Of a stretch of 61,066 bases of DNA, positions 1-61,066 are shown piece after piece; positions within the stretch are counted from its first letter, which is position 1, and every line of letters starts with the position of its first letter. The stretch is from the IMG/VR virus record IMGVR_UViG_3300007734_000736, positions 1 through 61,066 of that record. One strand, 5' to 3'. The position numbers were made by a program, and so were the translations under genes. This DNA comes from a virus. The notes under the pieces were generated by a model. It saw only the letters and a program-made list of their open reading frames with translations, was not told where the DNA came from and did not search any database.

Positions 1-127
1 GCGCCGTGTCGGTGAGTGATTACAGATGGGTGTACTGAGATGTATCCAGTCTTGCCTTTGTGCAGCTCTTTTTGACGCCAGAAGTACGTGCCTCCGCCTT
101 CGTAGTCGTCATTCAAAGCAAGCACCA
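1..127. repeat. Terminal redundancy, left copy (circular closure)
   Basis: Bases 1-127 match 60940-61066 base for base. A length of 127 equals the usual largest k-mer of short-read assemblers, and the repeat lies inside a coding frame that continues across it. It is therefore best read as the overlap of a circular contig, not a biological direct terminal repeat. Confidence 0.95.
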
Positions 128-2276
128 TAGAGATGGATGCACTATCGTGGTGAAGAGCCAAATGACCTTGGATAGCCTCATCGTATTTGATGATGAAGTT
201 TTCGCTTGACATGTTGGTCCACTCCTGTCCTTCTAGTGCCCATTTTTTAATGGCCACTGGATATACATACTCCTCAAGAATGCGCTGGTAGTGCTCCTGA
301 AGTCCGAGCTCATTGATGAGCATGTCACAGGTCGGATAGAAATAGTGACGATTGCGAGTCCAACGACCAGAGTCTTCCGCTTGCTGGATGAGCAAGCTAC
401 AGAACTCTTCCGTAAAGAGCGGGAACACAAATACGTCATTGATGGGCTCATCAACGATAAGCTCCCATTCTTTCGTGCGCGCAGAGTAGGTCACAAAGCG
501 CTGAACAAACTCCTCGTAGGAATAGTTAGATAGATTCATTTCAATTGATTTTGGTTGGTTTTCGGTAGTGGATGTCTCCTTGGTGCTGCTCTGACCGAAC
601 ACCGCTGGAGTTAGCGCAAGGGCCTTGCTGTCTTTCCAAATCCATGAAAGGTCTTTCCGAGGGTGGTCGCAGAACGTAGCACTCAAGAACTCGTCAAGCG
701 GAATGATTGACTTGTCAAAGTTCTGCTCAAGCAGCAAGCGACAGCCTTCGTTTGTGAGCATGTATGCGTGGGTGGTGTACGTGTAGTCTGGCTCTACCAC
801 GCTGTCCGAAATCCTTCTCTTTGGCTGGCGCACAAAGCTGTGGCCCAAGTACAGGATGGTCCATGGCTCTTGGATGGCATCAACCTCAATTGAATTGAAT
901 TGGCGCAGTACGGTGAAGTCCTCCTCCAGGATTAGGATTCGCTTGTATCCATTCTCATAGGCGTCCTTCCATACGCGCCAGTGAGACACGGCACAGCCAA
1001 TCTCTCCCGGAAGAACATCTCGGTTCCACCAGCTGTTGTCGCTGGCAATCTTCCAGTCCTTCCACACGTTGATGCCCGGGGGCATTAGCGAACCAGTATA
1101 GCCGTTTGTGGCATCAAAGATTGTCATGCCTCCAGACTTCACCCCAGAGCCAATGAATCGCTCCAAAAGCTCAAAACGAATCTGAGAGTCTGGGTTGAGT
1201 GATATGATGTAGGTATGGTCTACATCCAAATACTTGTAGTCTCCAGAGGATGGAGTCTTAATGGCGGTGAAGCCACTAAGCTGCTCAAGCGGTATATCAA
1301 CTGTATTTACCATTGTTTTTGATTGAAGTTTGTAAAATAGTGATTTCCATTCATTTACGACGTTGCTCCACCATCTGGTCATAACGTATTCATTTACACA
1401 TTTCCAACAGCTGATGTCGTAAGCAAATTCGCTTAGCGTATCTGCAAGTCCAGCTATTGGGTTGACAATGGGCCTGACCCTGTGTGCAAGCATTTCAATT
1501 GCCGTTATGCAATAAGTCTCATTGTAGCTTGTCGGATAATACCAGTGTTCCATTTGACTGAGCAGCTTATAGAGCTGCTCCGTCTCAAGGGAACCGTGGT
1601 ACTTGATTGACTTGTTGCGCAATACTCTGTCAAGGAAGTTGACATTGAAGTAGTCAACTCCATACTCTGGAGTGGCAATGTGCAGTGTTCCCGTTATCTT
1701 GCCAGACTCAAAGTCATCAAGCACTTTGCCTAGGCCTCTCTCCGCGTGAGACGTATACACATAGGAGTCCTTAATTTTTTTGACTGGATTATGGATTTTG
1801 TGCTGGTCTATGCCGTTTCCAATCACATCAACTTTCTCGGCATCTATGTTGTATCTAGATAGAAAGTCGTTCTTGTGCCATCTGGTAAGGCAAACGATTG
1901 AATCTGAGAGGTCAAAAGCTTCTTGTATGTCATGGTCGGACATCCGCTCTCCATTTAGCCACATGTACGGCTCCTCATTGTGAAGCCAGAATATGCGATG
2001 CTTTACGCTTGAGCCGTCAAACAGTTTGACGTAGTGTAGGTATCCAACGCCGATGAGTATGTCTATCGAATCAGGAAGCAAATCGCGCCGCTCAAACGGC
2101 GCGTATTGCACCGAATCATAGTTGCCCTCTAAGACGTTACCAAACACAAACACATTGTGTCCGGCCACCGACAGCTGATAAGACAAGTTGACCACGCATT
2201 GCTCAGTGCCACCTGGAATCTTTGTGCTCGAGTTCCATGGCTTCGCAAAGTAGCCAACATGAAAGACAATGTTCAT
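1..2276 (-). CDS. GT4-GT25-lysyl hydroxylase fusion, N-terminal and main part (gene crosses the circular junction)
   Basis: An uninterrupted frame runs from ATG at 2276 to base 1 and continues at 60939 down to TAA at 60879-60881, giving about 778 residues. The start overlaps the preceding stop (ATGA). Residues 1-310 look like a GT-B, GT4-type glycosyltransferase: IPGGTE near 20-25 and an E-x7-E motif at E253/E261. Residues 355-562 look like glycosyltransferase family 25, the collagen galactosyltransferase/LPS family: YIISLNPDSQ at 356-365, GEIGCAVSHW at 424-433, LILEED at 448-453, PLDEFL at 526-531. A Ser/Thr-rich linker (563-580) leads to a procollagen-lysyl-hydroxylase (PLOD) domain with HHD at 709-711, YEGGGTYF at 725-732, and H757 and R767. 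The 10-residue His-Arg spacing is as in PLODs. Expected iron ligands are H709, D711 and H757, with R767 binding 2-oxoglutarate. Inferred job: hydroxylate lysines of the neighbouring collagen-like protein and add one or two sugars. Confidence 0.9.
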   Translation of the reverse strand, partial: MNIVFHVGYFAKPWNSSTKIPGGTEQCVVNLSYQLSVAGHNVFVFGNVLEGNYDSVQYAPFERRDLLPDSIDILIGVGYLHYVKLFDGSSVKHRIFWLHNEEPYMWLNGERMSDHDIQEAFDLSDSIVCLTRWHKNDFLSRYNIDAEKVDVIGNGIDQHKIHNPVKKIKDSYVYTSHAERGLGKVLDDFESGKITGTLHIATPEYGVDYFNVNFLDRVLRNKSIKYHGSLETEQLYKLLSQMEHWYYPTSYNETYCITAIEMLAHRVRPIVNPIAGLADTLSEFAYDISCWKCVNEYVMTRWWSNVVNEWKSLFYKLQSKTMVNTVDIPLEQLSGFTAIKTPSSGDYKYLDVDHTYIISLNPDSQIRFELLERFIGSGVKSGGMTIFDATNGYTGSLMPPGINVWKDWKIASDNSWWNRDVLPGEIGCAVSHWRVWKDAYENGYKRILILEEDFTVLRQFNSIEVDAIQEPWTILYLGHSFVRQPKRRISDSVVEPDYTYTTHAYMLTNEGCRLLLEQNFDKSIIPLDEFLSATFCDHPRKDLSWIWKDSKALALTPAVFGQSSTKETSTTENQPKSIEMNLSNYSYEEFVQRFVTYSARTKEWELIVDEPINDVFVFPLFTEEFCSLLIQQAEDSGRWTRNRHYFYPTCDMLINELGLQEHYQRILEEYVYPVAIKKWALEGQEWTNMSSENFIIKYDEAIQGHLALHHDSASISMVLALNDDYEGGGTYFWRQKELHKGKTGYISVHPSVITHRHG

Positions 2277-2833
2277 CGCTCGGTTGAGAAAAAGAACGTC
2301 TGGAAAAGCCTGCCGTTCTCCTTGCTGTTCCCAAAATAGTCAAGTGACGTATGGAATTGCTTACCCTGGTATAAAATCAAACGATTGTAGACGTTCCCAA
2401 CAGACGAAACTAACTCCCATTTGGTCATGTCTTGAGAGTCGTTATTCCACGTCCCCTTGCCTCCATTATCAGACCACATGAGACCAGTACTCTTATGTTT
2501 GAAGAATCCAGTACCGCTAGACAGTGGGGCGTTGGGAGTTAGGTATACCACGCCGGCCCACTTGGTGCCATGGTCAGCGTGAATCCAAGACCTATCTCTA
2601 GCTGTTGTTATCTGGAATGCGCCATTGTAGTCATCGGTTGGGAAGTAGTTAATCTTTCCCGCAAATGGCTCTACAATGTGCTGTAGCGTATCAAACACGC
2701 TTTGATTGAACTCTGGCTTAGTCCTTGCTCCTGGAAAATTCCCAGTAACAGGAAAATCCTGCGCTAGGGCAAACTCCCTAACCTCGTCTGGATTGTTGTA
2801 GAAACCATCTACAACGAACGCACTCATTACCAT
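2273..2833 (-). CDS. 2-oxoglutarate/Fe(II) oxygenase-like protein (DUF6445-like)
   Basis: This 186-residue protein has the double-stranded beta-helix signature of 2OG-Fe(II) oxygenases: a WIHADHG segment giving the HxD pair H85/D87, a distal H161 in QGKQFHTSLDYF, and R175 fourteen residues later as the probable co-substrate arginine. The overall pattern resembles the DUF6445 family, recalled and not searched. It lies directly after the collagen-like gene and overlaps the start of the GT4-GT25-lysyl hydroxylase gene by four bases, so the two are translationally coupled. Inferred role: a hydroxylase acting on the collagen-like fibre or on a sugar added to it; the target residue cannot be read from sequence. 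Translation could start at 2833 or at the in-frame ATG at 2827. Confidence 0.8.
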   Translation of the reverse strand: MVMSAFVVDGFYNNPDEVREFALAQDFPVTGNFPGARTKPEFNQSVFDTLQHIVEPFAGKINYFPTDDYNGAFQITTARDRSWIHADHGTKWAGVVYLTPNAPLSSGTGFFKHKSTGLMWSDNGGKGTWNNDSQDMTKWELVSSVGNVYNRLILYQGKQFHTSLDYFGNSKENGRLFQTFFFSTER

Positions 2834-2912
2834 TCAATTAAGTCTTATGACTCAAATGTACGTCACAGAGTTGAGGAAAACAAACGGGGCGCTTTTGGGC
2901 GCCCCGCATGTT

Positions 2913-5900
2913 TTAGGTCCAAATTGGGAAGTAGTAGTCTGTTCCTCCAACTCCAACCTTTCCCCATCCATACGTTGTTTTACCGGTATCGTCTGGGACC
3001 TCTGCGTTAAATCCACATGCCCCACATGTCACGCTAGACGCAGCGACGTTGACACTTCCAGTAGCTCCTTTCTGTCCTTTAGGACCTTGTGAGCCAGTGG
3101 GTCCAGTTGCGCCGGTTGGGCCAGTTGGGCCAGTTGGTCCAGCAGGTCCTTGAGCTCCAGTGTTACCTTTTGCTCCCTGGGGTCCAGTAGGACCAGCAGG
3201 TCCTTGAGGTCCCGTGGCTCCCTGAGCGCCAGTGTTGCCCTTCGCTCCCTGAGGTCCGGTTGGGCCAGTGGCTCCAGTATTTCCCTTCGCTCCCTGTGGT
3301 CCAGTTGGTCCGGTAGGTCCGGTAGGTCCAGTAGGACCAGTTGCTCCGGTGTTTCCTTTTGCTCCTTGAGGACCAGTGGGTCCGGCAGGTCCTTGAGGTC
3401 CAAGAGGGCCCGTAGGTCCGGTGGGACCCTGGGGTCCAGTAGCACCAGTTGCGCCTTTTTGGCCCTTTGTTCCTTGAGCTCCAGTTGGACCAGTGGGTCC
3501 GGCAGGTCCTTGAGGTCCAAGAGGGCCCGTAGGTCCGATGGGACCCTGGGGTCCAGTAGGTCCTTGCGCTCCAGTAACTCCCTTTTGCCCCTTTGCGCCT
3601 TGAGGTCCAGTAGCGCCAGTTGGGCCAGTGGGCCCAGTGGCTCCTTGAGGACCGGTTGGTCCCTGGGCTCCAGTTACACCTTTTTGACCCTTTGCTCCCT
3701 GGGGACCAGTAGGTCCAGTGGCTCCTTGAGGACCGGTTGGTCCCTGCGGTCCAGTCGGTCCTTGAGCTCCAGTAACTCCCTTCTGGCCTTTAGCGCCCTG
3801 GGGCCCAGTAGGCCCAGTAGGACCGGTAGGACCTTGGGCTCCTTGCGCTCCCTTTTGCCCCTGAGCACCCTGAGGACCAGTTGGTCCAGTTGCACCTTGG
3901 GGTCCAGCTGCTCCAGTGTTACCCTTGGCACCCTGGGGCCCGGTAGGTCCCGCGGGTCCTTGTGGCCCAAGAGGACCAGTAGGCCCAGTAGGACCTGTTG
4001 GCCCAGTTGCGCCTTGAGGTCCAGTTACACCTTTTTGACCTTTTGAGCCCTGAGCACCAGTGGCCCCCTGAGGTCCAGTAGGTCCGGTTGGTCCAGTAGC
4101 TCCAGTTGCACCTTTTTGACCCTTAGGTCCTTGGTCTCCAGTTGGACCCATGTCGCCCTTGTCTCCCTTTCCGCCTTTTTCTCCCTGAGCTCCAGTAGCA
4201 CCAGTGGCTCCCTGAGCACCAGTATTTCCCTTGGGGCCCTGGGGTCCAGTAGGACCAGTGGGCCCAGTGGCTCCTTGAGGACCAGTAGCACCAATCTCAC
4301 CCTTTTGTCCCTTCGGGCCCTGAGGTCCGGTTGGTCCAGTGGGACCAGTAGCGCCCTGCGGGCCAGTAGCACCTTGAGCACCGGTATCGCCCTTAGGACC
4401 CTGTGAGCCATCACGGCCTTTGTTTCCCTGGTCGCCCTTGGTTCCCTTGTCTCCAACTGGGCCAACAGGTCCGGTCGGACCAGTCGGGCCCGTAGCTCCT
4501 TGGGCACCAGTGTTTCCCTTCGCTCCCTGCGGACCAGTTGGTCCTTGGGCACCAGTATTACCCTTTGCTCCCTGCGGACCAGTTGGTCCCTGGGGACCAG
4601 TGGGCCCAATGTCTCCTTTGGGTCCCTGGGGACCAGTGGGTCCAACATCTCCCTTGGGGCCTTGGGCTCCAGTGGGTCCGGTAGGACCAGTAGGTCCAGT
4701 GGGTCCCTGGGCTCCAGTTACACCTTTTTGACCTTTTGCGCCCTGAGCACCAGTTGGGCCAGTGGGGCCAGTAGGACCGGTTGCGCCCTGTGGGCCTGTT
4801 GCGCCAGTGTCGCCTTTGGGCCCCTGTGAGCCATCACGGCCCTTTTGGCCTTGGTCTCCTTTAGTCCCCTTGTCTCCAGTAGGGCCGGTAGGACCAGTAG
4901 GACCGGTAGGCCCAGTAGCACCCTGGGGGCCAACATCACCTTTCGGACCTTGGGCACCAGTAGGACCAGTAGGTCCAGTGGGACCAGTGGCTCCCGTGGC
5001 ACCTTTTGTTCCCTGAGGGCCGGTAGGGCCGGTAGGTCCAGTGGGGCCCTGGGCTCCAGTATCACCCTTAGGCCCTTGAGAACCATCGCGGCCCTTATTG
5101 CCCTGGTCTCCCTTGTTCCCTTGAGGACCAGTTGGACCAGTAGGGCCGGTGGGTCCGGTAGCCCCTTGAGCACCAGTATCTCCTTTTGGACCAGTAGGAC
5201 CAGTAGGACCAGTGGGGCCAAGGTCTCCTTTAGGGCCCTGCGCTCCAGTTGGACCAGTGGGTCCAGTAGGACCAGTGGGGCCAAGGTCTCCTTTTGGTCC
5301 TTGGGCACCGGTATCGCCCTTAGGACCCTGAGAACCATCACGACCTTTTTGGCCCTGGTCTCCCTTGTTCCCTTGAGGACCAGTTGGACCAGTAGGACCA
5401 GTAGGCCCAGTGGCTCCTTGGGCTCCAGTATCTCCTTTTGGACCAGTAGGTCCGGTAGGACCAGTTGCTCCTTGGGGACCGGTATCGCCTTTGGGCCCCT
5501 GGGAGCCATCACGGCCTTTTTGACCTTGGTCGCCCTTATCGCCCTGTGGCCCGGTAGGTCCAGTGGGTCCTGTGGGGCCAGTAGGTCCAGTAGCACCTTG
5601 AGGACCGAGGTCTCCTTTAGGACCCCGGTCTCCTTTAGGGCCCTGGTCTCCTTTTGGTCCTTGAACTCCGTCTCGACCCTTTTCTCCTTTTAAGCCCTGT
5701 TCTCCTTGCGGTCCGGCAGGTCCAGTGGGGCCTGTGGGTCCTGTGGGCCCTTGAGGACCAAGGTCGCCCTTGGGGCCCTGGGCTCCAGTGTTGCCCTTGG
5801 GTCCAATGTCTCCTTGCGGTCCAGTTGCTCCAGTCGCACCTTTTTGACCCTGGTCTCCTTTGGGACCAACGTCTCCTTTGGGGCCTTGGTCTCCTTTAGG

Positions 5901-7142
5901 GCCTTGGTCTCCCTTAGGACCTTGGTCTCCTTTTGGTCCAGTGGCCCCATCACGACCTTTTTCTCCTTTTGAACCCTGGTAGCCCTTATCGCCCTGAGGT
6001 CCGGTTGGACCAGTGGGACCGGTAGGTCCGGTAGGTCCAGTTGCTCCAGTTACACCCTTTTGGCCCTGGTCTCCCTTGGGACCCTGGTCGCCTTTAGGAC
6101 CTTGAACCCCATCACGACCTTTTTCTCCTTTTGAGCCCTGGTCGCCCTTTTCTCCTTGAGGTCCGGCAGCGCCAGTATTTCCCTTTGCTCCGGTAGGACC
6201 CTGAGGACCAAGGCCTCCCTTAGGACCTTGAGGTCCAATGTCGCCCTTGGGACCAATGTCTCCTTGAGGGCCAGTTGCTCCTTTAGGACCAGTAGCTCCA
6301 TCACGACCTTTTTCACCCTTTCCTCCCTGGTCTCCCTTATCTCCCTGAGGCCCGGTGGGTCCAGTGGGACCAGTGGCACCTTGGGGGCCAAGGTCTCCTT
6401 TGGGACCTTGAGCCCCGGTGTCCCCCTTGGGACCTTGAATTCCAGTATCTCCTTTCTGTCCTTTAGGACCTTGTGAGCCAGTGGGTCCAGTTGCGCCGGT
6501 TGGGCCAGTTGGGCCAGTTGGGCCAGTTGGTCCAGCAGGCCCTTGAGCTCCAGTGTTACCTTTTGCTCCCTGTGGTCCCTGAGGCCCTGTTGGTCCGGTA
6601 GGTCCAGCGGGTCCTTGAGCTCCAGTGTTACCTTTTGCTCCCTTGGGTCCTTGAGGACCAGTTGGTCCAGTAGGTCCAAGCGGTCCCTCTCTTCCTTTCT
6701 CGCCCTTCGAGCCTTGAGGTCCAGTTGGTCCAGTTGGACCAGCGGGCCCTTGAGGTCCTGTGGCTCCCTGAGCTCCGGTATTACCCTTCGCTCCCTGAGG
6801 TCCGGTTGGGCCAGTGGCTCCAGTATTTCCCTTCGCTCCCTGTGCTCCAGTTGGTCCGGTAGGTCCGGTAGGTCCAGTAGGACCAGTTGCTCCGGTGTTT
6901 CCTTTTGCTCCTTGAGGACCAGTGGGTCCGGCAGGTCCTTGACTTCCAGTATCTCCCTTTGGGCCAGAAGGACCAGCAGGACCAGTAGCTCCGGGGGCAC
7001 CCTTGTCTCCTTTTGCAGAAGCACCTCCAGATGCACCCTTAGCTCCCTTGGTTCCTTTTGAACCAGGGAGCTGCTGAACTCCATTATTGGTAATCTCTAC
7101 AGAGGATGGGCCAGGAAGGTTGATGTCAATTTCTAATGCCAT
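2913..7142 (-). CDS. Collagen-like fibre protein (1409 residues)
   Basis: A 26-residue N-terminal segment is followed by an almost unbroken Gly-X-Y domain (about residues 27-1362) and a 47-residue C-terminal cap containing CGAC and ending YYFPIWT. One early interruption occurs near GGASAKG. Typical triplets are [21 protein letters not shown] and GQK. Lysine sits in the Y position and is followed by Gly, the context used by collagen lysyl hydroxylases. Proline is nearly always in X and threonine is very common in Y. I noticed only one Y-position Pro, a GAP near the N-terminus. Such proteins form trimeric triple helices in phage fibres. The upstream neighbour is a probable fibre-base protein; downstream follow three oxygenases and two glycosyltransferase domains. 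The long antisense and shifted frames here are composition artefacts. Confidence 0.95.
3065..3396. repeat. Duplicated block inside the collagen gene, copy near the 3' end
   Basis: Bases 3241-3396 match 6787-6942 over 156 bp with one mismatch that I can see. Bases 3065-3180 match 6449-6573 apart from one extra 9-bp triplet unit and small changes. This block codes for the C-terminal end of the Gly-X-Y domain and repeats the sequence coding for its N-terminal end. Confidence 0.85.
6449..6942. repeat. Duplicated block inside the collagen gene, copy near the 5' end
   Basis: Partner of the block at 3065-3396, about 3.4 kb away in the same orientation. Because the flanking collagen code is itself repetitive, the exact borders are soft. 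Confidence 0.85.
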
Positions 7143-7143
7143 A

Positions 7144-7527
7144 CTAGTTTACAGTAATATCTTGAGTAATAGTAAATTGACCATACATGTAGGTAGTAAC
7201 TACGTCTGGGTTCGGGGTTGGATTAGTAGCTTGAATTTCATAAACAAACGTACCAGCGTTTACCAACATATTAGGGGCACTAATAGTAACAGTAAGAACC
7301 CCAAGAGCTGTTCCGGTTACAGTGATGTTTGAACTTGCAATTACAATAGGACCAGTGTCATATTCACGGACTTCCATCTTCCAGGTGAACACGCTAAGGT
7401 CTACGGCCGTACCGTTTGCGTCCTTGATGGTGGCAATCAAAACAAATGTGTCTCCGCGCCAACAAACGATGTCTACGCGAGTGGCAATACTTACGACTGC
7501 TGTAGGGGTTGTATCACAACACGACAT
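7144..7527 (-). CDS. Fibre-base or baseplate-upper-like small protein
   Basis: This 127-residue, beta-rich protein ([16 protein letters not shown], then alternating strands ending [11 protein letters not shown]) resembles the N-terminal Ig/jelly-roll domain of BppU-type fibre adaptors. It lies two bases upstream of the collagen-like gene and shares its promoter (TAAATTTG at 7532-7539). The inference is that it anchors the collagen fibre to the virion. No enzymatic motif is visible. Confidence 0.6.
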
Positions 7528-7531
7528 AGCG

Positions 7532-7539
7532 CAAATTTA
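7532..7539 (-). promoter_or_regulatory. TAnnTTTG promoter element (TAAATTTG)
   Basis: A Bacteroidota-type -7 box lies five bases before the ATG of the fibre-base gene; it could drive the fibre-base, collagen and modification operon. It sits in the short gap after the portal gene start region is read through, and no clear -33 TTG is visible. Confidence 0.5.
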
Positions 7540-9975
7540 CTGGTTAGTTAGTGCATCCATTAGACCCGAGTTGAAGGCTGGAGCCTCTTCGCCTTTGCGC
7601 TGAGAAATCAATTTAGACTGAGCTTCAGCCTGTTTGTTGATTCGAGCGTCCTTTCTGTTTTCCTTCATCGCATCAGTCATTTCTTGTGTCTGACCACGAA
7701 CAGCTTGAGACTCGACCATACCCTGATTTTTTAGCTGTTGAAGCTCCATCTCATACGAGTATTGAAGCTGCATTAACTGGGCTTTTGCTTCGGTTTCAAG
7801 TTGGATTTTTTGAGCTTCAAGTTGTGCCTTCAACTGCTCTGCTTGCATCGTAGACTGAGCAGCAACTTGAGCAGCCTGTGCATTAGCTTCAGCTTGGAAC
7901 TGAGCCTGCTGCTGAGCTTCATCCATGCGCTGCTTCATGCGCTTTTTGCGGCGAACAACCAGAAGGCGCTCCGCTTGCTCTGGGTCGCGGAGCTGACGGA
8001 TAGCAATAGCGTCCTCAAGGTCAATCTCTTTTTGAGATAGGGCCATGTTGATGTTTTGCTCCAGGTAGATTTTGGAGCGGTCGTCCATTTCTCCCATTAC
8101 GATGACGCCAAAGTTGTACATCGAGAGGTTATCAAACGAACTCAGGATGGCCATGTTGGTCTCCCCAATGGCGTTGGTGTAAACCTTGTAGATGATGCTC
8201 TTGGGCGGGATTACCTGCAAGCAGCGCACGATGTCCTCACAGACCTTCTTGTAAAGGACCTGTGCGGCGTGAGTGATGTCGTAGGTTGCGTTGTTTGAAG
8301 CGGCAATGGCCTGCTCGCGAACGCCCACAAGCGCATCTGCCTTTGGGGTGCTTGCGTCAACTACCTCATTGATTCCCGTTGCGTCGCGAATCATGCGCAG
8401 GTAGTGGTTGTACAATGCGACCAACTCTTGGATGTTGCGGATGGCATTGCCAATCTCCCGCACCGGCGGGTTTTGGAACCCGCCTTCGGGATTCTTAGAG
8501 CGGTAGTAGAATACACCAGTTTGCTCGTAGATGTCCTGAATCTCCAGAGGCTGCAGTTCTCCACCCCGTCCGAGCTGTACGTTCTCCAGGCCTTCGATAT
8601 CGATGATGAGTCCATCAGGCTTAGCCTTGGCAATGGACTGCTGAATCTTCAAGTGAGTGATTTGAAGCATGTCTCCAAATCCAATCACACTTGACACCAT
8701 TGACTTCGGAATCATACCGCGAAGGTTCGTGGCTACGCAAGAGTATGAAAGGCGAGCGCGAGCAATATCATGTACGTTCTTCGGGATGTTCTTCTGAACT
8801 CCGTAGTTGTACATCAGCTCAGTACCAATTACGTACACGCCACCGTAGACGGTAGCGTTCTTCATGTACACAGCCTCGCGGTCGAATACTGATTGCTGCG
8901 GGGCGTTGTAGCTGTGGCCTTTGTAGTAGAACCCGATGTTGCCAAACTTGGACTCTTTCTTTTCGAACACGATGTCGTCTACCGACATGAATTCAAACTC
9001 CATGATTTGGACCTTGTACTCGTCGTATCCGTAGCGGTAGCGGTTGCTGATGGTCTCGTAGTTGTAGCCTTGGGTAGCGTAGCGCAGCGGGTCATTTCCG
9101 TAACGGTTCATTACCGTTTGGGCAATCTGTTGGTACTGCTCTTCGGTAAACTGATTTCCTGCAAGACGCTTGAGCTCCATGATGGTTACCGTACGGAAGT
9201 GACCAGCGTAGGTCAGGTCCGCCATGTTGGGGTCGTCCGTGTAGTTGTGGATGAAGTATGCCGGGTCTACGTACTGCTCACGAATGCCGTAGTTAGGGTC
9301 ATTGGTGCGCTTGGTAATGGCGATGCCGCACGTAACGAGGTCCTCAACGCAGCGGCGGTAGATGCCGTCGTCGAAGTCGTTCCACGTAAGAGTCATTTCC
9401 GTGGCCAGCTGTGCAGCAATCTCTGCATCAGTTTTCACGTTCGTGTCCAGGAAGATTTCCGTTTCCTCGGGAGTGTCCGGAAGCGAGTCCGGGTCAACGC
9501 GCACGTTCAAGCCAAGAGCCTTTGCCTCTTGGAGCATCTCCTTGTTTTCGATGTGAAGGATGGTGGCGTTCTTCTTTTTGTCTTTCTCGCTGCGTGACAA
9601 CGGGTCAACAGCCTGTACTTGTGGGTAGGGCTTGCGAGACAGAATCTTGTTTACGACGATGCGAACAAACTTGGGAATGATGGGAACTGGAGTGTAGTCC
9701 AGCGTAAGCATCGTTCCGTCTCCGTTGTTGGCATCCAGTGAGCTCAAGATTTGCCGATAGATGGACGTGTCTTGAGTTCCTTGAGCATAGTCTCGGTTGT
9801 TCTGCATTTCATTGAACCGACGACCATACAATGAATTGTTGTAGTCAACCCCAATCCACTGAGCATACATGGCCTTAGCATACTGAAGGCCATAGGATTG
9901 CGACATCTTTTCTTCCGTACTCGCTAGCGGGTCCGGGAACGTAGATTGACCTTTTGCTGTATAATCTCTTTGCAT
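7537..9975 (-). CDS. Portal protein
   Basis: This 812-residue protein lies immediately downstream of the terminase, the usual portal position. It has the mixed alpha/beta body of large portals (LDYTPVPIIPKFVRIVVNKI near residue 95) and an extended Gln/Ala-rich coiled-coil C-terminus (about 690-770) that would form the barrel. Length and position fit crAss-like and related podoviral portals. Its role is the dodecameric ring through which DNA enters and leaves the capsid. It has its own TATATTTG promoter element at 9997-10004. Confidence 0.85.
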   Translation of the reverse strand: MQRDYTAKGQSTFPDPLASTEEKMSQSYGLQYAKAMYAQWIGVDYNNSLYGRRFNEMQNNRDYAQGTQDTSIYRQILSSLDANNGDGTMLTLDYTPVPIIPKFVRIVVNKILSRKPYPQVQAVDPLSRSEKDKKKNATILHIENKEMLQEAKALGLNVRVDPDSLPDTPEETEIFLDTNVKTDAEIAAQLATEMTLTWNDFDDGIYRRCVEDLVTCGIAITKRTNDPNYGIREQYVDPAYFIHNYTDDPNMADLTYAGHFRTVTIMELKRLAGNQFTEEQYQQIAQTVMNRYGNDPLRYATQGYNYETISNRYRYGYDEYKVQIMEFEFMSVDDIVFEKKESKFGNIGFYYKGHSYNAPQQSVFDREAVYMKNATVYGGVYVIGTELMYNYGVQKNIPKNVHDIARARLSYSCVATNLRGMIPKSMVSSVIGFGDMLQITHLKIQQSIAKAKPDGLIIDIEGLENVQLGRGGELQPLEIQDIYEQTGVFYYRSKNPEGGFQNPPVREIGNAIRNIQELVALYNHYLRMIRDATGINEVVDASTPKADALVGVREQAIAASNNATYDITHAAQVLYKKVCEDIVRCLQVIPPKSIIYKVYTNAIGETNMAILSSFDNLSMYNFGVIVMGEMDDRSKIYLEQNINMALSQKEIDLEDAIAIRQLRDPEQAERLLVVRRKKRMKQRMDEAQQQAQFQAEANAQAAQVAAQSTMQAEQLKAQLEAQKIQLETEAKAQLMQLQYSYEMELQQLKNQGMVESQAVRGQTQEMTDAMKENRKDARINKQAEAQSKLISQRKGEEAPAFNSGLMDALTNQ

Positions 9976-9996
9976 AATCCACTATGGGCTAATATG

Positions 9997-10004
9997 CAAA
10001 TATA
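9997..10004 (-). promoter_or_regulatory. TAnnTTTG promoter element (TATATTTG) for portal
   Basis: TATATTTG followed by GC lies 21 bases upstream of the portal ATG in the gap after the terminase stop. It is identical to the element before the neck-protein gene at 56008-56015. Confidence 0.6.
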
Positions 10005-10014
10005 CTTATTTGAT

Positions 10015-12117
10015 TCAGCGTAAGATGACCCGACCAGGGCGGAAGAACTTCTTTACATCAAAGTTGGTTTTCTCTTTCTTGACCGTCGCTCCTTGCGCTG
10101 CTAAAAGCGCAAGGCCGCTGGAGATGGAAAGGTCAAATGCAGTACGGTCGTCAACCTTGAAGTTAATCCAATCTTCAAGGGTTCGGTCAAAATACATCTT
10201 CCCAAATTCCATGGTCTCTTCGTTCACTCCAACGTGAGAATGGATGAACGCTTCAATGGCTTGAGCATGTGCCTGAATGATGTCCTGCGAGTTCGACGGA
10301 ATACCCTTTGTTTTGCTTCCTCCTCCATATCCAGAACCAAGGTGTTCAGGCCTGTTCATCAGGTAGTTATCGTATCCGCGCTGCTCAAAATATCGTGCGA
10401 TTCCATACTTGTTGTTCTCAATCAGAATTGAGTATCCATAGAACTTCGCCGCCATTAGAACGTCCTCATAGAATATCTTGGCCAGCGGAGGACGTGAAGC
10501 ATACTCTGCAACAAACATGTTTGCCGGATACTGCAGGTTGAACTTGTTGTACAGATGGCACGCGCCCTTAGAGCCGCGGCCATCTACGGTAGCATCAATG
10601 TCGTAGGAGTCAACTCCACCCACACCGAGCCATTCGTTCTGTGGACCCTGTTTGTTTCTGAGCTCATACGGGGGCATCCAAGCCACTCTCCAGCGTCCAT
10701 TTGCATCCGGCTTGAAGTAGACCTCAGTGTCTTGCTTTCCGTCCTTCCAGACAAAGTTTCCGACAAGGATTGGGTTTGGGTACAAGTCCTGGTTGTACTG
10801 AATCTGTTCGTATATCTTCTGGACGTTGAACACCGAGGCCTTGGCGCTGTCACGAAATGCCTCTGCCTCGCTGAAAGGGAACTGGCGAATCACCTCGTTG
10901 AGTTCGTAGCTGTCGTTCACTAGGGCCTTTCTCTCGTTCTTCAGGAATGTCTTGGCTCCGATGGTGACCATATTCCCGTCGATACCAAGGATTGGCACCT
11001 CTGGGTCTTCAACTATAGGATGACCGTAGACATCGAAGAATCCCTCTAGCGACTCATAGGCAGGCATGAACAGCCTGTAGAGACCGCTCTTGGTGCGTCC
11101 GTTTTCGTTTCGTTCGTTTGGGTTGCTGCTGTACACCAGGTCCCGGAACTGTCGGCCCCCTTTGTCAAGGGGGTTTACCGTGCTTCCTACGATAGCCTTT
11201 CCTACGATGTTTCTACCAACCAACAGACAGGTGCGATGAATTCGCCAAGACTCGCGAATGTCGCTTGGCTTCTCCCACTTGCCAGCCTCATCCATGTACA
11301 GGATATGAAGTTTCTCACCGTCATAAGCGTTGTTTGTTGTGTTCTTCCAGTTGATTACCGTGTTGAGGGCGTCTCCTCGGGTGGCCGTCTTGACCTTCTT
11401 GGTGATTCGCTTTGATGGCTCGCGAAATGCAAGCTCCATGCGCGGGTTGGTGGTACCGTCCTGGATGGGCTTGAAGAAGAATGGCAGCGACTTGTAGATT
11501 GGCATTACCTTCTTCATGAAGATGTTCTCCTGCGCATCACCACCCGTCTTGGACATGATACCCAACAGCTTGTCTTTTACCTGAGAACCCTCGTTAACCA
11601 GCACTGAAGAGGTCATCTGCGTATATCCGGAACGACGGCACTTGACGTACACCTGGCCAAGGCATCTGTCGTCCACAGCACAGGCTTCCATGTGCAGGAA
11701 CAGCGTTCTCTGGAAGCTCAAGAACTCAGGATAGCCGATATCAATCTTGGCCCACTGAAGAAAGAAGTAGTGATTTCCAGTTATGTACGTTGGAACACCG
11801 TTGTTGTAGAACCACACGCCTTTTCTCCTGCGCTCAAACTCCTGAGATATGTAGCCCATGTAGCGCTTCTTGAACTCCTCTGGCATGGCGGCCCACTCGT
11901 CCATAGTCTTAATGCGCTGGATGTCGTCCGGTAGCTCAAGTCGAGTCCATCGTTGCTCGTGCTGAGGAAGGTCGTGAAAAAGGATTTTCTTCTTGTCTGG
12001 CTGCTTTGGAAGCTGGATTGGCAAATCGCCAATCACCTCGACATCCCCCATGGTTCCGTCGTGGCAAATACTGACAACCTGCCCAGTATAATCCTTATGT
12101 TCAACAAGACCAGCCAT
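10015..12117 (-). CDS. terL: Terminase large subunit
   Basis: This 700-residue DNA-packaging ATPase/nuclease has a variant Walker A segment CRRSGYTQ (160-167), a Walker B LYMDEAGK (273-280), a coupling-like VGSTVNP (310-316) and an RNase-H-type nuclease start GVDSYDID (501-508). The N-terminal ITGNHYFFLQWAKIDIGYP region resembles terminases of crAss-like phages. It cuts concatemeric DNA and pumps it through the portal encoded next. The start is fixed by a TAATG overlap with a 39-residue upstream ORF. Confidence 0.93.
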   Translation of the reverse strand: MAGLVEHKDYTGQVVSICHDGTMGDVEVIGDLPIQLPKQPDKKKILFHDLPQHEQRWTRLELPDDIQRIKTMDEWAAMPEEFKKRYMGYISQEFERRRKGVWFYNNGVPTYITGNHYFFLQWAKIDIGYPEFLSFQRTLFLHMEACAVDDRCLGQVYVKCRRSGYTQMTSSVLVNEGSQVKDKLLGIMSKTGGDAQENIFMKKVMPIYKSLPFFFKPIQDGTTNPRMELAFREPSKRITKKVKTATRGDALNTVINWKNTTNNAYDGEKLHILYMDEAGKWEKPSDIRESWRIHRTCLLVGRNIVGKAIVGSTVNPLDKGGRQFRDLVYSSNPNERNENGRTKSGLYRLFMPAYESLEGFFDVYGHPIVEDPEVPILGIDGNMVTIGAKTFLKNERKALVNDSYELNEVIRQFPFSEAEAFRDSAKASVFNVQKIYEQIQYNQDLYPNPILVGNFVWKDGKQDTEVYFKPDANGRWRVAWMPPYELRNKQGPQNEWLGVGGVDSYDIDATVDGRGSKGACHLYNKFNLQYPANMFVAEYASRPPLAKIFYEDVLMAAKFYGYSILIENNKYGIARYFEQRGYDNYLMNRPEHLGSGYGGGSKTKGIPSNSQDIIQAHAQAIEAFIHSHVGVNEETMEFGKMYFDRTLEDWINFKVDDRTAFDLSISSGLALLAAQGATVKKEKTNFDVKKFFRPGRVILR

Positions 12118-12236
12118 TACTCTTCTTTATCCTCCTCTGGAGTGGTATCATCCCAATATATGAAAACCCAGTTGTCACCGAGCGTGTTGCTCTGCGAGCC
12201 CTCCGGAGTAGTCTTTTTCTTCTGAGATTTCTCCAT
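12117..12236 (-). CDS. Small charged protein (39 residues) coupled to terminase
   Basis: An ATG at 12236 opens a 39-residue frame with a lysine-rich start and an acidic end (PEEDKEE). Its TAA shares a base with the terminase ATG (TAATG), typical of translational coupling. It overlaps the end of the 98-residue coiled-coil gene by 62 bases in another frame. Position would suit a terminase accessory protein, but no family is recognised. Confidence 0.5.
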   Translation of the reverse strand: MEKSQKKKTTPEGSQSNTLGDNWVFIYWDDTTPEEDKEE

Positions 12237-12471
12237 TTTCGTGAAGTTGTTTTACGAGAAGCTGAAGCTTCTCTCGTTCCACAATAAGCTCTTTGGCGTC
12301 AATAGCCGTTTGCTTGATGGCCTGGAGCTCTGCCTTTCTCTGCGAGCCAGACAGCTCCTGGTCTACCGGCTTTTGAATCTCCTGAATCATGTTCTCTATG
12401 GCTATCTCCATAGCGGCCATGAGGCGATTGGCGGTGCCTACGTTATCGAAGCTACTCTTGGACTTGCGCAT
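12175..12471 (-). CDS. Small coiled-coil protein upstream of terminase
   Basis: This 98-residue, helical, charged protein has a heptad-like segment (IDAKELIVEREKLQLLVKQL). Small helical proteins just upstream of terL are often terminase small subunits, but there is no recognisable DNA-binding motif, so this stays a guess. It overlaps the end of the preceding gene by 20 bases. Confidence 0.6.
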   Translation of the reverse strand: MRKSKSSFDNVGTANRLMAAMEIAIENMIQEIQKPVDQELSGSQRKAELQAIKQTAIDAKELIVEREKLQLLVKQLHENGEISEEKDYSGGLAEQHAR

Positions 12472-13087
12472 AGATGTGGGTCAATAGAACGCGATACAAG
12501 CGCTCTCCGTTAATCTCCATTTCGTAGTCCGCGTTCTTCTGGATGAACACCTTATCTCCGGGCTTGAGGCCAAGCTCATCAAGCTTGGCTGAGCCGTAAC
12601 GTATGTATCCGTACTGGTTGTAGCTCTTCTTGCTCTGCACGAGCTCGAGGACATCGCTTTTGAGCTCGTCCTCTTGCTCTGCTGGGGTTAGAAATATCCA
12701 GTCTCCCAGAAGTCGCACCTCTCCGGTCTCTTTGCTCTTGTGGGCATAGGCCTGGCAACTGAATGGGTCATATCCTCCATCCCAGGTGACATAGTACAGG
12801 TTCTCGTTTCCGTAAACAAATTGTCCGCGCCTGTCTGCTTCATTTAGCTGTTTGTTGCCGTAGACCATGTGGTTTCCCCCAAGCACTACGTGGTGATGGA
12901 AGTACAGCGTGTCTCCAACAGAGACGCCGGTCTTGTAGCGCTGAGGTACGCCCATCACCTCTCCCTCGAATGCACGGTGTGCAAACTCGTTGAACCGGGT
13001 GTCCAGGTACATCTCCTGGCCGGCCACCTTAATGGTGTCGTTTACGGCTTTGTCTACTTTGACAATGAAGTATCGTATCGGTTTCAT
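12452..13087 (-). CDS. GroES-like co-chaperonin candidate
   Basis: The protein has 211 residues from the ATG that overlaps the preceding stop (TGATG). The C-terminal region LKPGDKVFIQ followed by YEMEINGERLYRV and a final IYA reproduces the order of GroES motifs (GD-V-F, E-I-GE-Y, I-A). An earlier VGDTLYFHHHVV segment suggests a second related barrel or a long mobile insert. Phage co-chaperonins such as T4 gp31 help the host GroEL fold the capsid protein. Its place in the virion operon fits that role. The assignment rests on motif order only. Confidence 0.5.
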   Translation of the reverse strand: MKPIRYFIVKVDKAVNDTIKVAGQEMYLDTRFNEFAHRAFEGEVMGVPQRYKTGVSVGDTLYFHHHVVLGGNHMVYGNKQLNEADRRGQFVYGNENLYYVTWDGGYDPFSCQAYAHKSKETGEVRLLGDWIFLTPAEQEDELKSDVLELVQSKKSYNQYGYIRYGSAKLDELGLKPGDKVFIQKNADYEMEINGERLYRVLLTHIYAQVQE

Positions 13088-13323
13088 CAGAAGTCGCAAT
13101 CGTGTTCAATCAAACAAGGCATGTCGTCAATCGTCTTCCAGAGCATGGTGCCTTTGTCTGGATTGAAGATGTAGACAAGGTACCTGCGAATCCCATACAC
13201 AGAAAGGGCTCGCTCGTCCTGAACGATTGAATCAACTACCGCGTCTCCGGTTTTTTGGCCCACGAAATAGGCCATAGCGTCTTTGGGGTTTTGCCCCACA
13301 ATGATTTTTCTAATAAGTTCCAT
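13087..13323 (-). CDS. Hypothetical protein (78 residues)
   Basis: Not recognised. A mixed alpha/beta small protein ending CLIEHDCDF; its TGA overlaps the ATG of the GroES-like gene. It lies in the tight minus-strand run leading to terminase. Confidence 0.7.
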   Translation of the reverse strand: MELIRKIIVGQNPKDAMAYFVGQKTGDAVVDSIVQDERALSVYGIRRYLVYIFNPDKGTMLWKTIDDMPCLIEHDCDF

Positions 13324-13333
13324 TTCAATTCTA

Positions 13334-13648
13334 TTATTTCTTTAACCAGTATTCAATTGAGTTCGTGGGTTCATCGTCGTCGTCATCCTCTTCCTCTTGA
13401 ACTTGGAAGCTGTGGGCAACTACGTTGAACATCATATTGAGTTCGTCGTTGTCGTCTACGCTGTAGCCGGCTAGGAACTCATAACTTTCGGGATATTCGT
13501 CGTCTTTCATTCCCTCGTCGCACGCAAGACCAAAGCAATAGGTGGTCATGAAGTCCTTTGCCGCATCATTTTCCTTGATGATGTCGGCAATCTCCTCCAT
13601 CTTCTCCCTTATGAGAATGAAGACCTCAATTCTCTTTTCTCTTGTCAC
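13334..13648 (-). CDS. Hypothetical acidic protein (104 residues)
   Basis: Not recognised. A helical N-terminus (IREKMEEIADIIKEND) and a run of five Asp near residue 90 make it strongly acidic. It is preceded within two bases by the tail-fibre-like gene. Confidence 0.7.
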   Translation of the reverse strand: MTREKRIEVFILIREKMEEIADIIKENDAAKDFMTTYCFGLACDEGMKDDEYPESYEFLAGYSVDDNDELNMMFNVVAHSFQVQEEEDDDDDEPTNSIEYWLKK

Positions 13649-13649
13649 G

Positions 13650-14615
13650 TTACGCGGGCAATGATATTTGGCCCAAGTTAGTAACAGAAACGCTAGTATT
13701 CTTCGTGAGTATTACTGCAGAAGTGGAACTACACCTTAGCGCTATGTCATACGGAACACTGGAGTCTGCGTAGTAATAATAGCTAAGATTCACCGTATGC
13801 TTCCCTGCCTTTGTACTTTCCAAGTCTTCAATAAGAACTACACTGCTCGCTCCATCGTTGATGTACAGCTGGGTGGTAATGTCAGGAGTTCCGGCAGAAA
13901 TTGAATACTCAACACATGCTTCTATCAGGTACATCGATTCAGTGTTAAGCCGAATGTTGTCACGGATTCCAACTGCGCTAACAAGAGAAATACTAGCGCT
14001 GGCGCCACCAAAAGCTACCGATGAAGTGGCCGGGTCAACAGCTCCAGTAGCCGATGCACTGTAGAGCTCAGCAAACGGAATCATAACTGCAGCCGTGCCT
14101 ACTGAGGTGGTAGCCTGTGGCTTAGCCACAAACATATTGGGCAATACGGTTGCACCGATGTTTACCACGTAATCAGAAAGGTTGACCAGATTGATGTACT
14201 TGTAGGCGCTTGCTGATTCATCCCAAATGAGAAACTTGTCTGAGTTGGAAGCTGTTGCCTGCGTAAGTTGCGTAAGTGAGCTAGCGGGTAGGACTCCAAT
14301 TGTGCTGCCCGTGGCGCTCAACGGAGAGTTGGCCGTGACCGAGGCGGTGCCAATCGGATTGGTGCTGAGGTTTCGTTTGACAAATACGCCCGTTGAGCTA
14401 AGCATAAGCGCCTGCACATCGGTTGTGGATGTGGCCATTGTGCCAGTGCACTTGAAATCACCCGTTGACTCTACCGTGTCTGTGGAGAGCTTCAATGCAG
14501 TTGCATTGCCCTGGCCATCCTGCACGACCTGCTCAGACGCAGACACCGTAGAGGTAGCCAGCTTCAAAAGAAGGCCGAAGGTGTCTTTAATTTTGGTTCC
14601 GCTAAGACTTCCCAT
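13650..14615 (-). CDS. Tail-fibre-like protein with C-terminal jelly-roll
   Basis: The protein has 321 residues and is Ser/Thr/Ala-rich. The N-terminal GSLSGTKIKDTFGLLLKL and repeated short phrases resemble fibre shaft starts. The last 150 residues (SMYLIEACVEYSISAGTP, then alternating beta segments) look like a C1q/TNF-type trimeric head common in receptor-binding proteins. It has its own TATCTTTG promoter element. Likely role: receptor binding or virion decoration; the receptor is unknown. Confidence 0.65.
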   Translation of the reverse strand: MGSLSGTKIKDTFGLLLKLATSTVSASEQVVQDGQGNATALKLSTDTVESTGDFKCTGTMATSTTDVQALMLSSTGVFVKRNLSTNPIGTASVTANSPLSATGSTIGVLPASSLTQLTQATASNSDKFLIWDESASAYKYINLVNLSDYVVNIGATVLPNMFVAKPQATTSVGTAAVMIPFAELYSASATGAVDPATSSVAFGGASASISLVSAVGIRDNIRLNTESMYLIEACVEYSISAGTPDITTQLYINDGASSVVLIEDLESTKAGKHTVNLSYYYYADSSVPYDIALRCSSTSAVILTKNTSVSVTNLGQISLPA

Positions 14616-14620
14616 ATTAG

Positions 14621-14628
14621 TACTTTTG
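14621..14628 (+). promoter_or_regulatory. TAnnTTTG promoter element (TACTTTTG), plus strand
   Basis: TACTTTTG lies 16 bases before the ATG of the winged-helix-like gene. It sits back-to-back with the minus-strand element at 14632-14639, making a compact divergent promoter in a 29-base gap. Confidence 0.5.
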
Positions 14629-14631
14629 AAA

Positions 14632-14639
14632 CAAAGATA
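14632..14639 (-). promoter_or_regulatory. TAnnTTTG promoter element (TATCTTTG) for fibre gene
   Basis: TATCTTTG lies 16 bases upstream of the tail-fibre-like ATG and is the same as the element at 60267-60274. Confidence 0.55.
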
Positions 14640-14644
14640 CTGAT

Positions 14645-15112
14645 ATGCCGAAAAGTAGGGTTAGCCGAAAGAAGCTATTCAGGGAATTCTCTAAAATTGA
14701 CCCCAAGTTTATTCAGAGGAACGACCTGAAGTACATTACGTTCCTGTACCGAGACATGAGTGAGAACTTCGGTCTGGGTGCCGCAGAGGTAGAAATACTG
14801 CTGTTCACCTACGACCTGGAGTTTTGGACCATTGACTACCTGGCTGAGGGCATGATGCGCAGCGCAGTACAGCTCAAGAAGAAGAACATCTACAAGATGC
14901 TGCGCGAGGGACTGATATACCCGCACTTTGACCGTCTCACGCCGCACAACAGCGAGCTAGCTGCTGGATTCTTCCGGGAGGAGAACAAGTTCAACTACCG
15001 CATACGCTACGCCCTGACGCAGAAAGCGCGCCTTTTGGTGGCGCGCATGTACAGGAAACTGTATGGAGAGGAACCGTTTAGGATTTCTTCACCTTCCGCA
15101 GGGCAAGAGTAG
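14645..15112 (+). CDS. Winged-helix (MarR-like) DNA-binding candidate
   Basis: This 155-residue basic, helical protein is the only plus-strand gene between 10 and 16.7 kb. Segments GLGAAEVEILLFTYDLEFW, IDYLAEGMM, KNIYKMLREGLIYPHF and YALTQKARLLVARMY follow the order helix, recognition helix and beta-wing of MarR-like regulators. It is transcribed divergently from the fibre gene through a 29-base promoter gap, so it may control late genes. It ends tail-to-tail with the 75-residue gene, overlapping 35 bases. Confidence 0.6.
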   Translation: MPKSRVSRKKLFREFSKIDPKFIQRNDLKYITFLYRDMSENFGLGAAEVEILLFTYDLEFWTIDYLAEGMMRSAVQLKKKNIYKMLREGLIYPHFDRLTPHNSELAAGFFREENKFNYRIRYALTQKARLLVARMYRKLYGEEPFRISSPSAGQE

Positions 15113-15305
15113 CCATCCGCTCTTTGGTATCGCCTGGTTTATCGTGAGTTACCACGCGAAATGGCGCCTCAAGGCTTGCGTTTGGGTGCTTGACAAACTT
15201 GCCGGAGTGCTTCATTAGGTAGAAGCGACCCTTTCCGTCGTTCATCCAGTGGTAGCCCTCCGGGGCCTTCACCATTACGTTCTTACTGAGCTTCTTGAGT
15301 TCCAT
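15078..15305 (-). CDS. Hypothetical small basic protein (75 residues)
   Basis: Not recognised as an enzyme. It has APEGYHWMNDGKGRFYLMKH, a motif style seen in small phage virion proteins. It overlaps the end of the methyltransferase gene by 23 bases. Confidence 0.7.
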   Translation of the reverse strand: MELKKLSKNVMVKAPEGYHWMNDGKGRFYLMKHSGKFVKHPNASLEAPFRVVTHDKPGDTKERMATLALRKVKKS

Positions 15306-15897
15306 CTTTTCGGGTGATTTCTAGAATCATATCGTCAGAACGGTTCTTGTTCTTACGAAAGTCAAATCTACGGAACTCCGTGGAGAATTCTGGGCTGACT
15401 TCTCGCTCCAGCTTCTCGAACCAGTCGTAGTTCTGGATGTCTTCGATGACCAGTTTGCCCCCTGGCTTGACTTTCGGTAGCCATTTTTGGATGGCTACCT
15501 TCATGCTCTCGATGCTGTGGGGTCCGTCGTCGATGATGTAGTCGTAAAAGCTGTCGGGGTACTCGGCAATGACCGGATTCGCGTATCCGTCTTGAATGCG
15601 TATCTCTACATTAGGGTATTCGCGGGTTCCGCGCATGTCATTGTAGTGCGAAGGCACCCCTTCATAGATGTCAAGTCCAACAATCTTGGCGTTTGGGAAC
15701 CATTCGCTCCACAGCATGAGGCTTCCGCCCCACTGCACCCCTAATTCGAGTACATTTTGCACGGTTTCGCGCTTGTCCTTGAACTCGTGGGTGTAGTATC
15801 CCTTGATGTAGTCGTGGTCAGCCCCTTTGTCGGAGGTATAGAAGCCCGGGCGCCCAGGATAGGCGCACACAGAGCGGTACATTTCGTCTAATGTCAT
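15283..15897 (-). CDS. Class I SAM-dependent methyltransferase
   Basis: This 204-residue protein has the Rossmann methyltransferase order: motif I VLELGVQWGGS (about 50-60), an acidic strand end in IVGLDIYEG, YIIDDGPHS, and KPGGKLVIEDIQNYDW. The arrangement resembles the cephalosporin-hydroxylase/MycE-like family that methylates sugars or small molecules. Sitting in the virion operon, it may modify a structural protein or a glycan on it. The substrate is unknown. Confidence 0.8.
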   Translation of the reverse strand: MTLDEMYRSVCAYPGRPGFYTSDKGADHDYIKGYYTHEFKDKRETVQNVLELGVQWGGSLMLWSEWFPNAKIVGLDIYEGVPSHYNDMRGTREYPNVEIRIQDGYANPVIAEYPDSFYDYIIDDGPHSIESMKVAIQKWLPKVKPGGKLVIEDIQNYDWFEKLEREVSPEFSTEFRRFDFRKNKNRSDDMILEITRKDGTQEAQ

Positions 15898-15900
15898 GGC

Positions 15901-16005
15901 TTAGCTGCCGCAGGCTTCGCAGTCTTCTGGGTTGTCGATGTTGCAGGTGGGCTGCTTTGCCTCTTCGAGCTGTTCGAGCCAGTCTTCAAACTCTCCTCCG
16001 GTCAT
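15901..16005 (-). CDS. Small acidic cysteine-containing protein (34 residues)
   Basis: ATG at 16005 overlaps the preceding TGA (ATGA) and TAA is at 15901-15903. The product is acidic with three Cys near its end (NPEDCEACGS). No family is recognised. The coupling supports a real gene. Confidence 0.55.
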   Translation of the reverse strand: MTGGEFEDWLEQLEEAKQPTCNIDNPEDCEACGS

Positions 16006-16136
16006 TTCTTTCTGAATTTTTTGGTCTTTACCACTTTGAGCTTTCCGTCCTCTTCATATACGCGCATGCCGGCTTCTTCGGCCTGGCGCTTCATGGAGTT
16101 GAACTTCTGGGTTACTGTAAGCTTATTTGTTTTCAC
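16002..16136 (-). CDS. Small basic protein (about 44 residues)
   Basis: The likely GTG start at 16136 overlaps the end of the 40-residue gene upstream. The frame stays open to a TTG at 16208, but that would bury most of the neighbour. Product is helical and Lys-rich (KLKVVKTKKFRKK). Start uncertain. Confidence 0.5.
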   Translation of the reverse strand: MKTNKLTVTQKFNSMKRQAEEAGMRVYEEDGKLKVVKTKKFRKK

Positions 16137-16245
16137 TGAGCTTATTGAGGATTTTGAAGTTTGACTGACCTTGTGCCGTGCGGTCTTTGCTGACCTTCTT
16201 CTGGCCAACGACAGCTCCTGCTCGTTTCTTGGTGCTCTTTGCCAT
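16123..16245 (-). CDS. Small basic protein (40 residues)
   Basis: ATG at 16245 shares its A with the preceding TAA. The Lys/Arg-rich product starts MAKSTKKRAGAVVGQKK and may bind DNA or pack in the virion. It lies in a chain of coupled tiny genes. Confidence 0.6.
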   Translation of the reverse strand: MAKSTKKRAGAVVGQKKVSKDRTAQGQSNFKILNKLSENK

Positions 16246-16463
16246 TATTTTTTAGCTCTATTGCGTTTTGCAGGAATCATGCGGCGCTCGTCGTGGTCGT
16301 AGTCTTTCCCGTCGCCGTTACCGTAGGTTCCGGCGTCGCGGTTCTTCTTGTTCAGCTCTGCGCGGTACTTCTTGCGCTCACGGGTGGAGTGATATTCGGT
16401 ATCGTACTCCGCCTTCTTGGCGCGGGCAGCCGCGTTGCCAGCGTAGTACTTGCTCGTCTTCAT
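16245..16463 (-). CDS. Conserved small charged phage protein (72 residues)
   Basis: Highly charged: KNRDAGTYGNGDGKDYDHD in the middle and a PAKRNRAKK end. Similar short proteins occur in many phage virion operons, recalled and not searched. Start overlaps the preceding TGA and stop overlaps the next ATG. Confidence 0.7.
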   Translation of the reverse strand: MKTSKYYAGNAAARAKKAEYDTEYHSTRERKKYRAELNKKNRDAGTYGNGDGKDYDHDERRMIPAKRNRAKK

Positions 16464-16642
16464 TCCTCCTCGCTGTAGTAGCAGGCCTTGACCTTGTAGT
16501 GCATGGGAGCCTTACCGGCTGCCTTTACGGCTGCCTGGATTTGCTTAACGGCCATCATCAGGTCGGGATTCATGACCTCAATTTCCTGCTCTGACTCCAT
16601 CTTGCCTCCGTATTCGTAGGCTTTTGCTCGGTACTTTTTCAT
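16460..16642 (-). CDS. Small protein with MKKYRxKxYxxGG start (60 residues)
   Basis: Chosen start is the ATG at 16642, giving MKKYRAKAYEYGG; this nearly repeats the start of the 209-residue protein at 17730. A promoter element TAAATTTG lies at 16675-16682. A probable virion-associated protein of unknown function. Confidence 0.65.
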   Translation of the reverse strand: MKKYRAKAYEYGGKMESEQEIEVMNPDLMMAVKQIQAAVKAAGKAPMHYKVKACYYSEEE

Positions 16643-16674
16643 AATCTTCCTAAAGGAAAGGGTTTGACTTACCA

Positions 16675-16682
16675 CAAATTTA
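16675..16682 (-). promoter_or_regulatory. TAnnTTTG promoter element (TAAATTTG)
   Basis: Lies 33 bases upstream of the ATG at 16642 and probably drives the small-gene run down to 15283. It is back-to-back with the plus-strand promoter at 16704-16734. Confidence 0.5.
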
Positions 16683-16703
16683 GAAATTTTTTCACCTTGG
16701 GAC

Positions 16704-16734
16704 TTGACTGACGTTTTTCGTTTTCGTAGTATTG
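16704..16734 (+). promoter_or_regulatory. Bacteroidota-type promoter, TTG-N20-TAGTATTG
   Basis: TTG at 16704-16706, exactly 20 bases, then TAGTATTG at 16727-16734 (one mismatch to TAnnTTTG), 24 bases before the ATG at 16759. Spacing fits the -33/-7 consensus. Confidence 0.6.
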
Positions 16735-16758
16735 CCTCTCAATTCAAAACCAACCAGA

Positions 16759-17076
16759 ATGAAAATCATCATCTTATCTTTTGCTGCGCTGCTTTCTTTC
16801 AGTGCCTTTTCTCAGGAGCCACCAAAGTTTCTAGAGAACTTCAGTTACCGGACCGAAATGGTTACTTCTGAAGATGGAGAAACCTTTGAGTGCTACATCG
16901 TCTCTGCTAGAAACAACGACCAGTTCAAGGCATTGAACAAGGTGTTTCGCAAGATGAAGTACCAGGAGACTTGGCGTGAGGACGGAGTGGTATACTCTGC
17001 TCGAAGCAACGGCAAGCACACGATGGTCCGAGGGTGGGCCTGGGGCTTTCGGGCGTTCAGCGTGTACGCAAATTAA
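16759..17076 (+). CDS. Secreted or periplasmic hypothetical protein (105 residues)
   Basis: The ATG at 16759 is chosen because it begins a clean signal peptide, MKIIILSFAALLSFSAFSQE, with cleavage likely after FS; an in-frame ATG at 16732 would spoil it. The mature part has no recognised domain. It forms an isolated plus-strand transcription unit with its own promoter and terminator, so it could be a host-altering accessory gene. Confidence 0.7.
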   Translation: MKIIILSFAALLSFSAFSQEPPKFLENFSYRTEMVTSEDGETFECYIVSARNNDQFKALNKVFRKMKYQETWREDGVVYSARSNGKHTMVRGWAWGFRAFSVYAN

Positions 17077-17077
17077 G

Positions 17078-17103
17078 AAGGGGGCTTTCGGCCCCCTTTT
17101 TTA
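17078..17103 (+). terminator. Rho-independent terminator
   Basis: An 8-bp stem AAGGGGGC / GCCCCCTT with a TTTCG loop, followed by T-rich DNA, directly after the secreted-protein stop. Confidence 0.8.
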
Positions 17104-17730
17104 TTTCTTCTTCTTTGGCATCATGCCGCCGTACTTGAGCTTTAGCCCTCGTCTACGTGCATCTTCCATTGTGAAAGTCATTGCTTGCTTTCCAAGTTCT
17201 GCTGAACGTGCTTTACCGGCTTCAATGCGGCGCTGCATCTCTGCTGAGACAGCTGGAGCCGGAGTAGGAACTCCGCTCTTCTGTACACCACGGCTTGGCG
17301 TATCTGCGTTAGCGGTAAATCCAGCACCACGGCTTATTTCTCGTCCTGGAGCGTACCCAAGGGTCTCTCCCTTTAAGTAAATAGGCTGTTCCTTCTGACC
17401 TCTAAATTGCTCTGCGAGCTCTCCGCGGCTGTATCTGTTGTAGGGGTTCCCATCGCGATTACTTCCGGTGAGCCGTTCCGACTTAGCTTCGGACAGATTT
17501 CTGCTATATACCGGACGAGGCTGCGATTCGTATGTCTTTGCTGCTCCGACTCTGCTGGTTATGCCCTTTTTGATGTTCTCAGCAATCTTGAGGTCTTCGG
17601 CGCGGCGTGCTCCGACCATCTTAGCCTCTTCTACTTCTTGCGCGCGGGTTTTGGCAATGGGCTTGGCTGCTGCCTTGCTCTTTGGGTTAGTCCCGCCGTT
17701 AGCGTATGATTTGGTGCGATACTTTTTCAT
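17101..17730 (-). CDS. Lysine-rich virion-associated protein (209 residues)
   Basis: Begins MKKYRTKSYANGG and ends RGLKLKYGGMMPKKKK, so basic YxxGG-type motifs stand at both ends. The centre is Arg/Lys/Glu-rich and low in hydrophobics, probably helical or disordered. It lies among small virion genes. No enzymatic motif. Confidence 0.65.
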   Translation of the reverse strand: MKKYRTKSYANGGTNPKSKAAAKPIAKTRAQEVEEAKMVGARRAEDLKIAENIKKGITSRVGAAKTYESQPRPVYSRNLSEAKSERLTGSNRDGNPYNRYSRGELAEQFRGQKEQPIYLKGETLGYAPGREISRGAGFTANADTPSRGVQKSGVPTPAPAVSAEMQRRIEAGKARSAELGKQAMTFTMEDARRRGLKLKYGGMMPKKKK

Positions 17731-17909
17731 TTCTTAAAGCTTCTAAGTGTGAGTGCTAAGTTAGCCATTTTTGCAACTTTTCCTTTGGCTGAAGCTGCGG
17801 CCTTCAATTTGCTTACTGGAATCTTCTCTCCCTTCTTCACCCCGAGCGCTTTGTGAAGCGCTCCGGGCTTATGGTCGGCCAGTGCCTTTTGAATCCACTG
17901 CTTTGCCAT
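17727..17909 (-). CDS. Conserved small phage protein (60 residues)
   Basis: MAKQWIQKALADHKPGALHK, then LGVKKGEKIPVSKLKAA and an Ala/Lys helix. This pattern is widespread as a short late gene in phages, with no established role that I know of. Overlaps the next start by four bases. Confidence 0.75.
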   Translation of the reverse strand: MAKQWIQKALADHKPGALHKALGVKKGEKIPVSKLKAAASAKGKVAKMANLALTLRSFKK

Positions 17910-17910
17910 C

Positions 17911-18801
17911 TTACTTGTTCTTGGGGCTTACGCCGGTGAAGTACATCATGGCTTGACGCAGAGCGTCCATCTGCTTCTTAACGGCTGGACTCATGTCCAC
18001 TGCGTTAGAGATGTAGCTGTTGTTGTCTTTGGTCGGGTTCAAGGGGTTCGGTGCTCCCGGCTTCTTGAGCTTGCCGCCTTTTGCGTACATCATGTCCAGC
18101 TTGCCGCCGCCCATCATGTATCCCATCTTGTTGCGCACTTCGGTGGGGAGTTTGGCGAGTCCTTTCTTTCCTGCGGGGACCGGCTTGAGCGAACCTCCTG
18201 CAGCATATTTCTTGGGTTTCATAATTTCTACTTCTTGTAGTTGAACAGTTTTGGGGGTTGTGGTTTCATCTACACCTATTCCAATGGCACCGGTTCGTCC
18301 GGTGTTGGCTGGGTCTAGTTTCTTGTCAATCTTTTTGGCTAGGGTCTTTACCTTATCCATGGGTGTCACCTTGCGGTACTGGCGTGCAATCTCGTCGCGC
18401 ACCATTTGCTGTTGGCGCTGGGTGAGCTTGCCGATGTCTTCAAGCACGCTCTTGTCCTTCTCGGCGTAGCGGCGTGCCATGTCGGCAATCTCTTTGCTGT
18501 TGACTGGCCTAACGGCTCCACGAAGTCCCATCTCGCGTGACGCGGTGTTGATTGACTTGATGCCTTTGATTAGGGTTTCTTGAAACGAGTCGATTGCTTT
18601 TCGTTCTGCTGCTGCGCGGGCCATGTATCGTCCCAGGGCTCCTAGGCCTGCTTTGGCGCCCATGGCTCCCATTTCAGGATACACCTCTTCAATGGACTCC
18701 TTACGGCGGTTTGCTGCCATTTTAGGGGCCTGAGCACGGAGGTTGCGCTCCATGGCTGGAGTCATTCCTGCTGGGCGCTTGGGGGGTTTGCTGTTTCTCA
18801 T
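17911..18801 (-). CDS. Basic helical virion-associated protein with YxxGG motifs (296 residues)
   Basis: A helical, charged N-terminal two-thirds (RQQQMVRDEIARQYRKV), then KPKKYAAGGSLKP, MGYMMGGGKLD and MYAKGGKLKKPG, repeating the K-Y-x-x-G-G theme of its neighbours. The promoter TAACTTTG lies at 18818-18825. Probably an internal or ejected virion protein; not recognised at family level. Confidence 0.65.
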   Translation of the reverse strand: MRNSKPPKRPAGMTPAMERNLRAQAPKMAANRRKESIEEVYPEMGAMGAKAGLGALGRYMARAAAERKAIDSFQETLIKGIKSINTASREMGLRGAVRPVNSKEIADMARRYAEKDKSVLEDIGKLTQRQQQMVRDEIARQYRKVTPMDKVKTLAKKIDKKLDPANTGRTGAIGIGVDETTTPKTVQLQEVEIMKPKKYAAGGSLKPVPAGKKGLAKLPTEVRNKMGYMMGGGKLDMMYAKGGKLKKPGAPNPLNPTKDNNSYISNAVDMSPAVKKQMDALRQAMMYFTGVSPKNK

Positions 18802-18817
18802 AGCTATCTCAGGGAAA

Positions 18818-18825
18818 CAAAGTTA
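18818..18825 (-). promoter_or_regulatory. TAnnTTTG promoter element (TAACTTTG)
   Basis: Lies 17 bases upstream of the ATG at 18801, in the divergent gap to the plus-strand lysis genes. Confidence 0.55.
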
Positions 18826-18858
18826 GTATTTTTACCCTCGAACATAACCCCTGAAAAA

Positions 18859-18996
18859 ATGGCTGCAAAGAAGTCCATTCAAGCTGTTGTAAAGTATGTA
18901 AGCAAGAGCAAGAAGCGCGGCAAGCATTCTAAGAGTGCTTCGTCGAACAAGGCATCTAAGAACTACGTTAAACCCTACAATTCACAAGGACGATGA
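18859..18996 (+). CDS. Small basic protein (45 residues) upstream of endolysin
   Basis: ATG at 18859, TGA at 18994-18996. Very Lys/Ser-rich (SKSKKRGKHSKSASSNKASK). The stop overlaps the endolysin ATG (ATGA), so the two are co-translated. Function unknown. Confidence 0.65.
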   Translation: MAAKKSIQAVVKYVSKSKKRGKHSKSASSNKASKNYVKPYNSQGR

Positions 18997-19616
18997 GCTT
19001 GAAGAAACTACAAGAGAAGATTGGTGTCGGCGCTGATGGCGCCTTTGGCCCTGGTACCATCAACGCAGCGGCCAAGCACTTTGGATTGTCTGACGTACGT
19101 GCGGCCCACTTCTTCGGACAGACGGCGCACGAGACGGGCGGTTTTAAGGCTTTCTCTGAGAACCTGAACTACTCAGCTAAGGGGTTGATGACTACGTTCA
19201 AGAAGTACTTTCCTGATGCAGCTGTTGCGGCCAAGTACGAGCGCAATCCAGAGAAGATAGCCAACAAGGTGTACGCCTCACGCATGGGCAACGGTGATGA
19301 GGCTTCTGGAGACGGATGGAAGTACCGCGGTCGTGGTGCGTTACAGTTGACTGGTAAGAGCAACTACGAGGCGTTCGCCAAGTGGCTTGGAAAGCCTGAG
19401 GTTCTTTCCAACCCGGACCTGGTAGCCACGGAGTATGCATTTGACAGTGCACGCTTCTTCTTCGACAGAAACAAGCTGTGGGATATCTGCGACAAGGGAG
19501 TCAACGATGAGACCATCTTGCTGCTTACTCGGCGCATCAATGGCGGCACGCACGGTCTTGAGGACCGCGCTAGCCGCACCAGACAGTACCATAAGTGGCT
19601 GATGGAGCGGGACTAG
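18993..19616 (+). CDS. Endolysin, GH19 chitinase/lysozyme-like
   Basis: The 207-residue protein has a short N-terminal peptidoglycan-binding-like piece (GADGAFGPGTINAAAKHFG, 13-31) and then a GH19 catalytic fold: HFFGQTAHETGGF with probable catalytic E47, ENLNYSAKGL, and YRGRGALQLTGKSNY. It cleaves peptidoglycan glycan strands. No signal peptide is seen, so it needs a holin for export; the candidate holin is far away near 41.2 kb in the minus-strand lysis cassette. It is expressed from a small plus-strand unit within the late region. Confidence 0.9.
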   Translation: MSLKKLQEKIGVGADGAFGPGTINAAAKHFGLSDVRAAHFFGQTAHETGGFKAFSENLNYSAKGLMTTFKKYFPDAAVAAKYERNPEKIANKVYASRMGNGDEASGDGWKYRGRGALQLTGKSNYEAFAKWLGKPEVLSNPDLVATEYAFDSARFFFDRNKLWDICDKGVNDETILLLTRRINGGTHGLEDRASRTRQYHKWLMERD

Positions 19617-19656
19617 AGAAAGTTTTTGCAAATAATGCAAATCCATGGTTTAGCTC

Positions 19657-19687
19657 TTGATTGTCTGGGAAAAAAACGCTACCTTCG
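19657..19687 (+). promoter_or_regulatory. Bacteroidota-type promoter, TTG-N20-TACCTTCG
   Basis: TTG at 19657-19659, 20 bases, then TACCTTCG at 19680-19687 (one mismatch to TAnnTTTG). It would start a transcript near 19694 covering the structured region before the HNH gene. Confidence 0.55.
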
Positions 19688-19689
19688 CC

Positions 19690-19835
19690 TAGGTCGAAAG
19701 ACGTCTAGAAGAAATACTATCAGAGCCGCCGCCTAAGCGTCGCCCCTGCTAAACAGGGGCAGAGCACCGAAGATTCTACCACGAGCGACCGCGCAATCGG
19801 GGCGTACTATGCTCAGATTTTTCCTCTTCTTTTTT
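19690..19835 (+). ncRNA. Candidate structured leader or small RNA before the HNH gene
   Basis: No ORF fits here. A stem CTAG-GTC with a GAAA tetraloop and GAC-GT-CTAG lies at 19691-19710. A perfect 7-bp stem GCCCCTG / CAGGGGC with a CTAAA loop follows around 19742-19760. The segment ends in a T-rich tract. The words GCTACCTT and TAGGTCG occur at both ends of the gap (near 19678-19695 and 19855-19878). It does not match a ribozyme or intron that I can name. Confidence 0.35.
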
Positions 19836-19883
19836 CTTGACATTGCACCCATCTTAGGTCGCTAACAGCTACCTTAGGCTTCC

Positions 19884-20291
19884 ATGAAACGCTGTGGAGG
19901 CTGTGGTACTACCCAACCACTGACCAACTTCTCGAAGAACAGAGCTAAGAAAGATGGCCTGCAAGCCATGTGCAAGAGCTGTTGTGCCGCTAGCTCATCG
20001 AAGTGGTACAAGAAGTCACCACAGACACGCGTAATCCAAAATCAACAGCAACGTAATCGCAACAAAGCATTCGTGGACCGCTACAAGCGCATCCACGGCA
20101 AATGCACCGACTGCGGTACCACAGACCACCGCGTCCTCCAGTTCGACCACATCGACAGCAAACGCAAGAACGTGTCCGACATGATATACGCAGGTAACTC
20201 CATCCACATCATCAAGACCGAAATACGCAAGTGCCAAATACGCTGTGCCAACTGCCACACCATCATCACCGCAGAGCGGCGTAACAGCTAA
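19884..20291 (+). CDS. HNH endonuclease (homing type)
   Basis: This 135-residue protein has an N-terminal zinc-binding CGGCGTTQPL...CKSCC and a second CTDCGTTD before the HNH core: LQFDHID (H of the ββα-metal motif), a central NSIHIIKTEI stretch, and CANCHTI at the end. Compact HNH proteins like this are typically selfish homing nucleases in phage genomes. It stands alone between the endolysin and the non-coding region, without a split host gene beside it. Confidence 0.85.
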   Translation: MKRCGGCGTTQPLTNFSKNRAKKDGLQAMCKSCCAASSSKWYKKSPQTRVIQNQQQRNRNKAFVDRYKRIHGKCTDCGTTDHRVLQFDHIDSKRKNVSDMIYAGNSIHIIKTEIRKCQIRCANCHTIITAERRNS

Positions 20292-20536
20292 TCTAGAATC
20301 ATTCTAAATAACAATCTAGAACCGTTCCAAACAACGCAAAATCATCGACAGCTCTTTGGGTACACCGTTTGTACCCTTTGGAAAAATTGGTGAGTTATTT
20401 CTGGAGTGGGGATAACATATACATGGGGACGTGGGCACGCGCGCACCGGAACGCGCAGCACGCGCATACGGGGGTGTCCGCACGCGACAATCGCGCACAC
20501 ATTCTGGCGTTTTGCGCTCGCATCACGCACCTTGTA

Positions 20537-20576
20537 GGGCAGGGGTGGTTCGGGGGGTAGGGCACAGGTAGGGGGG
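20537..20576 (+). other. G-quadruplex-capable G runs
   Basis: Five runs of 3-6 G (537-539, 542-545, 552-557, 560-562, 571-576) separated by loops of 2-8 bases meet the usual G4 pattern on the plus strand. Confidence 0.5.
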
Positions 20577-20756
20577 CAAAGGTTCGCAGCAGAAATACAG
20601 AGGAGGCGAACAACCCACCCAAACATTCCCCAACCCAAACAACCAAACCCCAAAACCCCTTCGGGGTAGCACTCGCAGGCACGAAGCACGGCGGCGTTAC
20701 GTGCGATTTGCGCGCATATCTCGCGCTCGTTGGGGCGTCATCCAGGAACGCACCCA

Positions 20757-20825
20757 GGAAGCTCGCAGCTCGTAATTTTTGGGAGTCCGCAGCTCGTAGC
20801 TCGCAGCTCGTAGCTCGTAAATTTT
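20757..20825. repeat. Tandem AGCTCGCAGCTCGTA-type repeats
   Basis: Imperfect direct repeats of GCAGCTCGTA and GTAGCTCG occur in two clusters, each ending in AATTTTTGGG or AAATTTTGGG. They lie just beyond the minus-strand terminator of the gene at 20878. Confidence 0.7.
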
Positions 20826-20831
20826 GGGCAT

Positions 20832-20860
20832 AAAAAAAGCCCGCCGAAGCGGGCCTCTTG
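20832..20860 (-). terminator. Rho-independent terminator for the gene at 20878-21180
   Basis: A 6-bp stem GCCCGC / GCGGGC with a CGAA (minus strand TTCG) tetraloop at 20839-20854. Seven A on the plus strand give a U-run in the minus-strand transcript. Confidence 0.8.
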
Positions 20861-20877
20861 TCGTGGTGTTATGCGGT

Positions 20878-21180
20878 TCAGTCCTCGCGGGCAAGCATCG
20901 CAAGGTGGTGAACTATGGCGGCGCATCGTTTTTTCCCGATTTCCTTCGCGGCACGCTCGGAGGTAGAGTACATATCCGCAAGGTCGAGCAGTTCGCACGT
21001 GAGGACTGATAGTCCGTCGGGGTATTCCTCGTCCATCTCCTCCTCGTACATATCCCCGTGCAGTCCGCGCAGTTCCGCGCCCAACTCCCACGCCATCTCA
21101 AGCGCGTCCTTTGCGCTCGTCTGTTCGCACACAAAAGCATCGTAGATGCTCAAAAATTCTTCTTTGGTTTCTTGGTTCAT
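20878..21180 (-). CDS. Acidic small protein (100 residues), lone minus-strand early gene
   Basis: Strongly acidic and helical (DMYEEEMDEEYPDG) with no known domain. It has its own promoter with phased TAAC sites (21206-21261) and terminator, and points away from the plus-strand early operon. This divergent, separately controlled layout would suit a regulator or an anti-host protein, but no motif shows which. Confidence 0.7.
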   Translation of the reverse strand: MNQETKEEFLSIYDAFVCEQTSAKDALEMAWELGAELRGLHGDMYEEEMDEEYPDGLSVLTCELLDLADMYSTSERAAKEIGKKRCAAIVHHLAMLARED

Positions 21181-21205
21181 CGTTTTGTGGTTTTGATTAG
21201 TTCAG

Positions 21206-21261
21206 CAAACCTAAAGAGGCAATGTTATCCCAGCGTTAAGCCCAAATTATCTTTTCGTTAA
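21206..21261 (-). promoter_or_regulatory. Promoter with phased TAAC array A
   Basis: Minus strand: a -7 box TAGGTTTG at 21206-21213, preceded by TAAC-type sites at exact 11-bp steps over 21220-21261 (three TAAC, one TAAT). The opening word TTAACGAAAAGATAA is shared exactly with arrays B and C. Confidence 0.75.
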
Positions 21262-21525
21262 GCCATCCCCTATACGTGTGTGTGCGCTCGTGTGTGTGCG
21301 TGTGTGTGCGCCTACGCGCGCCCGTGCAGGTACGTACGCGCTGCCGTACGGGTACGTACGCGCTGCCGCGCGCACATGGTTGGGAAGATAAAAGATAATA
21401 GGGGGAGGGTATCACCCTCCCTGCGCGCGTGCGCCCGTGTGTGTGTGCGCCTGTGCCTGCGCCCACACGTAGGCCCGTGTACGCACGAGATTCGTGTTCC
21501 AACATCCATGTTCCAACGCCGTTTC

Positions 21526-21556
21526 CAATGTTACCAAATCGTTATCATTCCGTTAA
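21526..21556 (-). promoter_or_regulatory. Phased TAAC array D
   Basis: Three TAAC sites on the minus strand at 11-bp steps (GTTA on plus at 21530, 21541, 21552), opening TTAACGGAATGATAAC, close to arrays A-C. No -7 box is evident downstream. Confidence 0.6.
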
Positions 21557-21728
21557 ATTTTCGGTTTGGGTTTGGATATGTCATTTTTTTTTAGTTTATT
21601 ACCCTCCTTTCCGTAGGGAAGGAGGGATACTAAACTATTTTCTCGGGGTGGGCTGTATGGTTGCCCCAAAACCACCCCAAACGTCGGCAAATCGTCTAAA
21701 AAGGGGCTTAAATCGGGCCTCACTTTGG

Positions 21729-21747
21729 TAACATTCCCGTAACATTG
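21729..21747 (+). promoter_or_regulatory. Phased TAAC pair E
   Basis: TAACATT at 21729 and 21740, 11 bp apart, followed by G as in arrays B and C. It may be a degenerate copy. Confidence 0.4.
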
Positions 21748-21932
21748 CCTTCGGCAATCAACGCGCGCACCTGCGCCTTACCCGTGCGCTTTCGCAGCCT
21801 ATGGCTGCTCAACGCGCGAAGGGCTTTTCCCCTCCGTTGCCGTGTTCCTGCGTGAGCGGCGGGGCGTGCATACGTACGCGCTATACGTACGCGCTACACG
21901 CGCGCGCAGTTGAAATCTTACGAATGTAAGAT

Positions 21933-21988
21933 TTAACGAAAAGATAACTTGGCCTTAACATTCACTTAACATTGGGGTTATACGTTTG
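21933..21988 (+). promoter_or_regulatory. Early promoter with phased TAAC array B
   Basis: TAAC at 21934, 21945, 21956 and 21967 (exact 11-bp period), then TACGTTTG at 21981-21988, 36 bases before the first early gene. A 9-bp inverted repeat (AAATCTTAC / GTAAGATTT) abuts it upstream. Confidence 0.8.
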
Positions 21989-22024
21989 CATTGTTCAACC
22001 GACTAACCAAAAACACAACGAGCC

Positions 22025-22291
22025 ATGAACAATAAAATCAAAGCAACCCTCGCAACCCTTGAGCGTACAATGGGCATTGACTTCGTGCTTGACCTCTACG
22101 ACGACTTCCTCAACACCGATGCCTTCGCCTCCTATGCAGGCTTCCGCGACCGCCTCAACGCCGCATACAACGAGCCCTCTCCCGAATGGGCAGACATCAT
22201 CCGGGGACAAGCAAGCGTGTTCTGCGACACTCAAGCGCAAGAGGCAGCGTTTCAGGGAACTACCTACGCCAAAAGTTCGTACTACCGATGA
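22025..22291 (+). CDS. Early small protein (88 residues)
   Basis: First gene behind promoter B. Mostly helical and acidic (FVLDLYDDFLNTDAFASYAG). Not recognised. The stop overlaps the next ATG. Confidence 0.7.
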   Translation: MNNKIKATLATLERTMGIDFVLDLYDDFLNTDAFASYAGFRDRLNAAYNEPSPEWADIIRGQASVFCDTQAQEAAFQGTTYAKSSYYR

Positions 22292-22515
22292 GCCGGTTCG
22301 CAACACGAAGCGACGACAAGGGTCGTGAGTATGTAGTGCGAGTGTCAAGTGCCCCTGCGTTGGATGGGGGCACGGCACTCCGCCGCACCGAGCGCAAAGT
22401 TCGGGGCAAGCGAAAAGCCGACGCCGTGGAACTATTCGTGGCCTCACGTATTGACCGCAAGGTAGAACGTAGCACCGAGCAACGGCTTGAGCGGAGGGCA
22501 AAGCGGGGGCGTTGA
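22288..22515 (+). CDS. Arg-rich early protein (75 residues)
   Basis: Start at the ATGA overlap (22288). Very basic C-terminal half (ERRAKRGR end), compatible with nucleic-acid binding, but no family is seen. Confidence 0.6.
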   Translation: MSRFATRSDDKGREYVVRVSSAPALDGGTALRRTERKVRGKRKADAVELFVASRIDRKVERSTEQRLERRAKRGR

Positions 22516-22699
22516 GCGCCCCCTCACTTACGGGATATGTGGCGACCACACGTAAAACGGACACGAAGGGGATACCTATGCCCCTACACCAGGGTGTGCT
22601 ACGTGCTATCACCGTGCTCGTAACACGGACACCCACAAGCGGACACGTGTGCAGTCCGCCTATGATGCACACACATACAAACGACCTAACTACGACGTG

Positions 22700-22861
22700 A
22701 TGGCGATAAACGAGATACAGCGCATAAGGCAAGCAACCCACGCCTATATGTATGCAGACGAGCGCAGCGATGCGTTCAAGGACGCGGTGGAGTACCTCAA
22801 AAAGGTACACGACACCTACGGAACGATTAACCCAGTAACAATAGCAGAAATAACACGATGA
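22700..22861 (+). CDS. Early small helical protein (53 residues)
   Basis: Likely ATG at 22700 (the frame is open to a GTG at 22649). Helical, EYLKKVHDTYG. The 185 bases before it (22516-22699) hold only an unlikely TTG-start frame. Its stop overlaps the next ATG. Confidence 0.5.
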   Translation: MAINEIQRIRQATHAYMYADERSDAFKDAVEYLKKVHDTYGTINPVTIAEITR

Positions 22862-22980
22862 AAACAAGAGTTTGGATGTTGGCGATGATATGGAGGGACA
22901 TGTTGAAAGACATTTTTCGTACGTCATACCGCGCCACAGGTACACCAGGGACAAGAAGGGGCTCTCACATCTACAAATAA
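22858..22980 (+). CDS. Small basic protein (40 residues)
   Basis: ATGA-coupled to the previous gene. A Met/Trp-rich amphipathic start (MKTRVWMLAMIWRDMLKDIF) and a basic tail. Function unknown. Confidence 0.5.
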   Translation: MKTRVWMLAMIWRDMLKDIFRTSYRATGTPGTRRGSHIYK

Positions 22981-23082
22981 ATGGGTAAGAGATTATGCGT
23001 GGAGGCGGTGGCTGTCGTGGTCGTTGCCGGGATGTTCTTCGTGAGCGTAGTGTTCGCTGCGCTCAAGATAGGACTGGGCTGA
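22981..23082 (+). CDS. Single-span membrane peptide (33 residues)
   Basis: ATG directly follows the previous TAA. One hydrophobic helix (AVAVVVVAGMFFVSVVFAAL) fills most of the protein. Tiny early membrane peptides often target host envelope functions, but nothing specific is visible. Confidence 0.55.
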   Translation: MGKRLCVEAVAVVVVAGMFFVSVVFAALKIGLG

Positions 23083-23086
23083 AAAC

Positions 23087-23142
23087 TTAACGAAAAGATA
23101 ACCTGACCTTAACATTCAGGTAACATTGCTGTCTAACCTTTG
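23087..23142 (+). promoter_or_regulatory. Promoter with phased TAAC array C
   Basis: TAAC at 23088, 23099, 23110 and 23121 (11-bp period), then TAACCTTTG at 23134-23142. Nearly the same as array B for 42 bases. It drives the amidoligase unit. Confidence 0.8.
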
Positions 23143-23354
23143 CAGCAACGATTTCAGGGAACGAGGTGGCGACCACACCCAAACAACGGACAAGGGGCAC
23201 ACGCCGTATGTGGTTTGGATATGTGTTTGTTGGACATAGCGGCGCGGTGGTTCATGACCATGTGCCCCTCAAAGCCCAAACGTGCAGGGCTTGGTGATGC
23301 ACGAAACACCTTCGCCTATGAGGTGTAATTCATAGGCAAAAATGCTTGATGTGT
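23143..23354 (+). other. Long 5' leader with hairpin before the amidoligase gene
   Basis: About 210 bases between promoter C and the amidoligase ATG, with only a dubious TTG-start frame. A perfect 8-bp stem GCCTATGA (23314-23321) / TCATAGGC (23330-23337) ends 17 bases before the ATG at 23355 and may control translation. No known riboswitch is recognised. Confidence 0.45.
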
Positions 23355-24956
23355 ATGAGCAATTTTTCAGTAGGCGACTTGGTTCGCATTGACTTCGGTT
23401 CGTTTCAAGACCGAGAGGCATTACGTGGTGTATTCGTACACCCTTCTATGCGCCCATTACAGGGCACTGTGGCGAAGGTCGTTTTGGTGCGCGACTCGTT
23501 GGTCGACGGGGGCAGCGACGACGTAGCGTACAAGCTGTGCGGCACGGACGGCGAGGGCTTTGGATGGACATTCCTGCCGGAGTGGCTTTCATTAGCAGAG
23601 CCAGGGGCAACAGTAACAACGCCAGAGCCTGAAATGATTGAGGACTACGAGGGCAATATGCTTCTTGCGCAAACATGCTTGCAGCTGACCGCACCGAGCG
23701 AGCACGAGGGCCAGTGGGCGCACCGGGCAGTCGTAAGCCGAGTGCGACTTGAGAACGGCAACACCGTGTATCTACTTGACTCCGAGTACCACGACTTGGT
23801 TGTTGAGGTGGAGGGCGAGAACTATCTACGCCAGGACATAGACGAGGGCGACACCGTAGAAGCCTATGGCGGCAATTACGGCGGCCAACTTATTTGGATG
23901 GAAAATTCCATCTTTGCCGAGGACGTGCACGACTACTTCCACGAGAGCGACGCTGGCGAGTACGTATTCTACCACGACAATCGTGATGCGTACTACACAT
24001 ACGAGCCAGAGCAGGGCACGCTTGATTACCACGCGCAGCAATCACGTGGCTACATCCGACGCACTAATGCGGGCACGCTGTACACCATTGGCTTTGAGGT
24101 TGAGAAGGAGGACGGAGATATCCTGCAATCCTACACATCCGACGACACGACCAGCCTGGGTTGGTCGCGTGAACACGACGGCTCACTTGATGAAGACACC
24201 GGCTACGAGTTAGTGTCGCCTATCTACGACTTGTTTGATAGCAAACTTGACGACGAAATTGCCGCATCGCAAACCCTACGCGACCACCTCAACGCCGACT
24301 CAAGCACGCGGTGCGGTGGGCATATCAACTTCGGCAAGGTCGGCACTTCGGGGACGCAACTACTCAAGGAGTGCGCCGCCTTTCTTCCGCTGTTCGTTGC
24401 GCTCTACCGCAAGCGTGTGCTATCACGCTGGGCAAATATGCGTGTGGACATCAACGAGTACGACGGCAGCGACCGATACGTGGCCTTCAATGTGAAGGGC
24501 GAGTACATTGAGTTCCGACTCGTCGCTCGTGTCCACGATGTAGACACCATGCTATGGCGGCGCGACCTGTTCCGCATCATGGCGAGCAACCCCAACATCG
24601 GGGCGGCAAAGGTGCAGCAAATGATGCTTGACCGCCGCAGCGCACTACACAAACTCCTTCGCAAGATGTACACGGAGGAGAAGCTGTTGCGCCTTGCGTG
24701 CTGGTACTCACAATTCGCCGACGCTATGTTTGACACCTTGCAGTTCAGCAAGACCGGACACGGCGTGATGATGGACTTCTTCGTGTCGTCATTGCGACGC
24801 TCAGGCAAGCGTGTCGGCGTGAGCATTGAGGCCGTTGAGGGCTGGGTTGAGGATGTACACTTCATCCTATCACGTGCAAAAGGTGGCGACAAGTACGCCA
24901 ACAACGTGAAGAAACTTGACCGCAAATCGCTCAAATTCTTACAGGTCAAGGGCTAA
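23355..24956 (+). CDS. Amidoligase (GS-like COOH-NH2 ligase) with N-terminal SH3-like region
   Basis: 533 residues from the ATG at 23355. The N-terminal part (SVGDLVRIDFGS, then GTVAKVVLV) looks like an SH3/KOW-type barrel. The catalytic part matches the Amidoligase_2 pattern: IGFEVE (245-250), DGSL (275-278), YELVSP (284-289), CGGHINFG (320-327) and YIEFRL (384-389). Amidoligases are glutamine-synthetase-fold enzymes that use ATP to join a carboxyl to an amine. Phage members occur beside class II glutamine amidotransferases, as here. The target, whether a protein, a lipid or a cell-wall part, is unknown. It is separated from the partner gene by a terminator overlapping its stop. Confidence 0.8.
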   Translation: MSNFSVGDLVRIDFGSFQDREALRGVFVHPSMRPLQGTVAKVVLVRDSLVDGGSDDVAYKLCGTDGEGFGWTFLPEWLSLAEPGATVTTPEPEMIEDYEGNMLLAQTCLQLTAPSEHEGQWAHRAVVSRVRLENGNTVYLLDSEYHDLVVEVEGENYLRQDIDEGDTVEAYGGNYGGQLIWMENSIFAEDVHDYFHESDAGEYVFYHDNRDAYYTYEPEQGTLDYHAQQSRGYIRRTNAGTLYTIGFEVEKEDGDILQSYTSDDTTSLGWSREHDGSLDEDTGYELVSPIYDLFDSKLDDEIAASQTLRDHLNADSSTRCGGHINFGKVGTSGTQLLKECAAFLPLFVALYRKRVLSRWANMRVDINEYDGSDRYVAFNVKGEYIEFRLVARVHDVDTMLWRRDLFRIMASNPNIGAAKVQQMMLDRRSALHKLLRKMYTEEKLLRLACWYSQFADAMFDTLQFSKTGHGVMMDFFVSSLRRSGKRVGVSIEAVEGWVEDVHFILSRAKGGDKYANNVKKLDRKSLKFLQVKG

Positions 24957-24983
24957 TTAGGTTAGCCCTTTGACCTTTTTTTC
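24943..24983 (+). terminator. Terminator overlapping the amidoligase stop codon
   Basis: Stem AGGTCAAGGGCTAA / TTAGCCCTTTGACCT (one bulged T), 5-base loop and seven T. The last codons and the stop form the left arm. Confidence 0.8.
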
Positions 24984-25007
24984 TAATCTCTAATACCTAT
25001 CTATACT

Positions 25008-25913
25008 ATGTGCATTGCAATTCTTAACGCTGGTAAGCGTATCACCAAAGACAAACTGTCCAATTCATGGAACAACAACGACGACGGCGCAGGCATTCTA
25101 TACGTTGCCGACGGTACGCTCGTGTCCGAGAAATTCCCTAACACCAACATCGCCGAGAGCGAGGCAAACTTTGAGCGTTTCTATGCCCGATACCTTGACG
25201 TCTACAATCAGTACGGCAACCTTCCGATGCTTTTGCACTTCCGCATTGCAACACACGGACTGACACCCGAATACCTGCACCCATTCTTCGTGTCCGATAC
25301 CGTGGGCTTCGTGCACAACGGCATCATCTACGGACTCGGCAGCAAGGACAAGAGCGACACTTCGGACTTCGCCGACCTGTTGTCTACGCTCATCATACCG
25401 AGCGTGGCTACCCTTGACAACCCCTTCATTGACGAGAGCATCTACCGATTCATTGAGGACAGCAGCAAGCTCATCTTCCTTGACAACACGGGCGAGTACC
25501 GCATCTTCAACGAGGGACTCGGACAGTGGGTTGGCGAGAACTGGTTTTCTAACGGCACACACAACTACAAGCCTATCACCAAGTGGGGCAAGTGGGACGA
25601 CAACTACGGCGCATCCATCAAGACCACACCCTACGCCAAAAAGTACGACAGTCAATACTGGGACGACATTGAGGACGAGCGCATCATGTACCCCTACGAC
25701 ACGGCGTTCGGCAGCGGCTACTCACTTGAGGACTTTGACTTTGACGCGCCATTCTCCGACAAGAAATACAAGTGTCATGACTGCGACACGCAGACACACG
25801 TGAACTACAACGGCGAGTGCATCACGTGCTACTCGTACATCCCGGCGTCTGCCGACGAGGTGATTGACAAGATTGAGAAGCTGGAGAGCGAACCTAAAAA
25901 GTACCTACAATGA
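25008..25913 (+). CDS. Class II glutamine amidotransferase-like protein
   Basis: 301 residues. MCIAI puts the Ntn nucleophile at Cys2 after Met removal. NNNDDGAG (22-29), LLHFRIATHG (75-84) and GFVHNG (100-105) are the usual glutaminase motifs. A C-terminal zinc-ribbon pair CHDC...CITC (about 266-285) follows an acidic linker. It would release ammonia from glutamine for the amidoligase encoded just upstream, a pairing known from comparative studies of amidoligases. No synthetase domain is fused to it. Confidence 0.85.
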   Translation: MCIAILNAGKRITKDKLSNSWNNNDDGAGILYVADGTLVSEKFPNTNIAESEANFERFYARYLDVYNQYGNLPMLLHFRIATHGLTPEYLHPFFVSDTVGFVHNGIIYGLGSKDKSDTSDFADLLSTLIIPSVATLDNPFIDESIYRFIEDSSKLIFLDNTGEYRIFNEGLGQWVGENWFSNGTHNYKPITKWGKWDDNYGASIKTTPYAKKYDSQYWDDIEDERIMYPYDTAFGSGYSLEDFDFDAPFSDKKYKCHDCDTQTHVNYNGECITCYSYIPASADEVIDKIEKLESEPKKYLQ

Positions 25914-26086
25914 AACTGATTGAACTGAAGGAGATTGTGTTCCCCTTTCCGGAGGACAGTCAGGTGATGATTGAGCTGCCCGGTGGCGAGCAGCTGGGCA
26001 TCATCGCTACCCACGAAACCATACTTGACAGCGAAGGAGAAATCATCGCTTACAAAATTCTATTTCTACCAATTCAAAACACGTAA
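25910..26086 (+). CDS. Small beta-rich protein (58 residues)
   Basis: ATGA-coupled to the amidotransferase, stop TAA at 26084-26086. The strand-rich sequence (VMIELPGGEQLGIIATHETI) suggests a small barrel. Unknown; perhaps an accessory of the amide-forming system. Confidence 0.6.
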   Translation: MKLIELKEIVFPFPEDSQVMIELPGGEQLGIIATHETILDSEGEIIAYKILFLPIQNT

Positions 26087-26090
26087 CACC

Positions 26091-26801
26091 ATGTCATTCT
26101 TCAATTTTGATTACGACCCAAACAACCCACGAGTAGGCGACCGAGTGATTGTCGTCGGCGATGAGCGGCTCAGTCAAATGGCTGAAACAAATGAGCGGGC
26201 TGTACCTTGGTTCGTTCAACACAGGGGCGGTGAGTTCTACATCAGCGAGATAGTAGCAGGTAACATATATCTTGCCTCACCGCTTACCAACAGCATTGAT
26301 AACTTTACCTGGAGTCCGAACTGGCTTGAACCTGCGCCCACGATGTTGCAGGAGGGTACTTGCGTTATGGTTCCACACATCAACTTGAACGAACGCTATC
26401 GCAACAGTGGGAATTGGTGCAGCGACATGGACAGATACACACACCAGCCGCTTAAAATTATACATCCTACTTCTAACGGTTATTTTGAGGTATACCGCAA
26501 TGGGTACTCATGGCATCGCGATTGGATGTTCATCATGCCGGAGTCGCAGCGAACAGCGCCGAGAACAAGAGGTGACTTCAAGGTAGGCGACACGGTTATG
26601 GTTTTGAGTGGACACCTGGGAAGCCGCTCGTTCGGCAACAAGGGTGTAATCACTGCTGTTGGCGTTGACCATTGCGCAGTGACGAGTTCAACAAAGCCAA
26701 GAATGAATCATGCAATTAGTTACAGTCGGCTTATGCTCCTTGCGCGAGACGGTAAGCTGACATACGAGCCCAATGATGCGCGACTCCTTAACGAGGCATG
26801 A
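26091..26801 (+). CDS. SH3/KOW-like repeat protein (236 residues)
   Basis: Start at the ATG at 26091. Two barrel-like units: GDRVIVVGDERL near residue 17, and FKVGDTVMVLSGHLGSRSFG followed by GVITAVG near 162. The fold recalls the N-terminal part of the amidoligase. It may bind substrate or a partner. Not a recognised enzyme. Confidence 0.65.
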   Translation: MSFFNFDYDPNNPRVGDRVIVVGDERLSQMAETNERAVPWFVQHRGGEFYISEIVAGNIYLASPLTNSIDNFTWSPNWLEPAPTMLQEGTCVMVPHINLNERYRNSGNWCSDMDRYTHQPLKIIHPTSNGYFEVYRNGYSWHRDWMFIMPESQRTAPRTRGDFKVGDTVMVLSGHLGSRSFGNKGVITAVGVDHCAVTSSTKPRMNHAISYSRLMLLARDGKLTYEPNDARLLNEA

Positions 26802-26992
26802 CACAGTTCATCAAGTTCACGACGCGGTGGATAGCGGGGAACTTGTCCATACCATTTTGGATGGTTGGGCACGTTCACCTGTCTACCAATGTATATCAAG
26901 ACATCCACGAGGTAGTGGCTTCGCTCGGTATGAATATCATCGTGGGCATCGGCTTCTACCTTGAGTGGAGAGAGCACAAACAAAATCAATAA
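26798..26992 (+). CDS. Small membrane protein (64 residues)
   Basis: ATGA overlap with the previous gene. Two hydrophobic segments (LSIPFWMVGHV and GMNIIVGIGFYL). Unknown function. Confidence 0.6.
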   Translation: MTQFIKFTTRWIAGNLSIPFWMVGHVHLSTNVYQDIHEVVASLGMNIIVGIGFYLEWREHKQNQ

Positions 26993-26994
26993 TC

Positions 26995-27351
26995 ATGGAA
27001 CATCAAGAGCTATCAACCATACCTACGTCTGCATTCAAGCACGACTTTCAGTTCATATCCCTACCGGTAAGCACGGGTGGTCATCCTCGTGTAGCTGTCC
27101 ACGCATCTGCCTTGTTCAACCCTGGCGAGGCGATGACCGCTGGAGAGGCAAGGCGGCGCGCTGCCGAGATTGGCGGAATGAGATACGCTGGGCGTTTGCC
27201 CGCGTACTCATCCGCTGTGTATGCTGGTATTAAGTCCGACTTTGCCGAGGAATACTATGCCTTTAAGCGGTACTCACGCTTCGCATTGCGCCTTGACATC
27301 ATGGATTTGCGCAACAAGTACAAACATAAACCACGAAATAGCATGAAATAG
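26995..27351 (+). CDS. Hypothetical protein (118 residues)
   Basis: ATG at 26995 preferred over the upstream in-frame start at 26965, which overlaps the membrane gene. Contains GEAMTAGEARRRAAEIGG, a helix-rich basic stretch. Not recognised. Confidence 0.6.
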   Translation: MEHQELSTIPTSAFKHDFQFISLPVSTGGHPRVAVHASALFNPGEAMTAGEARRRAAEIGGMRYAGRLPAYSSAVYAGIKSDFAEEYYAFKRYSRFALRLDIMDLRNKYKHKPRNSMK

Positions 27352-27417
27352 TACAGTCATAACATCATACATATCAGTAAGTTACGCACTGGGTTGTTTA
27401 ATTCGTATCAATAACCC

Positions 27418-27449
27418 TTGCTTTTTCTAATTTTTATTTCTAACCTTTG
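27418..27449 (+). promoter_or_regulatory. Promoter TTG-N20-TAACCTTTG
   Basis: TTG at 27418-27420, 20 AT-rich bases, TAACCTTTG at 27441-27449 (the same nine-base word as in promoter C), 29 bases before the ATG at 27479. No TAAC array here. Confidence 0.65.
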
Positions 27450-27478
27450 CATAATTCAATTTCAAATTCACATCTAAA

Positions 27479-27994
27479 ATGAAACAATTCGTAATTACCA
27501 TCCCCAATCCAGTACGTGGTAAGGGAGCACGTGGCTTTGACCGCAAGCCCAAGCGCGGTGAACCAACCTTCTCAATCTTCCATTGCTATGCGCAGAGCGA
27601 GAAGCGAGCACGAGAGCTAACAGCTGGCTACTTCTCTATGCGCAAAGTACCCGACGGTACAAAGTTCGTGGAGATTGTGTCCGACCCGCGCGTCAAGCAG
27701 GAGTCGTTCATGGATATGCGACTGATGTCTGCGCCCATCTCGTTGCCCGTAGTTGACGAAGCACCGGCCCTCAAGAAATTTGAACTGGTGGTGGTACAGC
27801 GTGCGGTGCAGCAAGACACGGCTGTCTACGAGATTGAGGCAGCAACGGAGGAGGAGGCGCGAGAGGTGTACGCCAACTTCGTTTCAGCTGGTACGACGGA
27901 CAACATCTCGTTGACCGACACGTATAGCTATTACTGCGACCACGAAACGCCGCAGATATCCGTGGCTGAACTCATCACCGATGGGAACGCCTGA
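27479..27994 (+). CDS. Hypothetical protein (171 residues)
   Basis: Two similar alpha/beta halves: SIFHCYAQSEKRARELTAGY and YEIEAATEEEAREVYANF both read strand-then-helix. This suggests a duplicated small domain. No catalytic motif. First gene behind a good promoter. Confidence 0.65.
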   Translation: MKQFVITIPNPVRGKGARGFDRKPKRGEPTFSIFHCYAQSEKRARELTAGYFSMRKVPDGTKFVEIVSDPRVKQESFMDMRLMSAPISLPVVDEAPALKKFELVVVQRAVQQDTAVYEIEAATEEEAREVYANFVSAGTTDNISLTDTYSYYCDHETPQISVAELITDGNA

Positions 27995-28175
27995 TTCAAT
28001 CACCTGGTCAGAAGCAATGGAGGTAGAGTTGGCCCGACTTGAGGTCAACCTACACTTCATTGTGGATTACAGCAGCCTTATGCACCTTACTGCGGTGGGC
28101 GTACGAGCCGAGCAGTGCCTGTCAAATATCAAAGAAATCAAACAATACCTACAACTCCATGAGCAATCAAGATGA
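27981..28175 (+). CDS. Hypothetical protein (64 residues)
   Basis: Helical small protein (VGVRAEQCLSNIKEIKQYL), overlapping both neighbours by 14-17 bases. Unknown. Confidence 0.6.
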   Translation: MGTPDSITWSEAMEVELARLEVNLHFIVDYSSLMHLTAVGVRAEQCLSNIKEIKQYLQLHEQSR

Positions 28176-28308
28176 TAAACGATTTGAACGCAAGCGAGCG
28201 CCATTCTACATTGAGGCGTTAGCGTGGCTGGTCCTTCACGTTCCATACTACGCCATCTTCTACTTCAGCGTGCGCATCCTAACGCACCTAATCAAAACAT
28301 ACCTCTGA
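28159..28308 (+). CDS. Small membrane protein (49 residues)
   Basis: ATG at 28159. A charged start (DDKRFERKRAP) then one long or two short hydrophobic helices (ALAWLVLHVPYYAIFYFSV). Unknown function. Confidence 0.6.
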   Translation: MSNQDDKRFERKRAPFYIEALAWLVLHVPYYAIFYFSVRILTHLIKTYL

Positions 28309-28312
28309 TGCC

Positions 28313-28597
28313 ATGAGCGAGACAATGCTACGGGTAGTGGAGGTACTGAAGGTGAACCAGGACGACGACACAACAAGCATCAATGCCAAGACGGTGGTGC
28401 TTCGTGCAATGCAAGAGCCAAACTTCAAGGACGTATTGGAGATGCCCGCATCTTCACAGGTGCTGTGTTTTGGGGCGAACTCAGACGACATCTTCTTTGA
28501 CGATGAGTATGAGGACGAGGTATACGAAACCATATCTTCGTTTTTGAGAATACTACGGGTAATCAAGGAAATCTATGACGAAGAAGAGCAGCCCTAA
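28313..28597 (+). CDS. Acidic hypothetical protein (94 residues)
   Basis: Not recognised. A central acidic block (DDIFFDDEYEDEVYETI) and a helical C-terminus. Confidence 0.65.
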   Translation: MSETMLRVVEVLKVNQDDDTTSINAKTVVLRAMQEPNFKDVLEMPASSQVLCFGANSDDIFFDDEYEDEVYETISSFLRILRVIKEIYDEEEQP

Positions 28598-28724
28598 TAC
28601 GGCACAGAAAATCTCATACACCGAGTGGATGATGAAAATCAAATCGGTGTACTACGGATGCGATGTAGAGCTGGACAAGGGCATCGCACGGGACATACAG
28701 TACAACACACCAGCGTCAAAATAA
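28575..28724 (+). CDS. Hypothetical protein (49 residues)
   Basis: ATG at 28575 inside the end of the previous gene; stop at 28722-28724. Contains WMMKIKSVYYGCDVELDKGI. Unknown. Confidence 0.55.
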   Translation: MTKKSSPNTAQKISYTEWMMKIKSVYYGCDVELDKGIARDIQYNTPASK

Positions 28725-28757
28725 ATCACTAACTTTAAGCAACTTAAATTCAAAACT

Positions 28758-29285
28758 ATGGCTTATCAACTCAAGACAACCAACATCAAAGGCAAGGACT
28801 ACGTTCAGGTCAACGAACGCATCATTGCCTTCCGCAAGCTGCCCGACTTCAAGGGCTACTCCATTGAGACCGAGATGGTCGCTATTGATTCCGATATGTG
28901 CGTAATGAAGGCCATCATCCGCGACAGCGATGGGGCTGTCGCTGCTACTGGCTTTGCTCAAGAAGACCGTTCATCATCCATGATTAACAAGACATCGTAC
29001 GTGGAGAACTGCGAAACGTCAGCTGTTGGTCGTGCGCTGGGATTCCTTGGCATTGGCGTAGAGGCATCTATTGCGACCGCAGAGGAGGTTTCTATGGCTA
29101 TCGCGAAGCAGGAGTTACCTGCTCCTGCGAAAGCGGAACTGGATGTAGCTAAAGCAGCCGAGCATATCAAGGCTGGAGCTAACGCACCAGAGCGCAAGAA
29201 GCGCTTTGATGCCGTCATCAAGAAGTACCCAGGGCTGGCCCCGGAGGTATTGGCTTCTCTTCGTGAACTTGTAACTGCTGAGTAA
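28758..29285 (+). CDS. Single-strand annealing/recombination-type protein (ERF-like candidate)
   Basis: 175 residues. The SYVENCETSAVGRALGFLGI segment (about 79-98) is the hallmark of a phage group that sits in recombination modules and resembles the helix-rich end of ERF/Rad52-like annealing proteins. The N-terminal half is beta-rich. A PD-(D/E)XK exonuclease and SSB lie downstream, which supports a role in DNA pairing. No catalytic residues expected. Family assignment is from memory. Confidence 0.55.
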   Translation: MAYQLKTTNIKGKDYVQVNERIIAFRKLPDFKGYSIETEMVAIDSDMCVMKAIIRDSDGAVAATGFAQEDRSSSMINKTSYVENCETSAVGRALGFLGIGVEASIATAEEVSMAIAKQELPAPAKAELDVAKAAEHIKAGANAPERKKRFDAVIKKYPGLAPEVLASLRELVTAE

Positions 29286-29386
29286 TGGCGTACCTACAAT
29301 GGGCAGCGTTTACGATGGGGGCTATCCTTGCCGCTGCAATCATCGCGTTCCTCTTGTTCTCTGGCGATAACAGCGACAAGGGATGA
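29285..29386 (+). CDS. Single-span membrane peptide (33 residues)
   Basis: TAATG overlap with the preceding gene. One hydrophobic helix (FTMGAILAAAIIAFLLF) and a short charged tail. Confidence 0.6.
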   Translation: MAYLQWAAFTMGAILAAAIIAFLLFSGDNSDKG

Positions 29387-29538
29387 AAGTAAGTGGATGG
29401 CACTACCTGTGGGGGACAATCGTGCTCCTCACGCTGTACTGTATGACCGACTGGTGGGAGCTAAGGATGCTGTTGATTTCTCTCGCCGGCGCCTTGGCTA
29501 TCACCTACTCGGCAACCAACGAAGACGAGGAGGAATGA
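29383..29538 (+). CDS. Two-span membrane protein (51 residues)
   Basis: ATGA overlap at both ends. Helices YLWGTIVLLTLYC and MLLISLAGALAITY, then an acidic tail. A size like holins, but placed in the early region. Confidence 0.6.
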   Translation: MKVSGWHYLWGTIVLLTLYCMTDWWELRMLLISLAGALAITYSATNEDEEE

Positions 29539-29675
29539 AGATAGAACTCACGATACAGGAGCTGTTGGAAATCATTGACATGATTAAGTACGGCGAACAT
29601 AACGAGGGAGATGACTTCTACTTGATGCAGGACTTCATTGATGGAAAGGATGACCCTAAATCAAAAAAGGAATGA
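29535..29675 (+). CDS. Hypothetical protein (46 residues)
   Basis: ATGA overlaps at both ends. Acidic, helical (IQELLEIIDMIKYGEHNEGD). Unknown. Confidence 0.6.
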   Translation: MKIELTIQELLEIIDMIKYGEHNEGDDFYLMQDFIDGKDDPKSKKE

Positions 29676-29914
29676 AGACACCAATGCAAGAGTTGATGGA
29701 TGAGTTCGCAAAGAAAGCGGACTCACTACCTGATACGTTAGATGCGAACGTAGCCTACTTGGTATTCCAAGAGTGCTATGATATGGCAAAGTCAATGCTT
29801 GAAAAAGAGAAAGCGGTGATTATGGATGCCTATAGTTCTGGCGAACACCAACAAGGGTTTGAAGGAGAGGCTGAACAATACTACAACGAAACCTTTAACA
29901 CCAAAGAGAAATGA
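29672..29914 (+). CDS. Conserved small phage protein, paralogue of 31053-31301
   Basis: 80 residues. The C-terminal half MLEKEKAVIMDAYSSGEH followed by AEQYYNETF matches LLDKEKAMVKDAFNFGG and AEQFYHENY of the gene at 31053. This KEK-(I/V)-x-DA(Y/F) pattern recurs in many phages with no fixed function. Confidence 0.7.
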   Translation: MKTPMQELMDEFAKKADSLPDTLDANVAYLVFQECYDMAKSMLEKEKAVIMDAYSSGEHQQGFEGEAEQYYNETFNTKEK

Positions 29915-30672
29915 AAACGCTAATCCTGGGTGACACCCACGGGCGCACCAACTGGAAGCAGGCGATTGACGCACATCCAGACGCAGGTCACATCATCTTT
30001 ATGGGTGACTACTTTGATTCGTTTGACATCAGCGGTGTTGAGCAGTTGCACAACTTCAATGAAATCATTCGCTTCAAGGAGTCTACCGACAAGGAGGTTG
30101 TGATGCTCATAGGCAACCACGACCACCACTACCTTGACGTAGGCGAAACCTACAGCGGGTACAAGGCGGCACACAAGTGGGACTTCCAAGATGCGCTGAC
30201 TAAGAATATGCATCACCTTCAGATTGCATACTCTCTTGACGAACTGCTGTTCTCTCACGCAGGCGTAAGCCCTGTGTGGATGGACAAGACGTTTGGTGCA
30301 AAATGGAACGAGGACAACTTGGTTGAACTGCTCAATGAGAAATACAAGCATCAGCCAACTGCATTCAACTTCAGCCCCGACAGCTTTGACCCATACGGAG
30401 ATTCACCGAAGCAGGGTCCGCTTTGGATACGGCCCCGCTCACTGATGGGCTGCAACAAGGGCGAGAACCGACTGAAGAAGAAGTTCATTCAGATTGTCGG
30501 GCACACCCAAGTGAATAGCATCTTTGACAGCATCGTTTCCTGCAACAAGTCTATGGGTGGACGATACTACCTGATTGACGCCATGGAGAAGGATGGATAC
30601 ATCACTTACGAGAACGGAGAGATTACGCCTCACGAACTCTATATCTCGCCAAATGTGCCATCAGAAGCATAG
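29911..30672 (+). CDS. Calcineurin-like metallophosphoesterase
   Basis: 253 residues with all metal-binding motifs in order: GDTHG (7-11), GDYFD, GNHDHHY, SHAG, and GHT near residue 195. These bind a dinuclear metal centre. The motif set resembles Ser/Thr phosphatases and ApaH-type diadenosine tetraphosphatases; the substrate cannot be told. ATGA-coupled to the previous gene. Confidence 0.88.
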   Translation: MKTLILGDTHGRTNWKQAIDAHPDAGHIIFMGDYFDSFDISGVEQLHNFNEIIRFKESTDKEVVMLIGNHDHHYLDVGETYSGYKAAHKWDFQDALTKNMHHLQIAYSLDELLFSHAGVSPVWMDKTFGAKWNEDNLVELLNEKYKHQPTAFNFSPDSFDPYGDSPKQGPLWIRPRSLMGCNKGENRLKKKFIQIVGHTQVNSIFDSIVSCNKSMGGRYYLIDAMEKDGYITYENGEITPHELYISPNVPSEA

Positions 30673-30701
30673 TTTTGGCAAGTTTGAAAATGCGCCAAGA
30701 C

Positions 30702-30718
30702 TTATACTGTGAGTATAA
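30702..30718 (+). promoter_or_regulatory. Perfect palindrome (operator candidate)
   Basis: TTATACT-GTG-AGTATAA in the 100-base gap before the gene at 30773. Also a smaller TCGGA-TAATT-TCCGA further on. There is no U-run after the first, so an operator is more likely than a terminator. Confidence 0.5.
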
Positions 30719-30772
30719 ATGTGTGAAGAAATGTAAACCAATTCGGATAATTTCCGAGTAACAAAACAAAAT

Positions 30773-31072
30773 ATGGCAAAGAGACTAACGAAAGAGGAGA
30801 AGTGGAGAAAGGCAAGTGAAGACCTCATCAACAAGATGTTTGAGATTGCAGGCCACAACGTAACCTTTGACGACATCAAGGACCGAAAGGACGAATGGTA
30901 CACCGACTGGACTATGACCGTTGCTCAAGCCGAGCAATGGAGGGAATGGGGAATAGAGTACCTACGAAAGAATATGAAGCTAACGAAGCACTACGCCGAG
31001 ATTGAGATGAGAATGTTTAACGTAATGTATGGACTCAAATACAGCGACTGGTATGAACAAACCGAAAATTAG
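30773..31072 (+). CDS. Conserved small phage protein (99 residues)
   Basis: Charged and Trp-rich (EEKWRKASEDLINKMF; YTDWTMTVAQAEQWREWG). Similar proteins are common in phage early regions, with no known role. Starts a new unit after the palindrome. Confidence 0.7.
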   Translation: MAKRLTKEEKWRKASEDLINKMFEIAGHNVTFDDIKDRKDEWYTDWTMTVAQAEQWREWGIEYLRKNMKLTKHYAEIEMRMFNVMYGLKYSDWYEQTEN

Positions 31073-31301
31073 CCCGCTCTATGACTTGATGGAGCGCATA
31101 GCGCAATACCAAGAGGACTATCAGACACCCATGCCGATATCATTGGTCAAGTCAATCATCATCTGGGAACTGCTTGACAAGGAGAAAGCCATGGTCAAAG
31201 ACGCTTTCAACTTTGGCGGCGAGTACGACGAGAGCTGGGACAAGGCAGCCGAGCAGTTCTACCACGAGAACTACGCAGGGAAAATCAAGTTTGACGAATA
31301 G
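31053..31301 (+). CDS. Conserved small phage protein, paralogue of 29672-29914
   Basis: 82 residues from the ATG at 31053, overlapping the previous gene by 20 bases. See the shared KEK-DA-AEQ(Y/F) pattern described for its paralogue. Confidence 0.7.
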   Translation: MNKPKISPLYDLMERIAQYQEDYQTPMPISLVKSIIIWELLDKEKAMVKDAFNFGGEYDESWDKAAEQFYHENYAGKIKFDE

Positions 31302-31350
31302 CGTCCAAGATTTGGATGTTAACAATTTCTGACCAATCTTTACGGACGAA

Positions 31351-31551
31351 ATGGAAATCAATGAAATCGTATCGCTCATAGCGCTGCTAATCACAGCGAC
31401 TGCTGGAGGCTTTCTGCTTGGCGTTCCGACCATGAAGTCGTACTACCAGCAGAAGCTGGACTTGGAGTCCAGCTCTGCCGAAGAGAAGGCATCACTGGGC
31501 GCAAAGATTCTACGCCTCAAGGCAAAGCTCAAAAGGAAGAAGCGCAAGTAA
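31351..31551 (+). CDS. Membrane-anchored coiled-coil protein (66 residues)
   Basis: N-terminal helix IVSLIALLITATAGGFLLGV, then a charged helix ending LRLKAKLKRKKRK. Unknown. Stop overlaps the next ATG. Confidence 0.6.
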   Translation: MEINEIVSLIALLITATAGGFLLGVPTMKSYYQQKLDLESSSAEEKASLGAKILRLKAKLKRKKRK

Positions 31552-31709
31552 TGGAACCAATCAAGACCACACACACCCTTGCGGAGCAGTACCGAAAGGC
31601 ACAGCACAACCGCAACGTATGCCTGTACAGCCGACGCGACACGGAGGCCAAATACTGGGAGGGCTACGTTAACGCCCTGAGTTTAGTAATTGAATCACAA
31701 AAGAAATGA
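31551..31709 (+). CDS. Hypothetical protein (52 residues)
   Basis: TAATG and ATGA overlaps. Basic, helical (TLAEQYRKAQHNRNVCLY). Unknown. Confidence 0.6.
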   Translation: MEPIKTTHTLAEQYRKAQHNRNVCLYSRRDTEAKYWEGYVNALSLVIESQKK

Positions 31710-31960
31710 ATCCATCCGAACACCTTGAGTACTTCAAGGAGCACCCGCACATCAAGAAGAAAGAGGCCGAGCGCACAGCACGCCTAATCCTATCCAACTT
31801 TGGCACTACGTACAGCCGCCCCGCAATGGTGCAAGCGATGGACGAAATCGACAAGGCAGTCAGCATCCTGGACATGATTGAAAGCGACAGCTCAAAGGAG
31901 CTGTCTGACCTCCTGCAGGGCGCATATCAAATCCTTCACTACAAATTCCACAACGAGTAA
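31706..31960 (+). CDS. Hypothetical protein (84 residues)
   Basis: Helical, charged; MDEIDKAVSILDMIESD. Overlaps the exonuclease start by one base. Unknown. Confidence 0.65.
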   Translation: MNPSEHLEYFKEHPHIKKKEAERTARLILSNFGTTYSRPAMVQAMDEIDKAVSILDMIESDSSKELSDLLQGAYQILHYKFHNE

Positions 31961-32742
31961 TGGCAAAGAAGAAGGACTGGCTGTCTCACATGATTGAGCA
32001 CACCGGAAAACCATACTTATCGTACAGCTCTATCAAGTACGCACTGCAAGACATGGCGCTGTTTGAGCTGTACATGATGGGCAAGCTCAAGAAGGACAGC
32101 GAGGCGCTGCAATTCGGCAGCGCTTACGACTGCATGCTGTTCACCCCCGAAGTGTTCAGCGAAAGGTTCTTCGTGCTTGACGATTCGGAAATCTATGCCA
32201 AACTGATAGGCGACGGGGCAAAGAGCCCCCGCTCAACAGCCATCTACAAGGAGTGGAAGGCGGAGCAGGACGCATCAATTGGAGAGCGCGCCGTATTGGC
32301 TCCTGAAGACCATCAGCAAATCATTGATATGATTTCACGGCTTGACGACTGCGGCATCATAGACATCTACCTGGCAGGAAGCTATCAGGTTGAGTTCAAC
32401 GAGAAGGTAGACGGAATCCCTTTCCGGGGATTCCTGGACTGCAAGGGGAGCGGGTTCATCTCCGATTCCAAAACAACGCGTTCAATTTCAGGCTTCAAGT
32501 CTGATGTAAGATGGTTGGGGTATGATATTCAAGCGTACCTTTACTGTAAGGTCTTCGGCTATGAGGACTTCTACTGGGTCGTCCAGGAGAAATCCTTTCC
32601 GTACGTGCCAGCAGTATACAAAGCAACGGAGCAAACCCTTCGCTTCGGTGAGGAGAAGTTCAATCGGGCGGTCAACACCATCCGAGAGCACTTTGAGAAG
32701 AACATGCCTTCCAGCACGTTCTACATAGAGGGGGAAATTTAA
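31960..32742 (+). CDS. PD-(D/E)XK exonuclease (RecE/exodeoxyribonuclease VIII-like)
   Basis: 260 residues. FRGFLDCKGSG (155-165) and SDSKTT (168-173) give the D...DxK core, and YDIQAYLY (188-195) is the QxxxY motif of RecB/RecE-type nucleases. Followed by SSB and preceded by an annealing-type protein, it fits a two-part phage recombination or repair module: resection followed by annealing. Confidence 0.8.
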   Translation: MAKKKDWLSHMIEHTGKPYLSYSSIKYALQDMALFELYMMGKLKKDSEALQFGSAYDCMLFTPEVFSERFFVLDDSEIYAKLIGDGAKSPRSTAIYKEWKAEQDASIGERAVLAPEDHQQIIDMISRLDDCGIIDIYLAGSYQVEFNEKVDGIPFRGFLDCKGSGFISDSKTTRSISGFKSDVRWLGYDIQAYLYCKVFGYEDFYWVVQEKSFPYVPAVYKATEQTLRFGEEKFNRAVNTIREHFEKNMPSSTFYIEGEI

Positions 32743-32754
32743 TTGTCAATCAAA

Positions 32755-33030
32755 ATGGAAAAGAAAGACATCTACATCGGGTACGTGGGCGAGCTCAAGA
32801 CCTATGACTCAGGCGTACGCAAGTACTCAATCTCGTTCCGCTCGGAGCAGCTTGACGAACTCAAGCAATACCTTACCCAGCGTGGTAGCGTGAACATTGA
32901 TTTCGTAATCAAGACCGACGACTCGGCGTTCATGAGTGTGTTCAACCCGAACGCTGCAAAGCCGGCTGGACAAGGTGGCAAGCCTGCCGCCAAGAAGGTT
33001 ACCGCTAACGACGACGACCTGCCGTTCTAA
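32755..33030 (+). CDS. ssb: Single-stranded DNA-binding protein
   Basis: 91 residues from ATG 32755 (a TTG at 32743 is also in frame). A short beta-rich DNA-binding part, a Gly/Ala/Lys linker, and the C-terminal tip NDDDLPF, which matches the SSB tail that docks replication partners. Smaller than bacterial SSB, as in many phages. Confidence 0.75.
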   Translation: MEKKDIYIGYVGELKTYDSGVRKYSISFRSEQLDELKQYLTQRGSVNIDFVIKTDDSAFMSVFNPNAAKPAGQGGKPAAKKVTANDDDLPF

Positions 33031-33061
33031 GCGAGGAGAAAGGACAGCAGCAAGTTGGTTA

Positions 33062-33136
33062 CCCTATGCAGTAGGTTGTTCCGGTGGGGCATAGGGGCTG
33101 TCTCTTTCTTCTTTCACTATCATCTCTTTCTTCTTT
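33062..33136 (+). other. Hairpin and pyrimidine repeat in the gap after SSB
   Basis: Stem CCCTATGC (33062-33069) / GCATAGGG (33089-33096), followed by two copies of TCTCTTTCTTCTTT (33101-33114 and 33123-33136). May be a weak terminator plus leader of the next gene. Confidence 0.5.
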
Positions 33137-33140
33137 TGTG

Positions 33141-33539
33141 ATGGAATACAATTCCGATTTTCGTCATGACTTGCGCATCGGTTTGATGGGCGAACTGCTG
33201 CTTGGCAAACTGCTCAGCAACACAACCGTGGAAGTCAAGCTGGACTTCGGGACGCATCGCACAGGAAACTTCTACATAGAGTACGCATCGCGCAACAAGC
33301 CTTCGGGCATTGCAACCACCGAAGCGGACTACTGGGTCTTGATTGCGGCATCCGAGAAGGGATGCCGCCACAAGGACAACGAGGTTTTCATGGAAGAAGA
33401 CGACATCTTATACCTTGTAACCATCTCAACGAATCGACTCAAGGAGTTGTGCCGAACCAAGTATGAGCGCAAGGGTGTACCGGGCGGCGACGAGAATACG
33501 TCGCTTGGAATTCTTATCAAAGCAGTAGACTTACTATGA
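33141..33539 (+). CDS. PD-(D/E)XK-type nuclease candidate
   Basis: 132 residues from ATG 33141. LRIGLMGELLLGKLL supplies an acidic helix; VEVKLD gives an ExK; TGNFYIEYASRNKPSGIATT follows. This order is that of small phage restriction-fold nucleases (resolvase or endonuclease type). Substrate uncertain. It lies in the recombination module. Confidence 0.65.
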   Translation: MEYNSDFRHDLRIGLMGELLLGKLLSNTTVEVKLDFGTHRTGNFYIEYASRNKPSGIATTEADYWVLIAASEKGCRHKDNEVFMEEDDILYLVTISTNRLKELCRTKYERKGVPGGDENTSLGILIKAVDLL

Positions 33540-33721
33540 CACTTTACGACTTACACAAGTTCTTTTCCAAGGACGACGAGCAAGAGATGGAGCAGTTCAT
33601 GCGCATCGCTATGGCTCGATTGCAAACGACATACAAATTCAAGCCTCAGCGGGTAGCTGTTGCGGCCAAGATGTATTCGCAATGGAAAAAGCGAAAAGAC
33701 CATGGACATGCCAAAGCGTAG
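33536..33721 (+). CDS. Hypothetical protein (61 residues)
   Basis: ATGA-coupled to the nuclease. Helical, basic end (KMYSQWKKRKDHGHAKA). Unknown. Confidence 0.6.
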   Translation: MTLYDLHKFFSKDDEQEMEQFMRIAMARLQTTYKFKPQRVAVAAKMYSQWKKRKDHGHAKA

Positions 33722-33875
33722 TAGTATGTTCTACCAACAGTACCAAATCCGGTACGATTCAAATTCAAATCAATGGAAACTAACATGGGACGGGAATCCA
33801 ATTATGAGCGGAACAAAAGAGTATCTAGAATACTATCTGAGTCTGCTATCGAACAACGGGAACATAATGTTCTAG
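33702..33875 (+). CDS. Hypothetical protein (57 residues)
   Basis: ATG 33702 overlaps the previous gene; ATG 33726 is an alternative. Strand-rich (YQQYQIRYDSNSNQWKLTWD). The stop is two bases before the next ATG. Unknown. Confidence 0.55.
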   Translation: MDMPKRSSMFYQQYQIRYDSNSNQWKLTWDGNPIMSGTKEYLEYYLSLLSNNGNIMF

Positions 33876-33877
33876 AC

Positions 33878-34237
33878 ATGGACATAGCTGTTGCCGTCTA
33901 TGGAACCCTCAAAAGCGGCTATGGCAACAACTTTCTGCTGGAAGATGCAACACTGGTGGGCAAGGGCCGAACCACCGATAAATACCCCCTAATCATCCGA
34001 CAAGGAGGACTTCCGTTCCTTCTCAACAAGAAGAACATTGGATACAACGTGGAGGTCGAGGTATACCTTGTGGACAAGAAGATTCTGCGCCGCTTGGACA
34101 TCCTTGAGGGGCATCCGGAATGGTATTGCCGCCGAGAGATAAGCGTGACCATTGATGAGATTGATACTCCGATTAGGGCGTGGACATACTTCGGCCCATC
34201 TGAATACGACAACCTGACCTACCATGAGCGATACTAA
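33878..34237 (+). CDS. Gamma-glutamylcyclotransferase-like protein
   Basis: 119 residues from ATG 33878. AVYGTLKSGYGN near the N-terminus is the substrate-binding YGTLK loop of the GGCT/AIG2 fold. A later LDILEGHPEWYCRR carries the expected acidic residue (E of LEG). The family cyclises gamma-glutamyl amines to pyroglutamate, releasing the amine. In amidoligase gene clusters it is thought to reverse or trim the amide; here it lies 8 kb from that pair. Confidence 0.82.
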   Translation: MDIAVAVYGTLKSGYGNNFLLEDATLVGKGRTTDKYPLIIRQGGLPFLLNKKNIGYNVEVEVYLVDKKILRRLDILEGHPEWYCRREISVTIDEIDTPIRAWTYFGPSEYDNLTYHERY

Positions 34238-34781
34238 ATTCTTCATTGAGATTGGCAGTTGTGACTTCGGTACGCTGAACCACCTTGCCAACCACGGATG
34301 GCACGGCATGATTGTAGAGCCGGTAGAGAAGTACCTTAATCGACTTGAGCGTATGCCTGGAGTTCACTACATCAACAAGGCCATTGACATCACCAATGCA
34401 ACCAAGGAAATGTACGTGTACAAGGACAGCGTATGTGAGAACGACCGCGACTTCAGCGGAATGAGCTCGTTTGGCGAGTATGTGATTGACCAGAACCGGG
34501 CTCTTGTGGAGCCGGTTCTCGTGTCTACCATTACCTATGCGGAGCTGATGTACGCGCACGATGTGAAGCGTGTGGACTTCCTGAAGATTGACACCGAGGG
34601 ACACGACTGGGTTATCCTCCAGCTGGTAATCTACGCGGGGCCGATGCGCCCAAAGCTCATCAAGGCGGAAACCAAACACCTTGGAGAAAACCTTGAGAAA
34701 GCCATCAAGTTTCTTGAGGAACGAAAGTACCTGGTGTACCAAGAGAAAGAAGACCTTTATGCAATTGATTTACTACCATGA
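34224..34781 (+). CDS. FkbM-family methyltransferase
   Basis: 185 residues. FFIEIGSCDFGTLNHLANHG (6-25) is the SAM loop, followed by GMIVEPVEKYL, then VDFLKIDTEGHDWVIL, the family signature, and IKAETKHL. FkbM enzymes methylate hydroxyls, often on sugars. It overlaps both neighbours and sits with a sulfotransferase and a glycosyltransferase, which suggests glycan modification. Confidence 0.85.
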   Translation: MSDTKFFIEIGSCDFGTLNHLANHGWHGMIVEPVEKYLNRLERMPGVHYINKAIDITNATKEMYVYKDSVCENDRDFSGMSSFGEYVIDQNRALVEPVLVSTITYAELMYAHDVKRVDFLKIDTEGHDWVILQLVIYAGPMRPKLIKAETKHLGENLEKAIKFLEERKYLVYQEKEDLYAIDLLP

Positions 34782-35281
34782 AACGAGAAGAACTAATCCA
34801 AAAAACCATTGAGACCTTTTGTGACATAAATGAGGTGTCGCGAGACACCTTGAGCATGAAGGTTCGCAACAGAAGCGTTGTGGACTGTAGGCGCATGATT
34901 TGGGCATACCTGAGAGAAAACACAAGCATGACGCTCCTTGAGCTCGCCCACATCATTGACTTTGAGAACCACGCAACAATTCTCTACCATTGCAAGCAGC
35001 ACCAGGAACTTATCACAAAGACCGAGCGAGGCAAGTGGATGTACCCAAGCTATGGACCATACTATGAGCAAGGTGCTACACAGCTAAACGCAATGGTCCG
35101 AGTATTCAAGATGAACCAGAAGTTTCAAAACTATGCACTTGAGTATCGCCGAACGGAGGATGGACACGAGGCCAAGTACGTGGTGAATTCTCTGTCGCTT
35201 CTTGACGCCGTGTACCAACACGAAACAATGACATCTATGGCTGGATATGAGCTGATATCCGTAAAGCTCAAGGAGTCATGA
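34778..35281 (+). CDS. DnaA domain-IV-like DNA-binding protein
   Basis: 167 residues. A region near residues 35-68 (VDCRRMIWAYLRENTSMTLL, then DFENHATILYHCKQHQELI) follows the DnaA C-terminal pattern: basic helix, turn, and a DHATxLY-type recognition helix that reads DnaA boxes. No ATPase domain. It could bind the phage origin, possibly the phased repeats near 21-23 kb, or recruit host replication proteins. Confidence 0.75.
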   Translation: MKREELIQKTIETFCDINEVSRDTLSMKVRNRSVVDCRRMIWAYLRENTSMTLLELAHIIDFENHATILYHCKQHQELITKTERGKWMYPSYGPYYEQGATQLNAMVRVFKMNQKFQNYALEYRRTEDGHEAKYVVNSLSLLDAVYQHETMTSMAGYELISVKLKES

Positions 35282-35928
35282 TTATCTCCGACAAGTATCG
35301 GTGCATCTTCATCCGCATACCCAAGACTGGTAGTACCACGATTGAGAATCTGTTGATTGCGGCCGACCCGGACTGCTTGAGCTCGGACAACTCAACTCCG
35401 CCATACGGACACCACGGATGGCCGGAGGTAAGGGATATGGCTGGTGAGCGCTGGGACACCTACTTCAAGTTTGCGTTCGTTAGGAATCCATACAGCTGGT
35501 TTCTAAGCAATTACTCAGACCACATGAAGTACAGCCTTGAGGATGTGTGGGGAGTGCATGAGATACTGAACGAGAAACACCAGCTGCCAGCACCCTGGAA
35601 CTTCATCATTGATGCCCCAAGAGTTATGGCCTTGGCTTCGATGATTCAGTTCTGGTATCACGGAGACTACCTGGGTGGCAAGCATAACAGAATCGTTACA
35701 CAGTCGGCATGGGTTCCGCCGGGAATAGACTTCGTTGGAAAGATGGAATCGTTTGACGAAGACCTTGAGATTGTAGCAGAAGCCATAGGCCTTGAGCTGA
35801 CCGAGAAAGCACCACAGGAAAACAAGAGCAATTCAGAAAGGCTCATGCTTGACAAGACTGGCGCACGATTACTAACCGCATTGTACGACGAAGACTTTGA
35901 ACGATTCGGTTATGAGCGAAAAGGATGA
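35278..35928 (+). CDS. Sulfotransferase family protein
   Basis: 216 residues. IPKTGSTTIENLL (14-26) is the 5'-phosphosulfate loop and FAFVRNPYSWFLSNYS (65-80) the 3'-phosphate-binding segment, as in PAPS-dependent carbohydrate sulfotransferases. It would transfer sulfate to a glycan hydroxyl or amine. Phage members are uncommon. Coupled by ATGA to the DnaA-like gene. Confidence 0.85.
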   Translation: MIISDKYRCIFIRIPKTGSTTIENLLIAADPDCLSSDNSTPPYGHHGWPEVRDMAGERWDTYFKFAFVRNPYSWFLSNYSDHMKYSLEDVWGVHEILNEKHQLPAPWNFIIDAPRVMALASMIQFWYHGDYLGGKHNRIVTQSAWVPPGIDFVGKMESFDEDLEIVAEAIGLELTEKAPQENKSNSERLMLDKTGARLLTALYDEDFERFGYERKG

Positions 35929-36217
35929 GGGTCAGATGATATACCTGCACTCGGTGCAGGTTTTTTGGCACACCAAACTCGCCAAGAAACTCATCTCGCA
36001 TACCAAGGGAACAGCTGATTCGCCGATACGATTTGTTTCAAGAGCCAAGGATGCCTTGGCGATAAACAAGTCTGAGCCGGTTCTAAGCTCTCTCAAAGAC
36101 GCAGTGGTTGGCGGCAAAGCCGTGCACAACTTTAGGGTGGTAAAAATCTACGAAAGCAAACCAATATCTCGTTCCTTCCACTACAAAGAGAAGGACTATG
36201 ACGCAGAATTCAAATGA
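35912..36217 (+). CDS. Hypothetical protein (101 residues)
   Basis: ATG 35912 chosen (35936 possible). A basic C-terminal half and strand-rich NFRVVKIYESKPI. Overlaps the primase-helicase start by four bases. Unknown. Confidence 0.6.
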   Translation: MSEKDEGQMIYLHSVQVFWHTKLAKKLISHTKGTADSPIRFVSRAKDALAINKSEPVLSSLKDAVVGGKAVHNFRVVKIYESKPISRSFHYKEKDYDAEFK

Positions 36218-37998
36218 GCACGATTACGATGTTTCAATCCGTCACTAAGACGGACGAGCCGCACCACATAGATGTCAAGTCAGCGTTAGAGCGCATATCG
36301 TCAGGCAGAAGCCAGGATAACATCATGGCCATACGTGCCGGTAACAGCGAGCTCAAGAAGATGCTTCCTGTGGCGCTTTTCTCCGGAAAGTTCAGCACGC
36401 GAAAGGACGACGCGCTTGAGGAGCACAGCGGTTTAATCGTGCTTGATTTCGACCACGTAAACGCAGAGGCATCAAAGGCTCTTCTCTCCACCGACGAGTA
36501 CGTATACGCATGCTGGGTATCTCCATCAGGAGAGGGCCTAAAAGCCCTCGTACGAATAACCAATCCAGAACGCCACAGAGAGCACTTCAGGGCGCTTCAG
36601 AGTTACTTTGACAGCACGTATGGACTATGTGCCGACCCATCAGGAATAAACGAATCTAGGGCCTGTTTTGAGAGTTATGACCCAGAGCTTGTGCTCAATG
36701 AGAACAGCAAGTCGTTTGGGGGAATGCTTCGTGAGCAGCAGGAACACCAGGTAGCACAAATCCAAGAGATACATACCGACTACGAGAAGCTCAACATCGT
36801 AGCGAAGATGGTGCGCCGAGCACAGGATGGAGAGAAGCACACTACGCTGCTTCGTGCCGCCATTCTATGTGGCGGCTACATCGCAGCTGGACGCATGGAA
36901 GAGGAAGAAGCAGAGCGCGTTCTGCTTCGGGAAATCCAGAAGAAAGAAAACGTAGCAGACCTAAGCAACGCAAAGGCTACCATCCGGGACGGAATCAATG
37001 AAGGCAAGAGCATGCCAATACGCGAGGTCATTGAGGACGAATCTCGCATACGGAAAGAGATGCAGATTAACGACGGAGATATGTCGTTTATCTCGTCTGA
37101 TGACACCGACTACAACTGGATTGAGAAGTACGCACGAGGAGAGATTGTGCGCGGACTCAGCACTGGCTTTGAATGGCTTGACCGACACTTCTTGTTCAAG
37201 AAAGAGCTTACCATCATCAACGGACACAGCAACGTGGGAAAGACCACAATGGCGCAGTTCCTAATGGTCTCTTCAGCTGTTCTGCACGGTTGGCGCTGGG
37301 TTGTCTACTCCAGCGAAAACAAGACTGCATCATTCAAGATGCGGCTTATGGAGTTCTTGCTTGATAAGCCCATCGACACGATGAATTACGACGAGCGGAC
37401 GGTAGCATTCAAGTGGGTGAACAAACACTTCACCATCATCAGCAACGCACAGGTGTACAGCTATTCTGACCTGATGATATTCGCCGAGAAGCTGGTTCGT
37501 CAGGAGCGGTACGATGGATATCTAATCGACCCATACAACAGCCTCAAGGTGAGCATGAGCAAGAATAGCCCTGGCCTTAGCTCTCACGAATACCACTACG
37601 AGGCTGCGTCGGAGTTCCTCACGTTCACTACGCAGAACGACATGGCGCTGTGGGTGAATGCGCACGCCATAACAGAAGCTGTTCGTCGCAAGGGGGCCGA
37701 TGGCTTGCCGGTAGCGCCGATGGCCGAGGACACCGAAGGAGGAGGAAAATGGGTCAACCGTGCCGACTCCGTACTCACATTTCACAGGAAGGTCCAGCAT
37801 CCCGAAGAAGATGTGCGATTCAGAACCGAGATTCACGTAAGGAAGATTCGAAATACAGAGACCGGAGGAGGCAATACGCCATTCGACCAGCCGGTTCTTT
37901 TTGAGCTGAACCATACGCGAACAGGCATGAATCCAATGTTCGGCAAAAAAACTTTCAGCCCCATGTATTTGGATTCCAGCCGCATTGACCTATCTTAG
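36214..37998 (+). CDS. Primase-helicase (VirE_N/BT4734-like plus DnaB-like)
   Basis: 594 residues. The N-terminal domain with GLIVLDFDHVN (about 72-82) and CWVSPSGEGLKALVRI resembles the BT4734/VirE N-terminal domain common in Bacteroidota mobile elements and fused primases. The C-terminal RecA-like ATPase has Walker A GHSNVGKTT (337-345), YLIDPYNSL as Walker B, and WVNAHAITE. It would unwind, and perhaps prime, phage DNA for the host polymerase. Confidence 0.82.
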   Translation: MSTITMFQSVTKTDEPHHIDVKSALERISSGRSQDNIMAIRAGNSELKKMLPVALFSGKFSTRKDDALEEHSGLIVLDFDHVNAEASKALLSTDEYVYACWVSPSGEGLKALVRITNPERHREHFRALQSYFDSTYGLCADPSGINESRACFESYDPELVLNENSKSFGGMLREQQEHQVAQIQEIHTDYEKLNIVAKMVRRAQDGEKHTTLLRAAILCGGYIAAGRMEEEEAERVLLREIQKKENVADLSNAKATIRDGINEGKSMPIREVIEDESRIRKEMQINDGDMSFISSDDTDYNWIEKYARGEIVRGLSTGFEWLDRHFLFKKELTIINGHSNVGKTTMAQFLMVSSAVLHGWRWVVYSSENKTASFKMRLMEFLLDKPIDTMNYDERTVAFKWVNKHFTIISNAQVYSYSDLMIFAEKLVRQERYDGYLIDPYNSLKVSMSKNSPGLSSHEYHYEAASEFLTFTTQNDMALWVNAHAITEAVRRKGADGLPVAPMAEDTEGGGKWVNRADSVLTFHRKVQHPEEDVRFRTEIHVRKIRNTETGGGNTPFDQPVLFELNHTRTGMNPMFGKKTFSPMYLDSSRIDLS

Positions 37999-38465
37999 TG
38001 GTAGTGAGCGATGAGAACATTCAAATCATTTTACCAAAGCCGCCCAGCCTTAACGCGTATTATGCGGGTCGCCACTTCATGGTCCGTAAAAAACATAAGG
38101 AAGTCTATTGGCGCTACATCGCAGCAGCGCTTGCGCCGTTTGGCAAATTTCGTCTGGAACGATTTTCTATTGCTGTGCGCTACAATTGCCGCTACGACGT
38201 TGATAATGCTATATGTTGTAGTAAATTCCTTGCTGATTATCTACGAAATCATGGCCATGTGCCTGACGACACTCCGAAATACTATCTATCGCAAGAAACA
38301 AGGTTCGACGCCTCGCTCCCCAAAGAACAATTCCTAGTAAGCATCATCCCACATGGACAAAGAGGAACTGAGCCGGACCTACTTCCTAGCGACGTCAAGG
38401 ATATCGAATGCAGCAACGAGCCTTTACGAAAGCCTGCACGACGAGGCCGGAAGCCCAAGAGTTGA
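37998..38465 (+). CDS. rusA: RusA-like Holliday junction resolvase
   Basis: 155 residues from a GTG that shares a base with the preceding TAG. YDVDNAICCSKFLADYL (66-82) and VPDDTPKYY (88-96) carry the RusA acidic residues D67, D69 and D90/D91. It resolves junctions in replicating phage DNA. A basic tail (RRGRKPKS) overlaps the next gene in another frame by 113 bases. Confidence 0.85.
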   Translation: MVVSDENIQIILPKPPSLNAYYAGRHFMVRKKHKEVYWRYIAAALAPFGKFRLERFSIAVRYNCRYDVDNAICCSKFLADYLRNHGHVPDDTPKYYLSQETRFDASLPKEQFLVSIIPHGQRGTEPDLLPSDVKDIECSNEPLRKPARRGRKPKS

Positions 38466-38580
38466 TGCCGACCGACTTCACAACACTATACGCAAATTCA
38501 AACGAGACATCGACGGCGAATTCGATATGATTCGCGCGGCGCTGCTGGAATACTACGATGATAACATTGATATTCCTTGA
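38353..38580 (+). CDS. Hypothetical helical protein (75 residues)
   Basis: The first 113 bases overprint the RusA C-terminus. Helical and acidic (IDGEFDMIRAALLEYYDD). Its stop overlaps the start of the glycosyltransferase. Composition looks like a real protein. Unknown role. Confidence 0.55.
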   Translation: MDKEELSRTYFLATSRISNAATSLYESLHDEAGSPRVDADRLHNTIRKFKRDIDGEFDMIRAALLEYYDDNIDIP

Positions 38581-39523
38581 TGGCCTAAACGGCATCAACT
38601 ACCACCGCCTAATGACTCCCTTTCTCCGCCTCAAAGCGGAGGAGGGAGTCAACATCCATTTCTTCTCCAGCTTTGACGAGCTGAAGCAGTTTGACATGAC
38701 CAAGGTTGGGTCTGTTGTGGTGTCTCGGCGCTGCACGGTGTCCAACTATGCGGAGTTCAAGAAGTGGCTCAAGAAATACAAGGTGAAGCTCATCCTGGAT
38801 AACGACGACTTCTGGGAGCTGCCAGATGATAACCCAGCTCAGGAGATTTACAAGAAGCAGGTGTCGCGCGAGATTCTAGCCAGCATCCGTATCGCAGACG
38901 AGATATGGACGCCATCTCCCACGTTGGCGCACAAGATGAAGAAGGTAAACAAAAATATACCTTACCGAATCATCCCCAACACCATCTACGAGAAAGAAGA
39001 GCAATGGGTCAACCAAGAGAAGGACCCCAACCCGAAAGGGCTTGTGCGGTTTGGATATACCGGTGCCAACGGACACCGCAACGACATCCTGTCCATGGGT
39101 ATGACCTTTGAGAACCATGAGCTCTACTGCATGAACCTGATGGACTATCCAGACATCATGCGAGCCAAGTACACGATGTACCCACTTGACATCCACCTAT
39201 ATGCGCAGCTCTACCGACACTTTGATGTGTCGTTAGCGCCGCTGCTGAACAATAAGTTCAACCGCTGCAAGTCCGAGCTGAAGGTGGTAGAAGCTGGCTA
39301 TACCAAGACAGCCATTATCGCATCGAACACTACGCCATACAAGGAGACCATCATTCACAACAAGACAGGAATCCTCTGCTCCAGTCCTGACGACTGGAGA
39401 AAGGCCGTGAACGAAATGACGTTGGAGAAGGCAAAGAATCTTGCCGGGGAGCTATATGAGTTCTGCAAGAAGAACTACGACATCTCCCAAATCAACAAGG
39501 AGCGACTCAAGGGCTTAGTATAG
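38558..39523 (+). CDS. GT-B (GT4-like) glycosyltransferase
   Basis: 321 residues. The N-terminal half is Rossmann-like (VSRRCTVSNYAEFKKWLKK, KVKLILDNDDF). The C-terminal half holds HFDVSLAPL and KSELKVVEAGYTKTAIIASN, the donor-binding E-x-G-like region of family 4, and a GILCSSPDDW segment. It probably adds a sugar to a phage or host glycan. Last gene of the early operon, facing the lysis cassette. Confidence 0.8.
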   Translation: MITLIFLDGLNGINYHRLMTPFLRLKAEEGVNIHFFSSFDELKQFDMTKVGSVVVSRRCTVSNYAEFKKWLKKYKVKLILDNDDFWELPDDNPAQEIYKKQVSREILASIRIADEIWTPSPTLAHKMKKVNKNIPYRIIPNTIYEKEEQWVNQEKDPNPKGLVRFGYTGANGHRNDILSMGMTFENHELYCMNLMDYPDIMRAKYTMYPLDIHLYAQLYRHFDVSLAPLLNNKFNRCKSELKVVEAGYTKTAIIASNTTPYKETIIHNKTGILCSSPDDWRKAVNEMTLEKAKNLAGELYEFCKKNYDISQINKERLKGLV

Positions 39524-39718
39524 CTCGTTGCAGCCGCACCTCTCTGCGAAGTACGCATCTATCTTGGCAATCTTCCGCAAGATTTCTTTCTCAAACTTAC
39601 GAGCTTCAGAGCGCGCTCCCTCGGTAGATTCGCAATTCGCGAAGCGCGAAGCAGCCTGCTGCAACAGCTCGTCAATCTGTTGCTTCTTGCTCGGATTGGT
39701 GTAGTATTCCCATTCCAT
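39515..39718 (-). CDS. Hypothetical helical protein (67 residues)
   Basis: ATG 39718 chosen over an upstream TTG. Charged helices (SKKQQIDELLQQAASRF). Ends tail-to-tail with the glycosyltransferase. The last gene of the late minus-strand run. Confidence 0.6.
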   Translation of the reverse strand: MEWEYYTNPSKKQQIDELLQQAASRFANCESTEGARSEARKFEKEILRKIAKIDAYFAERCGCNELY

Positions 39719-39780
39719 TGGTAGTTTCTTTTTGGCAATAGCCGTTACTTCCTGATTCAAAGGTAGTTATATTTTTTGGA

Positions 39781-40224
39781 TTACAGAATGGACGAGCGAA
39801 GACGCTGCAGTGCGGCAAGCAACAGCAGTATGACAAAGATGAAGAACGACACCTTGTACACCTTATAGTACCAAGGGATGTCCAACAGTTTGACCTGAGG
39901 AGGGCACTCTACATGTATGTAGTGAGGCACCTTTAGGAGCTTGGTATTGGCGCTTACGGCAAGCTTCTTCTTGCCGTCGGCGCCAACTACAGTCTTGATT
40001 TTTACGCTTAGCGAATCGTTCTCAATAACGGCGCTGTCGCCTACGGCCGGAATTTCCAGCGTGTCCAGTATCGTAATCGGCGGCATCGTAATCGTGTCCC
40101 ATCTCGTAACAACCGTGGGCTCCGACAATAGCGCCGGGTTCTTTTGAATGGCTTTTTTCATGTGCCATTCTGCTGAACACCCAGCGAGAAACAGGATTAC
40201 GAAAGCCGGCAAGAACCATTTCAC
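39781..40224 (-). CDS. Unimolecular spanin candidate (lipoprotein plus C-terminal membrane helix)
   Basis: 147 residues. N-terminal lipobox FLAGC (acylated Cys at about 16) and a C-terminal helix VSFFIFVILLLLAAL. This is the topology of u-spanins, which tie outer to inner membrane and fuse them at lysis. The central part is beta-rich. ATGA-coupled to the next gene upstream in the lysis cassette. Confidence 0.7.
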   Translation of the reverse strand: MKWFLPAFVILFLAGCSAEWHMKKAIQKNPALLSEPTVVTRWDTITMPPITILDTLEIPAVGDSAVIENDSLSVKIKTVVGADGKKKLAVSANTKLLKVPHYIHVECPPQVKLLDIPWYYKVYKVSFFIFVILLLLAALQRLRSSIL

Positions 40225-40589
40225 AGCGTCAAATACAATAGGGCTGACGAAAATAGCACAAAATAGGCAGACATCAAAACGTCTGTCTGTGTCATTTTTC
40301 GGAACGTCGGCTTGATAAGTAGCTGTCGATTGAGGTCACCAATGATTGAATCTTGGCGAGCCACAGTTTGGTTTGCCTGGTGATACTGATGATACTTGAG
40401 TTTGTAAGCTTCATTGTATGCTTTGATTGTAGAATCCATAGAAAGAAAGCGCTTGTTCATGGCAACCGCCTGCGCCTTGGTCATCACAACAACGGTGTCG
40501 TTATTTTCCACTCGCTGTATCGGATACACCGATTGCGAGTACGTCAAAAGGCTGTGCAGTAGCAGCAGACTTAACAGCAACGATTTCAT
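40221..40589 (-). CDS. Secreted/membrane lysis-cassette protein (122 residues)
   Basis: Signal-like start MKSLLLSLLLLHSLLTYSQS, a helical middle, and a C-terminal helix VLMSAYFVLFSSALLYL. Could be a spanin partner. It overlaps the upstream coiled-coil gene by 89 bases in another frame. Confidence 0.6.
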   Translation of the reverse strand: MKSLLLSLLLLHSLLTYSQSVYPIQRVENNDTVVVMTKAQAVAMNKRFLSMDSTIKAYNEAYKLKYHQYHQANQTVARQDSIIGDLNRQLLIKPTFRKMTQTDVLMSAYFVLFSSALLYLTL

Positions 40590-40845
40590 CTTGCATGACC
40601 TTTACTTGTTCGACCAATTGTTCTTTCTCCTCTTCGAGCACCTGGATGGTCTCTTTCATTTTGCCAATACTGACCGCCACCTGAGCATCTGCCTTCGCGG
40701 AGACAGCGGCTGCCTTGCGCATCGTTTGATTGGACTTTTCGATTATGAGGTCAACTGGGTCAGCAGACTTCTTCGGAGCTTCCTGCTTTGCGATGATGGC
40801 ACCAGTAGTAATTCCTACTATCAGTATGGCGATTGAGCGTGTCAT
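40501..40845 (-). CDS. i-spanin-like coiled-coil protein (114 residues)
   Basis: N-terminal membrane helix (IAILIVGITTGAIIA), then a long coiled coil (ETIQVLEEEKEQLVEQVKVM). The shape of inner-membrane spanin subunits. Overlapping-gene layout is typical of spanins. Confidence 0.6.
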   Translation of the reverse strand: MTRSIAILIVGITTGAIIAKQEAPKKSADPVDLIIEKSNQTMRKAAAVSAKADAQVAVSIGKMKETIQVLEEEKEQLVEQVKVMQDEIVAVKSAATAQPFDVLAIGVSDTASGK

Positions 40846-41093
40846 TTGGTCTGGATGAGCATTTCGTTTTTAGCACTAGTGTAGGCAAGGGCTGAATCAA
40901 GTCGACGAATATGCTCAACATACTTGTCCACCTTCACCTCAAGCTCTGTGACTCGAGTCTGGCAACGGTCATCTATCTTTCCGTTGGTCATCTTCTGGTC
41001 GACGTAAAGATATCCGATTGCAACAAGTGCAATGAAGGCGATTGCGGCGACCGGGTTCTTTTGGAACTGGTCGAATGAGACAGGCATTTTCAC
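40842..41093 (-). CDS. Membrane-anchored coiled-coil protein (83 residues)
   Basis: One helix (VAAIAFIALVAIGYLYV) and a coiled coil. ATGA overlaps on both sides. Probably part of the lysis cassette. Confidence 0.6.
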   Translation of the reverse strand: MKMPVSFDQFQKNPVAAIAFIALVAIGYLYVDQKMTNGKIDDRCQTRVTELEVKVDKYVEHIRRLDSALAYTSAKNEMLIQTK

Positions 41094-41311
41094 GACTTAG
41101 CAAACTTCTCTATGCCCGAAATGCCAAAGCACCCCAGCGTTACTATAACGAAACTGTTATACACATACTCGTTGAGCGGCAAATGAGTGCCCATGACACC
41201 AGTCACAAGGTCCGTAATCATAACCGCTACCATGACTCCAAACGAAAGCGCGCCAAGCACGTTCTTTTCGTCGTAGTCGTTACTCTTCTTGAAAATCTCC
41301 GTCCATCCCAT
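41090..41311 (-). CDS. Holin candidate (73 residues)
   Basis: ATG 41311 preferred (the alternative start at 41326 would place the promoter element inside the gene). Two membrane helices: LGALSFGVMVAVMITDLVTG and FVIVTLGCFGISGI. Size, topology and place beside spanin-like genes suggest the holin releasing the endolysin encoded at 18993. Confidence 0.6.
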   Translation of the reverse strand: MGWTEIFKKSNDYDEKNVLGALSFGVMVAVMITDLVTGVMGTHLPLNEYVYNSFVIVTLGCFGISGIEKFAKS

Positions 41312-41315
41312 GCAG

Positions 41316-41323
41316 CAAAAATA
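41316..41323 (-). promoter_or_regulatory. TAnnTTTG promoter element (TATTTTTG) for lysis cassette
   Basis: Lies only four bases from the ATG at 41311, so a transcript from it would be nearly leaderless. It is in the 42-base gap between the 1929-residue gene and the holin. Confidence 0.45.
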
Positions 41324-41353
41324 CATGGGCAGAATGGAGATATTCAGCGTGAA

Positions 41354-44300
41354 TTACTCAGGCAATGGGATGTCGTACATGATGTACAACAGCGCATCTT
41401 CATCGTCTCTGAATGAACGAGTTAGGTTCTTCTCTGCGTTGTTTTGCAGGTCGTAGTTCTCGAAATGCTCGCCGTACTGAACGATAGTCTGATACGCCTC
41501 ACGAACCTGGTCAAGTCGCGCGCGTCGATTCGCGCGCTCTGTCTCGCCAAGCTCAACCCACGGCTCGTCATCTTCAAACTTCTGGTCCTTGAGGTTGTAG
41601 TAGAACTGCTGTCCAATGTTGACCGGATAGTCCCTGAACACCAAATTGGTAGACAACTGAATTGCGGTCTCTAGCGGCTTCAAGTCCAAATCTGGGTCTT
41701 CCTTCTTCCGCTCATAAGCCTTGTAAAGTTCGCGACCAATGAAGTCTATGTTGGTAGGAACAAAGTATTGCCGACCTATATACATTGCCTGACCAAGCTT
41801 CTTGGCGAGCCAAGACGCGTCCTTGTTGTCAATGATTGGCTTTCCGTAGTTGTCCTTGCCCTCGATAATATTGTACCAAAGCTTAACAGAAATGTTGGGC
41901 TCGGCAAAGTTTGAAAGAATTGAGTTCAAGCTTTCAGAACGACTGATTCCTTCTCGGCCAAAAATCAACGAAGTGATTTCGTCGTACGGGTCTTCAGAGC
42001 TGATGTTGATGTAGCGAATTGTTCCGTCTGGATTCATGGATATAGGAACCACATTTGAACCCTTCATCCAATCCGGCATCAAGAACGGGACTTCGCGCAT
42101 CTTTGCGGCCAAAATCTTCTCTTCCTCATCGTCAAAGAATGACTTAGCAATGGTCAAGTACCCGATATTGGACATCGTAGCCTGAGTAATCAGGGCAACC
42201 AGTGAGGTCATGCCATCAACAAAGTATGCTTGCCGCTGTGAGGCGGATAGGTTCCCATTGCTTACGGCCTCATTGACATCCGAAATCGCATTTTGAAAGA
42301 CTCCAAAGTAAGACCGGAATGCTTCAAGGCGAAACGAAAGGAAGTCTCCAAAGGGCAGCTTTGAGATTTGGCGGAACGAAGGATGCAAGCGCGACATCGT
42401 TGGGAAGTTCTGCTTGATGCGTTCTGCAGTCATCTTACGAACTTCTTCCTGCTGTTCTGCATTCAGTTCAGCATAGGACTTTCCTTCAGGATTTGATGCA
42501 ATACGCTTGGCGAAGTTTTCACGCTTCGCCAAGTATGCAATCATCTTGGTGTAGTCGTCGATGGCACCATACTGGTATCCTATGCGGGCACCTCTGGTAT
42601 TCATGCGGTTAAGCCAAGACCATGCCTTATTTGGCGGCGTGTCTTGGTACATCTGCATGTAGCTGTTGTTTATCTCGCCAAGAAGACCTGCGTTAATCGA
42701 AGCACTAAGTAGACCATATTGCCCCATTTCTTCAAAGACGGCCTGCGTTTCTGGGTCAAATTCTCCGGTTTTCCACTTCTTGAGTCGGTTACCAAGGTCC
42801 TTAAACAACGTAAGCCCACCCCTAGCGCTGTTGTATGGAAGGACGCCATTGGCAAACAAGAAGTACCATCCTCCCATGATGTTCTTACGCCACGTAGGAA
42901 GGTTGTACAAGACTCGAATCCGACGCAGCTGGAGTAGCTGTTTGTAGTACAGTTTAAGAATCTTGTTGTTTGAATCGTATAGCGGTGTTTGCTGAAACAA
43001 GGACAAAAAGTCATTTGAAACCCACTTCCCGTACATGGGAGACTTGGTTTCGGTCACCTCGGTATAGTCAGAGCGCAGCTTCTCAAGAATCTTGTTGCGA
43101 AGGTCCTTTGACGTGGTTTTGTATGTTTCGCCTACAGGAATTATACCCATTTGCTGTCCGAGCGAAATCATATTGTTTCTGCTGAGCTTTTCTTTCTTTA
43201 GGGCCTGAATGACCGGACGAGGGATGATAAGGGAACTAAGTCCAGAATTCCTTGCGGCCTGGTTAACCCGGTCAACAAGTGTGTATCGCTGAATGATAGA
43301 TGTCAAGTTGGCAACAGTTTGACTGAACTTGACAAATGGGTTTGTCTCCTCGCCCATCAATACACGAAGGCTCTCAGGCAGGTCTCCTCGTTTCCCGAAC
43401 TGCTTAACCGGGACACGAAGCTCTCCAAGCTTTGCCTCGCCAAGCGATTTGTTTCTACCCTGAAGAGCAAGAATTTTGTCTACTCGAGCACGAACGGAGT
43501 CAGAAATTTTCACCCCTTGCTTTCGCTGGATGTAGTCCATGTAGTCGGCCTCATCTGGGTCGTCAATCACGTCTCCCTTCCAGTCCGTAATTTCCTCTCC
43601 ATCGAAGAACATGTTCTCTGCCCGGTCATTGATTTCAAGCTGAATCAAGTCATTTATGGCCTGCTCCTTGAGATTTGTGTCAACCTTGAACTTTGGGTCG
43701 GTAAATAGGCGGTACGTACGAGTGCCATAGTACTGATTTCGAGTCTTGATGGTCTCGCGAAGAACGTCGCTCAGATTGTCAAATGCCGTACTGTTAATCA
43801 AGGTGTCTTGAAGAGTGTCTCGGATAGCAATCAAGATTGAGATTTCCGAAGCAATCTTCTTCTGCGCGTCGGTTCCGTTTCTCAATTCCTTAATGGCCGT
43901 TGCGCGGACGTTATCGTCTTCAGAAAACAAAGCGTCGGTGGTAAGCTTCTCAATTTGAACCTGCTCTTCACGAGGAAGCTTGTTTAGCTGCTTCCTGATG
44001 CGGCTCATGGTCAAAAACAACCGGTTTTCAATTTCAACATTCATTGATTCCGCCACTTCCATGGCTTGAAGAATTGCCTTGGGTATGCCGCGAAGTCGGT
44101 CTGATTTCAAGAACTTTTCGATGCTCAAAAGAACATCGTCTTTGATTTTTCCAATCTTCTTGAAAAGCACCTCGTCAGAGCGGAGCTCGCGCTCATAGGA
44201 GCGCGGCTCCTGGCGACCGGCCATGTTCTCATAGCGCATATCAATCAATGCACCATCGGGCGCAAAAGTGCTCTTGTTTGCGCGTTTGAACCGGTCGGTC

Positions 44301-47143
44301 TGAAGTCGCTTTGACCGGGGAACAGCAGAGATGTTTGCGCCCGTACGAATGGCCTGAGAGACACCGCTCATGTAAGCCGCAATGTCCTTGGCCAGAGCAG
44401 CGTCCTCAAAAATCTGCACACGCTGGCCCGTAAGCTTAGCTACAATGTTGTTCAAAAATGCCTTCATTTCCTCAAGGAAGTTCTTCTCAAAGGTGACCTG
44501 CTCATCGGCTAGGAGTGCGCCAAGGTCAACCATGAATTCCTCAGACTTGTACGCACCGCCGTATCCCGGAGTTTCCCTTTCCTCATATAGGTTAGCGAAG
44601 TCATTAAGCTTTCTTACGTCGCTTTCTTTAAGACGGCGTATAACCAGCTCACGAAGCTGATTGAAGTCAATTTCATTCTTGTCGAAGTGTGAAGCAAATA
44701 CATTGTGCCACACCTCGTGTGCCGCAGTCTTGAATGGATTGTATTGTCCCTTGTATCCAACGCCAGATACGTTCTCCTTTTGAGGAGTAAACATGACAAG
44801 CACTTGGTTACCTGGCTGACGAGTTCCTGCCGGTCCGGAAGTTTGAGTAACACCAAGACTTCCTTTGACATCAAATCCGGTACGACGACCAATTCGGGCA
44901 TATCCTTTGGGACCGAATCCTACACCAAACGTAATAACGTCTGGGGACACTTGCTTGTACGCTTCGTATGCCAGCAATACCTTTTCCATCTCACGGCGCA
45001 GCGATGGAGTTTGAGACTCCATCTCGCGCACATAGATTATGCGGTCGCGAGGCTCTGCCAAATTCAAGAATTCGTTCTTTGCAAAGTCCTCAGTGCCGCC
45101 CTTGATGTATTGTTCAAAGTAGCCTTTCTGCTCTTCTGACAACAACGAAATGGGGTCTTCCGACTCCGCAACCATCTTGCGTATTTCTGCACTTCTACGT
45201 TCCCCTTGTTCTGGAGTTTTTATGACCGTTCCGTCTGGCTGCCTCCCGAATATACGCTTCTCAAGTAAAGTATTGACTATTTCTCTTTGAGCGTCTTGAA
45301 GTACTCGACTTGGAGCAGTCGGCGCTTGGCCTCCTCTTGGCTTGAATACTCCCCCAGGCTCTTGCCCGACTTGCTGAGCACTCTGTACTTCTTGGGCGAC
45401 AGTTTCTGTATCACTTGGCTGTGGTGTTGGTTGTTCTACCTTACGAGACGCAGCAGCGTTATCGTAAATCTGTTGCAGCTGTTGGGCTGCGGAATTGAAC
45501 TGCTCTTCAATAGCAGTGCGCTCGGCCTCTGACAGGTCGGGGTTCTTCTTCAGTACGTCCTGCGCGTTGATGATGTCACCCACAAGCGTGTTTGCCGCAT
45601 CAATCTCCTCATCAGACAATACGCCCAAGAGGTCTTCTTGGATTGTGCGCATGCGAGAGTACTTCTGCTCCACCAGCTGCTGAATCTTGGTGTCGATTGC
45701 TTTGCGCTCTGGGCGACCCTCTTCAATGCGGCTACGCTTGAGGTCCGTTATCTGGTCGTCAATGTTTGCAATCTCTGCGTTGTTTACGGCAAACGTGAGG
45801 TTGCGAATGGCAGAAAGACGACGCTGGTCTTGCTGAGAAGCAAAGTCGATGTAGTCTCGCTCAGGCTGCGTTAGAGCGCTTTCTTTGGCCAGGTTGTATG
45901 CAGTAGATATTCCGGGGGTCAAAACCTCAGCAGCGGCCTCTAATGCGATGTCACGGGGTCTAATCTCCTCGCCAGCTGCAACCTGGCCAGCAGTTTCGCC
46001 ACCAGCACCAAGAGCGGCCTGAACGCCAGCCTCCTTGGCCACCTGTTTTGCTACTTCGCGAGCGGGCTGACGAGCCGCCAGTGCGGGCGCTGCGAAGCGC
46101 CCTCCAACCATACCAGCAACAGCATCAAATGCGGCAACCGGAACGGCCCGCTTCAGTCCCTTTTCACGAGCCTTAGCCATAAGCTTTTCGTCCGCAAAGG
46201 CCTTATTAAGTGCTTCCGGGTCAGTCACATCAACACCGGACTCCACCAGAATCTCGTTGACCTTGTTTCCGTATTCCATCGCCAACGAAGTGGCACCAGA
46301 GAATCCACCCATGGCCCCAACTCCAGCGCCTCCAGCAGCAGTTACTGCGGCAAGCGGTCCGCCAATAGCACCAAGTCCAGCGCCAACACCTGCGCCAGCT
46401 CCTGCGCCAGCAACAGCCCCAGCGATTCCAACCGGAGATGCAGCAACTTGCGATATCAAGCTCTCTGCGCCTGCCCGGATTACATCCAGGATAAAAGAGG
46501 GAGAGCCTGCAAGCGTTCCGGGCGCTGCGGCCAGATAGTCGCTAGGACGCGCAGCATCTCGCTGCTCAATGTAGTTGAGGTACGCAAGGTCTTCAATGCG
46601 CTGTCCAGGGCGGCTGATTCCAGCCATGATTTGGCCGCGTAGACCGCGGGCAACAGCTCGGTTGTACAGTCGCTGAATCTCGTTGGGAGATTCATCTACG
46701 AGAACATCTTTGGGTGCGGCGAATTGAGGCTTGCCCTCAACGGCAGCCTCAAGGCGCGCAAGTGGCTTTTCCTCTTGCAGCGCATGAAAGAACGGATACG
46801 TGTGCTTCTCGTCGGCCTTAAAGGGCGTAGCTCCGTATGCCGAAGTCGGGGACTTCAGCAGCTGGGGGACATCACCAAAGATTGCAGGGACTTCCTTCCT
46901 GGGAGTCTCATACAAATCTTTCCACGAAGAACCCGCAAGAGAATCCTCCGATAGTAATGGAGATTCGCCAGTACTTTTTTTTTTAGGCTCTTCTAGGGCA
47001 GCAGCAGGCTTTCCGAATTCACCAACGAATCGTTGTGAAAACATATCAATGACCTGCTGAGGCTCGTTGTTTGCGCGCATCTTCTGAAGCGCAGCATTGA
47101 GTTTCGCCTGGTCTGCCGGAGATAGAATGAGTTCGTCTTCCAT
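41354..47143 (-). CDS. Giant internal/ejected virion protein with protease-like motif (1929 residues)
   Basis: Layout: an acidic N-terminus; a Gly/Ala-rich hydrophobic stretch (about 233-282, repeated GAGAGAGVGAG) able to insert in membranes; coiled-coil segments (about 440-560); an AAHEVWHNVFASHF motif with H809, E810, H813, which is HExxH-like and suggests a zinc peptidase; then long helical and mixed regions to the end. Such giant proteins follow the tail genes in podovirus-like genomes and are ejected to form a channel or to process host or phage proteins. Whether the protease site is active is unknown. Confidence 0.65.
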   Translation of the reverse strand: MEDELILSPADQAKLNAALQKMRANNEPQQVIDMFSQRFVGEFGKPAAALEEPKKKSTGESPLLSEDSLAGSSWKDLYETPRKEVPAIFGDVPQLLKSPTSAYGATPFKADEKHTYPFFHALQEEKPLARLEAAVEGKPQFAAPKDVLVDESPNEIQRLYNRAVARGLRGQIMAGISRPGQRIEDLAYLNYIEQRDAARPSDYLAAAPGTLAGSPSFILDVIRAGAESLISQVAASPVGIAGAVAGAGAGAGVGAGLGAIGGPLAAVTAAGGAGVGAMGGFSGATSLAMEYGNKVNEILVESGVDVTDPEALNKAFADEKLMAKAREKGLKRAVPVAAFDAVAGMVGGRFAAPALAARQPAREVAKQVAKEAGVQAALGAGGETAGQVAAGEEIRPRDIALEAAAEVLTPGISTAYNLAKESALTQPERDYIDFASQQDQRRLSAIRNLTFAVNNAEIANIDDQITDLKRSRIEEGRPERKAIDTKIQQLVEQKYSRMRTIQEDLLGVLSDEEIDAANTLVGDIINAQDVLKKNPDLSEAERTAIEEQFNSAAQQLQQIYDNAAASRKVEQPTPQPSDTETVAQEVQSAQQVGQEPGGVFKPRGGQAPTAPSRVLQDAQREIVNTLLEKRIFGRQPDGTVIKTPEQGERRSAEIRKMVAESEDPISLLSEEQKGYFEQYIKGGTEDFAKNEFLNLAEPRDRIIYVREMESQTPSLRREMEKVLLAYEAYKQVSPDVITFGVGFGPKGYARIGRRTGFDVKGSLGVTQTSGPAGTRQPGNQVLVMFTPQKENVSGVGYKGQYNPFKTAAHEVWHNVFASHFDKNEIDFNQLRELVIRRLKESDVRKLNDFANLYEERETPGYGGAYKSEEFMVDLGALLADEQVTFEKNFLEEMKAFLNNIVAKLTGQRVQIFEDAALAKDIAAYMSGVSQAIRTGANISAVPRSKRLQTDRFKRANKSTFAPDGALIDMRYENMAGRQEPRSYERELRSDEVLFKKIGKIKDDVLLSIEKFLKSDRLRGIPKAILQAMEVAESMNVEIENRLFLTMSRIRKQLNKLPREEQVQIEKLTTDALFSEDDNVRATAIKELRNGTDAQKKIASEISILIAIRDTLQDTLINSTAFDNLSDVLRETIKTRNQYYGTRTYRLFTDPKFKVDTNLKEQAINDLIQLEINDRAENMFFDGEEITDWKGDVIDDPDEADYMDYIQRKQGVKISDSVRARVDKILALQGRNKSLGEAKLGELRVPVKQFGKRGDLPESLRVLMGEETNPFVKFSQTVANLTSIIQRYTLVDRVNQAARNSGLSSLIIPRPVIQALKKEKLSRNNMISLGQQMGIIPVGETYKTTSKDLRNKILEKLRSDYTEVTETKSPMYGKWVSNDFLSLFQQTPLYDSNNKILKLYYKQLLQLRRIRVLYNLPTWRKNIMGGWYFLFANGVLPYNSARGGLTLFKDLGNRLKKWKTGEFDPETQAVFEEMGQYGLLSASINAGLLGEINNSYMQMYQDTPPNKAWSWLNRMNTRGARIGYQYGAIDDYTKMIAYLAKRENFAKRIASNPEGKSYAELNAEQQEEVRKMTAERIKQNFPTMSRLHPSFRQISKLPFGDFLSFRLEAFRSYFGVFQNAISDVNEAVSNGNLSASQRQAYFVDGMTSLVALITQATMSNIGYLTIAKSFFDDEEEKILAAKMREVPFLMPDWMKGSNVVPISMNPDGTIRYINISSEDPYDEITSLIFGREGISRSESLNSILSNFAEPNISVKLWYNIIEGKDNYGKPIIDNKDASWLAKKLGQAMYIGRQYFVPTNIDFIGRELYKAYERKKEDPDLDLKPLETAIQLSTNLVFRDYPVNIGQQFYYNLKDQKFEDDEPWVELGETERANRRARLDQVREAYQTIVQYGEHFENYDLQNNAEKNLTRSFRDDEDALLYIMYDIPLPE

Positions 47144-47150
47144 GTAATTT

Positions 47151-48569
47151 TTATTGTCCTAAGTAGGTTTGCTTATACTGGTCGTAGTCAAAGTTAAGCA
47201 TGGGGGGCAATCCTTGTGGTTGCTGCAGCTGTTCCCTCATCTCTCTTCCGGCGCGGTTGAACTGCCCAGCAGGACTGTTTGTCCACTCATTGTACGTTTG
47301 ATTCAGCTGTTCAAATGCAGCACGGATTAGGCCTGCCGTCTTAGCATTGCTCAATGAAGACAGAATTTCCTCAGTGGCCGGAATAGCTTCGCTAACGACG
47401 CGCTGCTGACCAGTACCAGTTCGGACGCTGTAAGTGGCAACAAGCATAGGTTCTCCAGCAGCATTGACTCCGGCATAGTTGACCGTATACTTCCTATTGT
47501 TTTCTGGGTCTACATAGCTTGGCTTTTCTCCAGAAACCGGGTAGTTGAATATCAATCCAGCATTCTCCTTGGTCACGCCCGTGGCTACTGGAGCTTTGGT
47601 TTCGCTACCAGGAGCAATCTTTGGTCTCAAAACGGGAACGTCTGAAGCAAAAAGATTGAATACTGGTGCTGGCTTTCCATCAGTTTTCTGTGAGAAGCGC
47701 TGCTGCATAATCAACTTGGCACGATACAGAGCCAACTCCTTGTTGTTCTTCTCGGTCTCCGTTTCGATGTTGTTGCGCAACGAGTTCTCGAGGGCCCTGT
47801 TAACCATTTCCTCAAAGCGATTGAGCGTCTCAATAGACGTCTGGTCGTCAATGTTGGCGATTTTAGAGATGTCTTCAAAAGAATCAGTTAGCGCCCCATC
47901 CTTACGCATCACGTAGGCAAGAGCTTGCTGCTGCTCGTCTTCCGTTAGGCCGTTTGCTGCAAAGTAGTTCTTAGTAATGTCTCTTAGCTTTTTGGAGTCA
48001 AGCTGTCCAGTATTGGAGTCATATATGTCCTGCAGTCCTCCGCCAGAAGAAAGGCGCTCCATGATTGTTGTAGCAATAGCGCCAGGAGTCATTTCCTTGG
48101 CTTGGTAACGAAGGAACTTAGAAAGCGACGGCAGAGAGGATATTGCGGCAGGGATACCAACAGCGTCAACCGGGCGCATGCGGTCTTGCTCAAGCGCCTT
48201 GAGTAGGGTTGCTGGGTCCTTGTACAACGTGGGGTTGGACAAGATAGTAGCCTCTCGGTCATCAAGCTCACGAGTCCAATCAATTGCGTCAGCGGCGAGC
48301 GACTTGTATTGGCTGTAAAGCGCCTGACGTTGCTTTTTGGCCTCAAACGACATATCCCCAGAGGCAAGGTTGTCCTGGAGCTGGTTCCACAACTTCTCTA
48401 CCTCGGGACGTACGCCCTCAGCGATGCGTCCCCTGGTTTGCTGGAACTGATTTAGGTACTCTAGCTTGCGTAGCTCAGACTCTTCACGGCGGGCCTTTGC
48501 TGCCTCATATTGGGCACCAAGGTCCAGCACCGGAAGCTGGGCTACTGGCATGTATTCTGCGTTGCGCAT
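47151..48569 (-). CDS. Internal virion protein (472 residues)
   Basis: Long charged helices (YEAAKARREESELRKLEYL) and low aromatic content. No catalytic motif. Between two probable ejection proteins and overlapping the upstream stop by one base. Confidence 0.55.
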   Translation of the reverse strand: MRNAEYMPVAQLPVLDLGAQYEAAKARREESELRKLEYLNQFQQTRGRIAEGVRPEVEKLWNQLQDNLASGDMSFEAKKQRQALYSQYKSLAADAIDWTRELDDREATILSNPTLYKDPATLLKALEQDRMRPVDAVGIPAAISSLPSLSKFLRYQAKEMTPGAIATTIMERLSSGGGLQDIYDSNTGQLDSKKLRDITKNYFAANGLTEDEQQQALAYVMRKDGALTDSFEDISKIANIDDQTSIETLNRFEEMVNRALENSLRNNIETETEKNNKELALYRAKLIMQQRFSQKTDGKPAPVFNLFASDVPVLRPKIAPGSETKAPVATGVTKENAGLIFNYPVSGEKPSYVDPENNRKYTVNYAGVNAAGEPMLVATYSVRTGTGQQRVVSEAIPATEEILSSLSNAKTAGLIRAAFEQLNQTYNEWTNSPAGQFNRAGREMREQLQQPQGLPPMLNFDYDQYKQTYLGQ

Positions 48570-49432
48570 TACTTGAATTGGCGTTTACTTAGCAAATCAC
48601 GTACAAACTTATGCAGTGCCGAGTTGCCCCCCGCTGATAAGCTTTTGAGTTTCTCGGACTGCTTTGGGTTGAAGATGTACTCTCCGCCAGTCATCTCCGC
48701 AATTTTCTTTCCGTCCTTGATTACGTCAATCGGGTTGGTCTTGTGAGAGAAAGCGCCTGGAGTCTTGATAGCCCCTCCATTTTTAGCCAGTCCAATCTGC
48801 TGAGTGTAGGCGTCGGCATAAGAACCGGCCTCATCGCTTCCAAACTCTCCCACGGTAGAGCCCTTGAGTTTGCCTTTGGTAGTCACTTTACCTTGCTTTT
48901 CTTCTTGGCTCTTGGGACCAATCCCTCCAGCTACTTCAGCAAGGCCGCCAGCAAGCATGCCAAGGCTCGTGAGCGCGCCCTGTCTTGCAGCATCAGCGGC
49001 AGCCATAAGGTTTTGACGCTGAGGCGCGGTACGCGCGCGGCTGGCCATAATGGTATCCGCATCGCTTTGCGCAGAAAGCCGTGCTCCGGTTTCCCCAATG
49101 CCCTGCAAAAGGTTGGCGCTAGTCTCTGCTTCAGTTCTAGCGGCAATCGGTGAGATTGCCTGAACAGCACGCGAGCCACCGGCCTCCTGCGCCGCCTTGA
49201 GGGCGGCTGCAGTAGACCTTGCTGCTGCGTCCGTAGCAAACTGCGCTTGGCTTTCCTGACGAGCGATACGACGACGTGCTGCTTCCGACAGAATAGCTCC
49301 AGATTCGGCCTGGTCCAACTGCGCAAGTTCTCGTCTTGCCTTGCGCTCCTGAAGCATGGAGTAGGCACCTCCGGCGAGTCCGGCCCCCACATTCAGGAGA
49401 CCACCAACTATGAATTTCTTAGGCTTGCCCAT
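48569..49432 (-). CDS. Internal virion protein with GG-type C-terminus (287 residues)
   Basis: N-terminal Gly-rich start (FIVGGLLNVGAGLAGGAYS), an Ala-rich coiled coil, and a C-terminal domain with AKNGGAIKTPGAFSHKTNPI and MTGGEYIFNPKQS. That last pattern recurs in phage virion proteins near tails. Its own promoter TATTTTTG lies at 49437-49444. Confidence 0.6.
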   Translation of the reverse strand: MGKPKKFIVGGLLNVGAGLAGGAYSMLQERKARRELAQLDQAESGAILSEAARRRIARQESQAQFATDAAARSTAAALKAAQEAGGSRAVQAISPIAARTEAETSANLLQGIGETGARLSAQSDADTIMASRARTAPQRQNLMAAADAARQGALTSLGMLAGGLAEVAGGIGPKSQEEKQGKVTTKGKLKGSTVGEFGSDEAGSYADAYTQQIGLAKNGGAIKTPGAFSHKTNPIDVIKDGKKIAEMTGGEYIFNPKQSEKLKSLSAGGNSALHKFVRDLLSKRQFK

Positions 49433-49436
49433 ATTA

Positions 49437-49444
49437 CAAAAATA
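49437..49444 (-). promoter_or_regulatory. Promoter element (TATTTTTG) with upstream TTG
   Basis: A TTG 18 bases upstream of the box on the minus strand, giving a complete -33/-7 pair for the internal-protein genes. Confidence 0.6.
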
Positions 49445-49451
49445 GCGTTTT

Positions 49452-52400
49452 TTACTGACCTTGTTGGTTGTGTAGATTAGACTTGGAGTATATCAAGTTG
49501 ATTGCGTACAACTCGTGAGGAGTGGTAAGAGAGTTTGTAAGCGTAACCTGAAGGTAGTAGTCGCGTAACGGGTCGCCTTCAATGGATGGCGTAGCTACCA
49601 ATACCACCACGTCGTTTTGCACCAGACCAGAGGCCGTAGCATTACAGGTTATCTGCTTCTCTCCGCTCTTGCTGTTTGCACGGTAGCCCAAAGGCTCCAG
49701 GCGGTTGCTTGCCACATTGAGCTTGTAGAGCGCCGTAGTGCTTCCAACCGGGAAAGGAATGTTGTTGATTGCGTTCTTGAAGTTGATTACACTACCGCTC
49801 GCAGAGTTGACCACGCCGAGAGAGAAGAACTGGGAAGTTCCGTCGACCGACGTAATGTTAGCTGTTGAAGTAGTGGACACGGCCCCCATCGTTGAGTCCT
49901 GGTGGATTGGCGCGTAGTAGAACCCTTCTTTGTCCTGCCAGATGCTGCTAGCCAGTGCAGAGGTTTGATTTGAGTTGTTCAAAGTACAAGACCATGCGCC
50001 GCTATTTCCCTCAAGGCTGATTGCCTCGTAGACCTTAATCATCGAAGGGTTGAAATTTGAAATGACCTCTACGATACTTGGGGCAGCCGTACCATAGAAG
50101 GTGTTTCTGGGTACGGTTGGATTGTGCTCGTAAATGATTCCATTCTTGAACGTGTAGAGCGCGTCAGACAGCGATACAATCTGCTCAGGGATGTATGAAT
50201 AACGAGTGCTCCAGAAGTTCTCACGAATGTCGTACGCGATGGTGAAAGCTGGAAGCGTTTCGGTTGTTTGGGATATAACGCCAGTTGACTCTGCCGTATC
50301 GGTAAGCGTCAGCTGGGTAGTTTGCTGGCTGAAAGTAGACAGCATGAACGCGTTGAACGAAGAGTTTGCGACGGCTACCGGAACAGCAGCGGTTAGTGCT
50401 CCGTTTTGGTATGCTGGAGAATAGCTCTCAGCCAAAGCCACGATTGGCTGATTGGTCAACTGATTGGTAATGATGAGTCCAGCACCAGAGGTATCAAAGT
50501 CATCTTGGTTCACGTCAAAGTCGCGAGGGTCGCTCTCAAAGTTGAACGTAAGGCTATCGTCGTACACCGGTACAGAATTTATCACCGTGGCTGCGCTGTT
50601 AGTAGAGCCAAATCCGATTGCCTCATTTCCAGTAAGCGTATCGTCAACAAGTATCTGAGAAGTATACAGGGCCTCTGCGCTGATGATGTACTCCGTGTTC
50701 TCTTTGTCTATGCCGCCAATGTATCGGCGGTTCGTTGCAGTAGTCTCAGTAGAGTACAGATTGCTCTCAAAGAACGCATCTACCAGCTGTTCGCTGATGA
50801 CCTCAATGCCAGAATCAAAGCCAATGCGGCAAACCTTAGCGGCAAGAGCGTCAATGAAGAATACATAGCCTCGGTACGAAGCAACAGACTCTGGGTTGTT
50901 GTTGACGCCAAATTCTCCAGTGTAGTATTTGACCGGACCAAGAATGAGGTTTGATGCCACAAGAGACTCTCCAACGTCTGCGGTTATCACATTGCGGCCT
51001 ACCGGGATTATTCCAGCACGGCGCTCATGAATGACGTACATCAACTCGTTATATGGGACAAGACTACGGATTGAGCCGTAGTCGTATGCCAGGTCTTTGT
51101 AGTTAATCTTTGTGAGGTTAAACGAAGAAAGCCCTAACGTAGTGTTCTCCGTGTTGAATGGGTCAGACCACGTGATTGAGCCAACTCGCTTGTATGTCCT
51201 TGCGTCTGGAAGGAACGGGAATGAGCGACCAAGAGACTGGTAATCAGACTCATAGAAGTCACTAACTCGGTAGTCCTCAACAAAGTCAACAATGTTGTTC
51301 TGTGCAAATGCAATCTGGGTATTGCTTGGAATGCTTTGGTTGGTTGCTCCAGCACCAACCAAAAGAGTACGCAATCTGAAATACGAGTCTCCATTGTTGA
51401 GCAACAGAACCGCATCGGGGTTTTGAACTGTGAAGTTCGCGGTAGATGGGACCGTGAAGTTTGCAACCGTCACCCCATAGAACAGATAATTGAATCCGGT
51501 TTCTGCCGTACTTGGTGTTACGTTGCCAACCGTTATTTGTTTGCCGGAGCCATCTTGAATGATGTCTCCTTTGTATATCTGAGCAGCAGCATACCCGGTA
51601 ACCTGGTTGCCAGACTGCGCAGTAATCTTGACGCTAGTGGTTAGCGTGGTGCGCTCTGAATCATGAACTCCACCAGTTATGCCCAGGTTTGTTCCAATTT
51701 CGTAGTAAAGAAGCGTGTCAAACGAGCGATTCTCTCGGTATATCTCAATGACGCATTCATCATTCCAGTTTGTTGAACCATTGCTAATGCTATCCGCATT
51801 GAATCCGACAGCCTTAGGGTTATCTTCAATCACCAAGAATGTTCCAGTCGTATTTTGAACTGCAGCTCGAGAACTTCTGTCTAGCAATGGGTTCAGTAGC
51901 TGGTCATCTATTAAGTTCACCGTCTTGACAACCTTGAACACGTATTGAGTTTTTTGGTTGTTGCTATACCTTACAATGCGCACCTTATCGCCTACCGCAA
52001 ATCCATATTCAATAAGTGCCCCAAACTGGTTTGTGTATGAGTTCTCTTTGCTCTGAAGCGTATTGAGCGAAAGATATATGCTTTGGTTTGCACCAAATGA
52101 ACCTTGGTTCGACTGGTCGTTGAATGCCAAGTATGCACCGCCAACACTGTACTGGACTTTGTTGATGATGGAGCCCTGTCCAGCATATACGGGCGAGTAT
52201 CGCTTAGCCCAAACCGGAGGAGTATGCTTGATGCGCATTACCACGTTTGCAAAGCCGTCTAAGTCGTTTTGAGAGCTTCTGTCGTTGGTATGAAGGATAT
52301 CTGCAGCGCCCACCTTTTGAACGCCTCCAGCGCGGCCTCGGTCGTCAAAATAGACGATTCCAAGCTGGTGCATGGAGCCAGACTTGAAACAGCGATTGCC

Positions 52401-54485
52401 GTCCATCTTGTCACTGGCAATCATGAAACATCCTGCCGCAGTTACAGAAGGATTTGTTCTAGTAGTTGCACCAAATCTTTCGATGTATCCGTTCTTCTGG
52501 GCTCCATCAAATTGTGGATTGAGGGCGGTGTTGTTTATTTTAACCCTTTGACCTCTTCCATTTTCCTGAAAGCCATTGATTCTTATGACGTTGTTTTGAT
52601 TCTTGGAGTTGGCTGGACCCTCAATGAAATCAAATTGGGCCGTTGGTGAGTCTGGGTCAACAATGTCACACTGCTTACTATCAAACACCATCTTGTCTAC
52701 GGAAATGGTAAGCAAGTCAATCAACACACGGTATTCCTGGACGTTTCCAATAGATGAAATTCTTCTCACATAGCTATAACCTTTGCCTCGGAAAGCAGCG
52801 GATTCTACTCCGCCAGGAGTTTCTCCTCCAGTAGTGAATATGCTGAATCCACCGTTTCCTGGTTGCGGATTAGCAAGCAAGGGATATCTTCCGATGATTT
52901 CAGTAGTGACAAGCTCCATTATCTGTGCGCGAGTCATGCCTTTCAAAATGTCAATGCGCTTGCGTATTTGAAGTCCACTAGTCAACAGATTGATGCCCTT
53001 TTTGATTTCAAGAATTGGCACCTCTCTGTCTATGGTTTCGCTTGTGTTTTTCTGAACTATAAACCTAATTGTTGGCGGACAGTTGAGTGTTCCATCTGCT
53101 GCGTTTGGACCACAACCAAGGCCACTCGTGGTAGTTCTCATTCCAGATATGGCCGTAAGTTTTTCAGTACCACTTTCTGATGGAAATACCTCTACCTCTC
53201 CACCTTGGCCTGCAAAAAACCGGTATCCGTTCTGCAGGCCTCCAGACATGGGGTTATTTAGGTTCAAAAAACCATAGTCATACGAGAAAGATAGAAACAG
53301 TGAGCAGTCTTCAGTGGCTGTTGCCGGTATGCCAGAATAATCTATCAAAAATCCTCTCCCATTTTCTGAGAGTGTGACATCAATATCAAAAACTGATGGC
53401 TTCTGGTTGTAATTCGGAGTGACAGAAGTGCCGTCTACTGACAGGTTCGGATATCCCTCGGTATATCCACCATAGAACAATCGACCACTGCAGATGGCTT
53501 GAGAGTCAGCAACCTGAGGTACGTTGTCGTATCGTTTGTCTTGAATCTCCGGAGCTAAAGCAATGTAGCTTTGGTCATCACGAAAATTCACCGTTGATGT
53601 CCCAGTAGACGGATTGTTCAGGATGCTAGAAATCAAAAAGAAAGGCGTGTCCTTGTCTCCGCGACGACCATACACATTGATTTTTCTCACGTCTCCCTTG
53701 CTGTTGTTTACGGAGATGTTTATCTGGTTCAGCGTATTGCGGTCCGCATTGTTGATGAATCCATCCTTGAGCTGAAACTCCGTAACGCTCAGCTCCGAAT
53801 ACGGGCTGAGCGCAGACTGCTCCCCATCCATGTACTCATACTGGTAGGCAAACTGGAAGTTCTTCTCAAAGATGTCGTTCTGGGGGTAGTTTGCGTTGTT
53901 GGTAAACGAGATGGTCGGAGGCTCTAACGGGGGCTGCTTGGCAACCGTGATGTAGAGAAGTTTTTCCTCGTTGGTTCCGTTCAAGAACGGTGAAGGATAT
54001 CCTCCATTGCCCGTGAAACTCTGCTCTGCCTTTGTGGCGTTTATCTTCTTGGGAGGAGTCAAGCTGTCGTTGAGGTACAGCAGGATATCCGTATTGGAAT
54101 TGCGTACTACCGACATCTGAACGAAGGAGTCCTGAGAGAACTGCAGAACAGAACTCTGGTAGACCTTGTACGCCTTCTTTCCGTTGGCATCGTATCGGAT
54201 AATCAGGTGGCTTCCGTTGCTGTTGTATACGGCAAAGTATATCTGGTTGGTGGTCTCATCCGCAACAGAACCAATGGTCTTGTTCGTTCCGGCAGGCATG
54301 GAGCCGTTCTCCAGCGTGCTAGAACGCGCTACGTTTCCATAAGCATTTTTGATTACAAGCGCATCACGTTCAACGTCAACCGAAACGCGCAAGTTCTGCG
54401 CGTCGGTCATCTCTACGTTTTTTACCAGGCGCTCATCATCATCGGTGTTGAGATAGCGCGGGATGAGCTTATCAATCGAAGGCAT
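49452..54485 (-). CDS. Large tail protein (beta-rich, muzzle-like; 1677 residues)
   Basis: Beta-rich along its length, with an N-terminal IPRYLNTDDDERLVKNVEMT start and many short strand repeats, as in beta-propeller tail tube-end proteins. In crAss-like phages a protein of this size and position caps the tail (muzzle). It follows the two neck proteins in gene order. No enzyme motif seen. Confidence 0.65.
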   Translation of the reverse strand: MPSIDKLIPRYLNTDDDERLVKNVEMTDAQNLRVSVDVERDALVIKNAYGNVARSSTLENGSMPAGTNKTIGSVADETTNQIYFAVYNSNGSHLIIRYDANGKKAYKVYQSSVLQFSQDSFVQMSVVRNSNTDILLYLNDSLTPPKKINATKAEQSFTGNGGYPSPFLNGTNEEKLLYITVAKQPPLEPPTISFTNNANYPQNDIFEKNFQFAYQYEYMDGEQSALSPYSELSVTEFQLKDGFINNADRNTLNQINISVNNSKGDVRKINVYGRRGDKDTPFFLISSILNNPSTGTSTVNFRDDQSYIALAPEIQDKRYDNVPQVADSQAICSGRLFYGGYTEGYPNLSVDGTSVTPNYNQKPSVFDIDVTLSENGRGFLIDYSGIPATATEDCSLFLSFSYDYGFLNLNNPMSGGLQNGYRFFAGQGGEVEVFPSESGTEKLTAISGMRTTTSGLGCGPNAADGTLNCPPTIRFIVQKNTSETIDREVPILEIKKGINLLTSGLQIRKRIDILKGMTRAQIMELVTTEIIGRYPLLANPQPGNGGFSIFTTGGETPGGVESAAFRGKGYSYVRRISSIGNVQEYRVLIDLLTISVDKMVFDSKQCDIVDPDSPTAQFDFIEGPANSKNQNNVIRINGFQENGRGQRVKINNTALNPQFDGAQKNGYIERFGATTRTNPSVTAAGCFMIASDKMDGNRCFKSGSMHQLGIVYFDDRGRAGGVQKVGAADILHTNDRSSQNDLDGFANVVMRIKHTPPVWAKRYSPVYAGQGSIINKVQYSVGGAYLAFNDQSNQGSFGANQSIYLSLNTLQSKENSYTNQFGALIEYGFAVGDKVRIVRYSNNQKTQYVFKVVKTVNLIDDQLLNPLLDRSSRAAVQNTTGTFLVIEDNPKAVGFNADSISNGSTNWNDECVIEIYRENRSFDTLLYYEIGTNLGITGGVHDSERTTLTTSVKITAQSGNQVTGYAAAQIYKGDIIQDGSGKQITVGNVTPSTAETGFNYLFYGVTVANFTVPSTANFTVQNPDAVLLLNNGDSYFRLRTLLVGAGATNQSIPSNTQIAFAQNNIVDFVEDYRVSDFYESDYQSLGRSFPFLPDARTYKRVGSITWSDPFNTENTTLGLSSFNLTKINYKDLAYDYGSIRSLVPYNELMYVIHERRAGIIPVGRNVITADVGESLVASNLILGPVKYYTGEFGVNNNPESVASYRGYVFFIDALAAKVCRIGFDSGIEVISEQLVDAFFESNLYSTETTATNRRYIGGIDKENTEYIISAEALYTSQILVDDTLTGNEAIGFGSTNSAATVINSVPVYDDSLTFNFESDPRDFDVNQDDFDTSGAGLIITNQLTNQPIVALAESYSPAYQNGALTAAVPVAVANSSFNAFMLSTFSQQTTQLTLTDTAESTGVISQTTETLPAFTIAYDIRENFWSTRYSYIPEQIVSLSDALYTFKNGIIYEHNPTVPRNTFYGTAAPSIVEVISNFNPSMIKVYEAISLEGNSGAWSCTLNNSNQTSALASSIWQDKEGFYYAPIHQDSTMGAVSTTSTANITSVDGTSQFFSLGVVNSASGSVINFKNAINNIPFPVGSTTALYKLNVASNRLEPLGYRANSKSGEKQITCNATASGLVQNDVVVLVATPSIEGDPLRDYYLQVTLTNSLTTPHELYAINLIYSKSNLHNQQGQ

Positions 54486-54488
54486 AGA

Positions 54489-55238
54489 TTATGCTTTAGG
54501 GCTAAGACGGTAGTTGCGGCGGATGATTTGCAAAGCATCATCCTTACTGAACGACTTCAGTCGGGAGTTGGCCAGTCGCAGCTGGTTGTAGTACTCTGCA
54601 CGTGCACGCTGCTTTTCCCCCATCGGTACCGTTGCCTTGCGCTCTAGCGTCTTGTAGTATATGTAAGCTCTCAGGGCTTCTTCTGCAGCGGTCGGTACAC
54701 ATGGGTTTTCGCATTTAGCTTCGTCAGAAATGTACTCAATAACGACTTGCGTGGTGTCGGACAGCATCGAAATCTCAATGCGGTTCTCGTTCCAGTTCAT
54801 CCGGTATTCCCCTGCGCCTTGACCTCCGCCCATGCCGTAGAGACGACCTACAGTCGTCTCAAAGATGAAGTTGCGGAACACGTATGAGTCAAAACCAAGA
54901 AGGTAGTCCGGAACGTCCGCGGCCGGCTGGTTCTTCAGCAGGTTCATGTTCTTGTTCTCTGCGAACACGTATATCAGGCCGTCGTTTCCAAGCTGTCCAA
55001 TCTTCGTAAGAGCAAGCAGGTCTGATGGTATCTCCACATACCCGTACTGCTCGTTTACCGTGAGCAGCGTGCTCTTGATGTTGGCAGAGATGTCCATGCC
55101 AAACTCGCGGATACCGCGAAGCGCGTATTGACGGATTTGATAGTCAGATACATTGGACGCGTAATCGTCCTCCTGCATCGCGATGATGTAGTCGTTGATT
55201 ACCTGGTCCAGAGGGATGAATGCGTATGATGTAGCCAT
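54489..55238 (-). CDS. Neck/ring protein (249 residues)
   Basis: A mixed alpha/beta protein (SDYQIRQYALRGIREFGMDI near residue 31, a conserved look for head-tail connectors). Placed between another neck protein and the large tail protein. Role inferred from order and length. Confidence 0.65.
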   Translation of the reverse strand: MATSYAFIPLDQVINDYIIAMQEDDYASNVSDYQIRQYALRGIREFGMDISANIKSTLLTVNEQYGYVEIPSDLLALTKIGQLGNDGLIYVFAENKNMNLLKNQPAADVPDYLLGFDSYVFRNFIFETTVGRLYGMGGGQGAGEYRMNWNENRIEISMLSDTTQVVIEYISDEAKCENPCVPTAAEEALRAYIYYKTLERKATVPMGEKQRARAEYYNQLRLANSRLKSFSKDDALQIIRRNYRLSPKA

Positions 55239-55990
55239 TATTTAGCTTCGTCTTTAGCGGTTTCTGTTGCGCCGTAATTGAACACATCGTTGTCGCGAAG
55301 ATTGACTCCCACGAGCGTAAGAATCTCCGTTACAATCTCAGCAAAAAGCTGTTCGGGCAGCTCAAAGTCAACGCTGTTGGCTGCAGAGTACAGTTCCACT
55401 CCGGGCACCGCTGAGGTGTATCCGTAGGTTGGCGCAGAGGTGGTTTTGGCTCCCGTAGTGGGTACGATGCCCTGGGGCAGCTTGTAGTACCGAAGCACGA
55501 TGGAGGTAACGCTTGTGTTTACGTTCGGAAACACCTCAATCTTATCCCCAATCAATGCAACAGGAGCAGTGCTTGTAGGCTTGGAAAGGTCGCTGTTGAG
55601 AATGCGGTCGATGTGCTCGGTGTTGTACACTACCTGTACCTGATACTGCTGGTACTGACCAAGCACATATCGTCCAGGAGTCGTAATCGAAATAACGCGA
55701 GCAAAGTCTGCTGGCTTATCGACTACCCCAGATGCGAGAGCCAGGGTTGCTTTCTTGGAAAAAACAGAAAGGTCTTCCTCTGTGATTTTTGCCTTTCCGA
55801 ATTGGCGCGCAGCGTCAGAACCGCTGCGACGCATGCGAACAGAAAGGCCCATGTCCTCAAACAAACGGTTGTACACGTTCATTTGAGCGATGCCAGCGAA
55901 CTCATTGAAAATGGCCGGCGTGATGAATCCACGCTGGTCTTTGTTCGCGATGTCCTTTACTGCTCGGTATACTCTTTCTACACTTGCCAT
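55238..55990 (-). CDS. Neck/ring (head-tail connector) protein (250 residues)
   Basis: Starts ERVYRAVKDIANKDQRGFIT and contains an ALIGDKIEVFP strand typical of connector proteins of crAss-like phages, from memory. Its own promoter is at 56008-56015; the stop overlaps the next start. Confidence 0.65.
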   Translation of the reverse strand: MASVERVYRAVKDIANKDQRGFITPAIFNEFAGIAQMNVYNRLFEDMGLSVRMRRSGSDAARQFGKAKITEEDLSVFSKKATLALASGVVDKPADFARVISITTPGRYVLGQYQQYQVQVVYNTEHIDRILNSDLSKPTSTAPVALIGDKIEVFPNVNTSVTSIVLRYYKLPQGIVPTTGAKTTSAPTYGYTSAVPGVELYSAANSVDFELPEQLFAEIVTEILTLVGVNLRDNDVFNYGATETAKDEAK

Positions 55991-56007
55991 AGTCTTTGGC
56001 TTTGAAG

Positions 56008-56015
56008 CAAATATA
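56008..56015 (-). promoter_or_regulatory. TAnnTTTG promoter element (TATATTTG)
   Basis: Lies 17 bases before the neck-protein ATG and immediately behind a terminator, so it re-starts transcription of the tail genes. Confidence 0.6.
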
Positions 56016-56019
56016 CAAA

Positions 56020-56043
56020 AAGAAAAAGGGGGCCTAAGCCCCC
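56020..56043 (-). terminator. Rho-independent terminator after the capsid auxiliary gene
   Basis: 6-bp stem GGGGGC / GCCCCC with a 4-base loop (56028-56043). The minus strand continues as a T-rich tail. Confidence 0.8.
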
Positions 56044-56102
56044 AGTTTGCCGAACCATTGATACCAACCAGATTGGTCCGACGCTTGATGTGTAGAGCAA
56101 AT

Positions 56103-56924
56103 TTACGACAATTTCTCTAATCGTGAAACAAGTTCCTCATATACAGGCGCTCCCTTCTCGGTGAGGCAGAAACGAACCATGATGTCGGTGGGGTCTTGTC
56201 CGGCAGGAACAGACAGAATTAAGCGACCGCTATCAAACCAGTATACTCCGTCAGGACGAAGCGAAATAATTTGAAAGTCATTTCCTTGGATGACGGCAGA
56301 CCGACACTTGACACGGGGGTCATCGAACATCTTGATGAATGCGTCAGGATTCGCCTTAGCTTCGTTGAGAAGCTCGCGGCGAATCTCAATAGTCTTCTGT
56401 TGGATGTTGATGCCAAGTGCTACGGCAACAGCTAGAAGCTCGTCAAGTTCTTTGTTGCGCACCAATGCAACTGCATCGTGCAGCAAGAATTCGCGGTCAA
56501 CTTGCTCTTGTACGTTACGGCTGCGCTCAACAACAACAAACAGCTCGCCGCCGTTAGCGCGATTCTGTGGGTGTAGGTCCAAGAAGTTAGCCAGGTTCGG
56601 CTTATTCTCTGGGACAATAAGCATTCCGTTGCGGAAGATGATATGCTCACGACGGGCATTGTGGCTTTGCTCATCCATGTATACGCTGGGCTCGTTCGGA
56701 CAGTAGCGAATTCCGCGCACTTGACGAGTCTCTGGGTCGTATACGGTAGCTTCAGATTTGATTTTACAAACGATGCCGCCTCCGTATGGAATCTCATAGA
56801 TTTTCTGTAGGCTGGCGGCTTGTTCGCGCTTTACTACGGGAACGCTTCGCTTGACTGTGGGGGTTGTTGCCTCGATGACTCGAGGACCGCGCTTGGCGGG
56901 TGCAGGGGTTTGTTCAGTGCTCAT
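56103..56924 (-). CDS. Capsid-associated protein (273 residues)
   Basis: A basic Pro-rich N-terminus, then a mixed domain (YEIPYGGGIVCKIK). Lies directly after the capsid gene in a separate terminator-bounded unit, so it is likely a head auxiliary or decoration protein. Not recognised by family. Confidence 0.55.
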   Translation of the reverse strand: MSTEQTPAPAKRGPRVIEATTPTVKRSVPVVKREQAASLQKIYEIPYGGGIVCKIKSEATVYDPETRQVRGIRYCPNEPSVYMDEQSHNARREHIIFRNGMLIVPENKPNLANFLDLHPQNRANGGELFVVVERSRNVQEQVDREFLLHDAVALVRNKELDELLAVAVALGINIQQKTIEIRRELLNEAKANPDAFIKMFDDPRVKCRSAVIQGNDFQIISLRPDGVYWFDSGRLILSVPAGQDPTDIMVRFCLTEKGAPVYEELVSRLEKLS

Positions 56925-56944
56925 TATTAAATGAAATTAAGAGA

Positions 56945-56978
56945 AAGAAAAAGAGGAGGGGGCCGAAGCCCCCTTCCT
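56945..56978 (-). terminator. Rho-independent terminator after the major capsid gene
   Basis: Stem GGGGGC-CGAA-GCCCCC (56958-56973), extended by A-T and G-C pairs. A U-rich tract follows on the minus strand. Confidence 0.8.
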
Positions 56979-56992
56979 CAGGTTTCCAAGGT

Positions 56993-58387
56993 TTAGGCCT
57001 TGATAAGGATGTGCTGGTTGGCGGCACGCGTAACCAGAGCGCACTCCGAACGGTAGTTGAACTGCAGTGAGTCCTCGTTCGTGTTAGCAACGCCCAGGAT
57101 AGAACCGGTCATCCAGTGCTCCATTTCACGGCTGTAGCCGTTCGTGTCCTTGTAGTTAAGCTCCAAGGCAGCGGCGCGGTTGCCGGTCTTGGGGTCAACA
57201 ACAGTAGTCATCGGAATCATCACACCGAGGTACTTAGAACCAGACAACAAGGTCGGGTCGTTCAGAAGCTTCCAAGAGTGCTTGTGGAACGTGTAAGAAC
57301 CACGAGAGAATGATTTGAATCCGAGCATAGCGGCTTCGTTTACTTTACCACCGAAGGCGTTAACACCAATGGTAGCGCTACCGAATCCAGCAGCTCCGTT
57401 CAACGAGGCAACCATGTCGTCGATGTCCAGGTCTTGAGCCGTATTGACGTACATGGCGTACTCGGGAGCAGCGCCTTGCTTGTCAAGTTCAGCAACCAAG
57501 ATGTCCATTTCAGCAAGGCTGTCGATGAGGCCAGACTGTACGATACCGCGGTTTTCGATGGCAGAGAAGTAGCCTTCGCCAGCCGTAGGAAGACCTCCGA
57601 TGTTCGTAGTGGTCAGGGTGTTGCTGATGCTTTGACCAAGCAACAACATCATTTCACGCTTATCGAGGAAACGAGCACGAGTGTCCATTTCGCCCTTAAC
57701 GTACCAGCGGTAGTCGCCGTTACCTACGTTAACCCAGCCAATGTTGGTGGCTTGAGAACCGGTAACCTTGAATACTTCCTTGATGATGCTGTAAGCGTTG
57801 GTACGCTTGATTACGTTAGACTCCAAGTATCCGTTGTTCTGGTCAGAACCTTGAGCAAACAGGTTTCCGATAACCGGAAGGTTAACAGAAGCCGTGCTTA
57901 CAGAAGCGGTCAAACCAGAGCTAGAAAGAGCCTGGAAGGTGTAGTTAGCGGTAGCGTTGTTTGCGATTTCACCGGTCGGGCTGATGGCCGTAACGATGAA
58001 GCGGTCTTGACCACCAACAAGAACTACGTCATTCAAACGAAGAACAGAAGCGTCGCTGGTTGCCTTTGCTCCTACGAAGGTCGTAGCGGCGGCAGCGGCA
58101 GAAGCCGTGGGAGCTACGGTAGCGTAGGCATGCAAGCGGGTTTCTTCCCAGTACTGAACCTCATCGGCGGTACCGTTTCCGCGTACTGCGCCTGTAAGGT
58201 TTAGGAACCCCGTAAGACCTCCGCTGATTTGCTGGTAACCGTAGGTCTTAACCAGTTGGTCGCGGTTGTCCGGAGCGTTTACTTCGTCGATGTAGTCGGC
58301 CAAGGAGGTGTACTTGGTCGGGTCAAGGCGGCGGAATACTGCTGCCTTGTTATCATTATACACGGGAGGTGCACTAGATGTAGCCAT
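56993..58387 (-). CDS. Major capsid protein
   Basis: 464 residues, Ala/Thr/Asn-rich with moderate charge, as in HK97-fold capsid proteins. Residues near 225-250 (GDYRWYVKGEMDTRARFLDK) resemble the spine-helix region of crAss-like capsids. It lies between the scaffold gene and a strong terminator, the expected place for the most abundant protein. No separate protease gene is visible. Confidence 0.8.
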   Translation of the reverse strand: MATSSAPPVYNDNKAAVFRRLDPTKYTSLADYIDEVNAPDNRDQLVKTYGYQQISGGLTGFLNLTGAVRGNGTADEVQYWEETRLHAYATVAPTASAAAAATTFVGAKATSDASVLRLNDVVLVGGQDRFIVTAISPTGEIANNATANYTFQALSSSGLTASVSTASVNLPVIGNLFAQGSDQNNGYLESNVIKRTNAYSIIKEVFKVTGSQATNIGWVNVGNGDYRWYVKGEMDTRARFLDKREMMLLLGQSISNTLTTTNIGGLPTAGEGYFSAIENRGIVQSGLIDSLAEMDILVAELDKQGAAPEYAMYVNTAQDLDIDDMVASLNGAAGFGSATIGVNAFGGKVNEAAMLGFKSFSRGSYTFHKHSWKLLNDPTLLSGSKYLGVMIPMTTVVDPKTGNRAAALELNYKDTNGYSREMEHWMTGSILGVANTNEDSLQFNYRSECALVTRAANQHILIKA

Positions 58388-58395
58388 GATTTATG

Positions 58396-59499
58396 CTAGA
58401 TTTTGAAAGTTAGAGTTTGCTGCCGGCCGAGCGCATCTAAGATTTGCTCAGCTAAGGCACTTTTTTGATTTTGTACTGGTGCAACCGGGCTAGAGGCGTC
58501 CACGTTGGCAGCGCGTTCAACGATTGCTCGCTGACCATCGCTAAGCCCCTGCTGGTAGATACTCTGCAAGATGTTCGGAAGATTATCCGTTACCGTGCGG
58601 TGCATGTTCCATAGGTCGTGGTCCCAATTACCCTGGTCGTCCATGTACTTATCGAAGAACTTTTCCATCTGCACATTCTCCTGAAACAGTTCGTTGCGGT
58701 AGGATTCGGGGACACCAAAGTTGAACTCTTTTCCATTGGGCAGGTCAAAAGAAATCTGTCCAAGTTCACCAAGAGACTGGTGCATTCCACGAAGCCAACC
58801 CTCATCGAATGGATTTTCGAATGATTCGACGGATTGTTGTCCTTCGAACTCAGGCATCTGAAACTGCTCACGGAGCTGTTCCATTTGCGTACGAGCTTTT
58901 GTAGCGTCAAGCTTTAGCTGGAGGGTACCGAGGCGAATATCATCTTCGCTGTAAATCGAATCGTCCAAGCGATACTTGCTTGAAAGAAGAAGATTTACCT
59001 CTTCGCTGGAAAGGTTAGGATATTCACTGGCGATATTGATTCGTACCGCGGTCAAGTCATCCATTTCGGATGGGTCTAGTGCCTGGTAGCGGAACCAATC
59101 TTCAGGAGAACGTCCTGTCTTAGCAACAAAGTCTGCGATAACCTGAATCCGAGGGTCAAGTTGAGCATACATGTCAGAGAAGTCTTCATCACTCATTTCT
59201 GAGAAGTCATCCGCAGGCGTTTCGCCGAAGATGTCGTCTGGAAACGGCATGAATCCTTCGCTGGTAGAAGGTTCTGTCAAAGAACTCGGCTCACTTTCCG
59301 GTTGCCCCTGAGCTTGAGGCTCAGGTGCCGCCGCAGGCTGAGTCGATTCCTGCGCTTGCGGAGCTGCCTCGGTTTGAGCCGGGGCAGGCTCCGTAAATTG
59401 TTCACCGGCATCATTCATCAGGGCTGCGGGCGGAGTATCCGACACCGTAAATCCCGCACTTGTGAGTGCCTGCTCCATTTGTGATTCAACTGATTGCAT
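58396..59499 (-). CDS. Scaffolding protein candidate
   Basis: 367 residues. A Pro/Gln/Ala/Glu-rich disordered N-terminus (about 30-80), a strongly acidic middle, and helical segments. Nine bases upstream of the capsid gene. Acidic helical proteins here are usually scaffolds for procapsid assembly. Confidence 0.72.
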   Translation of the reverse strand: MQSVESQMEQALTSAGFTVSDTPPAALMNDAGEQFTEPAPAQTEAAPQAQESTQPAAAPEPQAQGQPESEPSSLTEPSTSEGFMPFPDDIFGETPADDFSEMSDEDFSDMYAQLDPRIQVIADFVAKTGRSPEDWFRYQALDPSEMDDLTAVRINIASEYPNLSSEEVNLLLSSKYRLDDSIYSEDDIRLGTLQLKLDATKARTQMEQLREQFQMPEFEGQQSVESFENPFDEGWLRGMHQSLGELGQISFDLPNGKEFNFGVPESYRNELFQENVQMEKFFDKYMDDQGNWDHDLWNMHRTVTDNLPNILQSIYQQGLSDGQRAIVERAANVDASSPVAPVQNQKSALAEQILDALGRQQTLTFKI

Positions 59500-59524
59500 A
59501 GTAAATTTCTTTTAATGGTTTATG

Positions 59525-59532
59525 CAAATGTA
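59525..59532 (-). promoter_or_regulatory. TAnnTTTG promoter element (TACATTTG) for the head operon
   Basis: Lies 25 bases upstream of the scaffold ATG; it would drive scaffold and capsid genes. Confidence 0.6.
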
Positions 59533-59551
59533 TAGAAGTGTGCGCGTTACA

Positions 59552-59941
59552 TCACGAGCGAAACTTCTTTGTCTTCTTTGCTATTGATTTTGGCTGAGGC
59601 ACAAACTGCTTTCCTTGCCTGCTACCCTCGCGTTTAGCGCGAGTGGTAGCTGCGTATTCTGCTGGTGTTAAGGACTTTATGGCTTTTTCCGGCAGGTAGC
59701 GCTCTCCAGTTTCCTTGGACGGCTTACCACTTTTTGTACGCCAGTTCTGCTGGGTCCACTTTGACAGAGATGTCGAACGCTTGGGGCCCGCGTAAGACCC
59801 TCCGGCTTTCTTGTATAACGAAACGGCTAATTGGGCTTTCCTCGCACTCCACTGACCAGGGTTTCCACCCTTGCTTCCAGCCTTCACTCTGGCAACTATT
59901 TGTTTCCAAAGCGCGGGGTTTTTCTTTTGAGCTGTTGCCAT
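59552..59941 (-). CDS. Small basic protein, DUF5872-like (129 residues)
   Basis: SLSKWTQQNWRTKSGKPS, then GERYLPEKAIKSLTPAEYAA is the DUF5872 pattern seen in phages and giant viruses. Probably virion-associated. Overlaps the previous stop by one base. Confidence 0.75.
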   Translation of the reverse strand: MATAQKKNPALWKQIVARVKAGSKGGNPGQWSARKAQLAVSLYKKAGGSYAGPKRSTSLSKWTQQNWRTKSGKPSKETGERYLPEKAIKSLTPAEYAATTRAKREGSRQGKQFVPQPKSIAKKTKKFRS

Positions 59942-60261
59942 CAGATTCCACGTGTATACTTCTGAGACTTCGGTGGCATCTTCTTGTCTGCACTTGGGCC
60001 TCCCCAGAAAAACTTATTAGCCCAGTAGGCTGCGCTAGACGGACCTTTTGCAATGTTCTTTGCGTGACGGGTCTTGAATGCCTTGCGAGCCTCTGGGCTA
60101 TAGTTGTGACCCATTTTCTGGTCACCAAATCGAATGATACGTGGACGACCATCAATCTTGACCGCCACGATACCTTTCTTCGTAGGATGCGATGGAGTCT
60201 TCTTGGGCTTGCTGAAGCCAGAAAGACCGTAGCGCTTTAGGAAGTCTGCATCGTTTGCCAT
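59941..60261 (-). CDS. Small basic conserved protein (106 residues)
   Basis: IIRFGDQKMGHNYSPEARK followed by AYWANKFFWGG; a short basic protein type shared by phages and large viruses, often next to DUF5872 proteins. Function unknown. Confidence 0.7.
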   Translation of the reverse strand: MANDADFLKRYGLSGFSKPKKTPSHPTKKGIVAVKIDGRPRIIRFGDQKMGHNYSPEARKAFKTRHAKNIAKGPSSAAYWANKFFWGGPSADKKMPPKSQKYTRGI

Positions 60262-60266
60262 ATAGG

Positions 60267-60274
60267 CAAAGATA
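60267..60274 (-). promoter_or_regulatory. TAnnTTTG promoter element (TATCTTTG)
   Basis: Only five bases before the ATG at 60261 and overlapping the gap after the oxygenase stop; transcripts would be nearly leaderless. Confidence 0.45.
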
Positions 60275-60279
60275 GCAAA

Positions 60280-60879
60280 CTACTTATAGCTATTCCCCCC
60301 CGCCCAAAGGACCAAGGACTCACGCACTCCGCTAGTTACAGGAGTAACTCTGTGTAACAAATATGATGGAAAAATTATCACCGTGCCCTGGGCTTTTGAA
60401 GCTGTTGCCTCGCCAGAACCTGAGCGAATCTCTAGTTCTCCGCCCTGGTAATCATTTGGGTCGCTAAGCTGAACCACGAGAGAAATCTTACGAAAGGCAA
60501 GCTCATTAGGCCCAATGTCCATGTGCCAATTGTAGAAGCCTTTCTCAGTTGCCTCGTACTGGGTGTACTGAATTGAATCTTGAATGGACTGCAGGTCGAA
60601 CTGCCACATGTTATCATTGGCGATAGTCATGTAGTTCATCAGTCGGTCGTACAGCCAACCGTGGGGGTTGGCTCGGGGAATCCACTTGATGTTTGACTTA
60701 CGCACTTGATTGAGCGCTTCGTCTTCAAAATTGGCAGCTACTTGCCCACGAGAGATGGGAATTACGCTTGCCTCCTTCTTGATTTTGGCAATCTCCTCCT
60801 TGTTGAAAGCAGAGTCAAAGTAGTACCAGCCAGTCATATCGCGGCCTTTGCCGCGGTCAAATGTTGGATTGAGGTTCAT
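60280..60879 (-). CDS. 2-oxoglutarate/Fe(II) oxygenase (prolyl-4-hydroxylase/PiuC-like)
   Basis: 199 residues. WHMDIG gives H119/D121, YQGGELEI lies on the next strand, and H176 with R186 complete the metal and 2-oxoglutarate sites. This is the PKHD/P4H-type layout. The ATG overlaps the TAA of the GT4-GT25-lysyl hydroxylase gene (TAATG), so it is the last coupled enzyme of the collagen operon. Likely substrates are the collagen-like protein or its glycans; proline is less likely, since Y-position Pro is nearly absent there. Confidence 0.85.
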   Translation of the reverse strand: MNLNPTFDRGKGRDMTGWYYFDSAFNKEEIAKIKKEASVIPISRGQVAANFEDEALNQVRKSNIKWIPRANPHGWLYDRLMNYMTIANDNMWQFDLQSIQDSIQYTQYEATEKGFYNWHMDIGPNELAFRKISLVVQLSDPNDYQGGELEIRSGSGEATASKAQGTVIIFPSYLLHRVTPVTSGVRESLVLWAGGNSYK

Positions 60880-61066
60880 TATTTATTTCGGTTACAGAAT
60901 GAAACAAGTACAAAGCGCTTACCCTTGGTTACTGCACGTGCGCCGTGTCGGTGAGTGATTACAGATGGGTGTACTGAGATGTATCCAGTCTTGCCTTTGT
61001 GCAGCTCTTTTTGACGCCAGAAGTACGTGCCTCCGCCTTCGTAGTCGTCATTCAAAGCAAGCACCA
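60879..61066 (-). CDS. GT4-GT25-lysyl hydroxylase fusion, C-terminal end (continues from base 1)
   Basis: The last 61 codons and stop of the gene described at 1-2276. It carries the second half of the lysyl-hydroxylase domain: YEGGGTYFW, the metal ligand H757 in THRHG, and R767 in KGKRFVLVSF. Bases 60940-61066 duplicate 1-127; the unique part is 60879-60939. Read alone it would be mistaken for a small 2OG-oxygenase fragment. Confidence 0.9.
   Translation of the reverse strand, partial: VLALNDDYEGGGTYFWRQKELHKGKTGYISVHPSVITHRHGARAVTKGKRFVLVSFCNRNK
60940..61066. repeat. Terminal redundancy, right copy (circular closure)
   Basis: Identical to bases 1-127; see the left copy. Confidence 0.95.

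What the first reader, a model, noticed from the sequence alone, without database searches (positions are those of the whole stretch)
1..2276. A single phage protein joins a GT4 domain, a GT25 domain and a collagen lysyl hydroxylase
Seen: one open frame of about 778 residues with an E-x7-E GT4 motif, GT25 motifs (EIGCAVSHW, LILEED, PLDEFL) and a PLOD-type oxygenase (HHD 709-711, H757, R767). Known: animal collagen is modified by PLOD lysyl hydroxylases, then by GT25 galactosyltransferases and a glucosyltransferase; a giant-virus bifunctional hydroxylase/glycosyltransferase has been described. Inference: this phage enzyme performs hydroxylation, first sugar and perhaps second sugar in one chain. 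I know of no described phage protein with these three parts together. The junction of the linear contig hides it from ordinary ORF callers.
Basis: partly seen in the sequence, partly recalled or inferred. Interest (0 to 1): 0.96.

Follow-up and report, generated by a model that had tools for sequence, protein, structure and literature searches.

The report
Phage collagen-modifying triple-domain enzyme
A virus of bacteria carries, beside a gene for a 1,409-residue collagen-like protein, one gene that fuses a lysyl hydroxylase related to the animal collagen enzymes with two sugar-adding enzymes, and the same gene set recurs in many aquatic phages, so phages probably make hydroxylated, sugar-coated collagen as animals do.

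Summary
Relatives encode the same protein uninterrupted in mid-contig. The domains are a retaining-type GT4, a GT25 closest in solved structures to human ColGalT1, and a lysyl hydroxylase (LH) closest by sequence and model to human LH3 and mimivirus L230. In 26/26 GT4-type loci and 29/29 cyanophage-type loci with enough flank, a collagen gene lies upstream. LH-linked collagens are Lys-rich at Y and almost Lys-free at X. Most phage collagens without the enzyme are Lys-poor, including close relatives with collagen in the same genomic slot. The cyanophage/Roseobacter-phage form has a PLOD-type glucosyltransferase instead of GT4; the two never co-occur (72 versus 95 loci). Most likely: phage-encoded hydroxylation and glycosylation of virion collagen, with GT4 replacing the glucosyltransferase. 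Activity and sugars are untested. The chemistry is known from animals and mimivirus; I found no paper describing it in phages, and the GT4 architecture appears new.

The parts
1..2276 (-). 5' part (residues 1-758 plus two bases of codon 759) of the GT4-GT25-LH fusion gene; ATG at 2276
60879..60939 (-). 3' end of the same gene across the contig junction (residues 759-778, stop codon 60879-60881)
   Evidence: relatives L003-L007 have it uninterrupted
1317..2276 (-). GT4 (GT-B, retaining-type) domain, residues 1-320; G22G23, R180, E253-x7-E261
   Evidence: Pfam PF13439; residues invariant in 19/19; best model matches are retaining GT4 structures, e.g. 7fg9 1.5e-12
597..1226 (-). GT25 domain, residues 351-560; EIGCAVSHW, EED 451-453, DE 528-529
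   Evidence: Pfam PF01755 4e-12; ColGalT1 2e-15 and profile 2e-23
1..524 (-). Lysyl hydroxylase domain (residues 585-778, continuing across the junction at 60882-60939); H709-x-D711, H757, R767
   Evidence: L230 and LH3 about 5e-22, profile 2e-28 and 2e-26; model of the L003 relative: LH3 2.7e-17, L230 7e-17
2273..2833 (-). DUF6445 protein (186 aa), start-stop overlapping with the fusion gene; possibly a 2OG-oxygenase-like fold (inference)
   Evidence: Pfam PF20043 2e-12; no solved relative by sequence; kept at this position in most relatives
2913..7142 (-). Collagen-like protein, 1409 aa, 441 Gly-X-Y triplets, 99 with Lys at Y: the proposed substrate
   Evidence: PF01391 3e-198; counts
60280..60879 (-). 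2OG-Fe(II) oxygenase (199 aa), next gene downstream; PKHD/PiuC-like
   Evidence: PF13640 3e-14; PDB PKHD-type hydroxylase 1e-10
7144..7527 (-). 127-aa protein between portal and collagen gene, weak Ig-like (Invasin_D3) match
   Evidence: E 0.012, below cut-off
7537..9975 (-). Portal protein (context)
   Evidence: phrog_6547 1e-182
10015..12117 (-). Terminase large subunit (context)
   Evidence: phrog_6681 7e-193; nearest isolates infect Flavobacterium and Cellulophaga
56993..59499 (-). Structural genes that in relatives follow the portal directly (context; scaffold/major capsid assignment is inference)
   Evidence: phrog_13704 6e-106; gene order
60940..61066 (.). Copy of bases 1-127 (exact terminal direct repeat; its length of 127 suggests an assembler k-mer overlap of a circular or permuted genome)

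Best explanation
The protein is a three-in-one collagen lysine-modifying enzyme of a Bacteroidota-type podovirus. Its C-terminal domain hydroxylates Lys in Gly-X-Lys triplets of the neighbouring collagen-like protein, before the triple helix forms (inferred from LH homology). Its GT25 domain then places a first hexose on the hydroxylysine (inferred from ColGalT1 and L230 homology). Its GT4 domain adds a second, alpha-linked sugar, taking the place of the PLOD-type glucosyltransferase found in the cyanophage version (inferred from mutual exclusivity and retaining chemistry). The product would be a long glycosylated collagen fibre on the virion. Shown here by computation: the intact fusion, conserved catalytic residues, homology and fold, gene neighbourhood, and co-variation of Lys content with presence of the enzyme. 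Not shown: any activity, the sugars, or presence of the protein in the particle.
For: Intact conserved fusion. LH identity: (LH3/L230 about 1e-17; the next 2OG enzymes only 3e-7). GT25. GT4. Collagen gene upstream in 26/26 GT4-type and 29/29 GLT-type loci with at least 6 kb upstream. Lys at Y vs X: 4130 vs 3 of 10119 triplets (GT4-type), 1336 vs 0 of 5030 (GLT-type). Control collagens from viral contigs: median Lys-Y fraction 0; 4 of 66 without a detected enzyme exceed 10%, against 62 of 62 with it; one of those four (L113) is a truncated fragment of the window's own clade. The association holds in 13/13 clusters at 70% identity. Within-clade control: portal relatives L338, L345 and L358 have a collagen gene at the same place, no enzyme on the contig, and 0, 3 and 1 Lys-Y. 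GT4 and GLT never together: 72 vs 95 loci; L290 has win-type LH with separate GT25 and GLT genes. Collagen glucosyltransferases are retaining (PMC11838735); GT4 is a retaining family (established knowledge).
Against: No biochemistry. Lys preference for Y over X is common in bacterial collagens, so only Lys abundance, not its position, counts as evidence. Three Lys-rich phage collagens (L128, L186, L187) have no detected enzyme on their contigs, and three stand-alone LH genes (L291, L299, L302) have no convincing collagen on their contig fragments. Some GT4-type collagens have only about 9-13% Lys-Y. Mutual exclusivity of GT4 and GLT rests on few lineages. The full-length model is weak outside GT4 (mean pLDDT 67). 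GT4 donor and acceptor specificity cannot be read from sequence.
Confidence: 0.82

Rival explanations
1. LH and GT25 modify collagen lysine (one sugar), while GT4 does something else, for example glycosylates Thr in the abundant GPT triplets or acts on another virion protein.
For: Thr is the commonest Y residue in the window collagen (181 of 441). The mimivirus bifunctional enzyme L230 adds a single Glc (PMC9614988). Thr-type glycosylation is known for Bacillus BclA (own knowledge; BclA glycosylation in PMC8968730).
Against: GPT-rich collagens mostly occur in phages without this enzyme; some GT4-type collagens have very few Y-Thr (L023: 2 of 174, L024: 4 of 258) and keep GT4; GT4 and GLT replace each other.
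Confidence: 0.3
2. The enzyme remodels host surface polysaccharide (GT25 and GT4 as LPS-type transferases, oxygenase accessory), like seroconversion genes.
For: Bacterial GT25 enzymes act in LPS synthesis (Pfam name); phages often carry LPS-modifying transferases (own knowledge).
Against: The LH domain falls specifically with collagen lysyl hydroxylases; the gene lies in the structural block directly after the collagen gene in all assessable loci; collagen Lys content tracks the enzyme.
Confidence: 0.05
3. The oxygenase and transferases make hypermodified, glycosylated DNA bases.
For: Thymine oxidation followed by glucosylation is a known oxygenase-plus-transferase pairing (own knowledge); PHROG labels of two oxygenase matches mention DNA endonuclease.
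Against: LH-specific sequence and fold, no similarity to TET/JBP among top matches; linkage to collagen rather than to nucleotide genes.
Confidence: 0.02
4. Chimeric assembly artefact at the contig junction.
For: The gene spans the joined ends of a metagenome contig.
Against: At least 37 other distinct GT4-type enzymes from independent contigs, most with the gene in mid-contig; the repeat matches exactly and the frame continues to a conserved C-terminus.
Confidence: 0.01

Closest known systems
Mimivirus L230 (GT25-like N-terminus, LH C-terminus), with R655 (GT25, putative) and R699 (galactosylhydroxylysyl glucosyltransferase)
   Same: LH domain is the closest solved relative; GT25 plus LH in one chain; acts on viral collagen and adds Glc to hydroxylysine (PMC9614988, PMC9546862)
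   Different: Virus of amoebae; no GT4; the glucosyltransferase R699 is a separate PLOD-type protein; here three domains in one phage protein next to the collagen gene
Human LH3/PLOD3 plus ColGalT1 (solved as an LH3/ColGalT1 complex, PDB 8zgc)
   Same: Same two homologous activities, LH and GT25; animals assemble as a complex what the phage fuses
   Different: LH3 carries its own GT-A glucosyltransferase domain and has no GT4; ColGalT1 has two GT-A-type domains; secretory-pathway proteins
GT25-GLT-LH proteins of cyanophages S-CAM9, S-PRM1, S-8S53/55/56 and Roseobacter phage CRP-6 (annotated hypothetical or 2OG-Fe(II) oxygenase)
   Same: Same GT25 and LH partners, same order, collagen gene upstream wherever enough flank is present, adjacent 2OG oxygenases in the cyanophages
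   Different: PLOD-type glucosyltransferase domain (LH3 GT domain, profile E about 1e-47) between GT25 and LH instead of an N-terminal GT4; LH more diverged, with Lys instead of Arg at the 2OG-binding position

Membership tests
Collagen lysyl hydroxylase (PLOD/L230 type) | HxD...H iron triad and the 2OG-binding Arg | tested here: met
   H709-x-D711 and H757 conserved in all 18 of 19 rows that reach this far; R767 present and kept in the GT4-type rows of A4; LH3 His667/Asp669/His719/Arg729 per PMC6082870
Collagen lysyl hydroxylase (PLOD/L230 type) | LH-specific sequence and fold rather than a general 2OG oxygenase | tested here: met
   Sequence 5e-22; model of the L003 LH domain: LH3/L230 about 1e-17 and TM about 0.8, other 2OG enzymes no better than 3e-7
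Collagen lysyl hydroxylase (PLOD/L230 type) | Hydroxylates Lys in Gly-X-Lys | not testable with these tools
   Only indirect: Lys-Y enrichment with the enzyme
GT25 collagen hydroxylysine glycosyltransferase | GT25 fold with acidic metal motif (EDD/EED) | tested here: met
   PF01755 4e-12; EED 451-453 invariant; ColGalT1 best solved sequence match for this domain
GT25 collagen hydroxylysine glycosyltransferase | Transfers Gal (or Glc) to hydroxylysine | not testable with these tools
   Donor cannot be read from sequence
GT4 glycosyltransferase | GT-B fold with E-x7-E | tested here: met
   E253-x7-E261 invariant in 19/19; fold matches to GT4 enzymes
PLOD-type galactosylhydroxylysyl glucosyltransferase (LH3 GT domain, R699) | GT-A domain with DxxD | tested here: not met
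   No GLT match in GT4-type loci; present in the cyanophage type. The GT4 domain may work like it but is not a member

The most novel reading that the evidence does not exclude
Phages possess a self-contained route to glycosylated hydroxylysine disaccharides on virion collagen, in two architectures. In one the animal-like glucosyltransferase has been displaced by a structurally unrelated bacterial-type GT4, so that one polypeptide carries out all three steps. This could explain part of the long-unexplained 2OG oxygenases of marine phages and make phages a reservoir of collagen-modifying enzymes outside animals.
Probability: 0.5. Interest if true: 0.93.

Novelty: new variant of a known kind. 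Interest (0 to 1): 0.86.

Why it matters
Hydroxylysine-linked glycans on collagen are described for animals and mimivirus; a 2022 review treats phage collagens as short stretches in capsid proteins (PMC8968730), and a Baltic Sea study calls the use of prolyl hydroxylase by viruses cryptic (PMC9301287). Finding the LH/GT25 machinery fused, tied to a collagen gene and recurring in hundreds of aquatic viral contigs gives those oxygenases a testable purpose. Cultured phages (CRP-6, S-CAM9, S-PRM1) carry it, so the modification can be looked for in purified virions now. Compact single-chain enzymes from bacterial viruses could also be useful for making glycosylated recombinant collagen in E. coli.

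Tried and rejected
A bacterial source: the single genome-contig scan found only one distant GT25 match, but it used two short peptide patterns, so absence in bacteria is not proven. Pfam OGFOD2-like as a probe on control contigs: it rang nowhere, including control genomes, so it is uninformative; I used LH alignments instead. The full-length model was too weak for the LH part, so the LH domain of relative L003 was modelled separately. Considered and rejected: junction artefact, DNA modification, LPS modification (see rivals). Lys at Y rather than X was rejected as evidence by itself; only Lys abundance relative to controls is used. Prolyl 4-hydroxylation by the side oxygenases: Pro is almost absent from Y in these collagens, so a classical GPP substrate is unlikely; their substrates stay open.

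Full report
Observation. The 61,066-base record ends with an exact copy of its first 127 bases. Joined, the minus-strand frame from 2276 runs to a stop at 60879-60881 and gives 778 residues; 758 of them are open on the linear contig. Pfam finds GT25, GT4 and an OGFOD2-like oxygenase. Against solved structures the oxygenase part matches human LH3 and mimivirus L230 lysyl hydroxylase (about 5e-22) and the GT25 part matches procollagen galactosyltransferase 1 (2e-15). Five relatives at about 70% identity have the whole protein uninterrupted in mid-contig, so the junction is not an artefact. Compared with L003, all three domains show third-position-biased change while the linker at 321-350 is free.

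Domain identity. Profiles of 19 relatives reach L230 (2e-28), LH3 (2e-26) and ColGalT1 (2e-23). A model of the LH domain of the orthologue L003 (pLDDT 83) matches LH3 and L230 at about 1e-17, ten orders of magnitude better than any other 2OG oxygenase. The full-length model is reliable mainly for GT4, whose best structural matches are retaining GT4 enzymes, the first being an alpha-1,2-glucosyltransferase. GT4 (G22G23, R180, E253-x7-E261) and GT25 (E425, H432, EED, DE) residues are invariant in 19/19 rows, and the LH triad in every row that reaches it.

Neighbourhood. Two genes away lies a 1,409-residue collagen-like protein with 441 Gly-X-Y triplets, 99 with Lys at Y. Block order: portal, 127-aa protein, collagen, DUF6445, fusion enzyme, 2OG oxygenase, then further structural genes. 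In related phages (ctfjg026, Flavobacterium elemo phages) the portal is followed directly by structural genes, with no such cassette. The relatives point to a Bacteroidota-infecting podovirus; one structural protein has a crAss-type muzzle C-terminus.

How general. Scans of viral contigs gave two enzyme types. The window type (GT4-GT25-LH): 38 distinct enzymes, with a collagen gene upstream in 26/26 loci having at least 6 kb upstream. The cyanophage/CRP-6 type (GT25, PLOD-type glucosyltransferase, LH): 391 relatives in the scan, the best 80 kept, collagen upstream in 29/29 assessable. The glucosyltransferase domain matches LH3's GT domain (profile 1e-47 for the whole protein) with the DxxD motif kept. 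Across all loci GT4 occurs with GT25+LH in 72, the PLOD-type domain in 95, and both in none (overlapping fetches of the same contigs are included). Locus L290 has a window-type LH with separate GT25 and PLOD-type transferase genes and a roughly 1,780-residue collagen on the same contig.

Substrate co-variation. Collagens next to GLT-type enzymes have Lys at 1,336 of 5,030 Y positions and 0 X positions; those next to GT4-type enzymes 4,130 and 3 of 10,119. Collagens sampled from viral contigs by a Lys-neutral GPT pattern have a median Lys-Y fraction of zero. Sixty-two of 62 enzyme-linked collagens exceed 10% Lys-Y against 4 of 66 without a detected enzyme (Fisher 3e-32, not corrected for relatedness). 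Clustering enzymes at 70% leaves 13 clusters, all Lys-rich (0.18-0.67). Of the exceptions, L113 is a truncated relative of the window phage (portal 92% identical); L128, L186 and L187 remain unexplained. Several control contigs with Lys-rich collagen turned out to carry the enzyme (L116, L149, and cut-off copies in L118 and L138). A within-clade control: portal relatives L338, L345 and L358 have collagen in the same slot, no enzyme on the contig, and 0, 3 and 1 Lys-Y.

Mechanism. Best reading: LH hydroxylates Gly-X-Lys, GT25 adds the first hexose, GT4 adds a second alpha-linked sugar in place of the PLOD-type enzyme. The last step is the least certain (about 0.5-0.6). That collagen glucosyltransferases are retaining (PMC11838735) and GT4 is a retaining family makes the swap chemically plausible. 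Benefits to the virion (fibre hydration, stability, protection or adhesion) are speculation.

Comparison. Mimivirus L230, R655 and R699 are the closest known set (PMC9614988, PMC9546862). Humans form an LH3/ColGalT1 complex (PDB 8zgc). Ten literature searches of open-licence papers found no report of a phage collagen lysyl hydroxylase; subscription papers and preprints were largely out of reach, so novelty is judged on that basis.

Verdict. A real, conserved and unexpected enzyme. The kind of chemistry is known; the bearer (phages) and the GT4-containing architecture appear undescribed.

Noticed in passing
L008, L009, L010, L012-L014 (S-CAM9, CRP-6, S-PRM1, S-8S5x): Cultured cyanophages and a Roseobacter phage carry GT25-PLOD-type GT-LH fusions annotated as hypothetical or 2OG-Fe(II) oxygenase; in S-CAM9, S-PRM1 and CRP-6 the Lys-rich collagen-containing fibre gene was read beside them.
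   Followed up: yes
L290:4269-8211: GT25, window-type LH, a DUF6445-like gene, a second 2OG oxygenase and a PLOD-type transferase as separate neighbouring genes; the collagen is elsewhere on the contig.
   Followed up: partly
L291:9983-10672, L299:9923-10621, L302:5303-6097: Stand-alone lysyl-hydroxylase-like genes without a convincing collagen on their contigs; their substrates are unknown.
   Followed up: partly
L128, L186, L187: Lys-rich phage collagens with no detected LH enzyme on contigs of 198, 28.5 and 56.8 kb.
   Followed up: partly
A4 columns 196-202: Cyanophage-type LH domains have Lys where LH3, L230 and the window have the 2OG-binding Arg, so substrate or cofactor handling may differ.
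   Followed up: no
window 2273-2833 and 60280-60879: Two further genes (DUF6445 and a PKHD-like 2OG oxygenase) travel with the cassette; their substrates are open, and Y-position Pro is nearly absent from the collagens.
   Followed up: partly
window 38558-39520 (+): Another GT-B glycosyltransferase (weak Glycos_transf_1 matches) elsewhere in the genome.
   Followed up: no
window 49455-54485 (-): Large structural protein with a crAss-type muzzle C-terminal domain, which supports a Bacteroidota podovirus.
   Followed up: no
window 1-127 and 60940-61066: The terminal repeat of exactly 127 bases looks like an assembler k-mer overlap rather than a biological repeat.
   Followed up: no

Follow-up and report, generated by a model that had tools for sequence, protein, structure and literature searches.

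A podovirus locus that probably pairs a very long collagen tail fibre with enzymes for its hydroxylysine glycosylation

We analysed a window of 61,066 nucleotides, the full IMG/VR virus record IMGVR_UViG_3300007734_000736, and find that one locus in it probably encodes a very long collagen tail fibre together with enzymes predicted to perform hydroxylysine glycosylation of that fibre. The phage is a Bacteroidota-type podovirus. A direct terminal repeat of 127 bp (copies at 1..127 and 60940-61066; unit 60,939 bp) shows the record to be a complete, circularly permuted genome, so that one gene, encoding a fusion of GT4, GT25, and lysyl hydroxylase (LH) domains, spans the record ends. Read along the minus strand, the genes are p127, collagen, the DUF6445 gene, the GT4-GT25-LH fusion, and a PKHD-type 2OG oxygenase (OG2), in the order that the initial annotation gave and that ORF positions and family matches bear out. 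The collagen gene starts one base past the p127 stop codon, an ATGA overlap links the DUF6445 gene to the fusion, and a TAATG overlap links the fusion stop to the OG2 start codon. The ATGA/TAATG joins claimed for the three enzyme genes are thus present, the continuity from 2276 to 60879 existing only once the record ends are joined, and the enzyme genes are closely packed into a cassette. The same gene order recurs in relatives and, given that recurrence, the arrangement is, judged from sequence, far beyond chance.

The collagen-like fibre protein (1409 aa, 2913..7142, minus strand), delimited by its ORF and triplet count, comprises a ~25-aa N-terminal anchor, ~441 Gly-X-Y triplets, and a ~47-aa C-terminal cap, and would measure ~380 nm if helical. 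Position X is mostly P, A, or D and position Y mostly T, Q, or K, with almost no Y-proline. The lysines of the window protein (~99 in Y, 0 in X) therefore lie in the X-Lys-Gly context, the target context of collagen lysyl hydroxylases. Among close relatives the N-terminus is 74-89% kept and the C-terminal cap is variable. The neighbouring p127 (127 aa, 7144..7527, minus strand), assigned to phrog_1084, is 82-89% identical in collagen-bearing close relatives versus ~36% in collagen-free ones despite a 91% identical portal, which indicates that it tracks fibre type; we infer that p127 is a candidate adaptor joining portal and fibre. Collagen-free relatives carry beta-type tail-fibre-like genes at the same site, and a Peptidase_S74 chaperone domain occurs in four collagen ORFs of relatives, with none in the window collagen protein itself. 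Site and homologue S74 domains together mark the collagen protein as a putative phage tail fibre. A BLAST search of a collagen segment against phages came back empty, an outcome probably due to low-complexity masking of the segment.

The fusion gene occupies 1..2276 (minus strand) and continues at 60939-60879, its last 61 bases (60879..60939, minus strand, across the circular junction) encoding the end of the LH domain and the stop. By profiles, alignment, and Foldseek, the 778-aa product divides into GT4 (~aa 1-340, 2276-1257), GT25 (~aa 341-585, 1256-522), and LH (~aa 600-778). The LH profile matched mimivirus L230 (6ax6, 1.7e-28) and human PLOD3 (5.8e-26) in the PDB, and no other chain at E<=0.01 beyond two spurious antibody chains (2e-4 and 3e-3). 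Residues H109, D111, H157, and R167 (numbering of alignment A2) are invariant and align with the iron and 2OG segment of L230, and the catalytic residues remain invariant across sequences down to ~46% identity. Profile, Fe(II)/2OG residues, and substrate-lysine context all point to a PLOD/L230-type domain. The GT25 profile matched the catalytic half of COLGALT1 (1.3e-28) far better than bacterial GT25 enzymes (9.8e-6), and the EDD metal core of COLGALT1, Glu435-Asp437 (PMC13382579), lines up with an invariant E-x-D that reads E-E-D in the window and E-D-D in some relatives; profile and metal motif thus suggest a COLGALT-type domain, a candidate for UDP-Gal transfer to hydroxylysine. With the predicted fold of the fusion, whose LH part is of low confidence, Foldseek matched COLGALT1 and LH3, the GT25 hits being 9evj and 9u7h. 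The GT4 half matches PF13439 and, by Foldseek, structures of MshA, PimA, and a UDP-glucose alpha-1,2-glucosyltransferase, and is predicted by fold and profile to be a retaining GT-B glycosyltransferase.

These domains suggest an order of steps on lysine. In the infected cell, before or during chain trimerisation, LH would turn Y-lysines into hydroxylysine, GT25 would add a beta-linked hexose to it, and GT4, as a retaining GT-B enzyme, may follow with another hexose in alpha linkage to yield Hex-Hex-Hyl, in a way similar to human LH3 and COLGALT1, which make Glc-alpha1,2-Gal-Hyl. The phage LH could instead hydroxylate lysines with glycosylation absent or different, GT4 acting on Y-threonine or GT25 adding glucose, and no animal-type disaccharide being made; we give this version a little less than an even chance. 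It is a sub-variant of the reading of the locus as a fibre with its hydroxylysine-glycosylating enzymes, and is compatible with it. Y-threonine is abundant in the window collagen (181 of 441 triplets), LH has varying partners (GT4-GT25-LH, GT25-LH, and GT4-LH), and the product of mimivirus L230 is glucosyl-hydroxylysine (PMC4691112; PMC9546862), all of which would fit a different product, whereas the closeness of GT25 to the galactosyltransferase COLGALT1 and the retaining-type fold of GT4, akin to alpha-1,2-glucosyltransferases, favour the disaccharide.

The DUF6445 protein (186 aa, 2273..2833, minus strand) is likely a 2OG-Fe(II) oxygenase by its HxD...H...R residues, of which H85, D87, H161, and R175 are invariant in 10 relatives. 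The PHROG family that it matches, phrog_1644 (E 1.5e-34), is labelled 'minor coat protein', and taken at its word the label would make the 2273-2833 product a minor coat protein and no oxygenase. Such a reading would fit a protein that showed no similarity to OG2 in a profile comparison, had no match in a PDB search, and lacks a confident predicted fold (mean pLDDT 36, from a 10-row alignment). We nevertheless consider it unlikely, and the label probably wrong: the invariant HxD, H, and R are ordered and spaced as in 2OG oxygenases, the gene overlaps the start of the fusion gene, and cyanophage S-SSM7 likewise has a 'minor coat protein' gene beside one for a 2OG oxygenase. OG2 (199 aa, 60280..60879, minus strand, with the TAATG start overlap) matched 3dkq (3e-12) and PiuC (~1e-9) by profile and has the HxD...H...R residues of a 2OG-Fe(II) oxygenase, which together suggest a PKHD/PiuC-type hydroxylase. 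X-proline averages 22% in collagens with OG2 versus 1% in those without (p = 0.00017; 25 representatives, 18 comparisons, kinship ignored), OG2 is present with 26 of 27 X-Pro-rich collagens, and DUF6445 goes with Y-glutamine among relatives' collagens, kinship again ignored; both associations are leads only. The two oxygenases probably hydroxylate other fibre residues, in the case of OG2 perhaps X-position proline.

Surveyed by sequence, the enzymes come and go with collagen across phages. Among portal relatives, LH was found in 19 of 29 collagen-bearing records versus 0 of 14 collagen-free ones (three of the 14 being 53-66 kb), and DUF6445 follows the same split. Relatives with the enzymes and no collagen-like gene had been named at the outset as the pattern that would speak against the pathway; it is absent from these 14 records, and across LH clusters it is confined to a few cases. 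Collagen lies in the flank of 23 of the 30 LH clusters, 3 are truncated, and 4 lack it, giving 23 of the 27 with enough flank to judge. Of the four without it, two are viral clusters and two are bacterial loci. In one viral cluster a member contig carries a Lys-rich collagen farther away, the second viral cluster is represented by contigs of 14-18 kb only, and both bacterial genomes hold collagen-like genes elsewhere. No collagen was present in 80 PhoH control loci (808 kb). On the portal tree the collagen state switches at least 4-7 times, and LH follows collagen in 3 of 3 scorable independent pairs (p = 0.25); all directions agree in the independent-pair tests, with numbers too small for significance, and with so few phylogenetic pairs the linkage within the podovirus group could be co-inheritance. 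GT25-LH proteins without GT4 are also encoded no more than 1.6 kb from a collagen fibre gene, among unrelated neighbours, in Roseobacter phage CRP-6 and in cyanophages S-CAM9, S-PRM1, and S-8S55, and in a set of 17 phages collagen was present in 4 of 4 fusion-bearing members versus 2 of 13 others. Lysine in LH-linked collagens falls 9636 times in Y versus 24 times in X, and it is absent from two cyanophage collagens in genomes without the fusion, these two phages being the only control collagens without LH. That the enzymes come and go with collagen suggests that collagen lysine glycosylation occurs in bacteriophages too.

The same data bear on whether the fibre is the substrate at all. The enzymes might act on host LPS or capsule, or on another virion protein, and adjoin the fibre as both affect adsorption. 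Phage glycosyltransferases are usually taken as O-antigen or DNA modifiers (PMC7029224), the Pfam name of GT25 (PF01755) is 'LPS biosynthesis', and LH loci L163 and L164 belong to a sugar-metabolism region where the nearest 10 kb hold no collagen. This remains improbable in our view, since LH and GT25 resemble collagen-specific enzymes much more closely than they do bacterial GT25, no LPS role suggests itself for a lysyl hydroxylase domain, the enzymes are missing where a beta-type fibre replaces collagen, and the Y-Lys bias of LH-linked collagens speaks against it; mimivirus L230 and R655, too, were first mislabelled as LPS enzymes (PMC9546862). It is no more probable that unmodified Y-lysines stabilise the helix via Lys-Gly-Asp/Glu salt bridges beside a hitchhiking cassette that does not act on the fibre, for although 36 of the 97 Y-lysines with a next triplet precede Gly-Asp, a salt-bridge-favourable setting without modification, and only three independent pairs were scorable in the podovirus group, the enzyme-collagen pairing recurs in another architecture in the Roseobacter phage and cyanomyoviruses, the catalytic residues are invariant despite divergence, and the two fusion-less cyanophage collagens have zero lysine.

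The pathway to a modified fibre proposed by the initial annotation is strongly supported by comparative evidence, its hydroxylation and glycosylation steps being predicted. The modified fibre would attach to the p127 adaptor and so replace an ordinary beta-structured tail fibre. The most likely benefit would be to stabilise and solubilise the helix without hydroxyproline, receptor binding and shielding being the other candidates. A fuller scheme is tentative, and we think it rather less likely to hold than to fail: a single polypeptide would unite LH, a galactosyltransferase like COLGALT, and, as the retaining glucosyltransferase, a GT4 domain whose fold is unrelated, covering the whole lysine branch and placing Glc-Gal-Hyl-like disaccharides on ~100 lysines per chain, OG2 would act on X-prolines, and fibre and enzymes would move as one module, trading places with beta-type fibres that lack enzymes, and would turn up again among Bacteroidota, Roseobacter, and cyanobacterial phages. 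The parts given to GT4, the DUF6445 protein, and OG2 in the pathway are candidate roles.

Collagen lysine hydroxylation and glycosylation are regarded as animal traits, with mimivirus as the viral exception. As here, mimivirus encodes collagens, LH, and glycosyltransferase (L230, a bifunctional collagen lysyl hydroxylase and glucosyltransferase whose LH is homologous to that of the phage; R699; R655), but it is an amoebal giant virus with several separate collagen and enzyme genes and without a GT4-GT25-LH fusion, and no description of its collagens as tail fibres of the phage type exists. To our knowledge, BclA of Bacillus spores is glycosylated by other enzymes, none of them relatives of PLOD or COLGALT. 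Both domains of the human LH3/PLOD3-COLGALT1/GLT25D1 complex (PDB 8ZGC) match the phage by profile and share the X-Lys-Gly target; the human complex consists of separate proteins whereas the phage has a single polypeptide, and for the retaining glucosyltransferase humans use the GT domain of PLOD3 itself, the candidate in the phage being GT4 (GT-B). The E. coli prophage proteins EPclA and EPclB form trimeric fibres with GXY shafts and have proline in X, not Y (PMC3368898), but unlike this phage they come without a known hydroxylase or glycosyltransferase, and EPclA made recombinantly carries no glycosylation. A review from 2022 on prokaryotic collagens, which covers BclA as a glycosylated prokaryotic collagen-like protein, names mimivirus as the sole virus for lysine modification and gives phage collagens as ~18 residues (PMC8968730); the phages here encode matching enzymes beside collagen fibres of hundreds of triplets. 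The family phrog_61, labelled only '2OG-Fe(II) oxygenase' (689 positions), has a profile that matches OG2 as well as the GT25-like section of the fusion and lacks GT4, and cyanophage GT25-LH proteins have the same layout; we found no description in the literature of its link to adjoining collagen fibres, and no paper on a hydroxylysine-glycosylated collagen fibre in bacteriophages. If active, the phage proteins would offer compact enzymes for making hydroxylysine-glycosylated collagen in bacterial systems and a natural test of the modification's effect on a triple helix without hydroxyproline, and would raise a new question on the origin of the PLOD and COLGALT domains; the module swap among close relatives makes the question testable.

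The collagen gene and the enzyme genes probably do not form the single 'collagen operon' first annotated. A strong terminator-like hairpin with a 9-bp stem and a T-rich tail (2884..2907, minus strand), conserved in relatives, lies 3' of the collagen stop within a 97-nt region of local fold z = -5.7, and a motif scan placed a Bacteroidota-type promoter-like motif, TTTG-N20-TACATTTG, ahead of the enzyme genes (2853..2884, minus strand), the single match in the window where 0.79 is expected by chance. With these conserved elements between them, one operon for collagen and enzymes is not supported. Hairpin and TTTG-N20-TAnnTTTG are kept at equal spacing in six close relatives, and two more distant relatives have a different hairpin plus the TACATTTG box. 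A sigma-70 promoter scan gave fewer sites than shuffles did and was uninformative. The enzyme genes probably have their own transcription start past the collagen terminator.

At 61,066 bases, the window is an entire virus record made up of a 60,939-bp unit and a 127-bp direct terminal repeat, with copies at 1-127 and 60940-61066. Because of this repeat, the record ends form one continuous sequence; the assembly is complete and circularly permuted, and its cut falls inside the GT4-GT25-LH fusion gene described below. The minus strand encodes the terminase (10015-12117), the portal (7537-9975), a 127-aa protein (p127, 7144-7527), a 1409-aa collagen-like protein (2913-7142), a 186-aa DUF6445 protein (2273-2833), a fusion of GT4, GT25 and PLOD/L230-type lysyl hydroxylase (LH) domains that starts at 2276 and spans 778 aa once the ends are joined, and a 199-aa 2OG oxygenase (OG2, 60280-60879). 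The order from p127 to OG2 described in the initial annotation is borne out by these ORFs, and so, after joining the ends, are the overlaps among the three enzyme genes: ATGA couples DUF6445 to the fusion and TAATG the fusion to OG2. The portal's relatives are Flavobacterium and Cellulophaga phages, a kinship that points to a putative Bacteroidota host.

A profile built from ten LH domains matched the LH domain of mimivirus L230 (1.7e-28) and human PLOD3 (5.8e-26) in the PDB, with no further matches up to E 0.01 except two clearly spurious antibody chains (2e-4 and 3e-3). Across the LH domains, the H, D, H and R residues for Fe and 2OG binding do not vary. The GT25 profile matched human COLGALT1 (1.3e-28), mimivirus R655 (3.8e-7) and bacterial GT25 enzymes (about 1e-5), and its invariant E-x-D aligned with the EDD metal core of COLGALT1 (PMC13382579). 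AlphaFold modelled the GT4 and GT25 parts well and the LH part poorly; in Foldseek, GT4 matched retaining GT-B enzymes, including the alpha-1,2-glucosyltransferase tll1591, and GT25 matched COLGALT1. Human collagen receives beta-Gal from COLGALT1 with inversion and alpha-1,2-Glc from PLOD3 with retention (PMC10342707). The phage fusion pairs GT25 with a retaining-type GT4. The phage domain set thus has the right stereochemical types for the human collagen disaccharide and, by analogy, may make a Gal/Glc disaccharide of this type. OG2 is a PKHD/PiuC-type oxygenase by profile, with HxD...H...R residues present. DUF6445 carries an oxygenase residue pattern; neither a PDB search nor profile comparison with OG2 supported an oxygenase fold. 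Its PHROG label 'minor coat protein' (phrog_1644) appears to mislabel a family of oxygenase-like proteins. A gene so labelled in cyanophage S-SSM7 (NC_015287 29441-30208) adjoins a 2OG oxygenase gene.

Among 80 portal relatives fetched, the usual layout is p127-collagen-DUF6445-GT4-GT25-LH-OG2 in the same order, or collagen and enzymes both absent; some collagen-bearing relatives lack DUF6445 or OG2. Whole-record searches of 43 relatives found collagen in 29, with LH in 19 of these and in none of the 14 collagen-free records, which include records of 66, 53.9 and 53.1 kb; DUF6445 was likewise found in 19/29 versus 0/14. Ten records have collagen but no LH; they stop within collagen or in enzyme genes ahead of LH. 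When only records with adequate downstream sequence were counted, LH was present in 14 and absent from 0 collagen-bearing records versus 0 and 6 collagen-free ones (Fisher p 2.6e-5, the rows being related). On the portal tree the collagen state shifts 7 times, with at least 4 of these shifts on branches that have good support, and LH tracks collagen in 3/3 scorable independent pairs, a number that cannot give significance.

A search that started from LH gave 80 loci, of which 66 are flanked by a collagen ORF. No collagen ORF was present in 80 control loci built around PhoH in marine phages (808 kb), a rough background from one phage group with shorter loci. Grouping at 90% identity, which also took in a few loci from bacteria and from the phage collection, left 30 clusters: 23 with collagen, 3 ending too early upstream and 4 without local collagen. 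The claim that substrate and modifying enzymes are encoded together was upheld among portal relatives (0/14 collagen-free records with the enzyme). In one of the 4 clusters without local collagen, a Lys-rich collagen ORF lies at a member's contig end (G046); another has been seen only on contigs of 14-18 kb; the remaining two are bacterial GT4-LH genes (Granulosicoccaceae and Chromatiales) with collagen-like genes elsewhere in both genomes. The Chromatiales bacterium, which comes from Bugula, has an open frame with GNAGNAG repeats (G060, C180:25450-26499), read as collagen-like and devoid of lysine, that is probably not a substrate of its GT4-LH protein. The LH partner domain differs between proteins: GT4-LH proteins without GT25 occur at loci L165-L178, L259 and L260, two of them bacterial chromosomal. 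On L163, a 61.9-kb contig of a large phage, a GT25-LH protein lies amid replication and sugar-metabolism genes, and no collagen was found on that contig. GT25-LH and a collagen fibre gene are at most 1.6 kb apart in Roseobacter phage CRP-6 and in the cyanophages S-CAM9, S-PRM1 and S-8S55. Across 17 phages searched whole, a chosen and partly related set, collagen exceeded the cut-off in 4/4 with the fusion versus 2/13 without (p 0.006). We conclude that a collagen tail fibre with predicted collagen-type lysine-modifying enzymes is a real, recurrent phage module. Mimivirus L230, which modifies mimivirus collagen, is the known precedent (PMC4691112, PMC9546862). For bacteriophages, the open-access literature searched yielded no account of collagen fibres paired with PLOD- or COLGALT-like enzymes, so the novelty of this pairing is provisional.

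In the window collagen, long runs of triplets (about 441 in all) have mainly Pro, Ala or Asp in X and chiefly Thr (181), Gln (112) and Lys (99) in Y; lysine never occupies X, and proline occupies Y once. At 0.286 nm per residue, its 1336-residue shaft would be ~380 nm long. LH-linked collagens together hold 9636 Y-lysines versus 24 X-lysines (21,912 triplets, near-copies counted), and cyanophages S-SCSM2R and P-SSM2, with collagen without GT25-LH, have no lysine in X or Y across 199 triplets. Y-lysine level is unrelated to the presence of accessory oxygenases. X-proline is high mainly with an OG2 gene (mean 22% with, 1% without), and OG2 accompanies 26/27 X-Pro collagens; this pattern suggests that OG2 may be an X-proline hydroxylase, although kinship of the sequences may explain it. 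Individual LH-linked loci illustrate the spread in X-proline (L102, L108 and L144 vs L148, L147 and L145). DUF6445 presence accompanies Y-glutamine.

A single operon of collagen and enzymes, as initially proposed, is not borne out. Directly 3' of the collagen stop, a GC-rich hairpin of 9 bp runs into a T-rich tail (z -5.7, 97-nt region) and is followed by TTTG-N20-TACATTTG, which fits the Bacteroidota promoter consensus. This motif is the single match in the window, with 0.79 expected by chance, and alone is not significant. Close relatives (L010, L017, L024, L030, L092, L093) retain the hairpin and also the motif, its spacing unchanged; in the more distant L048 and L052, a TACATTTG box accompanies a hairpin unlike that of the window. 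Given this retention, collagen and enzyme genes are best seen as adjacent, predicted transcription units.

Peptidase_S74, a chaperone of trimeric phage fibres, ends the collagen ORFs of S-CAM9 and of relatives L067 (at 17412), L088 (14391) and L108 (7886); the fibre tip is exchanged among relatives and the lysine-rich shaft kept. In L096 the collagen fibre with a Peptidase_S74 end stops at 18391, and the L143 collagen end has a weak BclA_C match. E. coli prophage collagens have been read as side tail fibres (PMC3368898). In collagen-free relatives with portals 88-91% identical, the site is occupied by a protein of ~495 aa that matches tail-fibre and virion PHROGs and by long GIGTTSP-repeat proteins. 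The identity of p127 is 82-89% to its counterparts in collagen-bearing relatives and falls to about 36% beside other fibres, where the portal is still 91% identical; because its identity tracks fibre type under a near-constant portal, p127 may be an adaptor matched to the fibre. Two genes past OG2, a 129-aa protein (59552-59941) resembles DUF5872 at a score under the family cut-off; relative L049 has a similar protein amid its virion genes (14058-14351).

Follow-up and report, generated by a model that had tools for sequence, protein, structure and literature searches.

A divergent amidoligase, its predicted glutamine amidotransferase partner and a cyclotransferase in a phage that probably infects Bacteroidota

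Do two adjacent genes at positions 23355-25913 of a viral genome encode an amidoligase and a glutamine amidotransferase (GAT) that belong together, is a cyclotransferase (GGCT) encoded further downstream a member of the same set, and what might such a set modify? We addressed these questions in the window, meaning the whole analysed stretch of 61,066 nucleotides (IMG/VR record IMGVR_UViG_3300007734_000736), and in relatives from phage and bacterial sequences. An earlier note made from the letters alone had proposed that these three genes, together with two SH3-like proteins and a 58-residue partner, may form a new variant of the amidoligase sets proposed previously.

The gene set and its genomic setting

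Both genes of the pair were found where the earlier note had placed them, on one strand and with a gap of 51 bases between them. The features considered here are as follows.

23355-24956, plus strand: GS-like amidoligase of 533 aa (counted from the ATG at 23355) and divergent relative of Amidoligase_2, identified by ORF, motifs, predicted structure and linkage; AlphaFold2 predicts an N-terminal beta-rich region (about residues 1-235) and a catalytic GS fold (about 238-500)
25008-25913, plus strand: predicted class II glutamine amidotransferase, 301 aa, with Met1-Cys2 and a C-terminal zinc ribbon
25773-25829, plus strand: zinc ribbon of the GAT, C256-x2-C259 / C271-x2-C274
25910-26086, plus strand: 58-aa ORF with a 4-base overlap with the GAT stop, not conserved in the nearest relatives
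26091-26801, plus strand: SH3/KOW-like protein, confined to the nearest relatives and not counted as a core part
33878-34237, plus strand: free-standing GGCT of the GGACT/AIG2 type, with YGTL and the catalytic Glu of LEGHP

The amidoligase, GAT and GGCT genes all lie on the plus strand alongside replication and recombination genes, and the minus strand carries the structural genes. The GGCT had been assigned to the same operon region as the pair; 8 kb and about 20 genes separate them, so that the term applies only loosely. The closest terminase to that of the window is from podovirus ctfjg026 (47% identity), with those of Flavobacterium Elemovirus (about 39%) and Cellulophaga phages also near, affinities which suggest that the host is probably a Bacteroidota bacterium.

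The small partners added in the earlier note were not supported as parts of the set. None of the four nearest relatives has an equivalent of the 58-aa ORF, which is probably not part of it. As for the two SH3-like proteins, the downstream one (26091-26801) is present in none of 12 sister loci and its SH3/KOW character is barely backed by profiles; hhalign gave no support for its being a paralogue of the ligase N terminus.

A number of other neighbours deserve mention. Small ORFs directly upstream of the amidoligase (22025-22291, about 22186-22515 and 22649-22861) are better conserved than most neighbours, occurring in the nearest relatives as well as in 9-12 of 12 sister loci, and could possibly encode partners or substrates of the pair. 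Shortly past the GGCT, at 34224-35928, lie an FkbM-type methyltransferase gene and a Galactose-3-O-sulfotransferase-like gene, and the minus strand at 3-2276 encodes a single long protein with glycosyltransferase 4, glycosyltransferase 25 and 2OG-oxygenase-like parts. The window also has a calcineurin-like phosphoesterase gene (29911-30672), and such a gene is frequent in OM43 phages bearing an amidoligase-GAT pair.

Catalytic motifs and predicted fold of the pair

Pfam PF12224 (Amidoligase_2) scored 12.8 bits against the window ligase, under the gathering cut-off of 22, and 30 bits against the ligase of a relative (L006). A PHROGs search with the window ligase gave nothing significant, and no matches were returned by a scan for close relatives using the single ligase sequence or by tblastn against annotated phages. 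Homologues needed alignment-based searches, for which a 10-row alignment served as query, a 56-row version being too diverse. Because of its PF12224 score the ligase is, on its sequence, a divergent subfamily and not a threshold member of that family.

Within a 56-sequence alignment the motifs G246-x-E248-x-E250, D275-x-S277, E285, C320-G-x-H323, R354 and E386-x-R388 are invariant or nearly so, with G246, E248, E250, D275, E285, G321, H323, R354, E386 and R388 fully invariant. The signature residues of the GS-like amidoligase superfamily (GxExE, DxS, E, H, R, ExR) are thereby present in the window ligase, in agreement with the earlier note. In the usual H-x-H motif Asn takes the place of the second His, in the window as in 23 of 75 relatives, and the mechanism may therefore differ from that of the type members.

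An AlphaFold2 model of the ligase built on the 56-sequence alignment had a pLDDT of 86.9 (a single-sequence model, at 33.5, was not used), the least reliable part being the first 90 residues with a pLDDT of about 50-75. In Foldseek YbdK was the top solved match, ahead of glutamine synthetases and the Pup ligase PafA, and VIA-align gave a Z of 9.5 over 163 residues at 3.5 A for glutamine synthetase (2d3a) and a Z of 8.3 for YbdK, these matches covering residues 238-444. The catalytic part is thus predicted to have a GS-like fold, at about residues 238-500. Mind-bomb repeat domains (4tse, 4xi7) also matched the model over 81-87 columns with a Foldseek probability of 1.00; since the GS part occupies 238-500, this fold-only match most likely falls in the N-terminal region.

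The downstream protein of the pair (25008-25913) is a predicted class II glutamine amidotransferase, having a Cys after Met1, a Gln-binding Arg and Asp and an Asn-Gly oxyanion hole; Met1-Cys2, R79, N104-G105 and D117 are kept in all 66 distinct relatives. Its match to Pfam GATase_6 (0.011) is below the cut-off, and GlmS GAT domains are its sole recognisable solved sequence relatives. The zinc ribbon noticed earlier alongside Cys2 has four Cys that are invariant in the nearest relatives. It ends the protein in the window group, and a CxxC...CxxC ribbon is likewise C-terminal in GAT-GGCT fusion proteins. In the nearest pair of relatives (L004/L002) dN/dS is about 0.19 for the ligase, about 0.06 for the GAT and about 0.04 for the GGCT, other pairs being near synonymous saturation; the genes are under purifying selection.

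Linkage of the pair and fusion of GAT with GGCT

We scanned IMG/VR with the GAT alignment, obtaining 301 relatives of which 80 were kept, and found the amidoligase in 83 of 83 GAT loci examined. Scanning in the other direction, with ligase patterns, left 78 loci; 72 contain a GAT, and the remaining six are on contigs that stop inside the ligase or no more than about 1.1 kb away from it. The linkage of ligase and GAT is reciprocal, and the conservation in relatives that had been suggested as a check on the pair is borne out. Among bacterial genome contigs the ligase adjoins a GAT relative in 16 of 18, those with the pair belonging mostly to Coriobacteriia and Clostridia, plus one Flavobacteriaceae. 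The genes usually overlap by about 10 bases or are separated by 40-60 (-10 to +60 bases). The GAT and ligase phylogenies are congruent (Mantel r 0.92, with none of 2000 permutations as high), although congruent trees are also expected if whole phage modules are inherited together, which weighs against the amidation model discussed below. Neither loss of catalytic residues in homologues nor independent inheritance of the genes, both named in the earlier note as counter-evidence, was observed.

One record (L037:2420-7503) carries a double cassette, ligase-GAT-ligase-GAT, whose second GAT ends in a degenerate GGCT-like part without YGTL and the catalytic Glu; no recognisable GGCT was seen in any of the eight two-ligase records tested. 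An apparent amidoligase-GAT fusion in an Atopobiaceae MAG (L112) was rejected because a class II GAT requires Cys at the N terminus; the Arg/Pro-rich stretch before the internal Met-Cys resembles a frameshift.

The GGCT reported in the earlier note is present, matching Pfam GGACT (PF06094) at 7.6e-21 (75.3 bits, cut-off 22.8) and solved mammalian GGACT at 7.5e-12. Its catalytic Glu aligns with the site changed to Gln in the 3jud variant and is found in 95 of 95 GGCT sequences compared. The gene occurs in all four nearest relatives; among 49 pair-bearing records from the wider set, many of which are fragments, 15 have it.

In podovirus ctfjg026 the ligase gene is followed by one for a single chain of GAT, GGCT and zinc ribbon. 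Scanning IMG/VR with this architecture kept 80 loci, all fused, which with ctfjg026 and L097 makes 82 loci in 63 clusters below 90% identity. As the query preferentially recovered full-length matches, the count measures the spread of the fusion and not the proportion of loci that have it. The ligase lies upstream of the fusion, within the stretch examined, in 74 of the 82 loci, and the GAT Cys2, R, NG and D and the GGCT YGTL and Glu are kept in 77 of 78 fused proteins aligned. Phage C75C1 has a GAT-GGCT fusion without the zinc ribbon. In a tree rooted at its midpoint, with no outgroup, the free GGCT of the window groups with the fused copies, and the GGCTs of UFV-P2, CW02 and other phiEco32-like sets lie on a separate branch. 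A fused GGCT was found in none of the 83 GAT-collected loci, and many of these records are without any GGCT.

Since GAT-GGCT fusions are widespread and the gene is present in 4 of 4 nearest relatives, there is strong evidence that the GGCT is a genuine third member of the ligase-GAT set, a link which the fusions make stronger than the earlier note could know. The fusions of ctfjg026 (MW202828.1 47708-48925) and C75C1 (OQ984151.1 20149-21045) are labelled in GenBank only as "gamma-glutamyl cyclotransferase". No paper describing the fusion was found among the literature searched; an earlier description is possible, the 2009 proposal of such sets being known to us via citing papers.

Known systems and possible functions

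Phage sets of the amidoligase type were proposed in 2009 (Iyer 2009; also Hardies 2013), as cited in PMC5498523. The cassettes of phiEco32, LUZ24, RIO-1 and CW02, and that of UFV-P2 (PMC3890496), share with the window an Amidoligase_2-type ligase, a class II GAT, a GGCT and a podovirus early region. However, phiEco32/LUZ24-type cassettes also have a PF14395 COOH-NH2 ligase and an ATP-grasp ligase, and the GGCT of phiEco32-type cassettes forms a separate tree branch from that of the window. The PF14395 ligase is absent from the window and from records L001, L003 and L004, and was detected in the control UFV-P2. A UFV-P2 ATP-grasp query, which matches CW02, T2S2 and ctwe8250 as positive controls, had no hit in the window or its relatives with the E cut-off relaxed to 10, a search that a strongly diverged copy could escape.

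The OM43 phages MEP401 and MEP402 (PMC10580990) resemble the window in having an adjacent amidoligase and GATase pair of the same HMM families, but their pair genes overlap, the ligase is 18% identical to that of the window over its full length, and a GGCT searched for in MEP402 was not found. In ctfjg026 (MW202828.1) and C75C1 (OQ984151.1) the amidoligase is followed by GAT and GGCT as in the window set, as one protein rather than separate genes. Glutamine synthetase, YbdK, GGACT (A2LD1) and the GlmS GAT domain are fold or sequence relatives of single enzymes, and none of these joins a ligase, a class II GAT and a GGCT. Phage sets with these three enzymes plus two further ligases were known already; the suggested new variant rests on how far the ligase has diverged, on the smaller set and on the lineage of fused proteins, not on the small partners.

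Class II GATs liberate ammonia from glutamine, GS-like ligases form amides through acyl phosphates and GGACT enzymes convert gamma-glutamyl-amines to 5-oxoproline. The reading we favour, at roughly even chances, is glutamine-fed amidation of a peptide-type carboxylate with gamma-glutamyl editing. The GAT would hydrolyse glutamine by its N-terminal Cys after Met1 removal and pass the ammonia to the neighbouring amidoligase, which with ATP would convert a carboxylate to an acyl phosphate, as glutamine synthetase does, and then to an amide. The GGCT would strip gamma-glutamyl from gamma-glutamyl-amines as 5-oxoproline, and the set may in this way both make and remove gamma-glutamyl/amide links. 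The substrate would most likely be a peptide or protein, recruited through the GAT zinc ribbon and the beta-rich N-terminal part of the ligase, the latter because the model matches Mind-bomb repeat domains, which are peptide binders. Within this scheme we infer the chemical steps, which way the ammonia flows, what the GGCT does and that the target is of peptide nature. Besides the Asn in the H-x-H motif of the ligase, further points count against it: a simple amidation system does not obviously require a cyclotransferase, and the class II GAT fold also serves gamma-glutamyl amidohydrolases (EgtC), which are not ammonia donors.

A somewhat unlikely alternative builds on such amidohydrolases. 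The ligase would join the gamma-carboxyl of glutamate to an amine, as occurs in gamma-glutamylcysteine and gamma-glutamylpolyamine synthesis, the GAT-like protein would be an EgtC-like amidohydrolase and the GGCT a second, cyclising remover of the gamma-glutamyl cap, like BtrG in butirosin synthesis, with no ammonia transfer. The fusion in 82 loci of two domains that both act on gamma-glutamyl amides would fit such a cycle, as would the similarity of the free GGCT to GGACT, a gamma-glutamylamine enzyme, and the presence of YbdK, a gamma-glutamylcysteine-ligase-type protein, among the best fold matches. However, the GAT has kept all of its Gln-binding residues (Arg, Asn-Gly, Asp), and the GlmS amidotransferase domains are the sole solved proteins recognisably related to it by sequence; the lack of fused GGCTs in GAT-collected loci, with many records having no GGCT, suggests that the pair works without a GGCT.

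By analogy, the set may instead amidate or extend peptidoglycan or surface peptides and thereby block superinfection, a role that we consider unlikely but which is repeated as a proposal for related phiEco32-type sets in PMC5498523 and PMC10580990. The FkbM methyltransferase, sulfotransferase and glycosyltransferases of the same genome are in keeping with it; however, the genes of the set sit in the early/replication region and their products have no demonstrated signal or membrane segment. Direct cleavage of peptidoglycan by the GGCT is also unlikely, because the enzyme requires a free alpha-amino group and the D-Glu of the stem peptide has none. No enzyme supporting DNA hypermodification as the purpose was found among the part of the window proteins scanned. 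That the pair stays together only through whole-module inheritance, the GGCT being an unrelated stand-alone metabolic gene, is highly improbable: the GGCT does lie 8 kb off with about 20 genes between and occurs in just 15 of 49 wider pair-bearing records, but the reciprocal linkage extends across phages too diverged for synteny, GAT and GGCT are fused in 63 clusters and the window GGCT groups with the fused copies.

Reciprocal linkage and fusion together provide strong evidence for a place of the cyclotransferase in the pathway. In many phages the fusion reduces the system to two proteins, the ligase and its fused partner, which makes a direct biochemical test simple. A bolder and quite doubtful extension is that the three enzymes work as a single machine by which one particular protein, of host or phage, is reversibly given amide or gamma-glutamyl groups; in it, ligase and GAT would write, the GGCT would erase, and the Mind-bomb-like SH3 region and zinc ribbons would recognise the target. 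If true, this would represent a new post-translational modification in abundant Bacteroidota phages.

What the first reader, a model, noticed from the sequence alone, without database searches (positions are those of the whole stretch)
60280..60879. Three different 2OG-Fe(II) oxygenases in one phage operon
DUF6445-like (H85/D87/H161/R175), PLOD-like (H709/D711/H757/R767) and P4H-like (H119/D121/H176/R186) domains all keep their metal and co-substrate residues. With almost no Y-Pro in the collagen, the targets of the first and third are unclear; sugars, Thr, Lys or another virion protein are options.
Basis: partly seen in the sequence, partly recalled or inferred. Interest (0 to 1): 0.7.

Follow-up and report, generated by a model that had tools for sequence, protein, structure and literature searches.

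The report
Phage cassette that modifies its collagen
A bacterial virus carries, beside a long collagen-like fibre gene, three iron-dependent hydroxylases and two sugar-adding domains that look like the animal collagen-lysine modifying machinery packed into one cassette, and comparison of about 140 related virus records suggests each hydroxylase is matched to a different residue of the collagen (lysine, proline or glutamine).

Summary
In detail: all twelve named residues are present, in three adjacent co-directional genes downstream of a 1,409-aa collagen-like gene. The record is circular (127-bp end repeat). The PLOD-like protein crosses the joint: 778 aa, GT4 + GT25 + lysyl hydroxylase (LH). 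Its LH part matches mimivirus L230 and human LH3 (E about 1e-22); its GT25 part matches human COLGALT1 (E about 1e-15). Iron ligands are invariant in relatives.

The same kind of cassette occurs in hundreds of viral contigs and in cultured Synechococcus and Roseobacter phages, there as GT25 + PLOD-type GT + LH.

To ask what each enzyme modifies, I regressed 40 positional residue frequencies of phage collagens on enzyme presence. The positive control worked: LH goes with Y-Lys. DUF6445 goes with Y-Gln (family-wise p 0.001-0.003). The P4H-like enzyme goes with X-Pro: strong overall, weak in long records, but three independent losses of the gene each coincide with loss of X-Pro.

Best reading: a phage collagen-maturation cassette. 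LH on Gly-X-Lys, with glycosylation, is well supported. P4H-like on X-Pro and DUF6445 on Gly-X-Gln are testable inferences. No activity is shown. I found no report of it in the searchable papers.

The parts
60280..60879 (-). P4H-like 2OG-Fe(II) oxygenase, 199 aa; ligands H119 D121 H176, 2OG Arg R186; starts in a TAATG overlap with the stop of the fusion gene
   Evidence: PF13640 2.8e-14; phrog_61 1.8e-37; PKHD-type hydroxylase/PiuC 1e-10
60879..60939 (-). 3' end of the GT4-GT25-LH fusion gene: end of the LH domain with R767 and stop (60940-61066 repeats 1-127)
1..536 (-). lysyl hydroxylase (LH) domain of the fusion protein, residues about 581 on, with H709, D711, H757; continues at 60939
   Evidence: LH3 3.8e-38; 6ax6 TM 0.85, 29% id
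552..1241 (-). GT25 domain of the fusion protein, residues about 346-575, nearest solved relative human procollagen galactosyltransferase 1, C-terminal catalytic domain
   Evidence: PF01755 4.2e-12; 1.5e-30
1257..2276 (-). GT4 domain of the fusion protein, residues 1-340, GT-B fold
   Evidence: (PF13439 2.1e-8)
2273..2833 (-). DUF6445 2OG-Fe(II) oxygenase, 186 aa; H85 D87 H161, R175; 4-bp ATGA overlap with the fusion start
   Evidence: (PF20043 2.1e-12)
2884..2907 (-). GC-rich hairpin (9 pairs, 8 G-C) between collagen stop and DUF6445 start; possible attenuator, consensus match only
2913..7142 (-). collagen-like protein, 1409 aa, one run of 440 Gly-X-Y triplets; presumed substrate
7144..7527 (-). 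127-aa protein of unknown function (phrog_1084) between portal and collagen
7537..9975 (-). portal protein, upstream landmark
   Evidence: phrog_6547 1.2e-182
59552..60261 (-). two small basic ORFs (59941-60261 and 59552-59941) between the P4H-like gene and the capsid genes; membership in the cassette unclear
56993..58387 (-). virion structural protein, probable major capsid protein, downstream landmark
   Evidence: phrog_13704 6.4e-106
60940..61066 (.). terminal direct repeat, identical to 1-127; shows that the record closes to a 60,939-bp circle

Best explanation
The genes form a phage collagen-maturation cassette placed between the portal and capsid genes. The substrate of all of them is the neighbouring collagen-like virion fibre. 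The LH domain of the 778-aa protein turns Lys at Y (Gly-X-Lys, 101 sites) into hydroxylysine; the GT25 domain of the same chain adds a first sugar to it (galactose by homology) and the GT4 domain probably a second. The P4H-like enzyme hydroxylates proline at X (216 sites) rather than at Y. DUF6445 hydroxylates glutamine at Y (112 sites). The result would be a heavily hydroxylated and glycosylated, stiff, hydrated triple-helical fibre. Shown: gene content, intact metal sites, co-occurrence, position-specific residue associations, homology to enzymes of known activity. Inferred: every catalytic step, which sugars, that the collagen is a virion fibre, and the DUF6445 and P4H-like targets. Confidence by part: LH on Y-Lys 0.85; glycosylation of the hydroxylysine by the same chain 0.75; P4H-like on X-Pro 0.5; DUF6445 on Gly-X-Gln 0.4.
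For: LH and GT25 domains match exactly the two human and mimiviral collagen-lysine enzyme families. Order collagen-DUF6445-fusion-P4H recurs in relatives at 60-80% identity, and cultured cyanophages and a Roseobacter phage have collagen plus a GT25-PLOD GT-LH protein at 24-28% identity in another gene context. Regression of 40 positional residue frequencies on enzyme presence: LH best feature Y-Lys (t 5.7-11, family-wise p < 0.0002); DUF6445 best feature Y-Gln (t 3.7-4.4, family-wise p 0.001-0.004, also with the window lineage left out and after adding whole records); P4H best feature X-Pro in the full set (t 4.2-5.2, p < 0.0002) while Y-Pro shows nothing. Best DUF6445-associated triplets are GPQ, GAQ, GFQ, GNQ. 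A tree of the fusion protein shows three separate P4H-minus branches, each with X-Pro lower than its P4H-plus sister: 0.02 vs 0.23, 0.03 vs 0.25, 0.00 vs 0.09-0.10. L091 has X-Pro 0.49 with no P4H nearby; a P4H was found elsewhere in its record at 8e-47. DUF6445-selected records without nearby collagen: 7 of 12 carry LH elsewhere. The DUF6445 model (pLDDT 94) has the fold of peptidyl hydroxylases: OGFOD1, PHD2, PBCV-1 collagen prolyl hydroxylase, Z 13.5-15.
Against: No activity measured. In records of at least 25 or 40 kb the P4H to X-Pro association is not significant after correction. P4H-plus exceptions with almost no X-Pro exist (L181, L236-L245, G178). Many phage collagens without any of these enzymes have X-Pro or Y-Gln, and Gln-rich collagens occur in LH-plus records with no detectable DUF6445 (G003, G010, G025); a Gln-rich pattern alone did not separate DUF6445-plus (9/20) from collagen-bearing DUF6445-minus records (10/24). 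Within LH-plus records alone DUF6445 to Y-Gln is p 0.07. Peptidyl-glutamine hydroxylation is not a described collagen modification that I could find. Flags in fragmentary records are partly wrong.
Confidence: 0.6

Rival explanations
1. Only the LH-GT protein works on the collagen. The P4H-like and DUF6445 enzymes hydroxylate another virion or host protein (or a small molecule) and travel with the cassette.
For: Y-Pro, the usual P4H target, is absent. DUF6445 and P4H genes are often tens of kb from the collagen gene. PHROG names DUF6445 relatives 'minor coat protein'. P4H to X-Pro fades in long records. DUF6445 records without collagen exist (G181, G182, G188).
Against: The best of 40 features for each enzyme is a chemically sensible position-specific residue, in one analysis where LH as positive control gives the right answer. 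Loss of P4H goes with loss of X-Pro three times. DUF6445 sits directly behind a collagen gene with no LH or P4H in L124-L131.
Confidence: 0.3
2. They are auxiliary metabolic or nucleic-acid modifying 2OG oxygenases, as PHROG categories suggest, unrelated to the fibre.
For: PHROG class 'moron, auxiliary metabolic gene and host takeover'.
Against: Cassette lies among structural genes and overlaps the fusion gene by 1 and 4 bases. Nearest folds are protein or peptidyl hydroxylases. Collagen co-occurs.
Confidence: 0.06
3. The residue associations reflect shared ancestry or base composition of a few lineages, not enzyme targets.
For: Records are related; only clusters at 80% identity were collapsed; permutations do not model the tree.
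Against: Associations hold with the window lineage left out for LH and DUF6445, in LH-minus records alone for DUF6445 (p 1.5e-5), and in sister pairs for P4H. Y-Lys for LH matches known biochemistry.
Confidence: 0.25

Closest known systems
Mimivirus L230 (bifunctional lysyl hydroxylase-glycosyltransferase; PDB 6ax6)
   Same: LH domain homologous (E 3e-22, TM 0.85, 29% identity), LH and GT in one chain, a viral collagen as substrate; Fe/2OG residues H825 D827 H877 R887 and Tyr814 correspond to H709 D711 H757 R767 and Tyr698 of the window protein.
   Different: Virus of bacteria, not of amoebae; different GT domains (GT4 and GT25); two further oxygenases beside it.
Human LH3/PLOD3 + COLGALT1 complex (PDB 8zgc)
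   Same: Same two catalytic families (LH, collagen GT25) working on one substrate.
   Different: One polypeptide instead of two; the PLOD-type GT domain is replaced by GT4 in the window; only one GT25 domain instead of two. Cultured marine phages do keep the PLOD-type GT (PF25342 9e-46).
Mimivirus R699 galactosylhydroxylysyl glucosyltransferase
   Same: PLOD-type GT domain of S-PRM1 matches it (2.8e-31); activity on collagen shown (PMC9546862).
   Different: Absent from the window; GT4 may take its place (inference).
Collagen prolyl 4-hydroxylases: PBCV-1 vCPH, Bacillus anthracis P4H
   Same: Small 2OG oxygenases; the Bacillus enzyme hydroxylates X as well as Y prolines of (PPG)n (PMC8968730).
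   Different: Closest solved relative by sequence is PKHD-type PiuC; Y-Pro absent in the presumed substrate.
DUF6445 (PF20043)
   Same: Family match 2.1e-12.
   Different: Family has no known function; no paper mentions it in the library searched.

Membership tests
PLOD/collagen lysyl hydroxylase (LH domain) | HxD...H iron triad and 2OG-binding Arg, sequence and fold homology to LH3/L230 | tested here: met
PLOD/collagen lysyl hydroxylase (LH domain) | Gly-X-Lys substrate available | tested here: met
   101 Lys, all at Y; LH goes with Y-Lys across records
PLOD/collagen lysyl hydroxylase (LH domain) | PLOD-type GT domain (PF25342) in the same chain | tested here: not met
   no match in the window protein; present in S-PRM1, CRP-6 and L011. 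So: LH-domain protein, not an LH3 orthologue in architecture
PLOD/collagen lysyl hydroxylase (LH domain) | lysyl hydroxylation activity | not testable with these tools
   needs enzyme assay
GT25 collagen galactosyltransferase | GT25 domain with acidic motif, homology to COLGALT1 | tested here: met
   PF01755 46.8 bits vs cut-off 24; LEED aligned with FEDD of COLGALT1; Glu and Asp of the motif invariant in 27 relatives
GT25 collagen galactosyltransferase | transfers galactose to hydroxylysine | not testable with these tools
   donor and acceptor unknown
GT4 glycosyltransferase | PF13439/PF00534 and GT-B fold | tested here: met
   PF13439 34.8 bits vs 28.5; Foldseek to GT-B glucosyltransferases; PF00534 below cut-off
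collagen prolyl 4-hydroxylase | 2OG-Fe(II) fold and HxD..H..R | tested here: met
collagen prolyl 4-hydroxylase | Y-position proline (X-Pro-Gly) in the substrate | tested here: not met
   1 of 445 triplets; Y-Pro unrelated to P4H presence. Not filed as a classical collagen P4H
DUF6445 (PF20043) | match above the Pfam cut-off | tested here: met
   47.9 bits vs 24
2OG-Fe(II) peptidyl hydroxylase fold (DUF6445) | double-stranded beta-helix with conserved ligands | tested here: met
   pLDDT 94 model, VIA Z 15.1 to OGFOD1 over 158 residues, rmsd 2.4; ligands invariant in 47

The most novel reading that the evidence does not exclude
DUF6445 is a peptidyl-glutamine hydroxylase of collagen-like fibres, an activity not described for collagen, and phages of bacteria carry a full hydroxylation-glycosylation code for Lys(Y), Pro(X) and Gln(Y) of their collagens that can be read from the residue composition of the fibre.
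Probability: 0.3. Interest if true: 0.88.

Novelty: new variant of a known kind. Interest (0 to 1): 0.76.

Why it matters
Collagen lysine hydroxylation and glycosylation is treated as a eukaryotic (and giant-virus) trait; a 2022 review says that phage collagens are about 18 residues long and sets viral collagens aside (PMC8968730). Here the LH and COLGALT families are fused in one chain in phages, some in culture on Synechococcus and Roseobacter relatives, so the chemistry can be tested on virions. It gives compact bacterial-virus sources of collagen-modifying enzymes, a first target hypothesis for DUF6445, and an explanation for the many 'tail fibre-adjacent 2OG oxygenases' of cyanophages whose use was called cryptic (PMC9301287). 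It also raises the question whether eukaryotic PLOD and COLGALT came from viruses or bacteria.

Tried and rejected
(1) Taking the three enzymes as one locus by coordinates: rejected, the PLOD-like gene crosses the contig joint. (2) Thr as target of DUF6445 or the P4H-like enzyme: DUF6445 goes with less Y-Thr (t -3.0) and P4H shows no link. (3) Y-Pro as the P4H target: no association. (4) A Gln-rich DNA pattern as a quick marker of DUF6445: 9/20 against 10/24 in collagen-bearing controls, so it does not discriminate. (5) GT25-only records as collagen-free controls: 3 of 12 have collagen, and two of those three turned out to hold DUF6445. (6) First regression counted truncated records L262 and L265 as enzyme-minus; they were removed (against 77). 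(7) Weak LH-profile hits in P4H records (24-31 bits) are the P4H genes themselves and were not counted as LH. (8) Sequence search of solved structures with DUF6445 gave nothing convincing. (9) Papers on phage lysyl hydroxylase, cyanophage collagen hydroxylase, DUF6445, glutamine hydroxylation: none relevant found; subscription journals are mostly not in the library.

Full report
What is there. The window is a virus record that closes to a circle: bases 1-127 equal 60940-61066. On the minus strand run terminase (10015-12117), portal (7537-9975), a 127-aa protein, a 1,409-aa collagen-like protein (2913-7142), DUF6445 (2273-2833), a 778-aa fusion protein that crosses the joint (2276->1, 60939->60879), the P4H-like protein (60280-60879), two small basic proteins, and then the capsid genes. 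DUF6445 and the fusion overlap by 4 bases, the fusion and the P4H-like gene by 1 base (read from the sequence), which suggests coupled translation. The closest named phage by terminase (MW202828) has no such cassette between portal and capsid genes and no collagen.

The fusion protein. Residues 1-340 are a GT4 glycosyltransferase, 346-575 a GT25 domain, 581-778 a lysyl hydroxylase domain. Solved relatives of the GT25 part are human procollagen galactosyltransferase 1 (E 2e-15 alone, 1.5e-30 with a profile); of the LH part mimivirus L230 and human LH3 (3e-22 alone, 3.8e-38 with a profile). An AlphaFold2 model of a 72%-identical homologue (pLDDT 86, domain arrangement uncertain, pTM 0.46) matches LH3, COLGALT1, the L230 LH crystal structure (TM 0.85 by target length) and GT-B glucosyltransferases. 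The L230 residues shown by mutation to matter, H825, D827, H877 and R887, with Tyr814 at the 2OG site (PMC5802723), correspond to H709, D711, H757, R767 and Tyr698 (from the alignment). In humans LH3 and COLGALT1 form a complex (8zgc); here the two families are one chain.

The substrate. The collagen has 445 Gly-X-Y triplets: X is Pro 216, Ala 95, Asp 46; Y is Thr 181, Gln 112, Lys 101; Y-Pro occurs once and X-Lys never. It therefore offers about a hundred Gly-X-Lys sites.

Distribution. A protein search found 5 close loci, all with the order collagen, DUF6445, fusion, P4H. A profile search found 317 related contigs. Among cultured phages the same functions occur in Synechococcus phages S-PRM1, S-CAM9 and S-8S55 and Roseobacter phage CRP-6: a GT25 + PLOD-type GT (PF25342, 9e-46 in S-PRM1) + LH protein lies one to three genes downstream of a protein with 55-99 Gly-X-Y triplets, annotated as tail fibre or hypothetical. 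These carry all three enzyme families of the human Glc-Gal-hydroxylysine pathway on one chain. In this marine group the 2OG-binding Arg is Lys (7 of 49 sequences); the HxD..H triad is kept in 49 of 49. At record level 22 of 32 LH records have a run of eight Gly-X-Y codons somewhere; most of the rest are fragments.

A comparative test of targets. For viral records with collagen I computed the frequency of each residue at X and at Y (40 features) and regressed them on presence of LH, P4H-like and DUF6445, after collapsing near-identical records, with family-wise permutation p values. Sets came from searches centred on LH, DUF6445 (54), P4H (55), the portal (56), and a sample of collagens chosen by a Gly-spacing DNA pattern without regard to enzymes (60). 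Enzyme presence was taken from whole records where possible. The best feature for LH is Y-Lys (t 5.7-11, p < 0.0002), which is the known LH specificity and acts as positive control. The best feature for DUF6445 is Y-Gln (t 3.7-4.4, p 0.001-0.004), with the window lineage left out too, and in LH-minus records alone (p 1.5e-5) though only p 0.07 in LH-plus records. The best feature for the P4H-like enzyme in the full set is X-Pro (t 4.2-5.2, p < 0.0002), but not in records of at least 25 or 40 kb. In the enzyme-blind sample the four DUF6445-plus records have Y-Gln 0.32 to 0.75 against a median of 0.19 (p 0.003); the samples for LH (3) and P4H (5) are too small. The four triplets most raised with DUF6445 are GPQ, GAQ, GFQ and GNQ.

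Sister comparisons. In the tree of the fusion protein P4H is missing in three separate places, and each time X-Pro is lower than in the sister with P4H: L269 0.02 against L174 0.23; L020/L256 0.03 against L019 0.25; L102 and L107 0.00 against L100 and L101 0.09-0.10. The two branches without DUF6445 (L174/L269 and L019/L020) have Y-Gln 0.00-0.05; those with it 0.18-0.35 except L181 at 0.08. One forward prediction held: L091 has X-Pro 0.49 and no P4H within 10 kb, and a P4H gene was then found elsewhere in its record (8e-47).

Structure of DUF6445. The model (pLDDT 94) is a double-stranded beta-helix; VIA-align places it with OGFOD1 (Z 15.1, rmsd 2.4, 158 residues), PHD2, bacterial P4H and PBCV-1 collagen prolyl hydroxylase. 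That supports a peptidyl hydroxylase and does not tell the residue.

Weak points. Associations are not proof of activity. Clusters at 80% DNA identity are not a full correction for ancestry. Several records are fragments and some enzyme flags must be wrong. Gln-rich collagens without detectable DUF6445 exist (G003, G010, G025) and P4H-plus collagens nearly free of X-Pro exist (L181, L236-L245, G178). A Gln-rich DNA pattern did not separate DUF6445-plus from DUF6445-minus records. Residue supply can also precede or outlast the enzyme.

Known and new. Mimivirus L230 hydroxylates and glycosylates collagen lysine, and R699 glucosylates galactosyl-hydroxylysine (PMC5802723, PMC9546862). Prolyl hydroxylase genes in phages were noted and their use called cryptic (PMC9301287). 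Bacillus P4H hydroxylates X and Y prolines (PMC8968730), a precedent for X-Pro. I found no paper on phage lysyl hydroxylase or collagen GT25, and none on DUF6445, within an open-licence library only. I therefore call it a new variant of a known kind (viral collagen maturation); the glutamine reading of DUF6445 would be more than that.

Noticed in passing
L452, L453, L455, L454, L457, L460: LH-domain homologues at 42-48% identity exist in bacterial genomes: standalone in Thiothrix fructosivorans, other Thiotrichaceae, Leucothrix and Aquificaceae MAGs, and fused to GT25 in Chryseosolibacter and Aquimarina; no collagen within 10 kb.
   Followed up: partly
window 2884-2907: Strong GC hairpin (9 pairs, 8 G-C) between the collagen stop and the DUF6445 start on the coding strand; could lower expression of the enzymes relative to the fibre.
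   Followed up: no
L008, L009, L010, L007, L011, L088, L091: Marine LH proteins have Lys in place of the 2OG-binding Arg; whether they still bind 2OG is open.
   Followed up: no
phrog_1644, phrog_3531, phrog_2297, phrog_274, phrog_61: PHROG names 'minor coat protein', 'ferrochelatase', 'DNA endonuclease (V)' are attached to families that match these 2OG oxygenases; the 689-position phrog_61 matches a GT25-PLOD GT-LH protein (CRP-6) over most of its length but is named only '2OG-Fe(II) oxygenase'.
   Followed up: partly
all LH-plus collagens: LH presence also goes with Gln at X (t 4.1-7.5), second only to Y-Lys; no explanation.
   Followed up: no
L071, L434: Collagens with X-Pro 0.72-0.94 and almost no Y-Lys although LH is present.
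   Followed up: no
L202, L233, L234, L236-L245: A GT4+LH architecture without GT25 (570-603 aa) beside collagen and a P4H-like gene in other virus contigs.
   Followed up: no
L124-L131: Records with a collagen gene followed directly by DUF6445 with no LH and no P4H: a simple system for testing DUF6445 alone.
   Followed up: partly
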